The position numbers and the translations under genes are program-made. From the NCBI GenBank assembly GCA_033065855.1, contig JAVXUO010000756.1, positions 1 through 64,000 of the forward strand: a stretch of 64,000 bases of DNA. Reading direction: 5' to 3'. A model generated the notes under the pieces. It did not search any database. It was not told the DNA's origin and saw only the letters and a program-made list of their open reading frames with translations. Positions within the stretch are counted from its first letter, which is position 1. Every line of letters begins with the position of its first letter. Below, piece after piece: positions 1-64,000 of the stretch. Source of the stretch: Escallonia rubra. Its lineage: Eukaryota > Streptophyta > Magnoliopsida > Escalloniales > Escalloniaceae.

Positions 1-1
1 C

Positions 2-1633
2 CGCATTAGTACTATATTTTGGGCGGACCCCCGTTCTAGAGCTGCTTACCAAAATTTTGGGGATGTTGTGACGTTTGACACCACATACCGCACCAATAAG
101 TACTCTATGCCTTTTGCTCCGTTCACCGGGGTGAACCACCACTATCAGTCAATCTCGTTTGGCTTTGCCCTGCTTAGGGATGAGACGGAGGAGTCATTTA
201 CGTGGTTATTTGAAACGTGGCTTCAAGCAATGTATCATATTCCTCCAAAGACCATCATCACCGACCAAGATCTGGCAATGAAAAATGCAATCGCTAAGGT
301 CCTTCCAGATACTCACCATGGACTGTGCACGTGGCACATAAGCAACAAATATCCCGAACGGCTTCACAATGTATATGCAAACCATCCGGAATTCAAGACT
401 GACTTTAATACATGTGTGAAGAAATCGTTGACGGTAGACGTGTTCGAGGAGAGGTGGGCCACGTTAATGGATGACTACAATTTGCACAATCATGCCTGGT
501 TACAATCGTTGTATGCGATCAAGACACAGTGGGTCGGTGCCTACACCAAGAAGTTTTTTGCAGCCGGAATGACTACGACCTCGAGAAGCGAAGCTATGAA
601 TTCATTCTTTGATGGGTACGTAAGCCAGTCTTCAAGTATAGTGGAGTTCGTACTAGAGATGCAGAAAGCCGTTGATAGGCAATTGTACCGTGAGAGAGAA
701 GCCGACGCGGCTACAGTTTACAGGGAAAGAGCCATACTACTCTTTTCACCTTTGGAGGTTCATGCGGCTCAAGTCTATACCAAGGAAATGTTTAGACAGT
801 TTCAAAATGAACTACTAAAGTCTAATCAATATGGCATGACAAAGTTGCACGAGTATTCCACCAGAGATCTCAAGGTTTATGCTTTGACAAACGTGACGAA
901 TTTCGCCAATCCGTGCTCTTCGTCGACTCCGAGGAACATAAGACATTTTACCGTTGCTAAATGTATGGACACCGGGTTGGTAAATTGCAACTGTCAATTG
1001 TTTGAGCATAAAGGTATACTTTGTCGACACGCGTTGAGGGTTTTGAGCTCCAAGAATGCTCGTGAAATCCCTCCACAGTATATCTTGGCCCGGTGGACGA
1101 AGGAAGCCAATAGAGTCCACGGTCACATTCCTTACGTGCCCAATGTTTCAGTTGATTTCGAGCAATCTGAGACGCTGCGATATAATCACCTTTGTAACAT
1201 CATGCACGGTTTATCAATGGATGCAGCGTCAACATTTGATGGGTACAGGTATCAAGTTGAAGCAGCCGCACGGGATAAGGCTAAGCATGTGGAGTTTAGG
1301 ATGGCTGATCCAGAAAGACGGGACACTCCGACTACTCGGACGACTCCAGCCGGTAGATTCAATCGAGCCAAACAGCCAGTCATTGACGGCACTAGCATGC
1401 AAGGTGAGGAGGATGACATTTTTGATCCAATTATTGCACAAACAAAAGGGCGAAAACGAGAAATACGCATGAAGAATCCGATTGAAAAAGCAACGGGTCA
1501 AAAAAAATTGCGAAAGTGTGCGTTGTGTAATAAGATGACTGATCATGACAAGAGAAACCATTATAAAGTGTTAGGTCTCGAACCTGGCAGTATGGTCGAG
1601 GAGGACGATGATGATGAAGAGTTTTGGGGTTAA
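2..1633 (+). CDS. FAR1/FHY3-like MULE transposase, 5' end outside window
   Basis: The frame is open from base 2 to a TAA at 1631-1633 (543 codons visible); the true start and the expected N-terminal FAR1 zinc-binding domain lie outside the window. Visible order (window residues): MULE transposase core with candidate catalytic Asp about 26 (TFDTTY), Asp about 88 (TDQD) and Glu about 197 (SRSEAMN); SWIM zinc finger with Cys329, Cys331, Cys341 and His343 (CxC-x9-CxH); basic stretch with a knuckle-like CALCNK near the C-terminus; acidic tail EEDDDDEE. In this family such proteins are Mutator-type transposases or the transcription factors domesticated from them, acting in the nucleus. The convergent protease gene and flanking arrays favour a resident transposon gene over a domesticated one. 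No stop or frameshift is visible, unlike the two relatives at 37-43 kb and 45-47 kb. Confidence 0.88.
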   Translation, partial: RISTIFWADPRSRAAYQNFGDVVTFDTTYRTNKYSMPFAPFTGVNHHYQSISFGFALLRDETEESFTWLFETWLQAMYHIPPKTIITDQDLAMKNAIAKVLPDTHHGLCTWHISNKYPERLHNVYANHPEFKTDFNTCVKKSLTVDVFEERWATLMDDYNLHNHAWLQSLYAIKTQWVGAYTKKFFAAGMTTTSRSEAMNSFFDGYVSQSSSIVEFVLEMQKAVDRQLYREREADAATVYRERAILLFSPLEVHAAQVYTKEMFRQFQNELLKSNQYGMTKLHEYSTRDLKVYALTNVTNFANPCSSSTPRNIRHFTVAKCMDTGLVNCNCQLFEHKGILCRHALRVLSSKNAREIPPQYILARWTKEANRVHGHIPYVPNVSVDFEQSETLRYNHLCNIMHGLSMDAASTFDGYRYQVEAAARDKAKHVEFRMADPERRDTPTTRTTPAGRFNRAKQPVIDGTSMQGEEDDIFDPIIAQTKGRKREIRMKNPIEKATGQKKLRKCALCNKMTDHDKRNHYKVLGLEPGSMVEEDDDDEEFWG

Positions 1634-1742
1634 TGTTTCAGTTGTATAACGAATAACTTTTATAATGAGCATAAATTTGTGATTTGGTTTGTTGAATCTT
1701 TAATTTGTGATTTGGTTTGTGGATTATTGATATTTTTGGAAG

Positions 1743-2710
1743 GGCCTATTCGCGCCGTCAATACTTCCGAACAATCTTGTAAATTTTTTTATTCATTGCA
1801 CCTCAGGCACGCTAGTTAGCCCATTCGTAAGAATTTCGGCGAAAATCGAGACACGTTATTTTTTGGGTTTTCCTATGAAAGGCCTATTCGGGCACACTTT
1901 AGGGCCCAATTCATAGCTTCCGAAAAATCTTGTAATTTTTTTTGTCACTTTTTTTTCACTCATTGCACCTCAGGCACGCTAGTTAGCCCATTCGTAAGAA
2001 TTTCGGCAAAATACGAGACACGTTATTTTTTGAGTTTTCTTATGAAAGGCCTATTCGGGCACACTTTAGGGCCCAATTCATAACTTCCGAAAATCTTGTA
2101 ATTTTTTTTGTCACTTTTTTTCACTCATTGCACCTCATGCACGCTAGTTAGCCCATTCGTAAGAATTTCGGCAAAAATCGAGACACGTTATTTTTTGGGT
2201 TTTCCTATGAAAGGCCTATTCGGGCACACTTTAGGGCCCAATTCATAGCTTCCGAAAAATCTTGTAATTTTTTTTGTCACTTTTTTTCGCTCATTGCACC
2301 TCAGGCACGCTAGTTAGCCCATTCGTAAGAATTTCGGCGAAAATCGAGACACGTTATTTTTTGGGTTTTCCTATGAAAGGCCTATTCGGGCACACTTTAG
2401 GGCCCAATTCATAGCTTCCGAAAAATCTCGTAATTTTTTTTGTCACTTTTTTTTCGCTCATTGCACCTCAGGCACGCTAGTTAGCCCATTCGTAAGAATT
2501 TCGGCAAAAATCGAGACACGTTATTTTTTGGGTTTTCCTATGAAATGCCTATTCGGGCACACTTTAGGGCCCAATTCATAGTTTCCGAAAAATCTTGTAA
2601 TTTTTTTTGTCATTTCTTTTTTGCTCATTGCCCCTTAGGCACGCTAATAGGCCATATATATGAATTTCGGCGAAAATCGAGACAAATAATTTTTTTGGTT
2701 TTCCTATAAT
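1743..2710. repeat. ~167-bp tandem repeat array, about 6 copies
   Basis: A unit containing GGCACGCTAGTTAGCCC recurs at about 1806, 1973, 2138, 2304, 2471 and 2638, giving spacings of 165-167 bp. Each unit also carries a GGGCACACTTTAGGGCCC block and a T-rich tract. The first unit is shortened and the last is diverged. The array fills the gap between the 3' ends of the two convergent MULE genes. No coding potential is evident. Confidence 0.9.
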
Positions 2711-2810
2711 GTATTAATATCCGTGCACACTTTATCTTCAAATTCTTAGCTATATGACAAATTATGTACATTTTTTTCAGGGGTTCTTTGCTCAGTTCAC
2801 CTTAGCCACT

Positions 2811-5800
2811 CTAGTTAGGATAATGGTAATGAAGCAGTCTAGCATCGTTCTCTTTCAGCTCCCAGGCTATCCTATACCTAAACGTCAAGGCAGCCTTCCT
2901 AGTCCACCATTTATATTTGAGCACCTCCGACCGAGCAATGTAGTCCATGTACTCGAGGACGTAAATCCCGCAATCGTGACTGTTATATTGCTTTGGTCGG
3001 TCTTGTATCATCACGACCGTCCAAGGCTCTACCGTCGAATTCCTGGTGATGGATTCCCCCGAATAATCTCGGCACGCTAGCGAGAAGATAGTAGTCTGCA
3101 TCCAACAATAAAAAAGGTCATCAAGCCTATGTTACAATAAGAATATACTATGAGCCAAGGTCAACCGATAAAAACTAACCACTGCAGTGATGTACTCGCT
3201 GTATATCTGTGCCAGCGACCGCCCAGGAGAGTCCTCCCGTAGGCTATCGTATATGTTGACTGCTCTGTTCGCTGGATGGAGAACTAATAGGAACCAGTGG
3301 TGTTCATGATGGCAAGGTATCATGACAAGGTTCGCATGAGCAGCGTGACATTGATAGTCTGCGTTCAACAGGGCTAACAAGTTTCCAGTTGGTTTCCACT
3401 TACCCATGCCTGCCCCTCGCCTCCTCCATTCTGTGAACTCCCTCATGCTGGTCACCATTAATGGGACAAGATAAGTGGGATACATGTTAAGCTTCAAATC
3501 TTCGCACTGGTTATAACGTAGCTCTCTAATCCGGAGCAGATCTATATAAGCGTTCATGACAAAATTTGAAATATCTGTCTCCGGTGCCAACATTCTCACA
3601 TCCTCGTGACGTAGTAATGATTGAAGAGGAAAGTCTGAGCTATCGACAGGCTCAGGCCCGAAGTAGTGCCGGTCGATCCAATCCCGCTTCCATCGCCTCA
3701 ATGGCTTTGTCGCTTGTCCTTTATCCGACCGGATGCTTGGGCGCGAGGCCTGGATTCCTACTTCGGGCACCTGACTCTGGCGCTGAGAGTCGAACGTGTC
3801 AGGAGGCGAGCGACTAGACGGCTCCCAGAATTCCCTCTGCGGCAAAGACGCGTCAAGAGGCAAGCGACTACACAACTCCCACACCTGACTCTGGGGCTGA
3901 GAGCCGTACGCGGCAGGAGGCAAGCGACTAGACGACTCCCACACCTGATTCTGGGGCTGAAACCCGTACGCGTTGTTCGACAAGCCACTAGACGGCTCCC
4001 ACACCTGACTCTGGGGCTGAAACCCGTACGCGTCATGAGGCAAGCCACTAGACTGCTCCCACACCTGACTCTCGGGCTGAGAGCCGTATGAGTCAGGAGG
4101 CAAGCCACTAGAGGGCTCCCACACGTGACTCTGGGGCTGGGGCTGAGAGCCGTACGCGTCACGAGGCAAGCCACTAGACGGCTGCCCTTGGTAACCCCGG
4201 TACGCAAGACTAAAGTTGTGAAGATCAGTCTTGTACCTGTCAATGTCGCTCTTGAGACTGTCAGGCGCATGCGCGACATACCAGTCAAACTGCTCAAGCT
4301 GCTTGAACACCTTAGTGCCCTGGTCAACCTACAAAAAATGCATAAAAAAATCACCGTCATCATTTCAGGCATGGTCGGGAAGGTGAAAAATTAAACATTG
4401 AAACAACACTAGAGTTGACTTACAATGCTCAATGCCCAGAACTGGTCATAGACCTCACGTGGCGCGTACGATGTCTTCCTCACTTGGGAAGGGCGATTCA
4501 CCCTCGTGCGCGTCACCTTGAGAAACCATTGCAGGTAATCCTCAGTACTGGTGCCGTCGTCCTTGAGCGATACAAGGCTACCATACGTTTCTTGCCAAGT
4601 ATTCCACTGTTGCACCTCGTCGCTCAGCAAATTCAAGGCATCAGGCACCTCAAAATTCAGACCTCGACCGCTCCTGTATGGCCGCATGTCTACAGCGGGT
4701 TTTGGTATCCCTTGTAGACAGCCAGCTTGTTTCATAGCTCGATCGGGCATCTGAAACTCACATACTTCGAAATGAATAAGTGGCACCCGAACCAAACCTG
4801 CCAGCACGTACGACACCGACAGTTGCCAACACGTCTCATCCAACAGATGCATCACATTCCCATATGGCTGCCACGTCACCTGGGATGCATCCATCATATC
4901 TAGTTCCCCCCGATAGAACGTTAGATTGTGGTGAGGGTCTACCCGTCTAGTCCGTTTGGGCCTAGGCCCCCAGGCCCACACCCTAGGCCACGTCTCATCT
5001 GAATCAGCTACGGGGTGTGGACGACCCGTGGGCAGCCTCTCGTAAGACCAAACCTGTGAATGCAAACATAATATGGAATTAGTTATTAATCACGAATATA
5101 TTGACACGTCAACGAAGAATATAAATGCTCAAACCTGTAACAGAGTGATGCAGGCGGAAATGGACTTGGCACCCTTTCTCGTAGCTTTGTGCAATGCTCG
5201 ATATAGGTGCGCAAGGACAGCTGAACCCCACGAATATGAGTATACCTCCTCAAGATCCTCCAAGAACACCATATACTTCGGATGCACCGTGTTTTTCTTT
5301 TGCGTCGGAAGTAATATAGATCCAATAATATACAAAAGGAATGCCTTCGTATACACCGAAAAATCATGAGGAGTGTATTCATCCGGTAGCTCGCCGTACT
5401 GCTCTCTCAGCCATTTAAGTTTTATGCCGTTGGTTGAAAGAGCTTCCCTCGGAATTCCCGGAAAATACTGCCTAGCCATCTTCGCGATGGAAGCAGACGT
5501 TTTATTCGAAGTAATCGGTCTACCGTGACATGGGATTCCAAGTATAAATCCGACGTCCTCTAACGTAATAGTCATTTCACCAAACCGGAAGTGAAATGAG
5601 TTCGTCTCGCCCCTCCATCGTTCAACTAGAGCGGATATAAGGCAATCGTCGTGCCGAGACCAAATCCCGCAATCGGTGAAAACCGTCAAATTTTGATTGT
5701 GTAGTAGTTCTATTTGTTCATCGTTCAGTACCCACTCGGAATGGCCACTTGTGCTTTGACATGTTTCCAAAACACCCCTATCGATACCGTTAAATACGTG

Positions 5801-5866
5801 CCTCGCGACGTGGTCATCGTCATCGTATAGGATTGATGTATCATTAGGTCCAGGGTTGAAATCCAT
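2811..5866 (-). CDS. Plant mobile domain-Ulp1 (C48) protease fusion, 4 exons
   Basis: Exons on the minus strand: 5866-5135, 5053-4424, 4328-3180, 3095-2811, all joining in phase 0 with GT donors and AG acceptors; 931 codons plus TAG, no internal stop. Residues 1 to about 450 match the plant mobile domain (GFILGIPCHGRPI, YSWGSAVLAHLYRAL, VWSYERLP, TWQPYGN). Residues about 504-643 are seven ~20-residue units resembling SSGLPxDAYGSQPQSQVWEP. The C-terminus is a Ulp1/C48 fold with candidate catalytic His798 (HHWFLLVL), Asp815 (NIYDS), Gln873 and Cys879 (QYNSHDCG), in canonical order and spacing. C48 enzymes cleave SUMO or related ubiquitin-like conjugates; the substrate here is unknown. PMD and Ulp1-like genes are known cargo of plant MULEs. 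Convergence with the FAR1-like transposase suggests an accessory protein of one element. Splice sites are read by eye. Confidence 0.85.
3757..4210 (-). repeat. 60-bp coding repeats in the protease gene
   Basis: About seven units of roughly 60 bp within exon 3, encoding the Ser/Gly/Gln/Trp-containing linker between plant mobile domain and protease. The 5'-most (protein N-terminal) units are most alike; the last two have lost residues and diverged. The period is a multiple of three, so frame is preserved. Confidence 0.85.
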
Positions 5867-6049
5867 ATCTGTAAAAACAAAATATAATCGTAAATTAACT
5901 TAGCGTCCATAATATTTACATTCCAAAACTGTAACTGAATCGTTAACCTAGCTTACCAACGCAATAACAGTAGTCATTAAATCATTACTTTAATGTATGA
6001 AAACCATTCCTCACTTCCCACGACTCCGAACGCTTAATAACCCTAGCCG
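5867..6049 (-). promoter_or_regulatory. Likely 5' flank of the protease gene
   Basis: AT-rich stretch between the ATG at 5866 and the first 300-bp repeat. By position it should hold the promoter and 5' UTR of the PMD-C48 gene. No confident TATA box or other element was identified. Confidence 0.3.
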
Positions 6050-6975
6050 CCTTCGCTAGGGTTTGCTTACATTTACGGACTGAAAAGACGCTCGAAAAAG
6101 TAATGAGCGTGAAATTACGAAAATACCCCTCTCGGGCGGCGAATTACCGAAATGCCCCTGGCATCGGGAAAAATCTCAAAAGTGATTTAAGACGCTATTC
6201 TAAGGTTGCTGAGTTCATCCTTGATCTAGAAAGCATTTTAGGGATTTTTCGTCAAAAAATCCCGAACCGGTGTCAGGATCGAGCGCTTAAAAGTTTCATA
6301 GGCAAAAAATTGCTACCGGCTTCGGAATGGCCCGAATTCGTGGGGAATCCTTCGCTAGGGTTTGCTTACATTTATGGACTAAGCAGTCATTCAAAAAAGT
6401 TGAAAGGGGTGAAATTACGAAAATACCCCTATCGGGCGGCGAATTACCAAAATGCCCCCTGGCGTCGGGAAAAATCTCAAAAGTGCTTTAAGACACTATT
6501 CTAAGGTTGCTGAGTTCATCCTTGATCTAAAAAGCATTTTAGGGATTTTTCGTCAAAAAATTCCGAACCGGTGTCCGGATCGAGCGCTTAAAAGCCCGTT
6601 CGGCAAAAAATTGCTAACGGCTTCGGAATGGCCCGAATTCGTGGGGAATGGAACTTCCCGCCTTCGCTAGGGTTTGCTTACATTTATGGACTAAGCAGTC
6701 ATTCAAAAAAGTTGAAAGGGGCAAAATTACGAAAATACCCCTATCGGGCGCCGAATTACGAAAATGCCCCATGGCATCGGGAAAAATCTCAAAAGTGCTT
6801 TAAGACGCTATTCTAAGGTTGCTGAGTTCATCCTTGATCTAAAAAGCATTTTAGGGATTTTTCGTCAAAAAATCCCGAACCGGTGTCCGGATCGAGCGCT
6901 TAAAAGCCCGTTCGGCAAAAAATTGCTACCGGCTTCGGAATGGCCCGAATTCCTGGGGAATGGAACTTTCCAACA
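6050..6975. repeat. Three tandem ~300-bp repeats
   Basis: Units begin with CCTTCGCTAGGGTTTGCTTAC at 6050, 6349 and 6661 (periods 299 and 312 bp). Each contains TACGAAAATACCCCT, GGGATTTTTCGTCAAAAAAT and CTTCGGAATGGCCCGAATTC blocks. Short frames run through every unit but break at the junctions and have no recognisable protein match. Confidence 0.9.
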
Positions 6976-7568
6976 TCCTAGGGTTCTCAAAAAAGTTTCG
7001 CGCGAAATCGCGCTAGCTTGATATTTTAAATTACACTGCGAAGTTACAAGGTTGCGCGTATCAGTTAACCCCTTTCCAGTATTTGGAAAAATCTGAAATT
7101 GTTACCTGATACAGATCTTTTAAAAATAACTAGGGTCTCTTTTTTGCACTTTGGCAAAATCTAGCTCTAGATAGTTTTTATAAATTCGTGAAAAATCATA
7201 ATTTTGACGCCCTAAAAAATCGCTATTTTCGAATCTTTCGAATGTAATACCCCGATTTGTAAACACGTAATTGTGACGCCCTAAACACCAATTTTAGACT
7301 ATGGTAAGAACAATTTAAGCGTAAGAACAATTTAAATTAACATTGAATTATAAGAAAATTCAAAATACTTACTTGTTTTGACTTGAAAAAAATGACGAAG
7401 AAATCCACCGATCTTCTTCTAGCGGTTATCCACCGATCTTCTAGCGTAAATTTTTTTTCGCTCGTATTGTTGTGGAGATTATGTAGGTGAGATAGGGAGA
7501 ATGATGAGAGTGTAAGAAATAATTCGGGGGAAGAGGGTTTTTATAGACAGAAAAGTGAGCCGTGGGAG
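6976..7568. other. Intergenic stretch without a recognised gene
   Basis: AT-rich spacer. Contains GCGCGAAATCGCGC near 7000 and two close copies of TCCACCGATCTTCT near 7406 and 7430. Nothing else supportable. Confidence 0.4.
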
Positions 7569-7723
7569 GGGGGGGGCAACTAATGTTCTGCCATGTGTCG
7601 AAGAGGGGTGGGGGCCAAGCCATGGGAGGAGGTTTTGGGAGGGGGAAGAGGGGGAATCTGCCGAAGGGGGAGTGGAGGCCTAGGGAGGGAGAATGACACG
7701 CGGGGGGGGGGGGGGGGGGGGAA

Positions 7724-7760
<37 letters not shown>

Positions 7761-7915
7761 CTGCCGGGGGTGGAAATTCGGGTGAGAGGGGGTGGGGGCC
7801 AGGGGGGGAATCTGCCGAAGGGGGTGGGGGCCAAGGGAGGGAGAAGGACACGTGGGGGGGGGGGGGGAGAGAGGTGGGGGCCACAGGGGGGGGGGGGGGG
7901 GGGGTTACTGCAGGG
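7569..7915. repeat. G-run-rich block with two ~150-bp repeats
   Basis: Contains very long G runs (about 20 G at 7702-7721 and about 32 G at 7726-7757, plus several of 9-19). The blocks GGGAATCTGCCGAAGGGGG (about 7650 and 7804) and GGGGTTACTGC (about 7754 and 7900) recur, so it is a twofold ~150-bp repeat. Strongly G-quadruplex-prone; G-run lengths may be assembly estimates. Confidence 0.8.
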
Positions 7916-7947
7916 TAAAGGAAAATTCGGGTCAAAGAAAGAAGCCA

Positions 7948-8140
7948 GCGATTGGCCTTGGGCCAATCGCATGACTCTCGCGCGATTGGCCCAAAGCCAA
8001 TCGCCTGAGAGTCAAGCGATTGGCTTTGGGCCAATCGCGCGAGAGTCATGCGATTGGCCCAAGGCCAATCGCTGGACAGTCAGGCGATTGGCTTTGGGCC
8101 AATCGCGCGAAAGTCATGCGATTGGCCCAAGGCCAATCGC
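7948..8140. repeat. 34-bp-period array of six 23-bp palindromes
   Basis: Six 23-bp units start at 7948, 7982, 8016, 8050, 8084 and 8118, exactly 34 bp apart, separated by 11-bp spacers. Each unit is GCGATTGGC, a variable 5-bp centre, then GCCAATCGC; some have perfect 10-bp arms. Unit 1-spacer 1-unit 2 (7948-8004) is the exact reverse complement of unit 3-spacer 3-unit 4 (8016-8072). Units 5-6 repeat units 3-4 with one spacer change. Every unit carries two inverted CCAAT boxes. Confidence 0.95.
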
Positions 8141-8439
8141 GGCCCCTTTTGGCCAAAAATGGCCCAATCAGCTAGAATTATTATTATTTTTTTATGCAAT
8201 CGCTAGTAATACTAGCAATTTGGTGGGAATTTTTTTTTTCCCACCGGTGGGTGTGGATCGATCCCCTATCTTATATACTTAACTTAGTTTAGCTAGTCAT
8301 GCACATTGTATATAAAAAGCAACAGAAGCTGTACACCTGTGAACTCAATAAAAATGCAATTCCAGATTGTACCAACTCAATTTCTTCACCTCTCTTTCCC
8401 CTTAATCACATTCACCATCTCATTTCTATGAAATTAAGC

Positions 8440-8890
8440 ACTGATTTTCAGTAACAATGTTCAGAGAGCATGCAACAATTGGTCAAGGGTGATTTTATAG
8501 GACACTTTTTTTTTTCTTTATTAAAAGTTAAAACAGCTCTTAACTCTAATAAAAGCATATATTTATCATAAGGATATTTTAAGTTTTTTCTTTAATAAAA
8601 GTCAAAACAATCCTTAAGTCTAATAAAAGCATATATTCCAATAAGGGTATTTAAGGAAAAAAGCTTGATATCTTATGAGAAGTCAAAAATATTCTTATTT
8701 TAAAAAAAAACACTCTTATCCAAAAAGGGTATTTAACGGGAAAAAAATATTTTAAGTAAAAAATACTCCTAATTACCACTAATCTTTTATGAAGACTTCA
8801 ATTTAATAAAGGCATTCTAATGAGAACAAAAAAGATCAGCCATTTTACCCCATCCGAGCTTTTATATATGTATAGATATAGATATTGATT
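8440..8890 (-). mobile_element. Fragment related to the copy A Helitron, inverted
   Basis: Read on the minus strand, 8890 to about 8450 starts with a TCTATATCTATACATATA-like end followed by TAAAAGC, then ACCCTTATTGGAATATATGC and AAATCACCCTTGA blocks. This matches the opening ~500 bp of the Helitron at 16922. A hairpin-like GGTGGG/CCCACC near 8222-8245 might be its other end, but that is not convincing. Confidence 0.6.
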
Positions 8891-8954
8891 AGCTTCTTCC
8901 TTTTGTCTATATCGACTATATCGACAATCTTTTTCAAAATGATTTGGATTTTTA

Positions 8955-9116
8955 CATCTCGTTATCTTTTTCTTCTTCCATAGCTCAATTTACGGCCGTA
9001 ATTGTAGTGTATCGAGCCTGAGACACTACGGCCATGGCTATTCAAGTGGAATTTCAGCTCAATTACAGAGAAGAGTGGCAAGAAATTGAGCTATGGAAGA
9101 AGAAGATAACGAGATG
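8955..9116. repeat. Fold-back with ~34-bp arms
   Basis: Left arm 8955-8991 (CATCTCGTTATCTTT...AGCTCAATTT) and right arm 9083-9116 are reverse complements apart from a 3-bp indel, separated by about 91 bp. It lies just before copia-derived sequence and may come from the same element. Confidence 0.75.
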
Positions 9117-9289
9117 AAGGCTAGAGAGAGAACAGAAACAGCTTAGAGAGAGAAAGAGGCCTTGGTCATTGCATTTCACATTTTTCATATCCTTCAGTAA
9201 GAGATTCACACCTCTTATATGGAGAGGGTGGTTACAAATTGAAACAAATGTCGCTAATTATCAATTAAAAAAAAAAAAAGCACTTAACG

Positions 9290-9725
9290 GCTGTGTTTGG
9301 TCTTGGATTCCAACCCGGTATGTTACAGCTTGAAGGGAACCCTTCAGTTCATACATAGTCAAGCTTCACAAGTCTTTTGATTCTTCTATTGCAGCAGCAA
9401 CATGTTCAAATTTTTTAGACAAGCTTCTTAGAATTTTTTCAACTACTTTCTTTCCTTGAATTTGGTCTCCACAGCTTTTTATTTGGTTAACAAATTAGGC
9501 AGCCCTTGACAAGAAATCTCTGACATTTTCATTCCCAGCCATCGTTAAATTATCCAATACTGGAGTGCTGTTGCAATTTTCATTTGGTTCTCTTTGTATT
9601 TCTTCTTCCTTGCCTATGTCCATTGTGTAGAGCTCTCTGGTGGAGGTGGTTCTTTATAGCCTTCCTCAACCAAATCACATAGGTCTTGTGAGATGAAAAA
9701 TGTCTTCATCTAACTGCTCCACTAT
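9290..9725 (-). pseudogene. Ty1/copia gag (UBN2) remnant
   Basis: Minus-strand translation in broken frames gives SQDLCDLVEEGYKEP, then NENVRDFLSRAA, VNQIKSCGDQI, KVVEKILRSLSKKFEHV and TMYELKGSLQ, in the order of copia-type gag polyproteins. At least two in-frame stops (after SRAA and after ESKDL) and frame changes show it is dead. Gag normally forms the retrotransposon particle. No matching LTRs or pol region were seen nearby. Confidence 0.75.
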
Positions 9726-10613
9726 TCGTAGTACTCGCCGTTGAATATCGGTACTACTCCTTGCGAGTAATTGAAGGTGGTAAGGCTTGAGCTTGCTGCC
9801 AGAGAGCTTCTTGATTAGATTGACCTTCTTTGGTTGTAACTTTCTGCTAGTTCTAAACTTGATTAGATTGACCTTCTTGGAGTTTCAGGAAGCTGAGGTT
9901 TCATTTCTGATGCGGGCAGCTAAAGCAAGAGAATTTCCCCATCCTCAGAGAATCTCCTTGTAACAGCAAGAATTTGACACTTCCCTCACAACATGTAGAT
10001 GAATTTCAGCCGAATATCAACGCATCGCCAAGAACCTGTCTCTTATGCTATGGCTGAACATGCCCCAAATGACGAATTCAACATCAACCTTTCACCGGCC
10101 ACCAAGACCCCATCGCAAATCTTACTTTCATCACAAGAACATGTAGATGAACTTCAGCCGAATAACAACACATCATCAAGAGCCTGCCTCTTATGCTACG
10201 GGAACATGCCCCGAATGACGAATCTTATGTTACGGCAGAACACGCCCCAAATGACGAATTCAACCTCAACCTTCCGTCGGCTACCAAGATCCCGTCTCAA
10301 ATCTTGTAGAAAACTGGCTTTTTGGAGTAGTGAAACCTCCTCTCCCGTATAGTACCGGTATGCCGACTGTGAATTTAATTAGACCAAGTACACCTACTCT
10401 GCTTTTATCTATTGTACACGCCTTTGCTCATCTTATCTTACTCATCGATTAACTGCTTCTTGCTATCTTTGCACTTTTGCACACCATATGTTTGTTGAAT
10501 TGTTTCCATTCTCTTTTTTTGTTGGTTGCTTTTGAAACCACATAATCAACTAACGCTTGATCAGTTTCGTTTATGAGTAAAGACAACAATATAGACTTCA
10601 AGTATTTGCCTTA
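9726..10613. other. Unidentified stretch with a ~150-bp duplication
   Basis: A segment containing CATGTAGATGAA, TTCAGCCGAAT and GCCTCTTATGCTA-like blocks begins near 9991 and again near 10140, with a partial third copy near 10230. A frame at 9999-10352 runs through them but has no recognisable family, so I do not call it a gene. This stretch lies outside the segmental duplication. Confidence 0.4.
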
Positions 10614-11016
10614 TTAGGTGTTTAACATCTGCGTAATGTTAATAAGTTTTGGCAGGATGTCATGAAAATTGGCGGTGGACAAAGGTTTTGTATCGAATGC
10701 CTTGAATGTTGCATATTTAGGTTGTCCTCCTATGCAAGTTGTCTTTGCTTCTTGTTTTCTTGTGAAGACACCAGTTGTTGTCTTTCCTGTAATGCTGAAG
10801 AACTCTTATAGTGGTTAACGAACAAAGGTGATATTCAAGGGACAAAATTCTTGTTTAAGGTAACAGTTCTGTACAAGTTCGGAAGACAACTTCCATAACA
10901 TTTGCACCAGCGCTGCATTTGGCAATTCGTGAAGCCTGATTTGTGAACCGTGGACTTTTATGCATAATGAATTGTCCAGCATCATTAGGATATATGAAAT
11001 GGGTGATCATTTGCAG

Positions 11017-12080
11017 GAGTCAACTAGTACGTATGAGCTCGTAGAGGTAAGCACAGGTGGAAAATTGAGCCGGCATAATGTTCTGGTCCGGAAAATTGGT
11101 CCTGATACAGTTACAAAGTTATCCACATTTCACTATTCTGGCAGTGATTAAACACAGGATCTGCAGGTTAGAATAGTCTCGGATCATCCACGGGGTGTTT
11201 CTCGACAACTTCACGAGTGTATTGTGGCTCACTCGTTGGGAGAGGCCATATTAGATGGGAACGTACAGGTGAACAGGTACTGTGTTTCATCTGTTCCTTT
11301 AGAGTTCTAAAAGTAGCTGGCAACTTGGTGTCTTGTCTTATAATCCAAAATCTATCACCTGGTTATATGATTATATCGTTTATCATTGTTGCTCCTAATT
11401 GATCTTACTATGTATGTTTTCCATATTGAGTGTTGAACATTAAGCTTTATCACCCTCAAGCTCAGTGATATCGATTTCTGTTCATAATATAATAGCTACT
11501 GATGTAGCTAGGCAAGATTTTAATGTGGTTTCTGTTTGCTGTGAAGGCAGAAGTATAATTGACATAGTCAGTTGTCCAATAAGCTATACATTCACTTGCA
11601 ACGAAAATAACCCTTTCTCCGGGTCTGTCTACATGATCACTTGGTAAAATGACAGTTTCTTAAACCTTTGTTTACTGGTTGATATATTTACTTGAACTCT
11701 GTGTGTTTCTTTTGATGATAATGGCTATAAAACTCTTGTATCTAGTGAATATTATTGTATCTCTTTACTTGCTTTAGAACAGAGTTAAACCGTTAAAGGC
11801 TAAGACGCTGTGTGGTTCATATGTTTGTGGATTTGATCACTGTAATGATCTCGCAGGCATGCGCTGCAAACAGACGCAGGGCAGCTAACTAGGAGCCTCG
11901 TCCTTGAGCCTCGTGCATCTGTAAATGTTAAACCAAATCTCCAAATTATTGCCGATGATGCCAAGTGCTCCCATCGAGCTGCAATTAGCTAGTGACTTAG
12001 AGGAGAGCCAACTATTCTACTTCCGTGGACATACAAACGGCTAGAAAAGCTCTAATCTTCTCACTTGGAGCTGAAGTGGT
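11017..12080 (+). pseudogene. SUFD: SUFD/ABCI7-like Fe-S assembly relic, copy A
   Basis: Exon-like block 11017-11276 reads STYELVEVSTGGKLSRHN, GPDTVTKLSTFHYSGSD, a TAA at 11149-11151, then DHPRGVSRQLH and AHSLGEAILDGNVQVNR before a GT donor. A second block from about 11857 reads QTDAGQLTRS, EPRASVNVKPNLQIIADD and, after a frame change, DLEESQLFYF and ALIFSFGAEVV. This order matches the C-terminal half of plant SufD (ABCI7), part of the plastid SufBC2D iron-sulfur scaffold. The N-terminal half was not found. The in-frame TAA is shared with copy B, so the gene was dead before duplication. It is convergent with the helicase. Confidence 0.85.
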
Positions 12081-15000
12081 GAGTCGTTTCCCCAATTCTT
12101 CTACCAGAAAGAACGTAGAAAGTCACCAGCAAAAATTGCTGGACCCGACTCTTCGTTCACAATGACGGTGACATGTACACAAATCTAATCACGTCATGTA
12201 CACAACATGAAATACCATCATGAATGAGGTTATTTGACATGGATAATGGTAACAGAAGTCTTGTCACCTCTGATTTGCATAATAAAGTAGAGTCATAGAA
12301 GATACCAGCTCAGTATTTGGCAATACTAATGACAACAACTCGATCTTCTTTTAGCATGAAACCGCAATGGTACGAAAGCTATTTGGTTCCACCAAAATTA
12401 CCTAAAACTTGCAGCCCTTGATCCTGGTCAGTTCCTTATATTGAGCGCACCTAATTGACTGGCTAATGACTTGCTCGGATCATAAGATGCTAGAGTAAGA
12501 GCATCCGAATCCAGTGGCCATGTCATTGGAAGAACTAATTTCCTGCAGGAACCAAGACAGCTTAAAAAATTGTTGAAGTGCAATATATGAAAGTGTCTTC
12601 ATAAGTAGTCTATAAGATGAAAGATGACAGATTTCATACCCTTCAACACGTCTGTATTTGCAGAGTTTTATGGTATTGGGTGTATAGTTCCCAAACCTGA
12701 TGTTAAGATGCCTTGACACATCCGGGATCTTGCACACTGGCAAAATATCCCAAAACACTATGACCTGAATGTGCATTGAAGCTTCCTTGTGAACATCTAC
12801 ACTCCAAATTAGACTTAGGTACCCATTGACATTGTACTGCTCCAGCAATTGAGAAGAAACCCCAGCCATGTTACTGTCAGTTTTTTCCCAGGAAGGCTGT
12901 CGCCAACCATTTGAAAGCTCCAACAAAAGAGATACCACTTTCTTACGAATCTCTACGTGCTTAATTCTGACCATGGAGTTGCAGAATTCATCGCTGAAGC
13001 AAACCTACAAAAAGTGAAACACATGGCTAATAATGTTTGAAACAATGCACATTCGAATGTTCATGTACTGATTACATTCACTAATCAAAATACTTGGAGA
13101 AGTGAGAAAATGAACATATCCGTTGTTGGACTGAAAGCCATTTTACTTAATATTGCCAGGCCTATGGCTATCCCCGATCAACTATGCCATGGTTATTAAG
13201 AATTTTGCTTCCGTGATGCATATTTCAACCAAAGGGTGAATACCTTCCATTTTGATTTGCCGAACAGTGGACAATCACGACTGAACGGAGTATGGCCAAG
13301 CTCGATCAATGCACGCGTAATAGCTCGATCAAAGTCTTTATCTTCGTCAGCGTTGTAGAAACAACCACGAGTCTTAGCATCTAGAACTAACTCTTTCCAA
13401 ACAGAGCCACTGTTGATCAATGTTACTCCATTCCCCAGTATCCAAAGGTAATACCTACGCAAAGAGATCAAAACTATTTCATGAATTGCAAACCATCCGT
13501 AGACACTCAAAGGCGTTCGAGTGCGTTTTAAAAGGTACCTTGCTCGCGTCAAAGCGACATTTGCTCTTTGAAGGTTGGAAAGGAAACCAATCGACCCGTT
13601 CCAGTTAGACCGCACTGTAGATATAATTATAACATCCTCTTCACCACCCTGAAATCCATCAACCGAGCGAACACTCACAGAGAAGTCACTTTTTGTATCA
13701 TACCTTTTTCCGAGTTTCTCCTGAATAGCAAAAACTTGAGCGTTGTATGGTGATATGCAGCCAACACTGAGCCTTTGCTTTCTGGCAACAGATTCTATAG
13801 TGGAGACAAGTGTTAAAATCCGCATTACATTCTCAGAATATGTAGCAACTATTTCACTTAAGATAGAAACTGACTAGTTTGTGACAGATAAGTACCTTTA
13901 TAGAGGCCTGCAACTATCTCAGCAACCACCGCTACTTCCACCATATTTCTCGGGCTATGGCCGTTACCAAACTCTTCTCTCCCCTTGGCTACGTTTATAA
14001 AAGAGTACGAACCGAACATGCTTCCATTCAGGAAACGCATGTCATAAGTTCTTTCCTTGACATTTGGACCATCCAAAATTTGTTTGTCATAGAACTCCTC
14101 ATTTGGAAATAAGCTTATAGATGGATGCATTCTATACTGGACGTTAAGGAGGTGCTTCGCATGTCCCAATAAAACTAGCCTCTCAAATAAGCTCCTTCCG
14201 AATTCAACATTTTCACAAATCTATGACAGACCAGTTCAAAAGATGTGAGTAATATTTGTAAATTCACTAAGCTAAATCAACAAAAAATATAGTATGAGTT
14301 CAGAAACCTTGCTTTGAACCATAGCCGGCAATTGCCTCTCATCCCCGACAAGTATTGCGTGGCGGAGACCATTGAGCTGTAAAGGAATAGCGGATTCACA
14401 TTCTTTGAGCTGAGCAGCTTCATCAATTACAAGCAGTTCCAGTGGTGTCATTCCTTCAGCGAGTAATTTAGCAGAGCTTGATACAGTGCAAAAAATTAAG
14501 GTTGCATGCCTTATACAAAAATTTCTTATCGTACTTTCCTCAGTTAAATCGGGAAGGGACACTGTTTCACGAAGGGTTTTAAGGATTTCAAGGAATTCTG
14601 TTCTGCACATGCTCAGTTTTGTGATCTTTTTCTTTGCCTCTTCAACTCCATTCTCGCCTTCACTTAATCCTTCATTTACAAGAGCAACATTATGCAGCAG
14701 TGTTTGAAGCAAACCACTAACTCCAATCAAGGTTTTCACCACTTCAAGGGGGATCAAAGAAGTGGGCAAATGTGTGTACAAGATTTTAATACAGTTCATT
14801 AGTTTCTTTCCAATGTCAAGATATTTCTTTACTAGAAACTCTTCAAATGTCAAAACTTTTTCAGCAGCATCAGCATCGTCAGACCCTCCTCCTTCCTGGC
14901 AACTCATTTCTTTTCCTTTCTTGGAAGGTTCCTTCACTGTTTTCTTAATGTTTCCCTTTAAGGTTTCTTCATCCTTGACCTCTTCTTCTTCATCTGGTAT

Positions 15001-15782
15001 TTGGCTTAGGATACCCTTTCCAGGAAATCCGTCCTCAAAATCATCCTCCCCGTTGTCATCGTCACTGTCCTTTCCTTTTGATTTTTCTTTTTCGATGTAT
15101 AAACTGTAAAGCTCTTCAGGGTCTTCGAACAGAAGAATAATCGAGTCTATGCTACCTTTCCACCCAGAAAATGGAGCAAAACACGCGGCAAGACTAGCAG
15201 CACGCTTACTAAGAAATACATCATGAAGTTCTTCACAATCCTGAATCTTCATTCTCTTACCATTACCGAATAGAAGTACATCTCCCAATCCATAAGTGTC
15301 ATATTTGAGGGTATCCTGTACCAAGCCCATAAACCGTGCTGCAACTCCTAGGACTGCAATATTAGTTGGCGCACATGTGAGTGTTCTGCATTTCATTCTT
15401 AGAAGGGCAAACAACAAAGAAGCAACGGTTTTTGTCTTTCCTGTCCCCGGCGGCCCCCAAATTAGTTTCACGCCATTCTGATGATGACACTCTCTAGTAG
15501 CAATGCAACTTAAAACAGCAGCTTCTTGGGAATCATCAAGCTTAATAAACTGGCGAATGGCTTCCCTTAGATTTGCTATAGGGAAACCCCTTATTGTTTC
15601 AGGGGAACATAGAGTACAATTTCCGTCCACCTGAACAGAGAAAGAACTCTGACTGCGTCAATTTTGAAATGTAACAAAGTAAAGGATCGGATTTTAGGGT
15701 GTGGAACATCTCAAAGAAAGGGCGCAGTAATAAACTGAAGAAATGCAAAAATTCAGTGCAAATGGTCTCTAGATTGAGGGAC

Positions 15783-16225
15783 ATGTTGATATATGTCTTG
15801 TATTTATGTCCCACATCGGTTACTCAAAGAAGGTTGCAACTTGGCCCTTAGTATATAAGACATCTTGTCCCACATTGGTTGCAGAGAGAAGATCACTACT
15901 TTCTCCAAGTATAAGTAAGGTGTCTTGTATTGTGTTTAAGGGCAAGAGAGGAGTCTTCTTTGAGTAAGCCAAGAGAGGAGAGTCATTCTCTGAGTAGGCG
16001 AAGAGAGAAGAGTCCTTTTCTAAGTAGGAAAGAGAGGATAGTCTTTCTTTAGGTAGGTAAAGAAAGAGAGTCCTTCTTTGAGTAGGAAAACAGTTGAGAG
16101 ATAGACGTGAGCGAGCGTTGTAAATCTAACTTGTGCAAAGAGAATTTGAGTTCTCTCAGTTTTCTTGTGCTCTCTTGTTTGGATATCGTATATTATACAT
16201 ATTTTTCAAGAGCGATTTCATAACA
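15783..16225. mobile_element. 443-bp solo LTR in helicase intron 2
   Basis: Copy B runs straight through GATTGAGGGACAGAAGTAAG. In copy A this is interrupted by a TG...CA segment starting TGTTGATATATGTC and ending TTTCATAACA, flanked by GGACA (15778-15782 and 16226-16230). TG/CA ends, a 5-bp target duplication and an empty paralogous site define a solo LTR. The 5' sequence resembles copia LTRs. Confidence 0.93.
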
Positions 16226-16921
16226 GGACAGAAGTAAGTAACAAACAAATAGTGACTCTTACAGCGTGACTAGGTTGCAGCACATTGCGAATAATGTTCG
16301 TGTTCGTGCCTTCGAGATCCAAGTTCAATGCATTCCATATACGAATATTTGTGGTCAGGTTTGTGAGAGAAACGGCAAAAAGAATTCCTCTCTCCTGTTC
16401 ATTTTTCTCATATACAATGGGCTTTGATGACAAGATGAGAAGAACATCAGAATCTTCACTCTTCCATTGAACAAATGCAAGGAGATACGGTGTTTTAGGC
16501 CGGTTCAGATCATTAACGTATTTTGGTCTTACATCTGTCAAGGCAATGAGATCTCCCACCTCCGGCTCATACTCTACTTCACCTTTCTCAGTATCTCTTA
16601 CTGTCATGAGAAAAAGATGGTAATACAAGTCCTTGGGAGGTTCATGATCCTTTGATATTGTTACACCAAATATTGGACAGATAGGTGCACGAAACAACGT
16701 AGCCATGTGCGAGGATAAATCAGAACGTGTTTCCTCAATAAGGGGGTAGATGAATGACTTCAAGTAAATAGATGTAGACGAAAAGTCTTGGGGATTTCTG
16801 CAACCTGTGAAATGTAGAAATTAGTTCATGATATGCGAGTACACTACTCTTGAAAATTGTCATTTGCAAACATTTGAAGATATGTGAGTGCGAGATACTA
16901 TAGAGGTTCTTGAAATTTATA

Positions 16922-19900
16922 TCTATATCTATATCTATACATATATAAAAGCACGTATCGGCTTCAATGACTAATCTTTTTTCTTTCTTTAAGATACCCT
17001 TTTTAAGTTGAAGTCCTTTTACAAGATTAAGGGTGATTAGGAGTGTTTTTGACTTAAAACATTCTATTTCCATTAAATACCCTTTTTGAATTAGAGAGCT
17101 ATTAAAAAATGAGGTGTTTTTGACTTCTCATAAGATATCAAGTTTCTTTCTTTAAAATACCCTTATTCAAATATATGTTTTTGTTATAGTTAAGGGTTGT
17201 TTTGACTTTTAACTTAAAACTTGTTCTTTTTTTCCATTTTTGAAAAGGTGTGCTATTAAAAAATAAGGGTGTCTTTAACTTCTCTAGAAAATCAAGTCTT
17301 TTTTCTTAAAATACCCTTATTGGAATATATGTTTTTGTTAAAGTTAATGGTCGTTTTGACTTTTATGAAAAGACAGAACGTATTAAAATCTATAAAATCA
17401 CCCTTGAACTCTTGCATGCTCCATGATTACTGAAAAAATTCCTATGAAAACCTACCACCTCCATCCGCATTAAAATTAAACTACCTTAGAGCTATTACAT
17501 CTTTCCATCAATTTTAATAATAATAATAATAATAACTTGCAGAGAATAAAAGTTTCCATAGTCTTTTAGGATAAATGTAATACACCTATACTAAATTTGA
17601 ATATTTTATAAAAAATTCAATCTTTTTAAAAAAAAATTCATTTCATACTGTATATTGATATGTATTCTACATATTTGAATTTTTTTTATATATATGTAGA
17701 TTTCAAAAGCATATTAGCACATGGAAACTATCATAAACGTGAAGTTTAATTCTAAATGTTGAATATGTACATATTGATGTAAGGAAGCTATCGTAAAATT
17801 GGAGGTTTTTAAGATTTTTCTAAATGCATATGTAATATTGACTAGGGTTATATGGCTAATTATTATTGCCTTGTTAATAAGCTTTTTCTAAATTCAAATC
17901 TTCATAAAAGATTACCGCTGATTAGGGATATTTTTCACTTAAAACTTATTTTTTTCATTAAATACTCATTTTGAATTATAGTGTTAGAGAGTATTTTTTA
18001 CTTTTCTTAGGATATCAAGTCTCTTTCCATAAAATACTCTTATTAGAATATATGACTTTAATGGTTGTTCTGACTTTTATTAAGAAAAAGAGGAAAATAG
18101 CCCATATGATCCCATAAAATCACCATTGGACTCGGGCATGCTCTCTGATTACTAAAAATAAATTCAATGAAAACATATCGCCTCCATTCACGTTAAAACT
18201 AAACTACCTTAGAGTTATTATATTTTTCCATCAAATTCGATAAAAAAATATATTTGCAGAGAACGAAGCATTCTTTAGTCTTTTAGGAGAAATATAATAT
18301 ACATAAACTAAATTGAATATTTTGTAAGCAACTCAATCTTTTTTATTTTTATATTTCATATTTGTATGTTGATGCGTATATCACAGATTTGAATTGTTGT
18401 GCATGTATACAGATTTCAATACAAACATATTAGTACATTGAAACTACTGTAAACTCGAAGTTTAATTCTAAATTTCGAACTGATGTATGAAAAATATCGT
18501 AAAATTGGAGTTTTTTTAAGAGTTTTTAAATGCATATGAAATCCTAAATGGGATTAAATAGCTAATATTTTTTCCCCCTTAAGATGCCATTTTAAATTGA
18601 AGTATTCATGGACAATAGTGGTGATTATGGGTGTTTTTAACTTAAAATAATTTTTTGTCATTAAATACATATTTTGAGTTAGAGTGGTGTTAAAATGTTT
18701 TTGAATTTTTTTTAGGATATCAAGTCTTTTCTCCTAAAATACCCTTATTAGAATATGTGCTTTTGTTAGAGTTAAAGATTGTTTTGACCTTTACTTTTAA
18801 AAAAGAAAAAAATTCCTAAGAAATCTTATAAAATCACTCTTGAACTCCTGCATGTTTTTTTACTACGGAATAATTTCCTATCCACCTACCACCTCCATTC
18901 ATGTTAAAACTAAAGTGCCCTAGAGCTACTAAAACTTCACCATCAAATTCGATTAAAGAAAATAATTTGTGGATAACAGAGTTTTTTATAGCCTTTTAGA
19001 AGAAATGTAATATAACTAAACTACATTAAATATTTTGTCAGAAATTCAACTTTTTTTTTTAATTTTGTATGTCATATTTGTATGTCGATGCGTATGCTAC
19101 ACATTTGAATTATTATGCATGTATATAGATTTAAATGCAAAAAATATTAGTACATTGAAACTAATATAAAACAAAAGTTTAATTCCAGATTTCAAAATAC
19201 AGACATCTTGGTGTAAAAAAACTATCGTAAATCTAGAGCTTTTAGAAAATTTTAAATGCACAAGAATTGCTAGATCGTGACATTCTGCTCCTAAATATAA
19301 TTTGAGTTCGTGGCGAGTAAATAATCTTATATTCGTATACGAGTTATTGGAATACCTTTATTTGCATGACAACATATTCTTCATACAGTTATTATTTTTC
19401 TATGATCCACTGTAGTCCGGAATACCATATGTTTACATGGTAATACGTTCTTCATATGGCTATTATCTTCATATATTTCACTATTATAAGTGATAGGAAT
19501 GTGAAACCAAATTTATAAAGATTCCAATTTATATGAGTTCAAATTTTTAACATTTTTTTTTAGTTTGAAAACTCTCAAGTTTAATACGTAAGGGATTAAA
19601 TGACTAAAAAAAGAAAAAATTCTTGAAATACTCCTTTAAGTTCGCTAATGTGTCTTTTAGTGACAAATGACTATGAATATAAAGAAAACTGGTAAATAAT
19701 CTTTTGTTAAAAATACCCATGTTAAATTTATAAAGATTTAGGGTATTTTAGACTTTTAAAAAGATGAGACTAAATTAAAATATTTTTGGCTAAATTCAAA
19801 TATTTCGTCACTAAAGAGCTTAAAAGCTCACTAATGCATCTTTTACCGACAAAGATTGAATGAATATAACTAAAACCGTATAAAAAGGATTCCAAGGGGT

Positions 19901-21651
19901 TAAATGCTAAACATTTTTTTTCTTCTTAAAAACACCATTTTTAAATTTATATTTATATTTTTTAAAAAGTGAGACGAAATTACACATTCTGGGTATATTT
20001 TAGCATTTAGTAGCCGAAGAGGTTATAAATTCACTAATGTATCTTTTAGTGACAAAAGAATTGAATTCAACCAAAGCGGGACTAGACGTAACCCAATCGT
20101 ATATATATGATTCTCAAGTCTCCGTTCAAGTTTTGAAGAAAACCTATCAAAATCTTACCTTGACACCCACATCAAAATCAATAAAATGAACACATTAATT
20201 TCCACTACTTATTAGAGAACCACTCCTAAGTTTAGGTATTATTATGCTCTTTATATATATACAGTATCTTTTTAAGGTAGATAGGCTATTGCATATACTA
20301 ACTTTTGCATATGACTGCAAATTTAAACTTACCGGTACAGATACAATTGAGAATATCTACAAGTTCGACTACGCCTTCTTTTTCAACTTTTATGATGAAT
20401 ATATGAGTTATTTTGTGTTTGGTAAAATATTGAGTTGTTATGGTTTTCTTAACTCTAAAAACCTTATGAGTAGGCAATTTTTTTTCCCTTTTTATTTTGA
20501 TGATACAAGCCTTATTATCCGATAAATGATTTGGGTTAGTAATTATTCTTGATGAACTTGAAAGTGAAAATTTTAGGTTTTTAAACATTATTATAATTAT
20601 TTCGTTCATTACCATTATCTCATATCAACTTCACACATTTATTTGGTAGTATAAATTTCAAAACGACACACACACACTAACACACACATATTGATTTTAT
20701 ATATGAGGAAGTGTGGTATTATCATATAAATCATTGTTAAAAATACTATAGCAAATATATGTTAAATTACACGTACAACTAACTTAATAGCCTTATTGTA
20801 CTACAAAGATGAACAAGATAATGTTAGGTAAAAATAAAAGAGACTTTCAAAGTACACTATAGACTTTTTAATTGAAAAAGTAGAAAAAAGAAAGTGATAT
20901 TAAAGATTAATCGTAGTTTTAGACAAATTATATTCAAAATTTGGAACTTAAGCTAAAAAAAAAAGATTGGAAAAGGACTTCTATGTACGTTAATCTTCAA
21001 ATAAGTGACACATAAAAACTTCAATAGATTAGATAATTACCAAAAGAAAATAAAATGCAGAGGCTACTTTGACCCCCAACAATCATCGTTACAAGAAATA
21101 GTAATCACATGAATGATACTGAAAGTTTTAAGTGATGATATTTTGAACTTTAGTGGTGATGCTTGTAAAAAGAGATGAAACTCTAAAAGTGAACAATAAA
21201 AAACTTTAGAAAGGTCTTTGGAAGCTACATCGATTAGATTTGTTACCTAAGCAATTGAGTTTTTGTATGTACCTTACTAGGTCTTTTGAGTTCATTTGAT
21301 TCTTGATTTGAAAGATGCAACATTTAAGCTCCTAACTCTGTCATTTTACAAAATTTATATGTTTATCATAACGTCTTTTTGAATGTATTATAAGAAATTG
21401 AACAGCTCCGATATACACACTTGGCATTAATTGTCTTTATAATACTTATTATAATGTTAGTGTACCACAGGATATAATATAAATAGTGGTGATAGTTGAC
21501 ATTTATGATTCGGATATAAGAATAAAACTATATTTTGATTAGCAGTTAACGACTGATTTATTTATTACGATTTAATTGTAATAGTCATATTAATTATAGC
21601 ATTTTTCTTTCAAATCACTATGTAACGTGCAAAGCACGTGATCATTACTAG
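16922..21651 (+). mobile_element. Non-autonomous Helitron 1, ~4.7 kb
   Basis: The 5' end lies in a TCTATATC repeat (16922-16934 possible) followed by ATATATAAAAGC. The 3' end has hairpin ACGTGC/GCACGT (about 21624-21638), then CTAG at 21648-21651 before T, the classical Helitron terminus. No Rep-helicase protein is encoded. Copy B shows the uninterrupted flank. Short frames such as 20244-20525 have no recognisable product. Confidence 0.78.
16970..19275 (+). repeat. Three diverged ~720-bp repeats inside Helitron 1
   Basis: The block ATAAAATCAC followed by a CATGCT/CATG motif, ACCTCCATTC-like sequence and AAACTA recurs at 17392, 18114 and 18828, i.e. 722 and 714 bp apart. Flanking ACCCTTATT, TTTTGACTT and CATATTTGTATGTTGATGCGTAT-like blocks repeat in register. 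Copies are clearly diverged, so the amplification is old. Confidence 0.8.
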
Positions 21652-24600
21652 TATATATAAAAAGCTGAAACCTTTACTTAGAATTGCGACACGTAAGATT
21701 TTTAGAGTTCTATATTTACGCCACATAAGACTTTTTAGGAACATTCTCCTTTTGTCACTTAAGCTTCAACTTTGCATGTGGTAGTCCCCTATCTTAAGTG
21801 GTTTCTTTATTTAGAGTCCAACTCTTTTGTATTGGATATGTATACTCAAGAATCCTATTTGTTTTGGTATTCATTTCCTTTTCTACTCTATTTAACTCTT
21901 TCTTATAATTTATTATTAAAAAATTCGTAGGTCTACTTTACCCTATATTTGTAAACTTTATAAAACTAAGAAACTAATTTTACACATTCTACAACTCTAC
22001 CTAATTAATATACTCATATATTATGTAACGACCCGGTCCACGGCCCCACCACAGGGCATTGCCTCCCTCAAAAGGGCTAGCCAAGTAGGTACTTATGAGT
22101 TCATAGGCAAGATCTTATAAGGCCAATCGCAAACTCTCCTACAACCGATGTGGGATATTACAATCTCCCCACCTTATTCCTTAGCGTCCTCGCTAAGGCT
22201 CGATCACACATAGCCCAGAATCTTCCTCTCTAGCCAATGTGGGATATACCCGGCTCACCCTTCGTTGCCCCAACCATCCTCTTGATGTGGGATATACCGG
22301 GGCTTGCCTTCGTTTCCCCCAACCATTGGCAACCCGACTGGACAGCCCAGCCCGAGCTTTCGAGAGTCGGCTCTGATACCATCTGTAACGACCCGGTCCA
22401 CGGCCCCACCACAGGGCATTACCTCCCTCAAAAGGGCTAGCCAAGTAGGTACTTATGAGTTCATAGGCAGGGTCTTATAAGGCCAATCGCAAACTCTCTC
22501 ACAACCGATGTGGGATATTACATATTAGGCCTTAATTTTGCTTATTAAAACCTCAAAAGTACTTTGAAATAACAATATAAAATCTCAAAAATATAAAGTG
22601 CGAAAATCATACCCTACTTACTAATTCTTTTTGTAATTTTACAAAGTTCCATTCTAATCTATCATACAAATGTAGGCATAATCAATTAATTCTTAATTAT
22701 TTTAACTTCATTTACTTGTAAAACTTTTTATACAAGACTATGTCCTTTTTACAATACAGCATATATCAACTTAAGAATTAGGTATTGCAACTACAACAAT
22801 AAGTACCATTTCTCTTTAAAATCAAGTTTGAAAAAATATTATTCTAATTTGACAACATTTTAGCACTTCGCATTATTAATTGGTTAACTTACTAGAATTT
22901 AATTTAAATAGTAGCACTTAATAGACTTTTAATACGAAAAATATTTACAATCCTACTTCTTAAGTTTTTACAATGGTTTTTACTAAACATTTTGTGGGTA
23001 TATTTAGCCGAAGTTTTGTAAACCTTAACTATAAAACGAGAATATCAATTTTACATATTTTAAATCTCTATCTAATCAATCTATATATTCTTATTAGGCC
23101 TTGAATTTTGATTAATAATACCTTAATAATACTTAAATATAACAAAATCATACATGAGAAACATTAACTATCTTTTTTCTTTACGAAACATACAATACTT
23201 AAAAGTATTTTTGATATATCAAGATAAGAGGATAGTTAAAAAAATTAGTTTTAATCTATAACCTCAAACTCTTTTATAAGTCACATTCTCTAATAGACGC
23301 AAAAAAAAATAAAATAAAATAAAATATTATGCCTAATATGACTAAATTTTCAAAAGTACTTTAAGATATAAATGTAGCAAGCTACTCTACAAATTAAATT
23401 TTAACTATGTAACCTTACATTCTAAAGGTTCATCTCATCAACTAATTAAGTTATTAGGATTTAATTTGATTACTAAAGCTTAAATAAATTTTAAATTCAA
23501 AAAAATGTTTCCAATAGTATGTGAAATAAAAAACTAAACCAATATAGCTCATAAGTCTAAAATTATAATCATTCAAGCATATTATCTGATATAAACTCAA
23601 TCAACCATTTACAGTCTATTTGACAATAAGCATAATCATCATTATATGATTATCTATCTCAATCTTTTGCAAAATTTGTATTAACTACTATGACACTTTT
23701 ATGATAAATTTAGTTATCTAATAACTGTAAAATGTACATATTAGTCCTTAAATTTCACTTTTAACATCTCAAAAAAAATAAAAAAAAATTTAAACAACAA
23801 CACAAAATATCTCCAAGGTAAATTATGAAAATCATATGTGAAATTTTAATATTAATACTTCACAAGATAAAAGATTTCTTCTTTTTTAATGTTTGACCTC
23901 AATATTGCAAAGTGTTACATGGGTAAGAATAGTCTTCACTTTATAACTGTTTAACCTCAATCATATGCAAAACTTTTGTAAAACACTCTAAAATTTTTAT
24001 AATAAATTAAGATAATCATTAGTACTACATTGTACGCATATGTTTAAATTGATTGTCTTATAAAGTATTCAAAAATATATCAAAATGAATGGTCAAAAGA
24101 TCATCAAACATGACTTTGAAGAAAACAATTACACACAGATATTGCCAATACATAATGCTATATAATCTCTTTTTATAGGGTATTTATTTGAAAGTAAGTG
24201 AAATAGCTCCACGTGCTTTATTTTTTATTACAAAGTTTCACAGCATGTTATAGTAAGTTATTTAAGTCTACCCAAATACTTATTAATAATAGTCATCAAC
24301 TATATCAGAATCATCCAAAAAATGTGGGAATGTTGATCAATGATGAGAACTGAAATATGGAAAAGAAGAAAATGCCTACATTTACTTAGATAGAATATTG
24401 ATAAAAAGTTCATCCAACGGTTAATAAGTAAATAAATAAAAAATATATATATAGATATGTTTGATTTCTTGAATGTATAAGCTCACTTCTTTTTTTGGTA
24501 CAAAACTAAAATTAGTTCTAACGTTACCTTAAAATGGAGTAAAATTATAATTTGATGTGCAATAATTGATTATTTATTGCATGCTTTACTTTTTGAATGC

Positions 24601-25277
24601 TTTAATTTGTATGTTTTAATATTAATATTATTAATAGTTTTGAGTATATAAAAAAATTGAACGATTACAAAACTGTATGCAAATGTCCCCATTAAATTTT
24701 ACAAATCTAAATTCAAAGACAATAAAAATTTTATAAGACACGAAGTTTTTTTTTTGTTGTATATGTGTAAGTATGATAAGCTAGGCATGAGCAAAAGTTT
24801 TCCTCCATTTGACATTTCTTTTACTCAAATCACGTAGTAAAATATTATTTCTAACAATACATGTTACGTAATAATTAAAAGAGGATATAAAGAATTAAAA
24901 AATTAGAATGGTAGTCAAAACTAAATATATTTTCAATTTTATAGTAGTTTTAGATACATTGATATAATCTATTAGCATAGTGATGTACTAAAATAAGATA
25001 CATTTTCAGTATTCTGCATAGTTTTTGTCAATATAATTCTAATAGTAATATGTAGTCGTTTATTTGATTCGAGAAATCTATATTTATGATTAAGCACGAA
25101 TATAATGAATTATTATACATATATGCATCGACGCAGCGAAAGTCATTATATTTGTTATTATTTCAATTTAAAGCATTGTTAATTATATTATAATATATGA
25201 TTAATTAGAAACAAATTATACCTCAAACCAACAAAATAACATCTCTACCCGTGCATTTGCACGGGTCCATTAGCTAG
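21652..25277 (+). mobile_element. Non-autonomous Helitron 2, ~3.6 kb, abutting Helitron 1
   Basis: Starts directly after the CTAG of Helitron 1 with TATATATAAAAAGCTGAAACC. The 3' end has a perfect 9-bp-arm hairpin ACCCGTGCA-TT-TGCACGGGT (25247-25266), then CCATTAG and CTAG at 25274-25277 before T. The flank GAACAATAAATTAGCAAG continues as in copy B at about 54300. No transposition protein is encoded; a TRIM is nested inside. Its 5' end is less certain because the usual TC is not evident. Confidence 0.72.
22024..22522 (-). mobile_element. Complete 499-bp TRIM retrotransposon
   Basis: Two nearly identical 139-bp LTRs (22024-22162 and 22384-22522) start TGTAACGACCCGG and end GGGATATTACA, and are flanked by perfect 5-bp duplications TATTA (22019-22023, 22523-22527). 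A primer-binding site complementary to initiator tRNA-Met (TGGTATCAGAGCC, minus strand, 22381-22369) sits 2 nt from the right-hand LTR. A purine tract (TAAGGTGGGGAGATTG on minus) borders the other LTR. It encodes nothing, as usual for TRIMs. The few LTR differences imply recent insertion into Helitron 2. Confidence 0.96.
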
Positions 25278-28135
25278 TGAACAATAAATTAGCAAGCCAA
25301 ATGCAGCATCAAGTAACAGTGATGTCAAATTATCAAGGATTGTGACTCCAGATTAGAACTTCGATACAGTGAATCAGTAAACTGGATAAGGAAATGATTT
25401 CCCCTGAACGCTATCTCTGAGTCGTAGTGTCCAACCTCAGAGCGGACATCTACTGCATTCCATTTATTGAGCTGAACAGGTTTCCACTGCCATTCTGAAA
25501 CTTCTTAATGATGGTGTCTTCTTATGATTCCTACAAGGTGAAGATGATGCCATGGATAGATGGAAATTTCCATCATTTCGCAACAACTTTGCTCAAAGGG
25601 TAGAAGGAGACGTGATAATAAATTTGGTATCTAATTTTAATCTTTCTAAAAGTTGGATTTGGCAAACCAACTTTGGATGACTAGTGCGATAAAAGGAGGC
25701 ATCTTTTCCATTCAGACCATGGCATCTGACAGAAAATGGCGTAGCTAGACAATTTGTGACAGCTGCAGCATACAAGTATATCTATGCGAGTCATCAGTGC
25801 TAACCTAATAGAAGACGAACTTTTTCCAATCGTTGCCTATTTAGGCCACAGCAAATTAAAAGTGAACCTGAAAAATGGTGTCTACGTCAACACCTCTTAC
25901 TCCATACACTGCTCGTTACTAATTCTTCCGTAGAAATCACACAACAGGCTCTAGAATGCTATGCTAACAACTGTCAGCTGGTTTCCTAGCTGCGCCTCAC
26001 AAAAATGTCATCTACAAAGTATTTTGAGCCAAGGTTTTGGGATAACGGTCATTTTATATCAACCATGATGGTTAATCTGAGAAGATTGCCAAATTAAGCT
26101 ACAAGTTCTGAAAAACCCAAAGGCCCCTGCTCTTTGCGTCAAAACTGCTTGTCCAAACTCATTTGTATGATCTCATTCGTCCTATTTGAGAGGATATCCT
26201 TGACTACCAACCTACCATTAATCTTGAACTCTAGTCTAGTGTACCTGTTGTTGCTTCTCCATTTTCCTACAATGGCTAGGATGCCCAAATTATTCTGATC
26301 GAAGCTCTCCAAGTCCAGGTAATAATGGACAAGTATTTTCTAAAAGAGGAGAGGTAAAGTGTATATGTTTGCACTAAGACTACTTTTAGGTGACAATCTT
26401 TGTAACTATAAAAGTTTTTCATACGTACGGGTGTCTTGTTTTTATCACTAAAATTCATGTCCCAAATATGTAACCTAAGATTGATCAGTGAATAGAAAAT
26501 ATTGACATACAGAGTTGAACACTACCAAGTTCATGAGGTCCTCCAGTAACTAGTAAGTTCATGAGGTCCTCCAGTAACTAGTAAGTTCATGAGGTCCTCC
26601 AGTAAATATTCACACTGCAACTAATCTAACTGTATGTATAGTAAAGTTGGAGCTTAGAGAATGTTACTCATTTCTACTTAACATGTCTATCGTTTTATAA
26701 TTCAGACTTCAACTACTCAAATGCTTATTGATTCTCTCTCTTCCATAACAAGATGTCCCGCTTAAAAATTTTATTAATATATTTCTAATTCTATTAATTC
26801 CTTAGATTTTGTCAAATCTTGAATTTTTTCTATAATTACATTTTGAACTAGCCCAATTCTTTTCCACAATTTAACAAACCTAATATCACTCCTTTTAATT
26901 CAAGCCATATAAATACAATATACCAGTTTTGTCCTTTTCACGGTCAATTTACAAGGTACATATGCGTGTGAGCGCGCAATTGTTTATAATTTTTTTATAT
27001 TTTATATCTTTTTATTCAGTTCTTTATGAGCTTTATTAATTAGTACAACTCTTATCAAATGAGTTATCATCATTATATGTTATAATTAATATTATTATCG
27101 TTATTACTTGACAAAAACTATTTCTACTATTTAATATTTCACCTCCTTCTTTTGTTACTAAATGACAAGTAATTATTACTAAAGTTCATTTTTAACAACA
27201 AAAAGTGACAGAAAACTCATAAAAAGGGTTGAGATACAATTTTTATGGACTTTCTCGATAACTATTTTATCAGTTGTTGTTTTTATGCGTAATGTACGAG
27301 ATTAAAACTAATTTTAAAGATTGTTAAACATAATATTTACAAATTTTAGGGATGACGGGAGGGCACAAAGATAACACCGAACCGCCTTCACCTTCTTCAA
27401 GGAGTCATATATCACCGCCGCCCAACCACCACCACCACTCCCGTCATTCCACAATCGCCAGTTTGCCACCATCCACAACTGGCACGCAAAACAATCCAAA
27501 TACCATCTCGGCCGCACCCATCATCGCCATTGCCCGCACAAAGCTACCACTAAACCCAAAACCACCATTGCCACGCCACAATTACCACCCCACACAACTA
27601 CAACCACAAGCACAACCACCAGGAGTCTCACCACCATATCAACAGCCACCCGTCACACTACAACTGCCAATTTCAGTGGTCGAGCTAAGAGGATTAAAGG
27701 TGTAATCAAAATTCAAAGGTCCATAGCTATACAAGACCGAAAATGTCGAGGGGGAACTGGTTTAAAGCAGATCCGCACCTCATCGCCATCATACCCACGA
27801 CCTCCAAGACAACCAACAGCCCACCACCACCATAGCGACACCCATAACTTCTATTGTTGAGCCAACTATCAAAACCTTGTAAACTAGAACCCACAGAACT
27901 ACAGATCTATTGACCCAAGAAAGAGTCACGATTATAGGGTGGTGACGAGGAAGGCAATGGCGTCGACAACAAAACAGTGGTGACGGGGAAGGCAGAGTCG
28001 CTACACGAGACAACAGGTGGTGACGGCGAAGTCGACCTGTGGTCATGAGCTGCAACGGCCGCAGTCGCCTGCAGCGGCGGCGATGTACGGTCAAAGTGGC
28101 AACAATGAGTCCATTAATTGGTTCTAATATTTCTA
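25278..28135. other. Helicase intron 1, copy A, proximal part
   Basis: Non-coding sequence homologous to 54300-58085 in B and 32400-35625 in C. A has lost roughly 0.4-0.5 kb near 25810 that B and C keep. A CCA/CAA-rich segment (27352-27705) gives a proline-rich frame also open in B (57232-57597) but degraded in C. I read it as low-complexity intron sequence. Confidence 0.6.
26528..26605. repeat. 28-bp repeat, 3 copies
   Basis: AGTTCATGAGGTCCTCCAGT repeats at 26528, 26556 and 26584, exactly 28 bp apart. B (about 56097) and C (about 34215) have a single copy of the corresponding sequence, so the triplication is private to A. Confidence 0.9.
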
Positions 28136-31100
28136 ACCCATGTAGATCAATTATTTATTGAGTGTGTTTGGACAGCTTTTATGTTAATGGATTTGAATGA
28201 GTAAATAGGTTTTTTCACCCCAGCAACAATGGACCTTTAGCTTCACCAACGCATTGGCAATGATATTTTGCCTTGCGTTTTTAGCTGACCAGTTTTGAAC
28301 GATGAGTTCAAGAGATTTGTTAATCATATCTTATGACCAGTAGCTTTGATGTAATTGTATATATTGTTACATCATTAGTGCTCCCAAGAGCGAGTTTGCC
28401 GCAACTTGCATAATTCTTCTTTGGATATAACCTTTTATGCTTATCAATGAGATTCTGATAATTTTTAATTAAAAAGTCCATTTGCTATAAGTAGATGCTG
28501 ATAGAATATGGGCCATAACCTTGTACTAATGTGCCTAGGCAGGCCCAAAACATTTTATTGCATGCCATTACTGATTGGAATTAGGAGGAAATATGATTTG
28601 TTTGGGCAAGAGTTTCATCCAAATTGGTATTATCCTTCTTAGAAAGACAACATCATTGAGTTTCAGAGTAAGTATTGTTAAGTTACTGACTATTATAAAA
28701 GTCTAAGCTGTTAGAAAATAAAACTAACAATGTTATCATGTATAACACTATCCCTCAAGTGTGAGCCCTCCGATTGCATGGGTGCACCACCGCTACCGTA
28801 ACATTTCCCCTCACGTGTTCTAAGTCTCCTATTTCACGTAAAGAGACAGATCAAGGTGTACCACCAGAAAGTGTACAAATAAATAGAATACAATTTTCAC
28901 TATAATAAAGAGGGACCAAATACGGGAGCAGGAAAAAAACGATCTCAAGATCTTGTCAAGCCAGAGTTTTAACACCATGTTTAGTTACTAACTACTCTAA
29001 CAGATTAAGTTATCATACATAACATGTACGTTATGAACCTAGTTATCGGGGCAACAATTCTGATAATAAATGTATTTTAAGGTCATTTTCATTGCCCAAT
29101 GCAATGGGGCAATTTGTGCCATCCTTAATAGCAATTTGATAGCTTCAGTCGTGGAAGTTCATGGGTAATCAACAAGGGACCTTAATGAGCAATCTGTAGC
29201 AGAAAAGAATTTATGTGCAATTGATTTTGCAGGCTGTATCAAGTTGTATAGATAACTTATTCTCAAGACTACAAATATGCTTACTTTTTGCATCCTCCTT
29301 TCTCGACCTTGTGCAGTGGCGACAAATTTTAGTCTTTTCGCAACAAATGAAGGTCTGGAGAAAAAAACTTATAAGTGTATAGATTTCACTGACTTTTGTG
29401 CTACTTTATCATAAGAAAGTTAGTTGATATTGAGCTATTCTAATAAAATTTTATGATGTATACTAAGTAACATACATTTATTAAATATAATATACGATGT
29501 ACGCATATAATTTGATCTGAGAACTACAATGCTATGAATTGCATACTACTCAATTACCAATTTCTTTTTGGTTAATTACACTAACACTCCCTGAGGTTAG
29601 TCATAACTGTAAATTAAAGACTGCCCTTGCAATTTATGAAAGGGCGTTGTCCTCCACTCCGCTTCGGTTGTTGGTTTACAGACTTTCCTCGACATAGTTG
29701 ACTAGGTTTGGCATGCTGATTTCATGAAAGCTTCCCTCCTAAAAATTCCCTTAGCGCACATATACCATATACAACTGCAATAGGAAACGTCTACGATGAC
29801 CTTACTGAAAAAAAAAAACTCTATAACACTTTACCGTCATTTATGTGGAAATTTTATGCAAAATTTTGTATGTACGTGGATAATACATGTATATGCAAAT
29901 GACTAACACGCATATAACGTACTTACAGATTAAAGAAGCAAATGAGTCAATCTCGTTCACCCCAACAACACTAACAGGAAACATATAGCCATTTCAAGAA
30001 ATGCAAGGAAGGTATCCATATTTTAGAATAACCTGAGGGGAGGGTAGTGTAATTAACCCTTTTATTATGGTTTTAATACATGATATGTGCTTTTGGTACT
30101 CTTTAATACGGAAAAGAAAGAGGATAATGACGGCACACACAACCAATGTCTCACAACCGAAAACATAACATATCTAATTAAACACCATATGTATGATGAT
30201 TACGTTGATATAACTAGGAAATAAACCTTAAAGCTACTCAAAAAACAAGAAACAAGAAAGGACTATAGTAGTCTAATAATTTGACTAAAATATTAGAGGG
30301 ATCTTCTGTTTCTATACACTTGTGTGCTCGCCGACACTCGATTTCGTCACCAAAAAGAAATGCATGTCACAATTATTTTGGACATGAAATAAGGTGTGAA
30401 CAAACATGATAACGTGTGTAAATACGCTTTCCGAGTACAAAACTACCATAGTCCCCAGGAGATCGATAAGGGTTTGGCTCCGGCAACTCTAGAATAAATT
30501 ACTCGCAACCGGCATTTGAAGAAGGAACACCAAATGGCTAACTACAAAAAGAAAGGTGTAAAATTGGGGTGCGTAGATGCCTTGCCCTAATGGCTAAAGC
30601 TTCTTGTTCTCTTCCCTCCTAGCAGTTTTAGGCAGGATAGAAAATTATGCCTAGTTATTATGTATACTTTTGAATAATTATATATTCAAGCTACAATTAC
30701 GTAGATCATAACATGGAGATGCACATTTTTTAAGTTACTGAAGTCACGCTCTTTTAAACTTTAATAAATGTGAAGTTACACTCTTATATCAATTCACAAT
30801 TTCTCTGCCAAAACGTCACGTTTTTCTCTAAGGAATTATTAATAATTAACAACAAGGTCGGATACTTGGATGTGGAATGGAAAGTGTAGATTTCGGCATT
30901 TTTCCTCTTCTTTAACTTTTCACATCCGTATATTAGTAGCTTACGAAATATCAAGTCTACTACTAGAAAGCAATTTCCACAAGATTATACCTGTTGTCAA
31001 AGCATTGTCAAGCTAGGCAACATTTACTTTGAAGGGTGATCATACAATCACTCTATTCACAAGTACACATATTGTCAATGCATGTATATATACTGCTTTT

Positions 31101-31286
31101 GTCAAAGCAACACTTGCTCTGTAGGGTGATCGTACAATCACCCTATTCACAAGGATACACCTTCTGCGAAAGCAATACTATACTTTGACAAATTGTCGTC
31201 AGGGAGCATTACACTTTGCATTACAGCAAATATTCACGCAGTGAAGAAACTCAGAGAGAGAAAGAGATAGATCGAGTAGCCCAAAC
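28136..31286. other. Helicase intron 1, copy A, distal part
   Basis: Homologous to 58086-60076 in copy B. About 1.19 kb (29545-30735) is absent from B and includes the MITE-like element at 29570. Two ~100-bp repeats containing GGGTGATC and ACAATCAC occur at about 31036-31150. No coding sequence recognised. Confidence 0.55.
29570..30058. mobile_element. MITE-like element, ~30-bp inverted ends
   Basis: GGTTAATTACACTA followed by a C-rich tract and GAGGTTA opens the element. The reverse complement of the other end starts with the same 14 bases and continues into CAGGTTA. The element is absent from copy B. The target duplication is not clear, so the superfamily is open; Mutator-like is possible. 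Confidence 0.6.
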
Positions 31287-31397
31287 CTTGCCCCTGTAGA
31301 GATCTTTGTTAAGTACATCTGCAATAGACCAAGAAAAAATCACATCGATCAAGCCTCGCCCCTTGAACTCTTCCGTCTTCACAGTATGAGTTGCCAT

Positions 31398-32360
31398 CTT
31401 TTGTTTCTTTTAAGCCAAAATGACATTAAGTAGCTGTCTTAGTGCCTTGTTGTATACACAGAGAGACCGAGCGATCATAGAGGGTAAGTGAAGAGATTGA
31501 AGAATGAAAAAAAGTGCATGAACTAATAGTTGTTAGCCAGTAAAGCAGAACTCCAGTTGACTCCAGTTGACGTGAAGTCATTCCCAAAAATAAACAAAGA
31601 GCACCTGAACTCGGGAAATGTGGGCGTATGAGAGACGCGGAGGGGGGGTGGGGGGTGAGGTGAAAACCTATGACAGCCGTTTGGTTTTTCCACTTTAGAA
31701 AAAGAAAAAGGAAGGGGAGTTATGCCTTCGGACAGTTATGCCTTCCCAGGACATAAAAAGAGAGAGAGAATCTTAAGAACAGGAGCAAGAGAAAAAAACA
31801 CGTAGTGTGCTCTTGCCTTCGGACAGTTATGCCTTAAGAAAGATCGATCATATTTTCTTTTTTCGCGCAGTCTCACAAAAATTACTCATTTTCTAAACTA
31901 AGAAAGACTTCTTATAATTTTTTTTATTCAATTTCTTTCTCCACATTTAACTTCCCACCAACTTATTTTTTCTCTCCTGCTCCACTTTTTATTTTATTTT
32001 ATTTTTCTCTTCACATTGAATACTTCAATAACTCATTTTCTCTCACTTGACCGCCTTTCTTCCCCTCCTCTGACTAAATAGTAGAATATGAAACACATAA
32101 TTGTATATGACCTGAATCCTTAATCTGTGTGCAAAAAAAAATCGGTTTATGTGGAACGAAGGGACTATATGAGATCAAGGTGATAATCTTGTGGTGGTGA
32201 CGGGTCTTCCTTTTCGATGCAAACTAACATTTTTAAGATTCATGAGATAAGATATTTGGGATAAGCAAGGGGGATGCTACCCCCCATTGTGTAGCCAGGC
32301 CAACTGATGGCGAATAAAAATAAATACTTTATAGCACTATTGATTTTCTGATCACTTGAA
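31398..32360 (-). promoter_or_regulatory. 5' flank of helicase copy A
   Basis: Upstream of the exon 1 ATG at 31397, homologous to 60188-61240 in B. Contains GA/AG-rich tracts near 31755-31800 and a duplicated GCCTTCGGACAGTTATGCCTT block (about 31722 and 31815) not duplicated in B. No precise promoter element called. Confidence 0.35.
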
Positions 32361-32369
32361 TGTTGGGTC

Positions 32370-35300
32370 AAGATATGTGAGTGCCAAATACTATAGAGGT
32401 TCTAGCCAAAAGAACAACATATGAGCAAGTCAAATGCAGCATCAAGAAACTGTTTTGTCAAATTATCAAGGATTGTGACTCCAGATTAAAACTTAGATAC
32501 AACATCAGTAAACTGGATAAGGTAAAGGTTTCCCCTGAATGCTTATCTGAGTCGTAGTGTCCAACCTCAGAGCGGACATCTAATGCATTCCATTTATTGA
32601 GCTGAACAGGTTTCCACTGCCATTCTGAAACCTCTTAATGATGGTGTCTTCTTATGATTCCTACAAGGTGAAGATGATGCCATGGATAGATGGAAATTTC
32701 CATCATTTGGCAGCAACTTTGCTCAAAGGGTAGAAGGAGACGTGATAGTAAATTTGGTATCTAATTTTAATCTTTCTAAAAGTTGGATTTGGGCAAACCA
32801 ACTTTGGATGGCTAGTGCGATAAAAGCAGGCATCTTTTCCATTCAGAACATGGCATCCGACAGAAAATGGAGTAGCTAGACAATTTGTGACAGCTACAGC
32901 ATAAAAGTATCTGTGCGAGTCATCAGTGCTAACCTAATAGAAGACGAACTCTTACCTGACAAAATGGTAAAGTTACATTAGAAAATCCCCCTCAAATATA
33001 TGTCATTTCTCAAACGAAATTCTTTGCTTGCCTTGAGTACACAAACAGAAAGGAATCCTCGGCACATTAGGAAGTGCACGGCTGGGGTGAAAACTACCTA
33101 TTTCCCAGATCTGGAGACAAAGGCAGATACATTCAGTAGTCTGCAAGAGAAGAATGTTTACAGAACTCCTCTCCCAAACCTAACCGGCCTAGTTCAACAC
33201 GATTCCATCCACATTCTACATACTCCTAACTATTAATCTCTTGCACTCCTAACTAAAGGCATCTCTATTTCGCCGTAGTTTCACATGATTACATCCGCAT
33301 TCCGTACGATGCTGTGAAATATGCTCAAGAATCTTCGCCTCTGAAAGTAGTATCTACCAAGTTCTGCTTCCACTTTTTCCAATCATTGCCTATCGATTAG
33401 GCCACAGCAAATTAAAAGTGAACTTGGAAATGCTCTCTACGTCAACGCTTCTTACTCCATACACTGCTCGTTACTAATTCCTCCGCAGAAATCACACAAC
33501 AGGCTCTAGAATACTATGCTAATAACAGTCAGATGCCCTGGCTGCGCGTCCCAAAAATGCCATCTACAAAGTCTTTTGAGCCAAGGTTTTGGGACAACGG
33601 TTCTTTATCAATCATCAAGGTTAATCTGAAAAAGTTCCAAGTTAAGCTATAAGTTCTGACAAACCCGAAGGCCCCTGCTCCTTGCGTCAAAACTACTTGT
33701 CCAAACTCATTTGTATGATCTCATTCGTCCTATTTGAGAGGACATCCTTGACTACTAACCTACCATTAATCTTGAACTCTAGTCTATTGTATCTGTTGTT
33801 GCTTCTCCATTTTCCTACAATGGCTATGATGCCCAAATTATTCTGATGGAAGCTGTCCAAGTCCAGCTAATAATGGACAGGTATTTCCTAATAGAGGACA
33901 TGTAAAGTTTATATGTTTTTACTAAGACTACTTCTAGGTGACAATATTTGTAATTCTAAGAGTTTTACATATGTAGGTGTGTTGTTTTTATGACTATAAT
34001 TCATGTCCCAAAAAATGAAACCTAAGATTGATCAGTGAATGGAAAATATTGACATACAGAGTTGAACACTACCAAGTCTGTATACTTTGAACCTGCAGGT
34101 GATGAAGTTTATATTAATTTTTAAATAGAAATTAAAGAATACGCATACGAAGCATTTTTAGAATGGGGTGGTATTAGGGGTGTATGATAAGAGTTTGCTG
34201 GGGTGGATTTAGCAAGCGTATGAGGTCCTTCAATAAATATTCACATGTATATTGCATACATTGATACCCATTAATAATTACACTGCAACTAATCTAATCT
34301 AATTGTATATATAGTAAAGTTGGAGCTTAGAGAATGTACGTTAATTTTCTCCTTCCTACCTGGCATGTCTATTAATTTGTGATTCGGACTTCAACTACTC
34401 AAATGGTTCTTAATTCTCTCTCTTCAATGTCAAATGTCCTGCTTGCTTTCGTCCTTTCACTCTCACATGACAAGGTACGTATATGTGTGCTGCGTACACT
34501 CGGTTATAATTTTTTCTCATATTATATATCTTTTTATTCACTTGTTGATGGCCTTTATTAGTACAAACCTCAATACATGAGTTATCATCGCTATACGTTA
34601 TTATTAATATTATTGTTGTTATTATTATTTGACAAAGGCTGTTTTTACTATTTTATATTTCGCTTCATTTTTGGTTACCAAATGACTAGTAATTATTACT
34701 AAAGTTCATTTTTAACCAAAAAAAAGTGGTAGAAAACTCATAAAAAAGGTTAAAATATAATTTCAATAAGCTTTCTCAATAAGTATTTTAGTAGTTGTTG
34801 CTTCCATCGCATGGGGTCAAAATAAGTCTTTAAAGACTTTTAGACATGATATTACTGGATGACTGACCATTTCTAGCCATATATTAGTAGATCAACTGGG
34901 TCATTAGTTAAATCGGTTGGTTCCGCCCATCAAACCATGAGCGACCCGTAGTTAGGTAATACTCCACGTTTGCACTCTCTCCACTACTTCACCTTCTTCA
35001 AGGAGTCATATACCGCCACCGCTTAACCACAATGACTACTGTCATTTCACCATTGCCAGTTTGCCATCATATACAACTAGCACACACAACCATCCAAACA
35101 CCATCTTGACTGTACCCATCACCACCATTGCCCGCACAAAGCTACCACTAAACCCAAAACCACCATTGCCACGCCACAATTACCACCACCACACAACTAC
35201 AACCACAAGCACAACACCATGAGTCTTAACACAATATGAACAACAACCCATAACACTACAACTGCCAATATTAGTGGTGAAGCTAGAAGGTTCAGTGGTG

Positions 35301-35630
35301 TAATCAAAATCACTCTTATATAAGAGCCTAAGGTCCATAGCTATACAAGATGAAAAAGTTTAGGGAGTATAGGTTTAAAGCAGATTAGCCCCTCATTGCC
35401 TTCATACCCATGACCACCACGACCACTAGCAGTCCACCACGATAGCCATAACCACAACTATTATTGTTAAGCCAACTATCAAAACATTGTAGATCTAGAA
35501 TCCACATAACTACAGTTCTATTGACCCAAGAAAGAGTCATGATTATAGGGAGATGACATGTGGTCATGAGTGGTAATGGTCAGTGGGAGCCTGCAACGGT
35601 AGTGGCGATGACAGTCAATAGTGGTTCGAC
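32370..35630. repeat. Segmental duplication, copy C (intron only)
   Basis: Begins at AGATATGTGAGTGCC directly after the end of copy A and follows B (54255-58000) through the intron 1 sequence, including ~0.3 kb near 32945-33240 that A lacks. No helicase exon or SUFD block is present. Its last part (about 34980-35630) is a decayed version of the CCA-rich segment. Confidence 0.88.
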
Positions 35631-35964
35631 AAGTCCAAATTAGCCGTCTCCTCTCCGTCCGCCAGATAATGTAGCAGAGAATTGAAAGAGAATAGATGTG
35701 ACGGGTGGCAGCAAAAATTCGTCAACTACACTGTGTAACGAACGTCTTTTGGTTGACAAAATGTCAAGTCAAAGGCTGTACGCTAGATAATGTAACGGAT
35801 GGGTACTGTTCCAAAGAAAGGACGGGATGTGGGGGCATTTTGGACTAAATACCTGTCCGCTATGCTGCATAGCTGATGGCTAATTTTTTTATATATATAA
35901 AAATGAGATCTAAAGGATGGACGACCAGATCGCGCAAACAACATAGCTGAGGTTGCCCGCAAGG

Positions 35965-36190
35965 GGTGTGTGTGTGTGTGTGTGTACATATATATGCATT
36001 CTCGCTCGATGATCTGGCTGTCTACTAGAGGTTGTGGATAGTTTAGATTGGATATTTTGTATACTAACCGCTATACTTAGTAGCGTTTAGGAGCCCACTT
36101 GGATTGAAGGTATCTTAAATAGCTTGGGGGGGGGGGGGGGGGTGTTGTAGGAAAGGAAGGTTAATCCCTACTAAGAGTAGCGGTTAAATG

Positions 36191-36252
<62 letters not shown>
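35965..36252. repeat. Simple repeats (GT)n, (G)n, (AT)n
   Basis: A (GT)n run of about 20 bp near 35966-35984, a run of about 18 G at 36126-36143, and about 60 bp of (AT)n near 36193-36251. Lengths are likely unstable. Confidence 0.9.
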
Positions 36253-36253
<1 letters not shown>

Positions 36254-36349
36254 AAGCTGATCCGTTGATAGCGTTAGCAAAATAGGAGAAGTTGCAAGCG
36301 CGATCTAGCCGTCCATCCTTTCTAAATCTTTTTTTTTAAATTGTCAGTC

Positions 36350-36594
36350 GTCCGCTACATAGTGTAGCGGACGGACCTTTTTACCAGATTGCCCCTCCTC
36401 CTTTGTCCGCTATACAGTGTAGCGGACAACTTTTTTATCCTGACATGTGACAGTCAAAAAGTAGTCCGCCCACTACACTATGTAGCGGACACCTTTTTCA
36501 CTGACACTACTGACACAGTGCTTAATTTCTATACGTTTATTTATGCACATGTCAGAGTTGTCCACCATATTGTCCGCCATACAGTATCGCAGAC
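36350..36594. repeat. Dispersed GTCCGCTACA palindromes, left cluster
   Basis: Palindromes at 36350-36372 (GTCCGCTACA-TAG-TGTAGCGGAC, perfect arms), 36405-36427, 36464-36490 and 36572-36594, the later ones imperfect. The same motif recurs at 43-45 kb. Decayed relatives lie near 35650 and 35740. Confidence 0.88.
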
Positions 36595-37396
36595 AGTATT
36601 GCACCTAACTCCCTGGCTCTCAACTCTTTTAGCATTTTCATCTCTTTCATCTCTTTGAGCTTCCATTTTCAGCTCCCTTCAAGCTTTGAGTAACACTTAC
36701 TTCAAGCTTCTCTCAAGCAAGATAAATTTGTGAATGGTGAACACTTGATAAAGTATAATTTTTTTTGGATGAATATATAGTTTTCTTTGGGATTTATCAC
36801 TATATTCATCAAAATAGTTTTAATTTGGGATGTTCAAGAAATTAATTTGTTAACTTCAAACAAATTTATTATAGTTAAATTCGAATGTTTTGAAATTCAT
36901 TAACTTCAAAAAATTTATTATAGTTAAATTCGAATTTTTGGAGATTATGTTTGTTGTGTTTTAGCATGATGAATTTGTCAATTTATCTTAGTAATTTTAA
37001 TTTGCTATGTTCAATAAATTAATAATTGTTAAATTGGAGACACTTTTGAGATTATGTTTGGTATATTTGTCATCATAAATTGGTCTATTCATGAAGGTTG
37101 TCCAATAAAGGCCATTTGATAGTTAAGCGTAATCTATTTCTACATAGGTCTTGTTTCACAATGTCTGATTTAGTAGCGAGCTTCAACACCCCCTTAGATA
37201 TTAGTGATCTGTATCTAGGACGAACATTTCAAACATTGGAAGAAGCCGAATAATGTTTTCGAGTGTATTCATTGAGGGTTGGTTTTGACATTAGAATAAA
37301 GACTACAAGAACAAGCAACATAACAAAAAAAAAATGCTCTCACTTATACAAGTGTCATAGGGGCAGAAACCCACTAGAAAATGAGACACACGTAAG

Positions 37397-40300
37397 TAGA
37401 TATGTCAATGGGCCGGGCTTGGGCCGGCCCAGCCCGAGCCCAGCGGGCCTCCAACGAAGCCGGGCCGGGCCAGAAGAAGTGAAAACTGGGCCGAGCTGGG
37501 CCTAAAAATTGATATACGTGGGCCCAGTCCAAGCCCTGGCCCTAGGCCCAATATTTTAGGGCCGGGCTTGGGTCAGGCCAGGCCCAAATTTTTTCCTTTG
37601 GTTTTCTTTCCCTATTCTTAACTCCTTGTTATTCACATTTATAAATTAAATGGTTGGAGACTTGGAGCAACATCAAAAGCCTCAATCGCCAAATGAAACT
37701 AGTGTAAGAGGTTCCCCATTGACGTTGTAGTACGGTTCCCGTTACACAAGAGGGGCACCATCAGTTAAACATGGGTGACTCTCTCATTAGTTTGTCTACA
37801 TCCTCATTTTCTATACACATCCTTATCTTTATTGTAAAACCATGACCACTGCAAAGAGGTTGCTACAAACCCTTTAAGACATTTGATTTCCAAAAAATTT
37901 ACATTCCGAATGTGAAATTTTGAGAAATATTAATATGTATGTAAACAATAATATTTCTAGCATTCAAATATTCAAACTGATAAAGGTAAATTGAAGATAA
38001 ATGTGTTCATAGGCCCTCCTCCTTTTATCCGGACTTAGGACCGGCTGCTTGTAAACAAACAGGCGAAGTTACCTATTTTTTTTATATATATGAAAAAATA
38101 TCTATCTTGTTTCTAAAAAAACTATCTTTTGTAAAAAAATTTATTCTTAAAACTTGAGAAAAGGAAAATAAAAATAAATTACCTAATCATCTGGAAGTAT
38201 TTCAACTTCCGAGTCACTGCTCTTCCTATCGTCAATCGTTATATCTTGCTCGCGGTATTTCGCATCAAGATAATCCTTCCAACATACACATAGCTCGAGC
38301 GACTCGGGGTTAAGACGACTCATCTTGTCATCCAAAACCCTCCCACTCACTAAAAATGTCGACTCTGAAGCAACCGTGGAGGCTTGCACCGGCAGTACAT
38401 CCCGTGCAATTTGGGATAAAGTTTTATACATGTTTTGGTTTTGTTTCCAAAAATTTAACAAATTAAAATTAACTTGTTCTTCCACTGTTAAATCAGAATA
38501 ATGATCAGTATTGGAATATACACCAATCTCATTAAAAGAGGAAAAAGAAGACGAACCTGCCGAATTAGAGGTACCTTCACCTGGTAGTTGTCTTGCTACT
38601 AGATGTTCAAAGCCCTTAAGATATGACGAGTAGTGCCTCTCAGCAGTCGATGATGAAGCTCGGCTGCGCACGTCAGTAGAATTGCGATACAAGTTGAACA
38701 GTTCCTCAAATGTATTGCTCACTTTCGTTGTGAGGTTGGTTATGTCCTCTACTGAGTAGCACATTAATTTTGATATCTCGTTTATCGAGACGTTCACGCC
38801 ATGCAACTTTAACCTAGGTTCTAAACAAGTAGCCACAGCAAAAATAACATGTAGTTCACTCCAATAGTTATTAAACTTTTCATCCATCACTTTTACTATT
38901 TTCGTAAAGGGTCCTATATATCTCCATTTTGTTAATATTGTAGCCATCTTGAGAATTTCTATTACAGCGAGAGGAGAGGTGGGATAGTACGTACCAGACA
39001 ATAAATTGGTAGACGTGTAAAATACCTCCAAAAATTCAGCTAGATGTGTAGCCATCTGCCATTCCAGGTGAGTTGGCAAGCCGGCTGGGAACGAGGTTAG
39101 TAGAAAATGCGTATATACTTCTTTGTATGCGAGAATATGTAAAAGCATATGATATGTAGAGTTCCACCTATGGACCACATCTGTAACTGGTCTTTTGCGA
39201 GGCATATTATACTGACTACACAACGTTTTAAATTGTTGTGTTCTCGAAGCCGAACTAGAAACAAAAGCTGTCATACCCCTCATTTTGACAAGAATATTTC
39301 CTGCAACAGCTAAACCATCTTGAACAATTAAATTAATTACATGACAAACACAACGAACATGAAATAATTGACCAGAAATTACAGGTTTGAGGCTCTCCTT
39401 TAAAGCAGCAACAACAGCTGTATTGTTAGTAGCATTATCAAAACTAATACTCATAATCTTATTCTTTAAATTAAACGTGGTACATGCATTAATTATAATA
39501 GTAGCAACGTGTATTGCATCATGCGGAAAAGGAAAGAGTTCGAAAGCGATGCTTCTCTTGTTCATAATCGAATCTGCCTCAATAATGGGCCGTCACACAA
39601 CTATAACTAACAAGAGTAAACGGAGATTGTCAAATATCAGATTTAAGGCTAACTTTACCGTCAAAATTATCAAAATAATCAATCAGGCGTGCCTTAGCAG
39701 CCTTATACTGCCGGAGTGCATCGGATCTAGATGTGTTTCTATGAACCTTTTTTTTTTTTTTTTGCACGTGGGTGTTCATATATCTAGTGTGCTTAGCACT
39801 ATCGGCAAAACTAAAGGCTTGTTCATCGTGAATAACAAATTCAGCGAGACCGTCTCTTTGCTCTCGCTGATTATAAACAAACAACTTACCGTCAAAAGAT
39901 AACTGTGTTTGGGTAGGTTCGACGTGGCCGCTTCGAGGTGCACACTAAGTGTAATGCCTGTTAAGATGTCCATTACCACAACCAGTAGCAAATAATTTAG
40001 CACAATACTTACATCGAGCTTTTCGGGCGCCGCCTTCCACCGTAATTTGATCAAAATGATTCCAACACTCGGCTTTCTTTTTTTTCACCTTTTGGGCTTC
40101 TTGCTGATTACCGGAAGTATTGCTCGGCCCTTCTCCATCGTGACCGCTCATCAGGTTAACATCATGCCACGGAGTAGTAGCTTCACCAACCGAGCTGCGT
40201 CCTTGACTAAAATGCGGACTATCTTGTGAAGGCGTGTAATTAATATCTAGAATATTTTGATTGAACTCCCAATTGGTTTGGATATCTATCATACAGCCCG

Positions 40301-41396
40301 TACTCATTCGTCCAGGAACGAATGGTTGTGGTGGTGCTTGGATTGGTGTTCGTGATGGCCGTGGTGGTGGTGTTTGTGCTGGTGGTGGTGCTTGACCTGG
40401 TGGTGGTGTTTTTCATGATGATGATCCACACCTGAATTTCTTCAGTATTCTAGACATATTTGACGCTAAACTTTTTTACTAGATTGAAAAAATAAAACTA
40501 GAGCAGTAGTAAGTAATTAGAAATAACAATTAAAAAGAATTGAAGAGTAACTAGGGAATAAGAGTAATTAGTAATTCAAAATTGGCCGGAGTTAGTAATT
40601 AAAAATAACTTTGTAATAGTAATTAATAAATAAGAATTCACTAATTACTAATTAGTAAACAAAATAATTAGAGAGTAACAAATGAATAAGAGGAATAGTT
40701 AGTAATTAGAATTTAACACGAGCAGTAATTAGTAAACAGGAGTAGTAATTAGCAAAAGTACTAATTAATAAACAAGAGTAGTAATTAGCAAGAGTAGTAA
40801 TTGGAGAGGAAAATAGTAGCAAAGCTTGTAGAAATGTAGAATGTTTAGATAAGAGAGAGTAAGAAGATTGGTGTGAAAAATTAAAAAGGAAGAGTGTGAA
40901 TTTATAGATTTTTCAAAGTTCACAAAAGACCAAAATACCCCTAACAACTAGCCGTTTATAGTTGTTGGGGAGGGTAAAAGTGTAAAAAATCTTAAAAGAT
41001 TTAAAAAAGTTAACTTGGACCAAAATATCCCCCAAACTAGCCGTTATATAGTTGTTGGGGGGGGGGGGGGTAAAAGTGGAATATTTTGAATTAGTGGGGA
41101 ATATAGCCGTTGGGGGGGGGGGGGGACAAAAATTTGAAAAAAGTGGGCCAGCCCAGAATTTGGGCCAATTTAGGGCCAGATCCGGGCCAATTTTGGGCCT
41201 GTTTCGAAGCTGGGCTTTTTTAGGGCCGGGCCTAGGCCGGGCCATTTTTTCTGAAACCTTAGTCTCGTCCAAGCCCAGGTCCAAGGCCTTAAAAGTTTTT
41301 GGCCTACACTATTCATACTCCGGCTGGGCCGGCCCGGGCTTTTTTTGGACCAAAACAGGCAGGGCCACGGGGGCCCCGGCCCCATTGACATCTCTA
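37397..41396 (-). mobile_element. hAT transposon, 4,000 bp
   Basis: Terminal inverted repeats TAGATATGTCAATGG (37397-37411) and, reverse-complemented, TAGAGATGTCAATGG (41382-41396) differ at one base. Flanking 8-bp duplications CACGTAAG and CACGTAGG also differ at one base, as expected for an aged hAT insertion. Both ends carry subterminal GGGCCGGGCC-type repeats in opposite orientation (37411-37600; 41130-41380). Removing it rejoins the FAR1-like frame (ETHV followed by GNDD). Confidence 0.94.
38183..40307 (-). pseudogene. hAT (Ac/Tag1-like, BED finger) transposase
   Basis: Three minus-strand pieces. 40307-39945 has a BED zinc finger (CKYCAKLF...GHLNRH). 39884-39630 has GLAEFVIHDEQAFSF and RSDALRQYKAAKARL. 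39565-38183 has the RNase H-like core (IMSISFDNATNNTA, LFHVRCVCHVINLIVQDGL) and the C-terminal dimerisation region (ARDVLPVQASTVASESTF). Frame changes between pieces and stops near 39629 and 39590 show it is broken. Intact proteins bind the element ends and cut by a DDE mechanism. The host element is presumably immobile on its own. Confidence 0.88.
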
Positions 41397-43084
41397 CACG
41401 TAGGCAATGATGACTGTTTGGATGAAATAGGATACTCGCGTAGAAGATGAGACTGCTTTGCTTGCACCAATTGCCAGGTCAAGATATTCGTAAGCTATAA
41501 ATCCAAACAAGATCATTTGCTTATTACTAGTCTAGAACTGGCACACAATAACCCATTAGTAACGTGTCCAAAGGTGAGTCAGATGCATCAACACAAGAAG
41601 ATGAGCAATGTCGCAAGGAGCCTAATTCACACAATGAGTAACGCGCGGATAGGACATACCGACATTGTTAATATTCTTGTTGAACAGGCTGGGGGAATTC
41701 AAAATCTTTAACACGACAGACGTTTGTAACATGGTCCGTACCCAAAGACGAGTCGCGTATGACCTTAATGATGCTCAATCCACAATGAGTCTATTGAAGC
41801 GAATGCAAATGAAGGACCCGCAATTTACCTTCGATTATATACTTGACAACGAGCATAGAGTTAGCACAATTTTTTGAGTCGATAGTCGTTCGAGGCTAGC
41901 TTATAAGAATTTTAGGGATGCCGCGACTTTCGACACCACATACCGTACCAACAAGTACTCGATGCCGTTCACTCATTTCACGGGTGTCAATCATCATTAT
42001 CACTCAATCCTCTTCTGGTTCGCCTTGTTATGGGATGAGATTGAGAGTTCTTTTGTATGGTTGTTTAGGGCATGGCTAGAGGCCATGAATAACAAAGCAT
42101 CCAAAGTTATGATCACTGATCAAGATTTGGCAATGAAGAAGGCTAGTGCTACCGTCTTCCCAGATACTCGACACAACTTGTGCACTTGGCACATAAGCAA
42201 CAAATATCCTGAATGTCTGCATCACGTGTATGCAAAGTATCCAGACTTTAAACATGATTTTGAAAAGTACGTTATTAAGTCGTTAACGATTGAGGAGTTT
42301 GAGGATAGGTGGGAAAATCTTGTTGAGGATTACTCATTGAAAGGCAACGAGTGGCTCAAGCACGCGTACTAGCTCAAAGAGTAATGGATTGGCGTTAACA
42401 AGAGGAGGTATGTTTTTGCAGGCATGAAAATGACGGGCAGGAGTGAATCTATGAATGCCACGTTCGATGGTTATGTGGGTACGACTACCAATTTGAAGAG
42501 TTTCGTCACATCCACACAAAAAGCAGATGCCTTGTTATTCGTGAAAAAAGGGCTGCATGCTTTGCAACCACGTACAAATAAAGGATAATGTTCTTGAAAC
42601 CCCGCTGGAGCTAAACGGTGCCAAAGTCTATACAAAGGAGATCTTCATGCTATACCAAGTAGAGCTACGAAACTCGGGTTGATACAATATAAATAAGGTG
42701 ATAGAAAAGTCTATGCGTGAGTACAAGGTTTACTCACTCGTTAATGAGCTTGTCCCTGAGAAGTTGTGCATAAATTTTCTGGTGGGCTATGACTCATTGA
42801 TAGACTCGGTGACATGTGTTGGCAAGAAGTTTGAGTTCCATGGCATCCTGTGTAGACACATTCTGCGGTTTTTCACCCAGAAGAATATTAGGACAATCTT
42901 CGATAAATATGTCCTGCCACGGTGACGAAAGGTGCAAAGAGGTTACACGGTACCACGGCCTTTGCGCAGCAGCTGTATACTAACTTTGAAGAATTATAGA
43001 CAGTGCGGTATCATCATCTGGTGACAATGTTCACCCGTAAAACGAGCTGCTACAATGGCAAAATATAAACATCTCCTCGAGGTA

Positions 43085-43681
43085 ACTACATAGTGTAGCG
43101 AACGTACAGAAAACAAAAAAAAATTCTAAGTGTTGAAGTTTAGAGATTCTGTTGTATTGTCCGCTTGTAGCGGACGCTTGTAGGCCCAAAAAAAATTTAA
43201 GTGTTTCATCCGCTACACAGTGTAGCTGACGCTTGTAGGCCCAAAAATTTTCTAAGTGTTGGAGTTTATAGATTCTGCTGCACCGTCCACTGCACAGTGT
43301 AGCGGACGCTTGTAGGCCCAAAATTGTTTTACTACATAGTGTAGCGGACGTACAGAAAACAAAAATTTTTCTAAGTGTTGGAATTTAGAGATTCTGCTGC
43401 ACCGTCCGCTACACAGTGTAACGGACGCTCGTAGGCCCAAAAAATTTCAATGAGTGTAGCGGACGTATGCAAAACAAAAAATTTGCAAGTCCGCTACACT
43501 ATTCAAAATTTGTTCTGCAGAGCCGTCCGCTACATTCTGTAGCGGACGTAAAGAACACCAGAAAATTTCTAAGTGTTTGAGTTTTTAGGCTCTGCAGAGC
43601 CGTCCGCTACATTGTGTTGCGGACAAAGAGAACACCAAAAAATTTCTAAGTGCTGGAGTTTTAAGACTCTGCAGAGCCGTC
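43085..43681. repeat. Palindrome-bearing minisatellite, middle cluster
   Basis: About eight irregular units, each with a palindrome of the form GTCCGCTACA-nnn-TGTAGCGGAC followed by an A-rich tract and TTCTAAGTGTTGGAGTTT. Two subtypes occur: TGCTGCACCGTCC with GCTTGTAGGCCC (43150-43440) and CTGCAGAGCCGTCC (from about 43518). It directly replaces the 3' end of the + strand FAR1-like pseudogene. Confidence 0.88.
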
Positions 43682-44670
43682 GCTAATTTTGTTTTACGTA
43701 TTTTAATTTTTTTTTTATGAAATTAGTGACGGAATAAATGTTTTAGCGATGGAATCAATAATCTCAATATCTCAAATGCACGATTAACAATCAAAAATCA
43801 TCAATTCACAATCTAAAATCATCGATCAATAATCACAATTCTCAAATGCACAATTAAGAACCTAAAATTATCAAACAAATAATCAATATTCAAATAACAC
43901 AAAATTGTTCAAAATGCACATATCCAATGCGATTAATTTGATTTAGGGTTTAATTAGGGCTCAGAGTTCAACATTGGAGGAAAGCTTTTTTACAAGTGCT
44001 TTGATCAAACACCAACATTTGAAAACGCATATGCCCCATGTGTTCAAAGATTACAAAGTCCCCTAGATGGAGGTCATGCTGCTGCACGAATTTGTTCCAA
44101 CCCTATTCGAAACAAGTTTCCTCTTGGCCGCATTTCTTCTTGATTTTAACAAGCCATGACCCCTTGTGGCTGGTTAAAGTTACTTCATTTGATCTCATCA
44201 TTATGCTAAGCAATCTGCAAAAGGCTACTGGTATGGCCTAACATATTCATAATACAGTAAGACATGTAAGTTTTTAACCAAAGATAAAAATTTTAACATA
44301 CACGAAAACACAGAGAAAGAGGGATGGCCTACAAGTCTTGTATGAAGACCAGGCATCATGACCTTGAACTAGTGTCTGCCGAATGAAACGTCCCTGTTCA
44401 CCGAAGCAGAAGCCATCGGGACAGATCTGTCGCCAGAGGTGGCGCCGCGTCGGGGGAAGGACGGGGATTTCACTGGAGGCGCTGCGGCCTTGAAGGGTGG
44501 ACGAGCCTGTCACCGGAGGTGGCGCGGCGTCGGGGGAGGACGGTGTTGTCTCCGAAAATGTGGGTCACCGTAGAGGGGGTCACGGGTGGGTAAGATGTTC
44601 GAGACAGAAAGAGAAACTAGAGAAATAAGAGTGGTCAATCTGATTAATATTTAACATGAGTTTTAGCGAC
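43680..44670. mobile_element. Possible ~1-kb insertion in the minisatellite
   Basis: The array stops at GCAGAGCCGT and resumes near 44671 with GTGTTGGAGTTTTAA. The intervening DNA begins CGCTAATTTTG and ends ATGAGTTTTAGCG, so CGCTAA/TTAGCG may be very short inverted ends. The interior holds AT-rich sequence, then a GC-rich stretch (44395-44600) with no recognisable protein. Ends and duplication are weak. Confidence 0.4.
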
Positions 44671-44671
44671 G

Positions 44672-45035
44672 TGTTGGAGTTTTAAACTGTGCAGAGACGT
44701 CCGCTACATTGTGTAGCGGACACAAAGAACACCAAAAAAAAATTCTGCAGAGTCGTCCGTTACATTGTGTAGCGGACCCCTTGAAAACCAAAAAATTTCT
44801 AGACTCTGCAGAGCCGTCCGCTACATTGTGTAGCGGACATAAAGAACACCAAAATCTTTCAAAGTGTTGGAGTTTTAAGACTCTGTAGAGCCGTCCTCTG
44901 CATTGTATAGCGGACATAAAGACACCAAAAAAATTCTAAGTGTTGGAGTTTTAAGACTATGCAGAGTCGTCCACTACATTGTGTAACGGACATAAAGAAT
45001 GCACTATGTCCGCTACACTATATAGCGGACGGGGC
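44672..45035. repeat. Palindrome-bearing minisatellite, right cluster
   Basis: About six units of the CTGCAGAGCCGTCC subtype, each with a GTCCGCTACATTGTGTAGCG-type palindrome, e.g. near 44700, 44755, 44817, 44894 and 44972, plus GTCCGCTACACTATATAGCG at about 45009. It borders the 3' flank of the inverted FAR1-like pseudogene. Confidence 0.88.
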
Positions 45036-45181
45036 AAATAAAAAAAAACTTAAACTTAGATTTGATGGCTCTCATAGATCCATCAGGAAAAAAATTTCAG
45101 TCTTCGGTTGAAAGATTATTAGAAACAAATTACAAAAAATTATTACAAATGTCAAACAGACTTGATGGCTTATACAAAAAG

Positions 45182-46815
45182 TTAAAGGTCCTCTACATCT
45201 TCTTCTTCCTCATCTTTGGCGTCATCTTCTTCCTCGTTTTGCAAACCCCCTGGACTTATCCCCAGTGCCTTGTAATGGTTTCGCTTGTCATGGTTGGTCA
45301 TTTTGTTGCACAATGCACACCTTCTCAGCTTTTTAGGTTGAGTTGCCTGTTCAATAGAGCTCTTCATCTGCGTAGATCTCTTGCGGCCTTTCATTTGCGA
45401 TATAATTGGATCCAAAGGCCGGATATCATTGTCGTCTTCCTCCCCTGGCTCATCATCTTCTGATCCCGTTGTAGGCTCGGTGTCAATCGTAATGCTAACT
45501 GAAGCTGCTTCAAACTGGTCGACGATGCGCTCCTGCTGCTGCGCTACCTCGAGGGGAAGTTTACATCCGACCATTGTAGCAGCACCCTTTATGGACAAAC
45601 GGGTAAACATTGTGACCATATGATTATACAACAACGTTTCTGATTCTTCAAAGTCAGTATACGGGTGCTCTGGAAATGCAATGGTACCGTGCAACCTGTT
45701 TGCACCTTTTGTCCACCGTGGCAGAACATATTTATCGGGGATTGTCCTGATATTTATCTGGGTGAAAAACCACAGAATGTGTCTACACAGGATGCCATGG
45801 AACTTAAACTTCTTGCAAACACATGTCACTGAATCCATCAATGTGTCGTGGCTCACCGTATACATTCTGCGCAGCTTCTCAGGGATGAGGTCATTCACGA
45901 GCGAATAAAGCTTGTACTCACATGTAAACTTCTCTGCCACCTTGTTTATACTGTATCGTCCTAATTTTCGTAGCTCTACTTGGTATAGCAGGAAGATCTC
46001 CTTCGTATAGACTTTTTGCACCGTTCAGCTCCAACGGGGTCTTGAGCAACCTTCTTCTTTGTTTGTACGTGCTTGCAAAGTCTGCAGCCCTTTTTTCACG
46101 AATAACAACGCAACCGTTTTTTGGGCGGATATGACGAAACTCTTCAATTTCGTAGCTATGCCTACATAGCTATCGGACAAGGAATTCATAGATTCACTCC
46201 TACCCATCGTTTTCATGCTCGCAGAAAAATACCTCCTCGTGTAAACGCCAATCCATTGCTCTTTGAGCTCGTACAAGTGCTGGAGCCACTCGTTGTCTTG
46301 CAATGAGTAATCCTTAACAAGCTATTCCCACATCTCCTTAATATCCTCAATCGTTAACGACTTATTAACACACTTTTCAAAGTCCTGTTTAAAGTCTGGA
46401 TACTTTGCATATACATGATGCAAACGTTCAGGGTATTTGTTGCTTATGTGCCAAGTACACAAGTTGTGTCGAGTATCTGGGAAGACGGTAGCAATAGTCT
46501 TCTTCATTGCCAAATTTTGATCGATGATGATAACTTTCGGTGCTTTGTTGTTCTTGGCTTCCAGCCACGCCGTAAACAACAATTCAAAAGAACTCTCGCT
46601 CTCGTCCCTTAATAAGGCGAACCCGAACAGGATGGAATGGTAATGATGATCGACCCCCATGAAAGGAGCGAACGACATCGAGTACTTGTTGGTACGGTAT
46701 GTTGTGTAGAAAGCCACGACATCCCCAAAATGCTTATAAGCTAGCCTCGAATGACCGTCTACCCAAAAAATTATACTAACTCGATGCTTGTCATCAAGTT
46801 TATAATCAAGTTCAA
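45182..46815 (-). pseudogene. FAR1-like MULE transposase, inverted copy
   Basis: Minus strand from about 46815: SIIFWVDGHSRLAYKHFGDV, then YRTNKYSMSFAPF, an IDQNLAMKKT core and a TAG at about 46323-46325. After that TMGRSESMNSLSD, a frameshift near 46030, then KFHGILCRHILWFF (SWIM) and an acidic tail ending EEEEDVEDL. The 5' part, including the FAR1 zinc domain, is missing upstream of about 46815. One stop and one frameshift make it less decayed than the + strand copy. The TMGRSESMN segment keeps the Glu; the first catalytic Asp of the FDTTY motif is replaced (AFYTTY), a second reason to expect inactivity. Confidence 0.87.
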
Positions 46816-47500
46816 TTAATTAATGTATGTGGGCGATGAGTGGTTACTTCACCACAAATCAAGGTCTAGTGGCCAAGGTCAATGGTTAAGTGACCAACAA
46901 CATATTTAACTCTTGCCAAAAAGCTAAAATACTATTTAGAACAAATAGATCAATTTCATAGACTACTTTTGGATAACATCGTGTAAGTAAAAAAAAAAAT
47001 ATTAGTATAAGTTTGGCGTAGGTCCGAGTAATTCTTTATTATTATTTTTTTTTTCCCTTCGAAAAACCACCAATGCATTGGGGTTGTGGACCTTTACCAG
47101 TTTATTAATCACAAAATATACAAGAAAAGTTTAACCCCGTAGTTAGGGGTGGGGGGGGGGGGGGGGGGTTGCCTGGACTAATAAACATTGGTCCATTTTT
47201 TAATCACATTGAAGTTAAAATATCCAAGAAAAGTTTAATCACATTGGTCCAAGAAAAGTTTATGAATCACATTGCGAGGCAAGACAAGTTAAAATATACA
47301 AGAAAAGTTTATTAATGACTTTATGAATCACATTGAAGGAAGCCTGTAACCAACACACCTAGCTTGTCTTGCCTCGCAATGTGATTCATAAAGTCATTAC
47401 ATCTATTATGCTGAGTCGGATGCAGCCATTTTGGCGCATCTTATTTCCCCAATCAAATGCCTTTGTCCCCTAGTGGCTCATTTTGTTTATGAAATCGTCT
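46816..47500. repeat. Spacer with nested fold-back
   Basis: A 28-bp perfect inverted repeat (47261-47288 and 47363-47390) overlaps a second 23-bp perfect pair (47313-47335 and 47377-47399), so the right arm can pair with either of two left arms. A run of about 20 G lies near 47149-47168. Phrases such as AAGAAAAGTTTA recur several times. No gene recognised. Confidence 0.85.
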
Positions 47501-47516
47501 AATCTCTACACATAAG

Positions 47517-47650
47517 AAGCAGGGGCAGTCTGGCGCTATGGCTGTTAAGATTGACCTTGCCAAAGCCTACGATCGTTTTGTATCGAATTTCACTGAGTAT
47601 GCTCTCTCTAAGTGTGGCTTTCCTTCGTGTTGGACTCACCGTATATATGG
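47517..47650 (+). pseudogene. LINE reverse transcriptase fragment
   Basis: Plus-strand reading gives GQSGAMAVKIDLAKAYDRF, then EYALSKCGFPSCW, the core of plant non-LTR reverse transcriptases (KIDLAKAYDR with its invariant Asp). Only about 45 codons survive. Confidence 0.75.
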
Positions 47651-48468
47651 CTTGTCCTATTCCAGCTGGTATTAGCAAAAGCACGAATTTGGCGGGAATA
47701 AAGTGGTCGATGAGGGTGGTGTAATAACAGTTCGGAAGGGAGATTGACATATCTGCTAGTCACCAATTCGATCTTCTGCCGAACTTGGGAGAGAGTATTA
47801 GAGCAATCCCCGTTTACGTGACCCACCATTCCACAATGGTAACATATGCGGTAAAGTTTCTCATATGCTGCCCAAACCCAGGTCTCGTGTTCCCCTACAG
47901 TGGGAATGAAATCGTCAGCGATCAACGGTTCGCCGAGGACAATCCTAACAAGAACGCGAAAGTAATCCCGTCGATTCTGCCTAATAGGTGACCAATCCAC
48001 TGTTAAGACTTCTCCAAAGAACTTACCGACTTGCCCCGCAATTTGGTAGTAGAACATTTCTGCCGGTATGTTATTAACACAAACCCACAGATCTACAGTT
48101 GAGAAATTTAGTTGGGATAAACTTTGAAAGGGAGTCCATCGAACTAGAACTAGCAGGGCACCATGAACGTTCCATGGCCCCTCAAACAAAAGACATTCCA
48201 TATCTAAAACATCAGAGAAGTGGAACGCAAAGAGCTCCCCAATTGCTTCCACGTCAACAGATCCCCTGAGTTTCCAGAATTGATTGACAATTTGTTGCAT
48301 AAGAGCTCGGGGGAGGATACGCCAATCCACAACTTTACCTATGAGTGTGTTGGCCCATCGCTTCGATTGTATACGCAGAAGGTCCGGGTCAATTGGGATT
48401 AGATGCCCACAGCGCTCTATGGCCAGTTCTTCGTCGATGTTGGACGACTCGAGACTTAACGAAGCCAT
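47608..48468 (-). pseudogene. LINE ORF1-like fragment: DUF4283 and zinc knuckle
   Basis: A start at 48468 (MASLSLESSNIDEELA) leads through a DUF4283-type region (WANTLIGKVVDWR, DMECLLFEGPWNVHGALLVL, WVCVNNIPAEMF) to a CCHC knuckle CYHCGMVGHVNGDC. This is the layout of ORF1 proteins in plant LINEs. After about residue 235 the frame runs into unrelated sequence and overlaps the opposite-strand reverse transcriptase fragment, so a rearranged piece is present. Homology of copy B starts just beyond, near 48692. Confidence 0.8.
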
Positions 48469-49096
48469 GGCGGTATGAAGCAGACCTAATTTGCCTTCAA
48501 TAATTAAGAAGCAGTGATATAAACCAGTGCAAGCCCTCTCGACCCTCACGCATTGCACCATCATAATTGTGTTTGCCCACCAGCTCGGACATGTTACGCT
48601 TGCCGCTTGATTTTCTCTGATAGCAGAATTCTTCGCCGCCTCTTGCTTGTCGTCCCAGAGCATCTTATAAATGCAAGTATTTGACTTAGTAGGTGTTTAA
48701 CATCTGCGTAATGTTAATAAGTAAGTTTTGGCAGGATGTTGTGAAAATTGGTGGTGAACAAAGCTTTTGTATCGAATGCCTTGAATGTTGCATATTTAGG
48801 TTGTCCTCCTATGCAAGTTGTCTTTGCTTCTTGTTTTCTTGTGAAGACACCAGTTGTTGTCTTTCCTGTAATGCTGAAGAACTCTTAATAGTGGTTTACG
48901 AACAAAGGTGATATTCAAGGGACAAAATTCTTGTTTAAGCTAACTGTTCTATACAAGTTTGGAAGACAACTTCCTTAACATTTGCACCCGCGCTGCAATT
49001 GGCCATTCATGAAGCCTGATTTGTGAATCGTTGACTTTTGTGCATAACGAATTGTCCAGCATCATTAGAATATATGAAATGAGTGATCATTTGCAG

Positions 49097-49970
49097 GAGT
49101 CAACTAGTATGTATGACAGTATGAGCTCGTAGAGGTAAGCACAGGTGGAAAATTAAGCCGGCATAATGTTCGTGTCTGGCAAATTGGTCCTGATATAGTT
49201 ACAAAGTGGAAGTTATCCACATTTCACTATTATGGCAGTGATTAAACACAGGATCTGCATAGTAGAATAGTCTTGGATCATCCACGGGTAGTTTCTCGAC
49301 AACTTCACAAGTCTATTGTGGCTCACTCGTTAGGAGAGGCCATATTAGATGGAAACGTACAGGTGAACAGGTAGTGTGTTTCACAAGTCTAAATGTAGCT
49401 GGCAACTTGGTATCTTGTCTTATAAGCCAAAATGGCAAAATCTATCACCAGGTTATATGATTATATCGTTTATCATTGTTGCTCCTAATTGATCTTACTA
49501 AATATGTTTTCCATATCGAGTGTTGAACATTAAGCTTTATCACCCTCAAGCTCAGTGATATCAATTTCTGTTCATAATATAATAGCTACTGATGTAGCCA
49601 GGCAAGATTTTAATGTGGTTTGTCTGTACTCTTTAGTTGACTCATCTGTTTGCTGCGAAGACAGAAGTATAATTGGTCTTACTACATGAGCACTTGGTAA
49701 AATGACAGTTTCTTAAACCTTTGTTAACTGGTTGATATATTTACTTGAACTGTGTGTGTTTCTTTTGTTAACAGATGCAGGGCAGCTAACTAGGAGCCTC
49801 GTCCTTGAGCCTCGTGCATCTGTAAATGTTAAACCAAATCTCCAAATTATTGCCGGTGATGTCAAGTGCTCCCACCGAGCTGCAATTAGCTAGTGACTTA
49901 GAGGAGAGCTAAGTATTCTACTTCTGTGGACATACAAATGGCTAGAAAAGCTCTAATCTTCTCATTTGGA
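49097..49970 (+). pseudogene. SUFD: SUFD/ABCI7-like relic, copy B
   Basis: Same two blocks as copy A: 49097-49370 (with STGGKLSRHN, LDHPRVVSRQLHKSI and SLGEAILDGNVQVNR) and about 49775-49970 (GQLTRSLVLEPRASV, NVKPNLQIIAGD). It shares the TAA (49243-49245) with copy A and adds private damage: an 8-bp insertion near 49110 and a short insertion near 49207. The N-terminal half is absent. Confidence 0.83.
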
Positions 49971-50296
49971 GCAGAAGTGATGAGGCGTTTCAACGTAGAA
50001 ACTCACCAGCAAAAATTGCTGGACCTGGACCTGACTCTTTGTTCGCACAGACGGTGCCATGTACAAAAATCTAATCACGTCTTGTACAGAACATGAAATA
50101 CCATCATGAATGAGGTTACTTCACATCAATAATGGTAACGAAAGTCTGTCACCTCTGATTTGCATAATAAAACAGAGTCGTAAACGATAACAGCTCAGTA
50201 TTTGGCAATACTAATGACAACAACTTGATCCTCTTTTAGCATGAAATCGCTAAGGTAACAAAGCTAGTTGGTTCTGCCAAATGCAGCCCTTGATGG

Positions 50297-53200
50297 TCAG
50301 TTCCTTATATTGAGCGCACCTAATTGACTGGTTAATGACTCGCTCTGATCATAAAACGCTAGAGTAAGAGCATCTGAATCCAGTGGCCATGTCATTGGAA
50401 GAACTAATTTCCTGCAGGAACCAAGACAGCTGAAAATATTGTTGAAGTGCAATATATGAATTTCTTCATAAGTAGTCTAGAAGATGAAAGATGACAGATT
50501 TCATACCCTTCAACACGTCTGTATTTGCAGAGTTTTATGGTATTGGGTGTATAGTTCCCAAACCTGACGTTAAGATGCCTAGCCAAATGTGGGATCTTGT
50601 ACACTGGCAAAATATCCCAAACCTTTATGACCTGAATGTGCATTGAAGCTTTCTTGAGAACGTCTACACTCCAAATTAGACTTAGGTACCCATTGACATT
50701 GTACTGCTCCAGCAATTGAGAAGAAACCCCAGCCATGTTACTGTCAGTTTTTTCCCAGGAAGGCTGTCGCCAACCATTTGAAAGCTCCAACAAAAGAGAT
50801 ACCACTTTCTTACGAATCTCTACGTGCTTAATTCTGACCATGGAGTTGCAGAATTCATCGCTGAAGCAAACCTACAAAAAGTGAACCACATGGTTAAAAA
50901 AGTTTGCAACAATGCAATGATCAAATGTTCATGTACTGATTGAAGTTTACTAGTTAAAGTACTTGGAACAGTGTGAAAATGAATATATCACTTCTTGGAC
51001 TTAAGAGCCATTTTACTCTATATCATCAGGCCTATGCCTATACTCGAGTATGATCAACTAGGCCATGGTTATTAAGAATTCTGTTGGCGTGATGCGTATT
51101 TCAACCAAAGGGTGATCAAATACCTTCCATTTTGATTTGTCGAACACTGGACAATTATCACAGAGCGAAGTATGGCCAAGCTCGATCAATGCACGTGTGA
51201 TTGCTCGATCCAAGTCTTCATCTTCGTCAGCATTGAAGAAACACCCGCGAGTCTTAGCATCTAGAACTAACTTTTTCCAAACAGAGCCACTGTTGATCAA
51301 TGTTACTCCATTCCCCAGTATCCAAAGGCAATACCTACGCAAAGAGATCAAAACTATTTCATGAATTGCAAACCATCCGTAGACACTCCAAAGGGGTTCG
51401 GGTAGGTACCTTGCTCGCGTCAGAGCGACATTTGCTCTTTGAAGGTTGGAAAGGAAACCAATCGACCCGTTCCCGTTAGACCGCACTGTAGATATAATTA
51501 TAACATCCTCTTCACCACCCTGAAATCCATCAACCGAGCGAACACTCACAGAGAAGTCACTTTTTGTATCATACCTTTTTCCGAGTTTCTCCTGAATAGC
51601 AAAAACTTGAGCGTTGTATGGTGATATGCAGCCAACGCTGAGCCTTTGCTTTCTGGCAACAGATTCTATAGTGGATATAAGTGTTAAAATCCGCATCACA
51701 TATCAGGAATATGTAGCAACTATTTCACTTAAGATAGAAGCTGATTAGTTTGTGACAGATAAGTACCTTTATAGAGGCCTGCAACTATCTCAGCAACCAC
51801 GGCTACTTCCACCATATTTCTCGGGCTATGGCCGTTACCAAACTCTTCCCTCCCCTTGGCTACGTTTATAAAAGAGTACGAACCAAACATGTTTCCGTTC
51901 AGGAAACGCATGTCGTAGGTTCTTTCCTTGACATTTGGACCATCCAAAATTTGTTTGTCATAGAACTCCTCATTTGGAAATAAGCTTATAGATGGATGCA
52001 TTCTATACTGGACGTTAAGGAGGTGCTTCCCATGTTCCAGTAATACTAGCCTCTCAAATAAGCTCCTTCCGAATTCAACATTTTCGCACATATATCAAAG
52101 ACCAATTCAAAACATGTGAGTAATATTTGTAAATTTACTAAGCTAAATCAACCAAAAATATAGTATGAGCTCAGAAACCTTGCTTTGAACCATCGCTTGC
52201 AGTTGCCTCTTGTCCCCGACAAGTATTGCGTGGCGGAGACCATTGAGCTGTAAAGGAATAGCGGATTCACATTCCTTGAGCTGAGCAGCTTCATCAATTA
52301 CAAGCAGTTCCAGTGGTGTCATTCCTTCAGTGAGTAATTTAGCAGAGCTTGATACAGTGCAAAAGATTAAGGTTGCATGCTTTAAACAAAAATCTCTAAT
52401 CGTACTTTCCTCAGTAAAATCTGGAAGTGACACAGCTTCACGAAGGGCTTTAAGGATTTTGAGGAAATCTGTTCTGCACATGCTGAGTTTTTTGATCTTT
52501 TTCTTTGCCTCTTCAACTCCATTGTCACCGGCCTTCACTTAATCCTTCCTTTATAACGGCAACATTATGCAGCAATGTTTGAAGCAAGCCATTAACTCCA
52601 ATCAAGGTTTTCGCCACTTCAAGGTGGATCAAAGAAGTGGGCAAATGTGTGTACAAGATTGTAATACAGTTCATTAGTTTCTCTCCAATGTCAATAAATC
52701 TCTTTACTAGAAACTCTTCAAATGTCAAAAGATTTTCGGCAGCATCAGCATTGTCAGAACCTCGTCCTTCCTGGCAACTCATTTCCTTCCCTTTCTTGGA
52801 AGGTTCCTTCACTATTTTCTTAATGTTGCCCTTTAAGGTTTCTTCATCCTTGACCTCTTCTTCTTCATCTGGCATTTGGCTTAAGATACCCTTTCCAGGA
52901 TCCCCGTTGTCATCTTTACTGTCCTTTCCTTTCGAATTTTTTTTTCCGATGTATAAACTGTAAAGCTCTTCAGGGTCTTCGAACATAAGAATCATCGAGT
53001 CTATGCTGCCTTTCCACCCAGAAAATGGAGCAAAACACGCTGCAAGACTAGCAACACGCTTACTAAGAAATACATCATGAAGTTCTTCACAATCCTGAAT
53101 CTTCATTCTCTTATCATTACCAAATAGAAGTACATCTCCCAATCCATATGTGTCATATTTGAGGGTATGCTGTACCAAGCCCATAAACCGTGCTGCAACT

Positions 53201-56200
53201 CCTAGGACTGCAATATTAGTTGGGGCACATATGAGTGTTCTGCATTTCATTCTTAGGAGGGCAAACAACAAAGAAGCAACGGTTTTCGTCTTTCCTGTCC
53301 CTGGCGGCCCCCAAATTAGTTTCACGCCATTCTGATGATGACACTCTCTAGTAGCAATGCAACTTTAAACAGCAGCTTCTTGGGAATCATCAAGCTTAAT
53401 AAACTGGTGAATGGCTTCCCTTAGACTTGCTATAGGGAAGCCCCTTATTGTTTCAGGGGAACATAGTGTACAATTTCCACCAACCTGAACGAAGAAAGAA
53501 CTCTGACTACATCAATTTTGAAATGTAACAAAGTAAAGGATTTTAGGGTGTGGAACACCTCAAAGAAAGGGCGCAGTTATAAACTGAATCAATGCAAAAA
53601 TTCAGTGGAAATGGTCTCTAGATTGAGGGACAGAAGTAAGTAACAAACAGGTAGTGACTCTTACAGCGTGACTAGGTTGCAGCACTTTTCGAATAATGTT
53701 CATGTTCGCGCCTTCGAGATCCAAGTTCAATGCATTCCATATGCGAGTATTTGTGGTCAGGTTTGTGAGAGAAACAGCAAAAAGCGTTCCTCTCTTCTGT
53801 TCATTTTTCTCATATACAATGGGCTTTGATGACAAGATGAGAAGATCATTGGAAATTTCATTCTCCCCTTGAACAAATGCAAGGAGATACGATGTTTTAG
53901 GCCGGTTCAGATCATTAACGTTTTTTGGTCTTACATCTGTCAAGGCAATGAGATCTCCCACCTCCGGCTCATACTCTACTTCACCATTCTCAGTATCTCT
54001 TACTGTCATGAGAAAAAGATGGTAATACAAGTCCTTGGGAGGTTCATGATCCTTTGATATTCTTACATCAAATATTTGACAGATAGGTGCACGAAACAAC
54101 GTAGCCGTGTGCGAGGATAAATCAGCACGTGTTTCCTCAATAAGCGGGTAGATGAATGACTTCATGTAAATAGATGTAGACGAAAAAGTCTTGGGGATTT
54201 CTGCAACCTGTGAAATGTAGAAATTAGTTCATGAGAATTCTCATTTGCAAACATTTCCAGATATGTGAGTGCCAAATACTATAGAGGTTCTAGCCAAAAG
54301 AACAATAAATTAGCAAGTCAAATGCAGCATGAAGAAACAGTTATGTCAACTTATCAAGGATTTTGACTCCAGATTAAAGCTTCAATACAGTGCGTCAGTA
54401 AACTGGATAAGGTAAAGGTTTCCCCTGAATGCTTATCTGAGTCGTAGTGTCCAACCTCAGAGCGGACATCTAATGCATTCCATTTATTGAGCTGAACAGG
54501 TTTCCACTGCCATTTTGAAACCTCTTAATGATGGTGTGTTCTTGCGATTCCTACAATGTGAAGATGATGCCATGGATAGATGGAAATTTCCATCATTTGG
54601 CAACAACTTTGCTCGAAGGGTAGAAGGAGACGTGATAATAAATTTGGTATCTAATTTTAATCTTTCTAAAAGTTGGATTTGGGCAAACCAACTTTGGATG
54701 GCTAGTGCGATAAAAGCAGGCATCTTTTCCATCAGACCATGGCATCCGACAGAAAATGGCGTAGCTAGACAATTTGTGACAGCTACAGCATACAAGTATC
54801 TATGCGAGTCATCAGTGCTAACCTAATAGAAGACAAACTCTTACTTGACAAAATGCTTAAGTTACATTAGAAAATTCCCCTCAAATATATGACATTTCTC
54901 AAATGAAATTCTTTGCTTGCCTGAGTACACAAACAGTATACAATACCAGAAAGTGAGAAAGGCCATACACCTCACAAAACTATCCAAGAATCCAGAAAGG
55001 TACTATTGGCAAATTAGGAGGTGCACGGTTGGGGTGAAATCTGCCTATTTTCCCAGATCTGGACACATAGCTTATAAATTTCAACGAAACTTAAGGCAAA
55101 GGCGTCTTCCTACACTCTTCAGAACCTTCAAGAATGAACACACTATCCCCCAAACCTAACCGGCCTAGTTCAACACGATTCCATCCACATTCTATGTACT
55201 CCTAACTATTAATCTTATGCACTCCTAAGGACATTTCTATTTCGCTGTAGTTCCACACGATTCCATCTGCATTCAGTACAATGCTGCAAATTATGCTCAA
55301 GAATCATCGCCTCAGAAAGTAGTATCTACCAAGTTCAACTTCCACTTTTTCCAATCATTGCCCATTAATTAGGCCACAGCAAATTAAAAGTGAAGTTAGA
55401 AAATGATGTGCAACGTCAACACTTCTTACTACATACACTGCTCATTACTAATTCTTCCGCAGAAATCACACAACAGGCTCTAGAATGCTATGCTAACAAC
55501 TGTCAGGTGCCCAAGCTGCGCGTCCCAAAAATGTCATCTACAAAGTATTTTGAGCCAAGGTTTCGGGACAACGGTCATTTTATATCAACCATCATGATTA
55601 ATCTGAGAAAAGTGCCAAATTAAGCTACAAGTTCTGAAAAACCCAAAGCCCCCTGCTCTTTGCGTCAAAACTGCTTGTCCAAACTCATTTGAATGATCTC
55701 ATTCGTCCTATTTGAGAGTATATCACTACCAACCTACCATTAATCTTGAACTCTAGTCTAATGTATCTGTTGTTGCTTCTCCATTTTGCTACAATGGCTA
55801 TGATGCCCAAATTATGGACAAGTATTTCCTAATAGAGGACAGGTAAAGTTTATATGTTTTCACTAAGACTACTTTTAGGTGACAATATTTGTAATTCTAA
55901 GAGTTCTTCATATGTACGGGCGTGTTGTTTTTATGACTATAATTCATGTCCCAAAAATGAAACCTAAGATTGATCAGTGAATATAAAATATTGACATACG
56001 GAGTCGAACACTACCAAGTCTATCTAGCTAGGGATGTATGATAGGAGTTTGCTGGGGTGGATTTAGTTGTTCACTTTCACTAGGAGAACAAACTAGCAAG
56101 TTGATGAGGTCCTTGAGTAAATATTCATGTGTATATTGATACATTGATGCCCATCAATAGTTACACTGCAACTAATCTAACTGTATGTATAGTAAAGTTG

Positions 56201-56378
56201 GAGCTTAGAGAATGTTACTCATTTCTACTTAACATGTCTATCATTTTGTGATTCAGACTTCAACTACCAAATGCTTCTTGATTCTCTCTCTTCTTCTCTC
56301 TGCCATGTCAAGATGTTCTGCTTAAAAAAATTATTAATATATTTCTCATTCCATCAATTTTTTAGAATTTGTCAAAAC

Positions 56379-56415
<37 letters not shown>

Positions 56416-59400
56416 GTGTGTGTGTGTGTGTGTGTATTCTAATTTATATCTTTTTCTCAAATCTTGAAGCTTTTCTATATATTTTGGACAAGCCCAATTC
56501 TTTTCCACAATATAACAAACCTAATATCACTCCTTTTATTTCAAGCCGTATAAATACAATATACTGGTTTCGTCCTTTTGCTATCAGATGACAACGTATA
56601 TATGTGTGCAAGCACGCACTCGTTTATATTTTTTCTCATATTCTATATCTTTTTATTTTCTTCTTGATTGGCTTTATTAGTCTAAACCTAAATACATGAC
56701 TTATCATCGCTATACGTTATTATTAATATTATTGTTGTTATTACTTGACAAACACTATTTCTACTATTTTAAATTTCACTTGCTTCTTTTGTTTCTAAAT
56801 GACTAGCAATTATGATTAAAGTTAATTTTTAACAATAAAATGTGATAAGAAACTCAAAAAAAGGTTAAAATACAATTTTTACGGGTTTTCTCAATACGTA
56901 TTTTAACAGTTGTTTCTTTCATGTGTAATGCACAGAGTCAACCAATATTTAAAGATTGTTCGAAATGATATTTACAAATTCAAGAATGGCAGGTGGGTGG
57001 GTAGGGGGTGAAGTTAGGTTAAATGGGTTCGGTTTAAATGGATGACTGACCATTTACGGCCATTTATTTATTAGTAGATCAACTGGGTCATTAGTTAAAC
57101 CGGCTGGTTCCGCCCATCAAACCATGAATGACTTGTAGTATGGTAAGAATAAACTTTGGTTACTACTCGGTTATCTCAGTTATAAGAATCTTTCTCTAAC
57201 TCCGTTTATAATAAAAATTAATAATCGCTAAATGTATATAATGACAATTAATATTCCACGTTTTCACTCTCTCCCCACTGCTTCACCTTCTTCAAGGAGT
57301 CATATACCACCGCCCCACGACCACCACCACTGCTGTCATTCCACAATCGCCAGTTTGCCACCATACACTACTGGCACGCACAACCATCCAAATACCATCT
57401 CGGCCGCACCCATCATCGCCATTGCCCGCACAAAGCTACCACTAAACCCAAAACCACCATTGCCACGCCACAATTACCACCCCACACAACTACAACCACA
57501 AGCACAACCACCACGAGTATCGCCACCGTATCAGCAACAACCCGTCACACTACAACTGCCAATTTCAGTGGTCGAGCTAAGAGGATTAAAGGTGTAATCA
57601 AAATTCAAAGGTCCATAGCTATACAAGACTAAAAAAGTTCAGGGGGAACTGGTTTAAAGCAGATCCGCCCTCATCGCCATCATACCCACGACCTCCAAGA
57701 CAACCAACAGCCCACCACCACCATAGCGGCACCCATAACTACTATTGTTGAGCCAACTATCAAAACCTTGTATATCTAGAATCCACAGAACTACAGATCT
57801 ATTGACCCAAGAAAGTCATGATTTTAGGGTGGTGACGAGGAAGACGATGGCGTCGACAACAAAACAGTGGTGACGGGGAAGACCGAGACGCTATACGAGA
57901 TAACAGGTGGTGACGGCGAAGTCGACCTGTGGTCATTAGCGGCAACGGTAGTGGTCGCCTGCAACGGTGGCAGTCGCCTGCAGCGGCGGCGATGTACGGT
58001 CAAAAGTTGCTGTGACAGGTTCAAATTAGCTATTGGGTGCCTAACCATGAGTAGATTAATGGGTTCTAAAATTTCTAACCCAATTAGACTCAATTATTTA
58101 TTGGGTGTGTTTGGATAGCTTTTATGTGAACGGATTTGGGTGAGTAAATGAGTTTGAATTGTGATTGCCATTTTAGTAATAATGGACCTTACGTTTCACC
58201 GACTCATTGACAATGATATTTTACCTTGAGTTTTTAGTGGACCAATTTCAACAACGAGTTCAAAAGGTTTTTACTCATATCTTATGACTGATAGCTTTGA
58301 TGTAGTTGTATGTATAGTTACATCGTTAGTGCTCCTAAGAGCGAGTTTGGTGCAACTTACATAATTCTTCTTTAGATATAACCTTTTATACTTACCAATG
58401 AGATTCTGGTAATTTTTAATTGAAAAGTTCACGTGTTCTAATTAAGTAACTACTATGGACTTGATGCCGACAGAATATGGACCATAACGACCTTGTGTTG
58501 GTGTGCCGGCCCAAATGATTTTATTGCTTGCCATGACTGATTGGAATTAGGAGGAAATATGATTTGCTTTGGGCAAGAGTTTTACCCAAATTGGTATTAT
58601 CTTTCTTAGAACGACAGCGTTTTTAAGTTTCGGGAGTAAGTGTTGTTAAGTTACTAACTGGTATAAAAGCCCAAGCTGTTAGAAAATCAAACCAACAACG
58701 TTATCATGTGTAACACTATCCCTTACGCGTCAGCCCCGATAGCATGGGTGCACCACTACCACCGTAACACTCTCCCTCACCTGTAAGCCCCCTATTGCAC
58801 ATGAAGAGATATATAGATTAAGCTGCACCACACCAGAAAGTGTACAAATAAATATAGTACAATTTTCACTATAGTAAAGAGGGACCAAATAAGCAAGTAG
58901 GAAAAAACGATTCCAAGATCTTTTCAAACCAGAGCTCTAACATCATGTTAATTTATTAACTACTCTTAACATGTTAAGTTGTTAGAGATTGTGTCCGACA
59001 ATATTATCATACATAACATGTACGTTATCAACCTGGTTGTCGGGGCTAAAATTCTGATAATACATGTAATTTTTGGTCATTTTCATTGCCCAATGCAATG
59101 GGGCAATTTGATAGCTTCAGTCATGAAAGATCATGGCTAATCAACAAGGGACCTTAATGAGCAATCTGTAGCAGAAACAAATTTATGTGCAATTGATTTT
59201 GCAGGTTGTATCAAGTTGTACAGGTAACTTATTCTCAAGACTATAAATATGCCTACTTTTTGTATCCTCCTTTCTCGACCTTGCGCAGTAGCGATAAATT
59301 TTAGTCTTTTAGCAATAAATGAAGATCGGAAAAAAAAACTTATAGGTGTGCATAGATTTCACTAACTTTGGTGCTATTTTATCATATGAAAGTTGGTTGA

Positions 59401-60187
59401 TATTGAGTTATTCTAATGAAGTTTATGATCTATACTAAGTAACCATACAGTTATTAAATCATATACGACGTTCGCATATAATTTGATTTGAGAACTACAA
59501 TGCTATGAATTTGAAGTTACTGAAGTCACGCTCTTTTTAACTTTGATAAATTTGAAGTTACACTCTTATATCAATTCACAATTTCTCTGCCAAAACGTCA
59601 CGTTTTTCTCTAAGGAATCGTTAATAATTAACAACAAGGTTGGATACTTGACTGTGGAATGCAAAGTGTAGATTTTGGCATTTTTCCCCCTTCTTTAACT
59701 TTTCACATCCGTATATTAGTAGCTTACGAAGTATCAAGTTTACTACTAGCTAGAAAGCGATTTTCACAAGATTATACCTGTTGTCAAAGCATTGTCATGG
59801 CAACATTTACTTTGAAGGGTGATCATACAATCACTCTATTCACAAGTACACATATTGTCAATGCATGTATATATACTGCTTTTGTCAAAGCAACACTTAC
59901 TCTGTAGGGTGATCGTACAATCACCCTGTTCACAAGGCTACAGCTCCTGTGAAAGCAGATGTATAGAACATGTACGATACTATACTTTGACAAATTGTGA
60001 TCAGGGAACATCACAGCAAATATTCACGCAGTGAAGAAACTCAGAGAGAGAAAGAGATAGATCGAGTAGCCCAAACCTTGCCCCTGTAGAGATCTTTGTT
60101 AAGTACATCTGCAATAGACCAAGAAAAAATCACATCGATCAAGCCTCGCCCCTTGAACTCTTCCTTCTTCACAGTATGAGTTGCCAT
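50297..60187 (-). pseudogene. SEN1/UPF1-like SF1 helicase, 8 exons, copy B
   Basis: Exons (minus): 60187-60077, 54207-53665, 53484-52179, 52091-51767, 51665-51410, 51334-51124, 50871-50507, 50411-50297. Lengths equal copy A except exon 2, which is intact here (543 nt), and exon 3 (1,306 against 1,323 nt). Three private lesions: a TAA at 53365-53367 where A has TTA (about codon 258, just before Walker A); a net 4-nt insertion near 52525-52532; and loss of the exon 4 acceptor (AG in A, AT at 52093-52092). A 21-nt in-frame deletion shortens the acidic insert. Helicase motifs are still readable ([26 protein letters not shown]), but no full-length product is expected. Confidence 0.9.
54300..60076. 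other. Helicase intron 1, copy B
   Basis: About 5.9 kb without a recognised gene. Contains a (CT)n(AT)n(GT)n microsatellite at about 56380-56435 and a CCA-rich segment with a proline-rich frame at 57232-57597. A repeated GGGTGATCnTACAATCAC block occurs at about 59816 and 59908. It provides the empty site for the Helitrons of copy A and keeps ~0.4 kb that A lost. Confidence 0.65.
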
Positions 60188-61240
60188 CTTTTGTTTCTTT
60201 TAACCCAAAATGACATCAACAAGCTGTCTTAGTGCCTTGTTGTATACACAGAGAGACCGAGCGATCATAGAGGGTAAGTGAAGAGATTGAAGAATGAAAA
60301 AAAGTGCATGAACTAATAGTTGTTAGCCAGTAAAGCAGAACTCTCCAGTTGACGAGAAGTCATTCCCAAAAATAAACAAAGAGCACCTGAAAACGTGGGC
60401 GTATGTGAAAGGTCACGCGACAGAGAGTGGGGTGGGGGGTGAAAACCTGGACAGCCGTTTGGTTTTTCCACTTTAGAAAAAGAAAAAGGAAGGGGAATGG
60501 GCAGGAAATGAAAAGAGAGAGAATCTAAGAACAGGAGCAAGAGAAAACAATGTTACTAGTGTGCTCTTGCCTTCGAACCAAGGCAAAGCCTATCTTCCTA
60601 GTTAAGGCGCAGCCCTAAATAAATATTTAGAACTCGCATTAATATGTATTTTACTAGTAAAATGATACTCCCTCCATTTCAAATAAATTGATTATATTTA
60701 TTTTTCGGACAGTCTTACAAAAACTGCTTACTTTACTAAATTAAGAAAGATTCTGTAGGTATTTTTACATATTTACCCTTTTTTAAAATATTTTAAATTT
60801 TAATTCTCTCAACGTTTAACTCCTTACCAACTTATTTTCTCTCTCCTAGTCTACTTTCTTTCACTTTTTCATTATATTTCTCTCTCCACATTTAATTAAA
60901 TTTCACTAACTCATTTTCTCTCGCAAAGCCCATTTTCTTCATCTTCTCTCTCTAAAGGGTAGAATAGGAAACACATTACATATGACCTAAATCCTCAATC
61001 TGTTTGCAAAAGAAAAAAAAACGATCGATTTATGTGGGACGGAGGGAGTATATGAGATCAAGCTGATGATAACCTTGTGGTGGTGACGAGTTCTTCCTTT
61101 TCGATGTAAACTAACATTTTGAAGACTCGTGAGATGAGGTATTTGGGATAAGCAAGGGGGATGCTAGCCCCATTGTGTAGCCAACTGATGGCCAATAAAA
61201 ATAAATACTTTTAGCACTTTTTATGTTTTGATCGAATTTT
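60188..61240 (-). promoter_or_regulatory. 5' flank of helicase copy B
   Basis: Upstream of the exon 1 ATG at 60187. AT-rich with GA tracts near 60505-60540. Includes TE-like AT-rich DNA (about 60640-61050) with TACTCCCTCCATTTCA near one end and GGGACGGAGGGAGTATAT near the other. These are inverted Stowaway-type MITE signatures. Confidence 0.45.
60667..61050. mobile_element. Stowaway-like MITE
   Basis: CTCCCTCCATTTCA at about 60670 and GGGACGGAGGGAGTAT at about 61036-61051 are inverted, the CTCCCTCCGT-type ends common to Tc1/mariner Stowaway MITEs in plants. A related, more decayed copy lies at about 31840-32170 in copy A (GGAACGAAGGGACTAT end). Precise TA duplication not established. Confidence 0.7.
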
Positions 61241-61539
61241 AGACGGTGAACATTGTTGCCAAAGGCAAGGAAACAAACAATTATTGATGTTTATTTTTGA
61301 ATTTGCACTTTTCTACGGAAAAAGCCAAGTTAGCTTGGGCATCAAGTCCACTCTTTCATACTATTCCTAACCTATTTTAGTCGCACCTAAAGGCCCACTG
61401 GGGTCCCAATTTCCATGACACGTCCGTACAAGCAACAGTCAATATTCAACGCTCACAACCGGTCAAAGCATGCACGCTCAAGTCACGTGCATTTCTCACT
61501 TTCGTTACGTGACTTCGTAACCAAGAAACTTATCCTTGT

Positions 61540-61960
61540 GTGACTGCTCATCACGCTCCGACCATCGTATATCACTCGTCGCCTATCGGCGCACCTTGGC
61601 GCTTGCCAAAGGAGGTTGACCTTGGTCTTCCCCTTGGGGTCGGCCTCGGCCTTGGCCTCCCCCTTGGGGTCGGCCTCGGCCTCCATTGGGGGTCGCCTCA
61701 GCCTTCCCCTGGGGTTGGCCTTCGCCTTCCCCCAAGGGTTGGCCTTTCAAGGGACCATACATCACTCCGCGACCACGTCGCCCGGACATCACTCCGCGAC
61801 CTCATCGCCCGGACGTCACTCCACGGCCCTGTGCCGGACGTCACTCTGCGGCCCCGTCGCCCGCACGCTAACTCCGCGACCCCGTCACTCGAACGTCACT
61901 CCGTGACCCCTATCGCCCGCGCCCGGACGTCGTCTCTGCGACCCCCGTCACCGGCGTCCG
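61540..61960. repeat. GC-rich minisatellites
   Basis: First a ~30-36-bp repeat with CCTTGGGGTCGGCCT (61620-61745), then a ~35-bp repeat with CACTCCGCGACC and CGCCCGGACGTCACTC (61760-61950). Frames such as 61540-62373 run through but change character from block to block and are not credible genes. Base composition contrasts sharply with the AT-rich neighbourhood. Confidence 0.85.
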
Positions 61961-62239
61961 GGCGCCGCACTCCAACACTCTGCCGCGCCGCTGATACAGC
62001 CGTGCCCCCAGGCTCTCTGTCACACTACCGTGCCCCCGGCACCATACGCACTCCGATGCACCCATGCGCTGTGCCACTAACACAAACGTGCCCCCAGCAC
62101 CTTACTTACTTCATCGCGCCCATGCGCCACAATCATGTTACATGCCCCCCGGGCACAACACTCATTCACCACACCATGCGCACCTTGCCTTGGTCGTGGA
62201 ACATGCTTCGACCCACTCTCCGGAGTGTGCAACATCCTG

Positions 62240-62760
62240 CGAGGATAGGCGACTCCTCTGGGACACTATCTCTGTCATGGAGCTTTTCAACTCCCCTTCC
62301 ACCAGGTAGACGGCTCCTCCGGGATACCACCTCGGCCCTTCGGGTAGATGGCTCCTCCAGGATGTTACCTTGACGCGCTCCGAGTGCTCTGGCACAAGGA
62401 CTCACCCGCGGGGATAAACGACTCCTCCGAGACACTATCTCCATTAGGGAGCTTTTCAACTCCCCTTCCACCAGGTAAATGGCTCCTCCAGGATGTTACC
62501 TCGGCCAGTCGGGTAGACGGCTCCTCCGGGATGCTACCTTGACGTGCTCCGAGTGCTTCAGCACAATGACTCACCCGCGGGGATAGGCGACTCCTCCGGG
62601 ACACTATCTCTGCCAAGGAGCTCCGAGTGCTTCGGCACGAAGACTCCCCTTCTGCTTGGTAGATGGCTCCTCTGGGATGCTACCTCGGCCGGCCAGGTAG
62701 ACGGCTCCTCCGGGATGCTACCTCGGCTCGCGGAACAGGCAACCCCTCCGGGACACTAGC
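62240..62760. repeat. ~170-bp higher-order GC-rich repeat
   Basis: The blocks GCGACTCCTCYGGGACACT (about 62249, 62420 and 62589) and GCTCCGAGTGCT (62377, 62546) recur at about 170 bp. Each large unit contains two smaller GGCTCCTCCGGGATGCTACC repeats. This may be an untranslated part of a retroelement; no coding domain was found. Confidence 0.8.
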
Positions 62761-63130
62761 TCCGCCAGGGTGCCTGCGTGACTGGCCTACGTGCTCCGGC
62801 ACTGGAGGCTTGCGTTGGCACCCCTAGGGATTATGACCCCCGGGTCACTCCGAGACAGGAGTAGGTTTTCAGAGGGCATCGCGCCTAGTTCCCCTGGCCG
62901 TTGGGCTTCGGAGCTTCCCCACCGCTGCCAGGCTTGTGGAACTCTGCAAGGGCTTGGATTGGAGGCTAGATCAAGGGGGTTCTCTGGCCACACCGACGCT
63001 GTGGGAGCCAGTCTTTCCAGACAGACAGAGTGATGCTATGCGGGGCAGGCCGGGTGAATATGCGATCCGACAGTCCGCGGAGCACAGGTACCCGTGGACC
63101 CCCTGGTGACGTGTCACTCCCGGGGAGTGC

Positions 63131-63173
63131 CACGTGTCAATTAATGACATCATCATCTCAATCTCTATAAATA
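63131..63173 (+). promoter_or_regulatory. Promoter-like G-box and TATA box
   Basis: CACGTG at 63131-63136 is followed by TATAAATA at 63166-63173 in a CTATAAATAGAGG context, a strong plant TATA sequence. No open gene follows within the window. It might be the U3 promoter of a retroelement whose end could be near the CTACATCAACA at about 63400-63410, but no partner LTR or primer-binding site was found. Confidence 0.55.
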
Positions 63174-64000
63174 GAGGTCTTGAGAATTCATTTAGTGGAC
63201 TTCTGCTGCACTCTCACATTCTTACTATCTCGCTCTAGAATCCTAGATAGAGAAACATACAGGACCTTGACTCTGGACCTATGCATCGGACTGTGACTGT
63301 CGTGTATTCATTCTTCGCCATCGCCCTCGCAGCACTGCGACCCTCAGGCTCTGTCTGGGAAGCCCTTGGTCTCTGCCCTTGTTCCACCCTTGTTGTGTCC
63401 TACATCAACATACTTGACATCTGACTGGGACTGCATTCCTTGTGGCATCTCCACGTCGACTGCGAATCCACTTTCCTTGGCATCAATACAAAGCTAGAAC
63501 GCTTTCAAAAGAGTTAAATACGCCATTGATGAATGAACTATAACGCAACTTTCACTTTAGTCCCTAAACTTCGATTTGTGTTAAAGTGATCATTGAATTC
63601 GTTAATTGAGCTATATTAAGTCATTATGTTAATTCCAGACATCCACATACCCGTTAATTCCCTTAAGTCAGGGCAAATCCTTAATTTTTGTATTGTTTTA
63701 GGTTTTTGGTTGACTTATTTACTTCTTTACTTATTCTCATCTTTTTAATTTTCTTTTCCCTCCACCCCCACCTAGCCACCTACCATATAGCACTAGCAAT
63801 TAATGGACCACCACACCCACCACACCAAACCTAAGCCATGCCACCCACCTCCACCGCCACCATAACCAAGCAGCTACCCCACCCAAGCCTCGCCACCCAC
63901 TACCTCTATTTTTAAACCTCGCCACCCATCACCACCATGACCAAGCCATAACCCAACCCAAGCCTCGCCACCCACTACCTCCATTCTTAAATTAATTAGT
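63174..64000. other. Intergenic sequence with CCA-rich tail
   Basis: No gene recognised. From about 63760 the sequence is rich in CCACC, and a ~90-bp block with CCAAGCCTCGCCACCCACTA recurs at about 63885 and 63959, running to the window edge. Confidence 0.5.

Follow-up and report, generated by a model that had tools for sequence, protein, structure and literature searches.

Two convergent genes lie at the left end of a 64,000-nt stretch of Escallonia rubra DNA (JAVXUO010000756.1), termed the window below: on the left a MULE transposase gene (+ strand) and on the right (− strand) a gene joining a plant mobile domain (PMD) to a C48 protease domain, termed PMD-C48. Their stop codons are 1,177 nt apart, and most of this gap is occupied by a noncoding tandem array, A. 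A second noncoding array, B, lies on the other side of PMD-C48, and the two arrays with their candidate motif are what is new here. The explanation that we rank first, tentatively and at somewhat short of even confidence, is that both genes sit in one MULE and that PMD-C48 has a self-targeted role like that of the VANC anti-silencing proteins.

The transposase gene (2..1633, + strand) comprises 543 codons and a stop, its 5′ part lying beyond the window edge. It matches the Pfam families MULE (PF10551, 3.7e-33) and SWIM (PF04434, 2.5e-7), and keeps the catalytic residues D26, D88 and E197 together with the SWIM finger CNCQLFEHKGILCRH. The catalytic spacing, D-62-D-109-E, is close to that of the FAR1-bearing Jittery (62/110) and away from that of TED (62/99), a comparison with one member of each kind made from published positions (PMC9569675). 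This spacing suggests a transposase of the FAR1/Jittery type. Upstream of a relic elsewhere in the window, which shares 60% identity with the transposase across 223 aa, there is a weak FAR1 match (E 0.069; 14.3 bits, below the cut-off of 28.1). Spacing and relic together lend indirect support to the label ‘FAR1-like’ used in the preliminary description. Relatives of the transposase were found neither in PDB (E up to 1) nor in viral_contigs, a viral, bacterial and archaeal collection with little bearing on a plant element.

PMD-C48 consists of four exons on the − strand encoding 931 aa with no internal stop. Exon 1 (5135..5866, from the ATG) and exon 2 (4424..5053) encode the first and second parts of the PMD; exon 3 (3180..4328) encodes a linker, a peptide array and the beginning of C48, where H798 and D815 lie; and exon 4 (2811..3095) encodes the part of C48 with Q873 and C879, and ends at the stop. 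The PMD profile runs without a gap across the junction of exons 1 and 2 (positions 15–180, then 181–346), which supports the splice model. In the joined protein the PMD (PF10536) is full-length, covering profile positions 15–346 of 347 at 5.8e-71, and C48 scores 1.8e-17. The coding introns (81, 95 and 84 nt) are all phase 0 and number three, against the four phase-0 introns counted earlier; a fourth intron is predicted in the leader. Residues H798, D815, Q873 and C879 occur in order and align with those of SENP2, so the full His-Asp-Gln-Cys set reported earlier is present, and the product may be an active protease.

The PMD stretch also matches DUF1985 (PF09331) below that family's cut-off of 35.1 bits, with 32.6 bits (9.4e-8) for exon 1 alone and 28.2 bits (2.1e-6) for the whole protein; such a match may be general to all PMDs. 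Exon 1 matches DUF7745 too, at that family's cut-off (6.1e-6). Its best PDB match had an E-value of 0.29, and no relatives of it were found in viral_contigs or genome_contigs, whose viral, bacterial and archaeal contigs are rather uninformative for a plant element. An AlphaFold model of exon 1 was discarded as evidence (mean pLDDT 39.2). Within exon 3 an in-frame repeat (3768..4183, − strand; 60-bp unit, 6.9 copies) encodes seven peptide units at residues 504–643; five are 20 aa long, and the others 22 and 18 aa. Pooled between-unit pN/pS is 0.92, so that purifying selection is not evident.

Upstream of the coding region a leader intron of 1,504 nt is indicated at 5869..7372 (− strand), with a predicted donor GTAAGT at 7372 and a predicted acceptor TTTTTACAG ending at 5869. 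It is preceded at 7373..7545 (− strand) by two predicted features, a TATA box (TATAAAAA, reading down from 7545) and a leader exon of 168 nt without an ATG. Further out, at 7947..8141, stand six 23-bp near-palindromes in tandem, of the type GCGATTGGCC-TTG-GGCCAATCGC, which are possible subterminal protein-binding sites. Copies of GCGATTGGCC at 22121 and 22481 were set aside, as they belong to a different repeat in which the palindrome is absent.

Array A (1784..2707) has 5.6 copies of a 167-bp unit between the two stop codons, and array B (6047..6968) has three copies of a 312-bp unit within the predicted leader intron. PMD-C48 is thus flanked by both, and the other 56 kb contain one array with a period above 100, of 2.2 copies. 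These noncoding arrays, like the peptide array and the motif described next, were absent from the preliminary description. On the + strand, and there alone, array A contains six TTCGGCRAAA sites and array B eight of the form TCGKSRAAAA. When up to one mismatch is allowed, all 11 matches to TTCGGCRAAAA in the 64 kb fall within the two arrays, on one strand (shuffle control: mean 3.6, maximum 8). TCGKSRAAAA has 16 matches in the 64 kb (shuffle control: mean 1.4, maximum 6), 13 of them in the arrays and one elsewhere in the predicted leader intron. Both patterns were defined post hoc from sites already seen, and units of the same array are not independent.

Tests of conservation and of blind discovery gave a mixed picture. 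The last unit of array A has diverged (identity 127/170), and the one long run it still conserves, of 23 nt, contains the motif (P 0.03). When a kept-block test took in both natural variants, 400 shuffles equalled the result twice for unit 2, once for unit 3 and 29 times for unit 1; restricted to the G variant, it was equalled 84 times for unit 2 and 78 times for unit 3, again out of 400, and unit 1 had no match. One of the three units of array B is missing the TTCGGCAAAAA site. Blind searches for a shared motif were negative: a word of at least 10 shared between arrays A and B also arose in 157 of 500 shuffles, and 8-mer enrichment in the two arrays was equalled in 68 and 66 of 150. What is indicated is a candidate one-strand motif common to both arrays.

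Both frames are free of stops as far as they are visible, as noted before. ‘Intact’, the earlier term for the whole, is shown for the coding region of PMD-C48 only: the N-terminus of the transposase, its putative FAR1 domain and the left element end lie beyond the window. Under a neutral-decay model for 4,428 nt at 1% substitution, with indel/substitution ratios assumed, a ratio of 0.1 gives ∼6 expected lesions and a probability of 0.002 of remaining intact; for ratios of 0.05 and 0.15 that probability is 0.015 and 0.0003. Openness by itself fits an age below roughly 1% neutral change. The surroundings had been described as holding broken mobile-element genes throughout; this is true of the two other MULE transposases, which carry in-frame stops, and may not extend to the rest, among which a hAT frame (469 aa) and a DUF4283/zinc-knuckle frame (362 aa) are long and open. 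A tblastn search of PMD-C48 across the window gave a best E of 2.5 outside its own gene, none of the two other MULE relics in the window adjoins a PMD or C48 gene, and no second copy carrying both genes was seen within the 64 kb.

The explanation ranked first would run as follows. The locus would make up the right-hand portion of a MULE of the FAR1/Jittery type, and the two convergent genes would both belong to this element; the left gene would supply the transposase and the right gene PMD-C48, an accessory protein akin to the anti-silencing proteins VANC and KIU. PMD-C48 would bind short motifs in the element's own arrays, intergenic and in its own leader intron, the DNA being chosen by the PMD, the peptide array or both. 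The C48 domain might then strip SUMO-type modifiers off silencing proteins bound at the arrays, whereupon the copy would shed its silent marks and both genes would be expressed. In favour of this are the complete catalytic sets in both open frames, the arrays on either side of PMD-C48, the motif counts, the conserved 23-nt run and the likeness to VANC and KIU, the DUF1985 match included; against it count the pair having been seen once in the window, the negative blind searches, the post hoc patterns, the dependence of the kept-block test on the variant, the lost TTCGGCAAAAA site, the sub-cut-off DUF1985 score and the pN/pS of the peptide array. A broader and quite doubtful proposal is that the PMD and the N-terminus of VANC (DUF1985) form one superfamily of target-recognising domains, with this PMD-C48 binding TCGKSRAAAA in its own arrays and removing SUMO-type marks from silencing factors; if true, it would hint that the host proteins MAIN and MAIL1 read DNA through their PMD.

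A rather unlikely alternative is that the two genes are unrelated neighbours, PMD-C48 being of the host (or of another element) and tail to tail with the transposase by chance. Against this, the 1,177 nt between the stops are largely array A, which shares its one-strand motif with array B upstream of PMD-C48, and several grapevine families have ULP downstream of a MULE transposase in either orientation (PMC2528002). Chance adjacency does accord with the existence of genic PMD–protease fusions (PMC7156037) and with the absence of the pair at both in-window MULE relics.

Two further alternatives keep both genes in one MULE or treat PMD-C48 as its captive. We hold it doubtful that PMD-C48 is a passenger, captured by the MULE and without a role, still open because capture or the last jump was recent. 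Gene pieces captured by MULEs are usually fragments, whereas here the PMD is full-length, the catalytic set complete and the splice sites intact. The peptide array's pN/pS and the compatibility of openness with so little neutral change are what a passenger would also show, and MULE gene capture is common, with many captured pieces non-working (PMC2528002). It is likewise unlikely that a PMD-C48 of one two-gene MULE acts without DNA targeting, its PMD competing with host MAIN/MAIL1 (and PP7L) in a silencing complex or its C48 domain deSUMOylating broadly, the arrays being ordinary repeat turnover. The complete catalytic residues and the negative blind motif tests are in keeping with this, as are the role of MAIN and MAIL1 as PMD proteins that silence together with PP7L and the proposal of a TE-made PMD as a counter-silencing factor (PMC7156037, PMC8616336); it gives no account, however, of both arrays adjoining PMD-C48 or of their common one-strand motif.

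That MULEs can carry ULP and PMD genes, as stated in the preliminary description, is published for both (PMC2528002, PMC5418596). In open-licence PMC papers, among the best-ranked 15–25 matches listed where there were more, PMD-C48 as a gene apart from but alongside that of a MULE transposase was unreported. Counter-silencing has already been proposed for MULE-borne PMDs; MAIN and MAIL1 are required for transposon silencing, the PMD's own function being not known (PMC5418596, PMC8616336), nor is that of the Ulp1 domain in MULEs (PMC13317346). With both domains in one apparently intact gene, next to arrays with a candidate motif, the anti-silencing idea becomes directly testable.

In grapevine, MuDR-like and Jittery-like MULEs have ULP downstream of the transposase, direct or reverse, with melon and rice cited in the same source; these families resemble ours in combining a MULE transposase with Ulp1/C48, Jittery-like ones included, and differ in that the available excerpts mention no PMD, noncoding arrays or motif (PMC2528002). 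In grasses and Amborella MULEs have captured PMD-C, fused to the transposase, whereas here the PMD is in a separate convergent gene, fused to C48 (PMC5418596). Genic PMDs are fused to a protease, a kinase or a PP7-type phosphatase (MAIL3); they share the pairing of PMD and enzyme domain but are host genes, whereas PMD-C48 adjoins a MULE transposase and arrays (PMC7156037). Also close are the Kaonashi/KIU VANDALs and VANC, some of whose genes carry Ulp1 and go by the name KIU (PMC13317346): as here, an accessory gene stands next to a MULE transposase, with a tandem peptide region and, in KIU, Ulp1 (PMC13317346, PMC5735166, PMC10398659). VANC proteins have DUF1985 and tandem peptide motifs, and they target motifs that share one orientation within noncoding tandem repeats, some of which lie in VANC introns (PMC5735166); our locus likewise has noncoding arrays, candidate one-orientation motifs, one array in a predicted intron of the accessory gene and an N-terminal domain related to DUF1985 by its sub-cut-off match. 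It is these arrays, the motif, the peptide array and the N-terminus that make up the likeness to VANC and KIU of Arabidopsis VANDALs. Unlike there, the PMD here far outscores DUF1985, the transposase is Jittery/FAR1-type by its spacing and the motif is different, VANC21 binding YAGTATTAY (PMC13317346, PMC5735166, PMC10398659). For PMD-C48, binding and demethylation are putative.

The edge of the window falls within a MULE transposase gene, whose frame at 2-1633 (plus strand) provides 543 open codons up to that edge and matches the Pfam models MULE (3.7e-33), ZSWIM1-3 RNase-H-like (6.9e-10) and SWIM (2.5e-7). Its residues D26, D88 and E197 are spaced by 62 and 109; from published positions, the spacing is 62/110 in the FAR1-bearing Jittery transposase and 62/99 in that of TED (PMC9569675). 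Tail to tail with this gene, on the minus strand and with 1,177 nt from stop to stop, lies the gene we term PMD-C48, in which a plant mobile domain (PMD) is joined to a C48 (Ulp1/SENP-type) protease. Its four exons (5866-5135, 5053-4424, 4328-3180 and 3095-2811) meet in phase 0 and together encode 931 residues, and the PMD profile spans the junction of the first two gap-free (15-180, then 181-346). The joined protein matches PMD (5.8e-71), C48 (1.8e-17) and DUF7745 (6.7e-8), with a DUF1985 match (2.1e-6) below the cut-off for that model. Among 16 PDB sequences at E up to 1 the best is SENP2, with which H798, D815, Q873 and C879 align. Within the window, tblastn with PMD-C48 gave nothing better than E 2.5 outside its own gene.

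By computation, ∼4.7% of substitutions in the two frames create stops, and the probability that both would still be open after 1% neutral change is 0.0003-0.015, with assumed indel ratios. The two other MULE transposases of the window are broken relics with in-frame stops in each, one starting at 41857 (plus strand; 60% identity to the open transposase over the first 223 aa) and one at 46783-45242 (minus strand; 46% identity over 550 aligned positions). Comparison of the open transposase with these relics gives pN of 0.24 and 0.19 at saturated pS (0.82 and 0.79); the two relics differ from each other by dN 0.105 and dS 0.37 (153 codons). The transposase lineage has therefore been under constraint.

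The window also carries hAT transposase pieces at 38186-40412 (minus strand), with a 469-aa frame bearing dimerisation and RNase-H-like domains and, upstream in another frame, a weak BED finger below the cut-off. A 362-aa open frame at 47611-48696 (minus strand) has DUF4283 and a CCHC zinc knuckle, a combination that we take to resemble plant LINE-type elements. A stretch that includes a SEN1-like AAA_11 helicase gene occurs twice (10599-16910 and 48674-54291; 87–91% identity in three blocks), with ∼440 bp of the first copy (15784-16225) absent from the second.

Two noncoding tandem arrays accompany the gene pair. The stretch separating the two genes contains array A (1784-2707; 167 bp × 5.6), and array B (6047-6968; 312 bp × 3) is situated upstream of PMD-C48. 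In addition, a 60 bp × 6.9 array encodes a peptide repeat, for which the pooled pN/pS is 0.92. From 8000 to 64000 there is a single array of period >100, at 62239-62610 (2.2 copies). On the minus strand of 5860-7700 the donor GTAAG[TA] matches once, at 7372, with a TATA box upstream at 7545 and a second TATA box at 7182; a 168-nt ATG-free stretch also precedes the match. The candidate acceptor, TTTTTACAG, extends to 5869, two bases ahead of the PMD-C48 start codon. We accordingly describe a predicted leader intron of 1,504 nt, which would hold 23 ATGs and array B. The stretch 7560-7920, between the predicted TATA box and a palindrome array, is very G-rich, includes a G run of 56 bp (7702-7757) and may be an assembly weak spot.

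The last unit of array A is diverged (127/170 positions kept) and contains an unchanged 23-nt block (column-shuffle P 0.03), whose core is TTCGGCRAAAA. With ≤1 mismatch this core has 11 matches in 64 kb, all within the arrays (six in A, five in B) and on the plus strand; in shuffles the mean was 3.6 and the maximum 8. Repeat units belonging to the same array are not independent of each other. For the looser TCGKSRAAAA there are 16 matches (shuffle mean 1.4, maximum 6): five in array A, eight in array B, one at 7186 in the predicted leader intron, and one in each relic's transposase region (42539 and 46092). Two motif tests, both run before the block was looked at, were negative: the longest word common to one unit of each array, 10, was reached in 157 of 500 shuffles, and the observed 8-mer enrichment was attained by 68 of 150 shuffles when any word counted and by 66 of 150 when only words with ≥3 G/C did. 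For array B, the block with both its natural variants gave 2 of 400 shuffles in unit 2, 1 in unit 3 and 29 in unit 1; the G variant alone gave 84 (unit 2) and 78 (unit 3) of 400, with no hit in unit 1. The motif is offered as a hypothesis for other copies. A 23-bp near-palindrome, GGGATTTTT-CGTCA-AAAAATCCC, is present in two of the three units of array B (6241-6263 and 6854-6876), where it overlaps one of the TCGKSRAAAA sites.

Six 23-bp near-palindromes lie at 7948-8140. A different 23-bp palindrome, GTCCGCTACA-NNN-TGTAGCGGAC, is repeated directly 3′ of both relics (43085-45032) and at 36349-36490; its half-sites number 31 in the window (≤1 mismatch) against 1.3 expected. Palindromes of 10-3-10 form (≤1 mismatch) number 24 in the window, overlapping readings of one array included, against 0–3 in each of 20 shuffles. 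These palindromes may be subterminal transposase sites.

In Arabidopsis VANDAL elements, the anti-silencing VANC proteins are described as combining DUF1985 with variable regions in which peptide motifs occur in tandem; VANC21 binds same-orientation motifs in noncoding tandem repeats, its own introns included, and induces methylation loss in its own family (PMC5735166, PMC10398659). KIU genes are VANC genes carrying Ulp1 (PMC13317346). For every one of these sequence features the present locus has a look-alike, and an anti-silencing role of MULE-borne PMD has already been suggested (PMC5418596, PMC8616336); we therefore rank first, tentatively and at less than even probability, a VANC-like, self-targeted role for PMD-C48, which would involve its binding to DNA, C48 protease activity and demethylation.

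The DUF1985 match may be a property of PMDs generally. Three rival explanations compete with the VANC-like role, each improbable in our estimation. The transposase gene and PMD-C48 might be two unrelated neighbours, the strongest of these rivals; ranking behind it, PMD-C48 might act as a MAIN/MAIL1 decoy or deSUMOylate generally; and that PMD-C48 is a passenger we consider the least probable.

Parts of this arrangement have precedents. In grapevine, MULE transposases, those of Jittery-like families among them, are described with ULP sequences downstream in either orientation (PMC2528002), and both PMD-transposase fusions in MULEs (PMC5418596) and genic PMD-protease fusions (PMC7156037) have been described. 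Among the best-ranked matches from searches of open-licence papers, none reported a MULE transposase gene paired with a separate PMD-C48 gene. Because DUF1985 is below its cut-off and DNA binding is inferred only, we do not file the locus as a VANC/KIU member; on the VANC-like reading, it would work like the VANC/KIU system.
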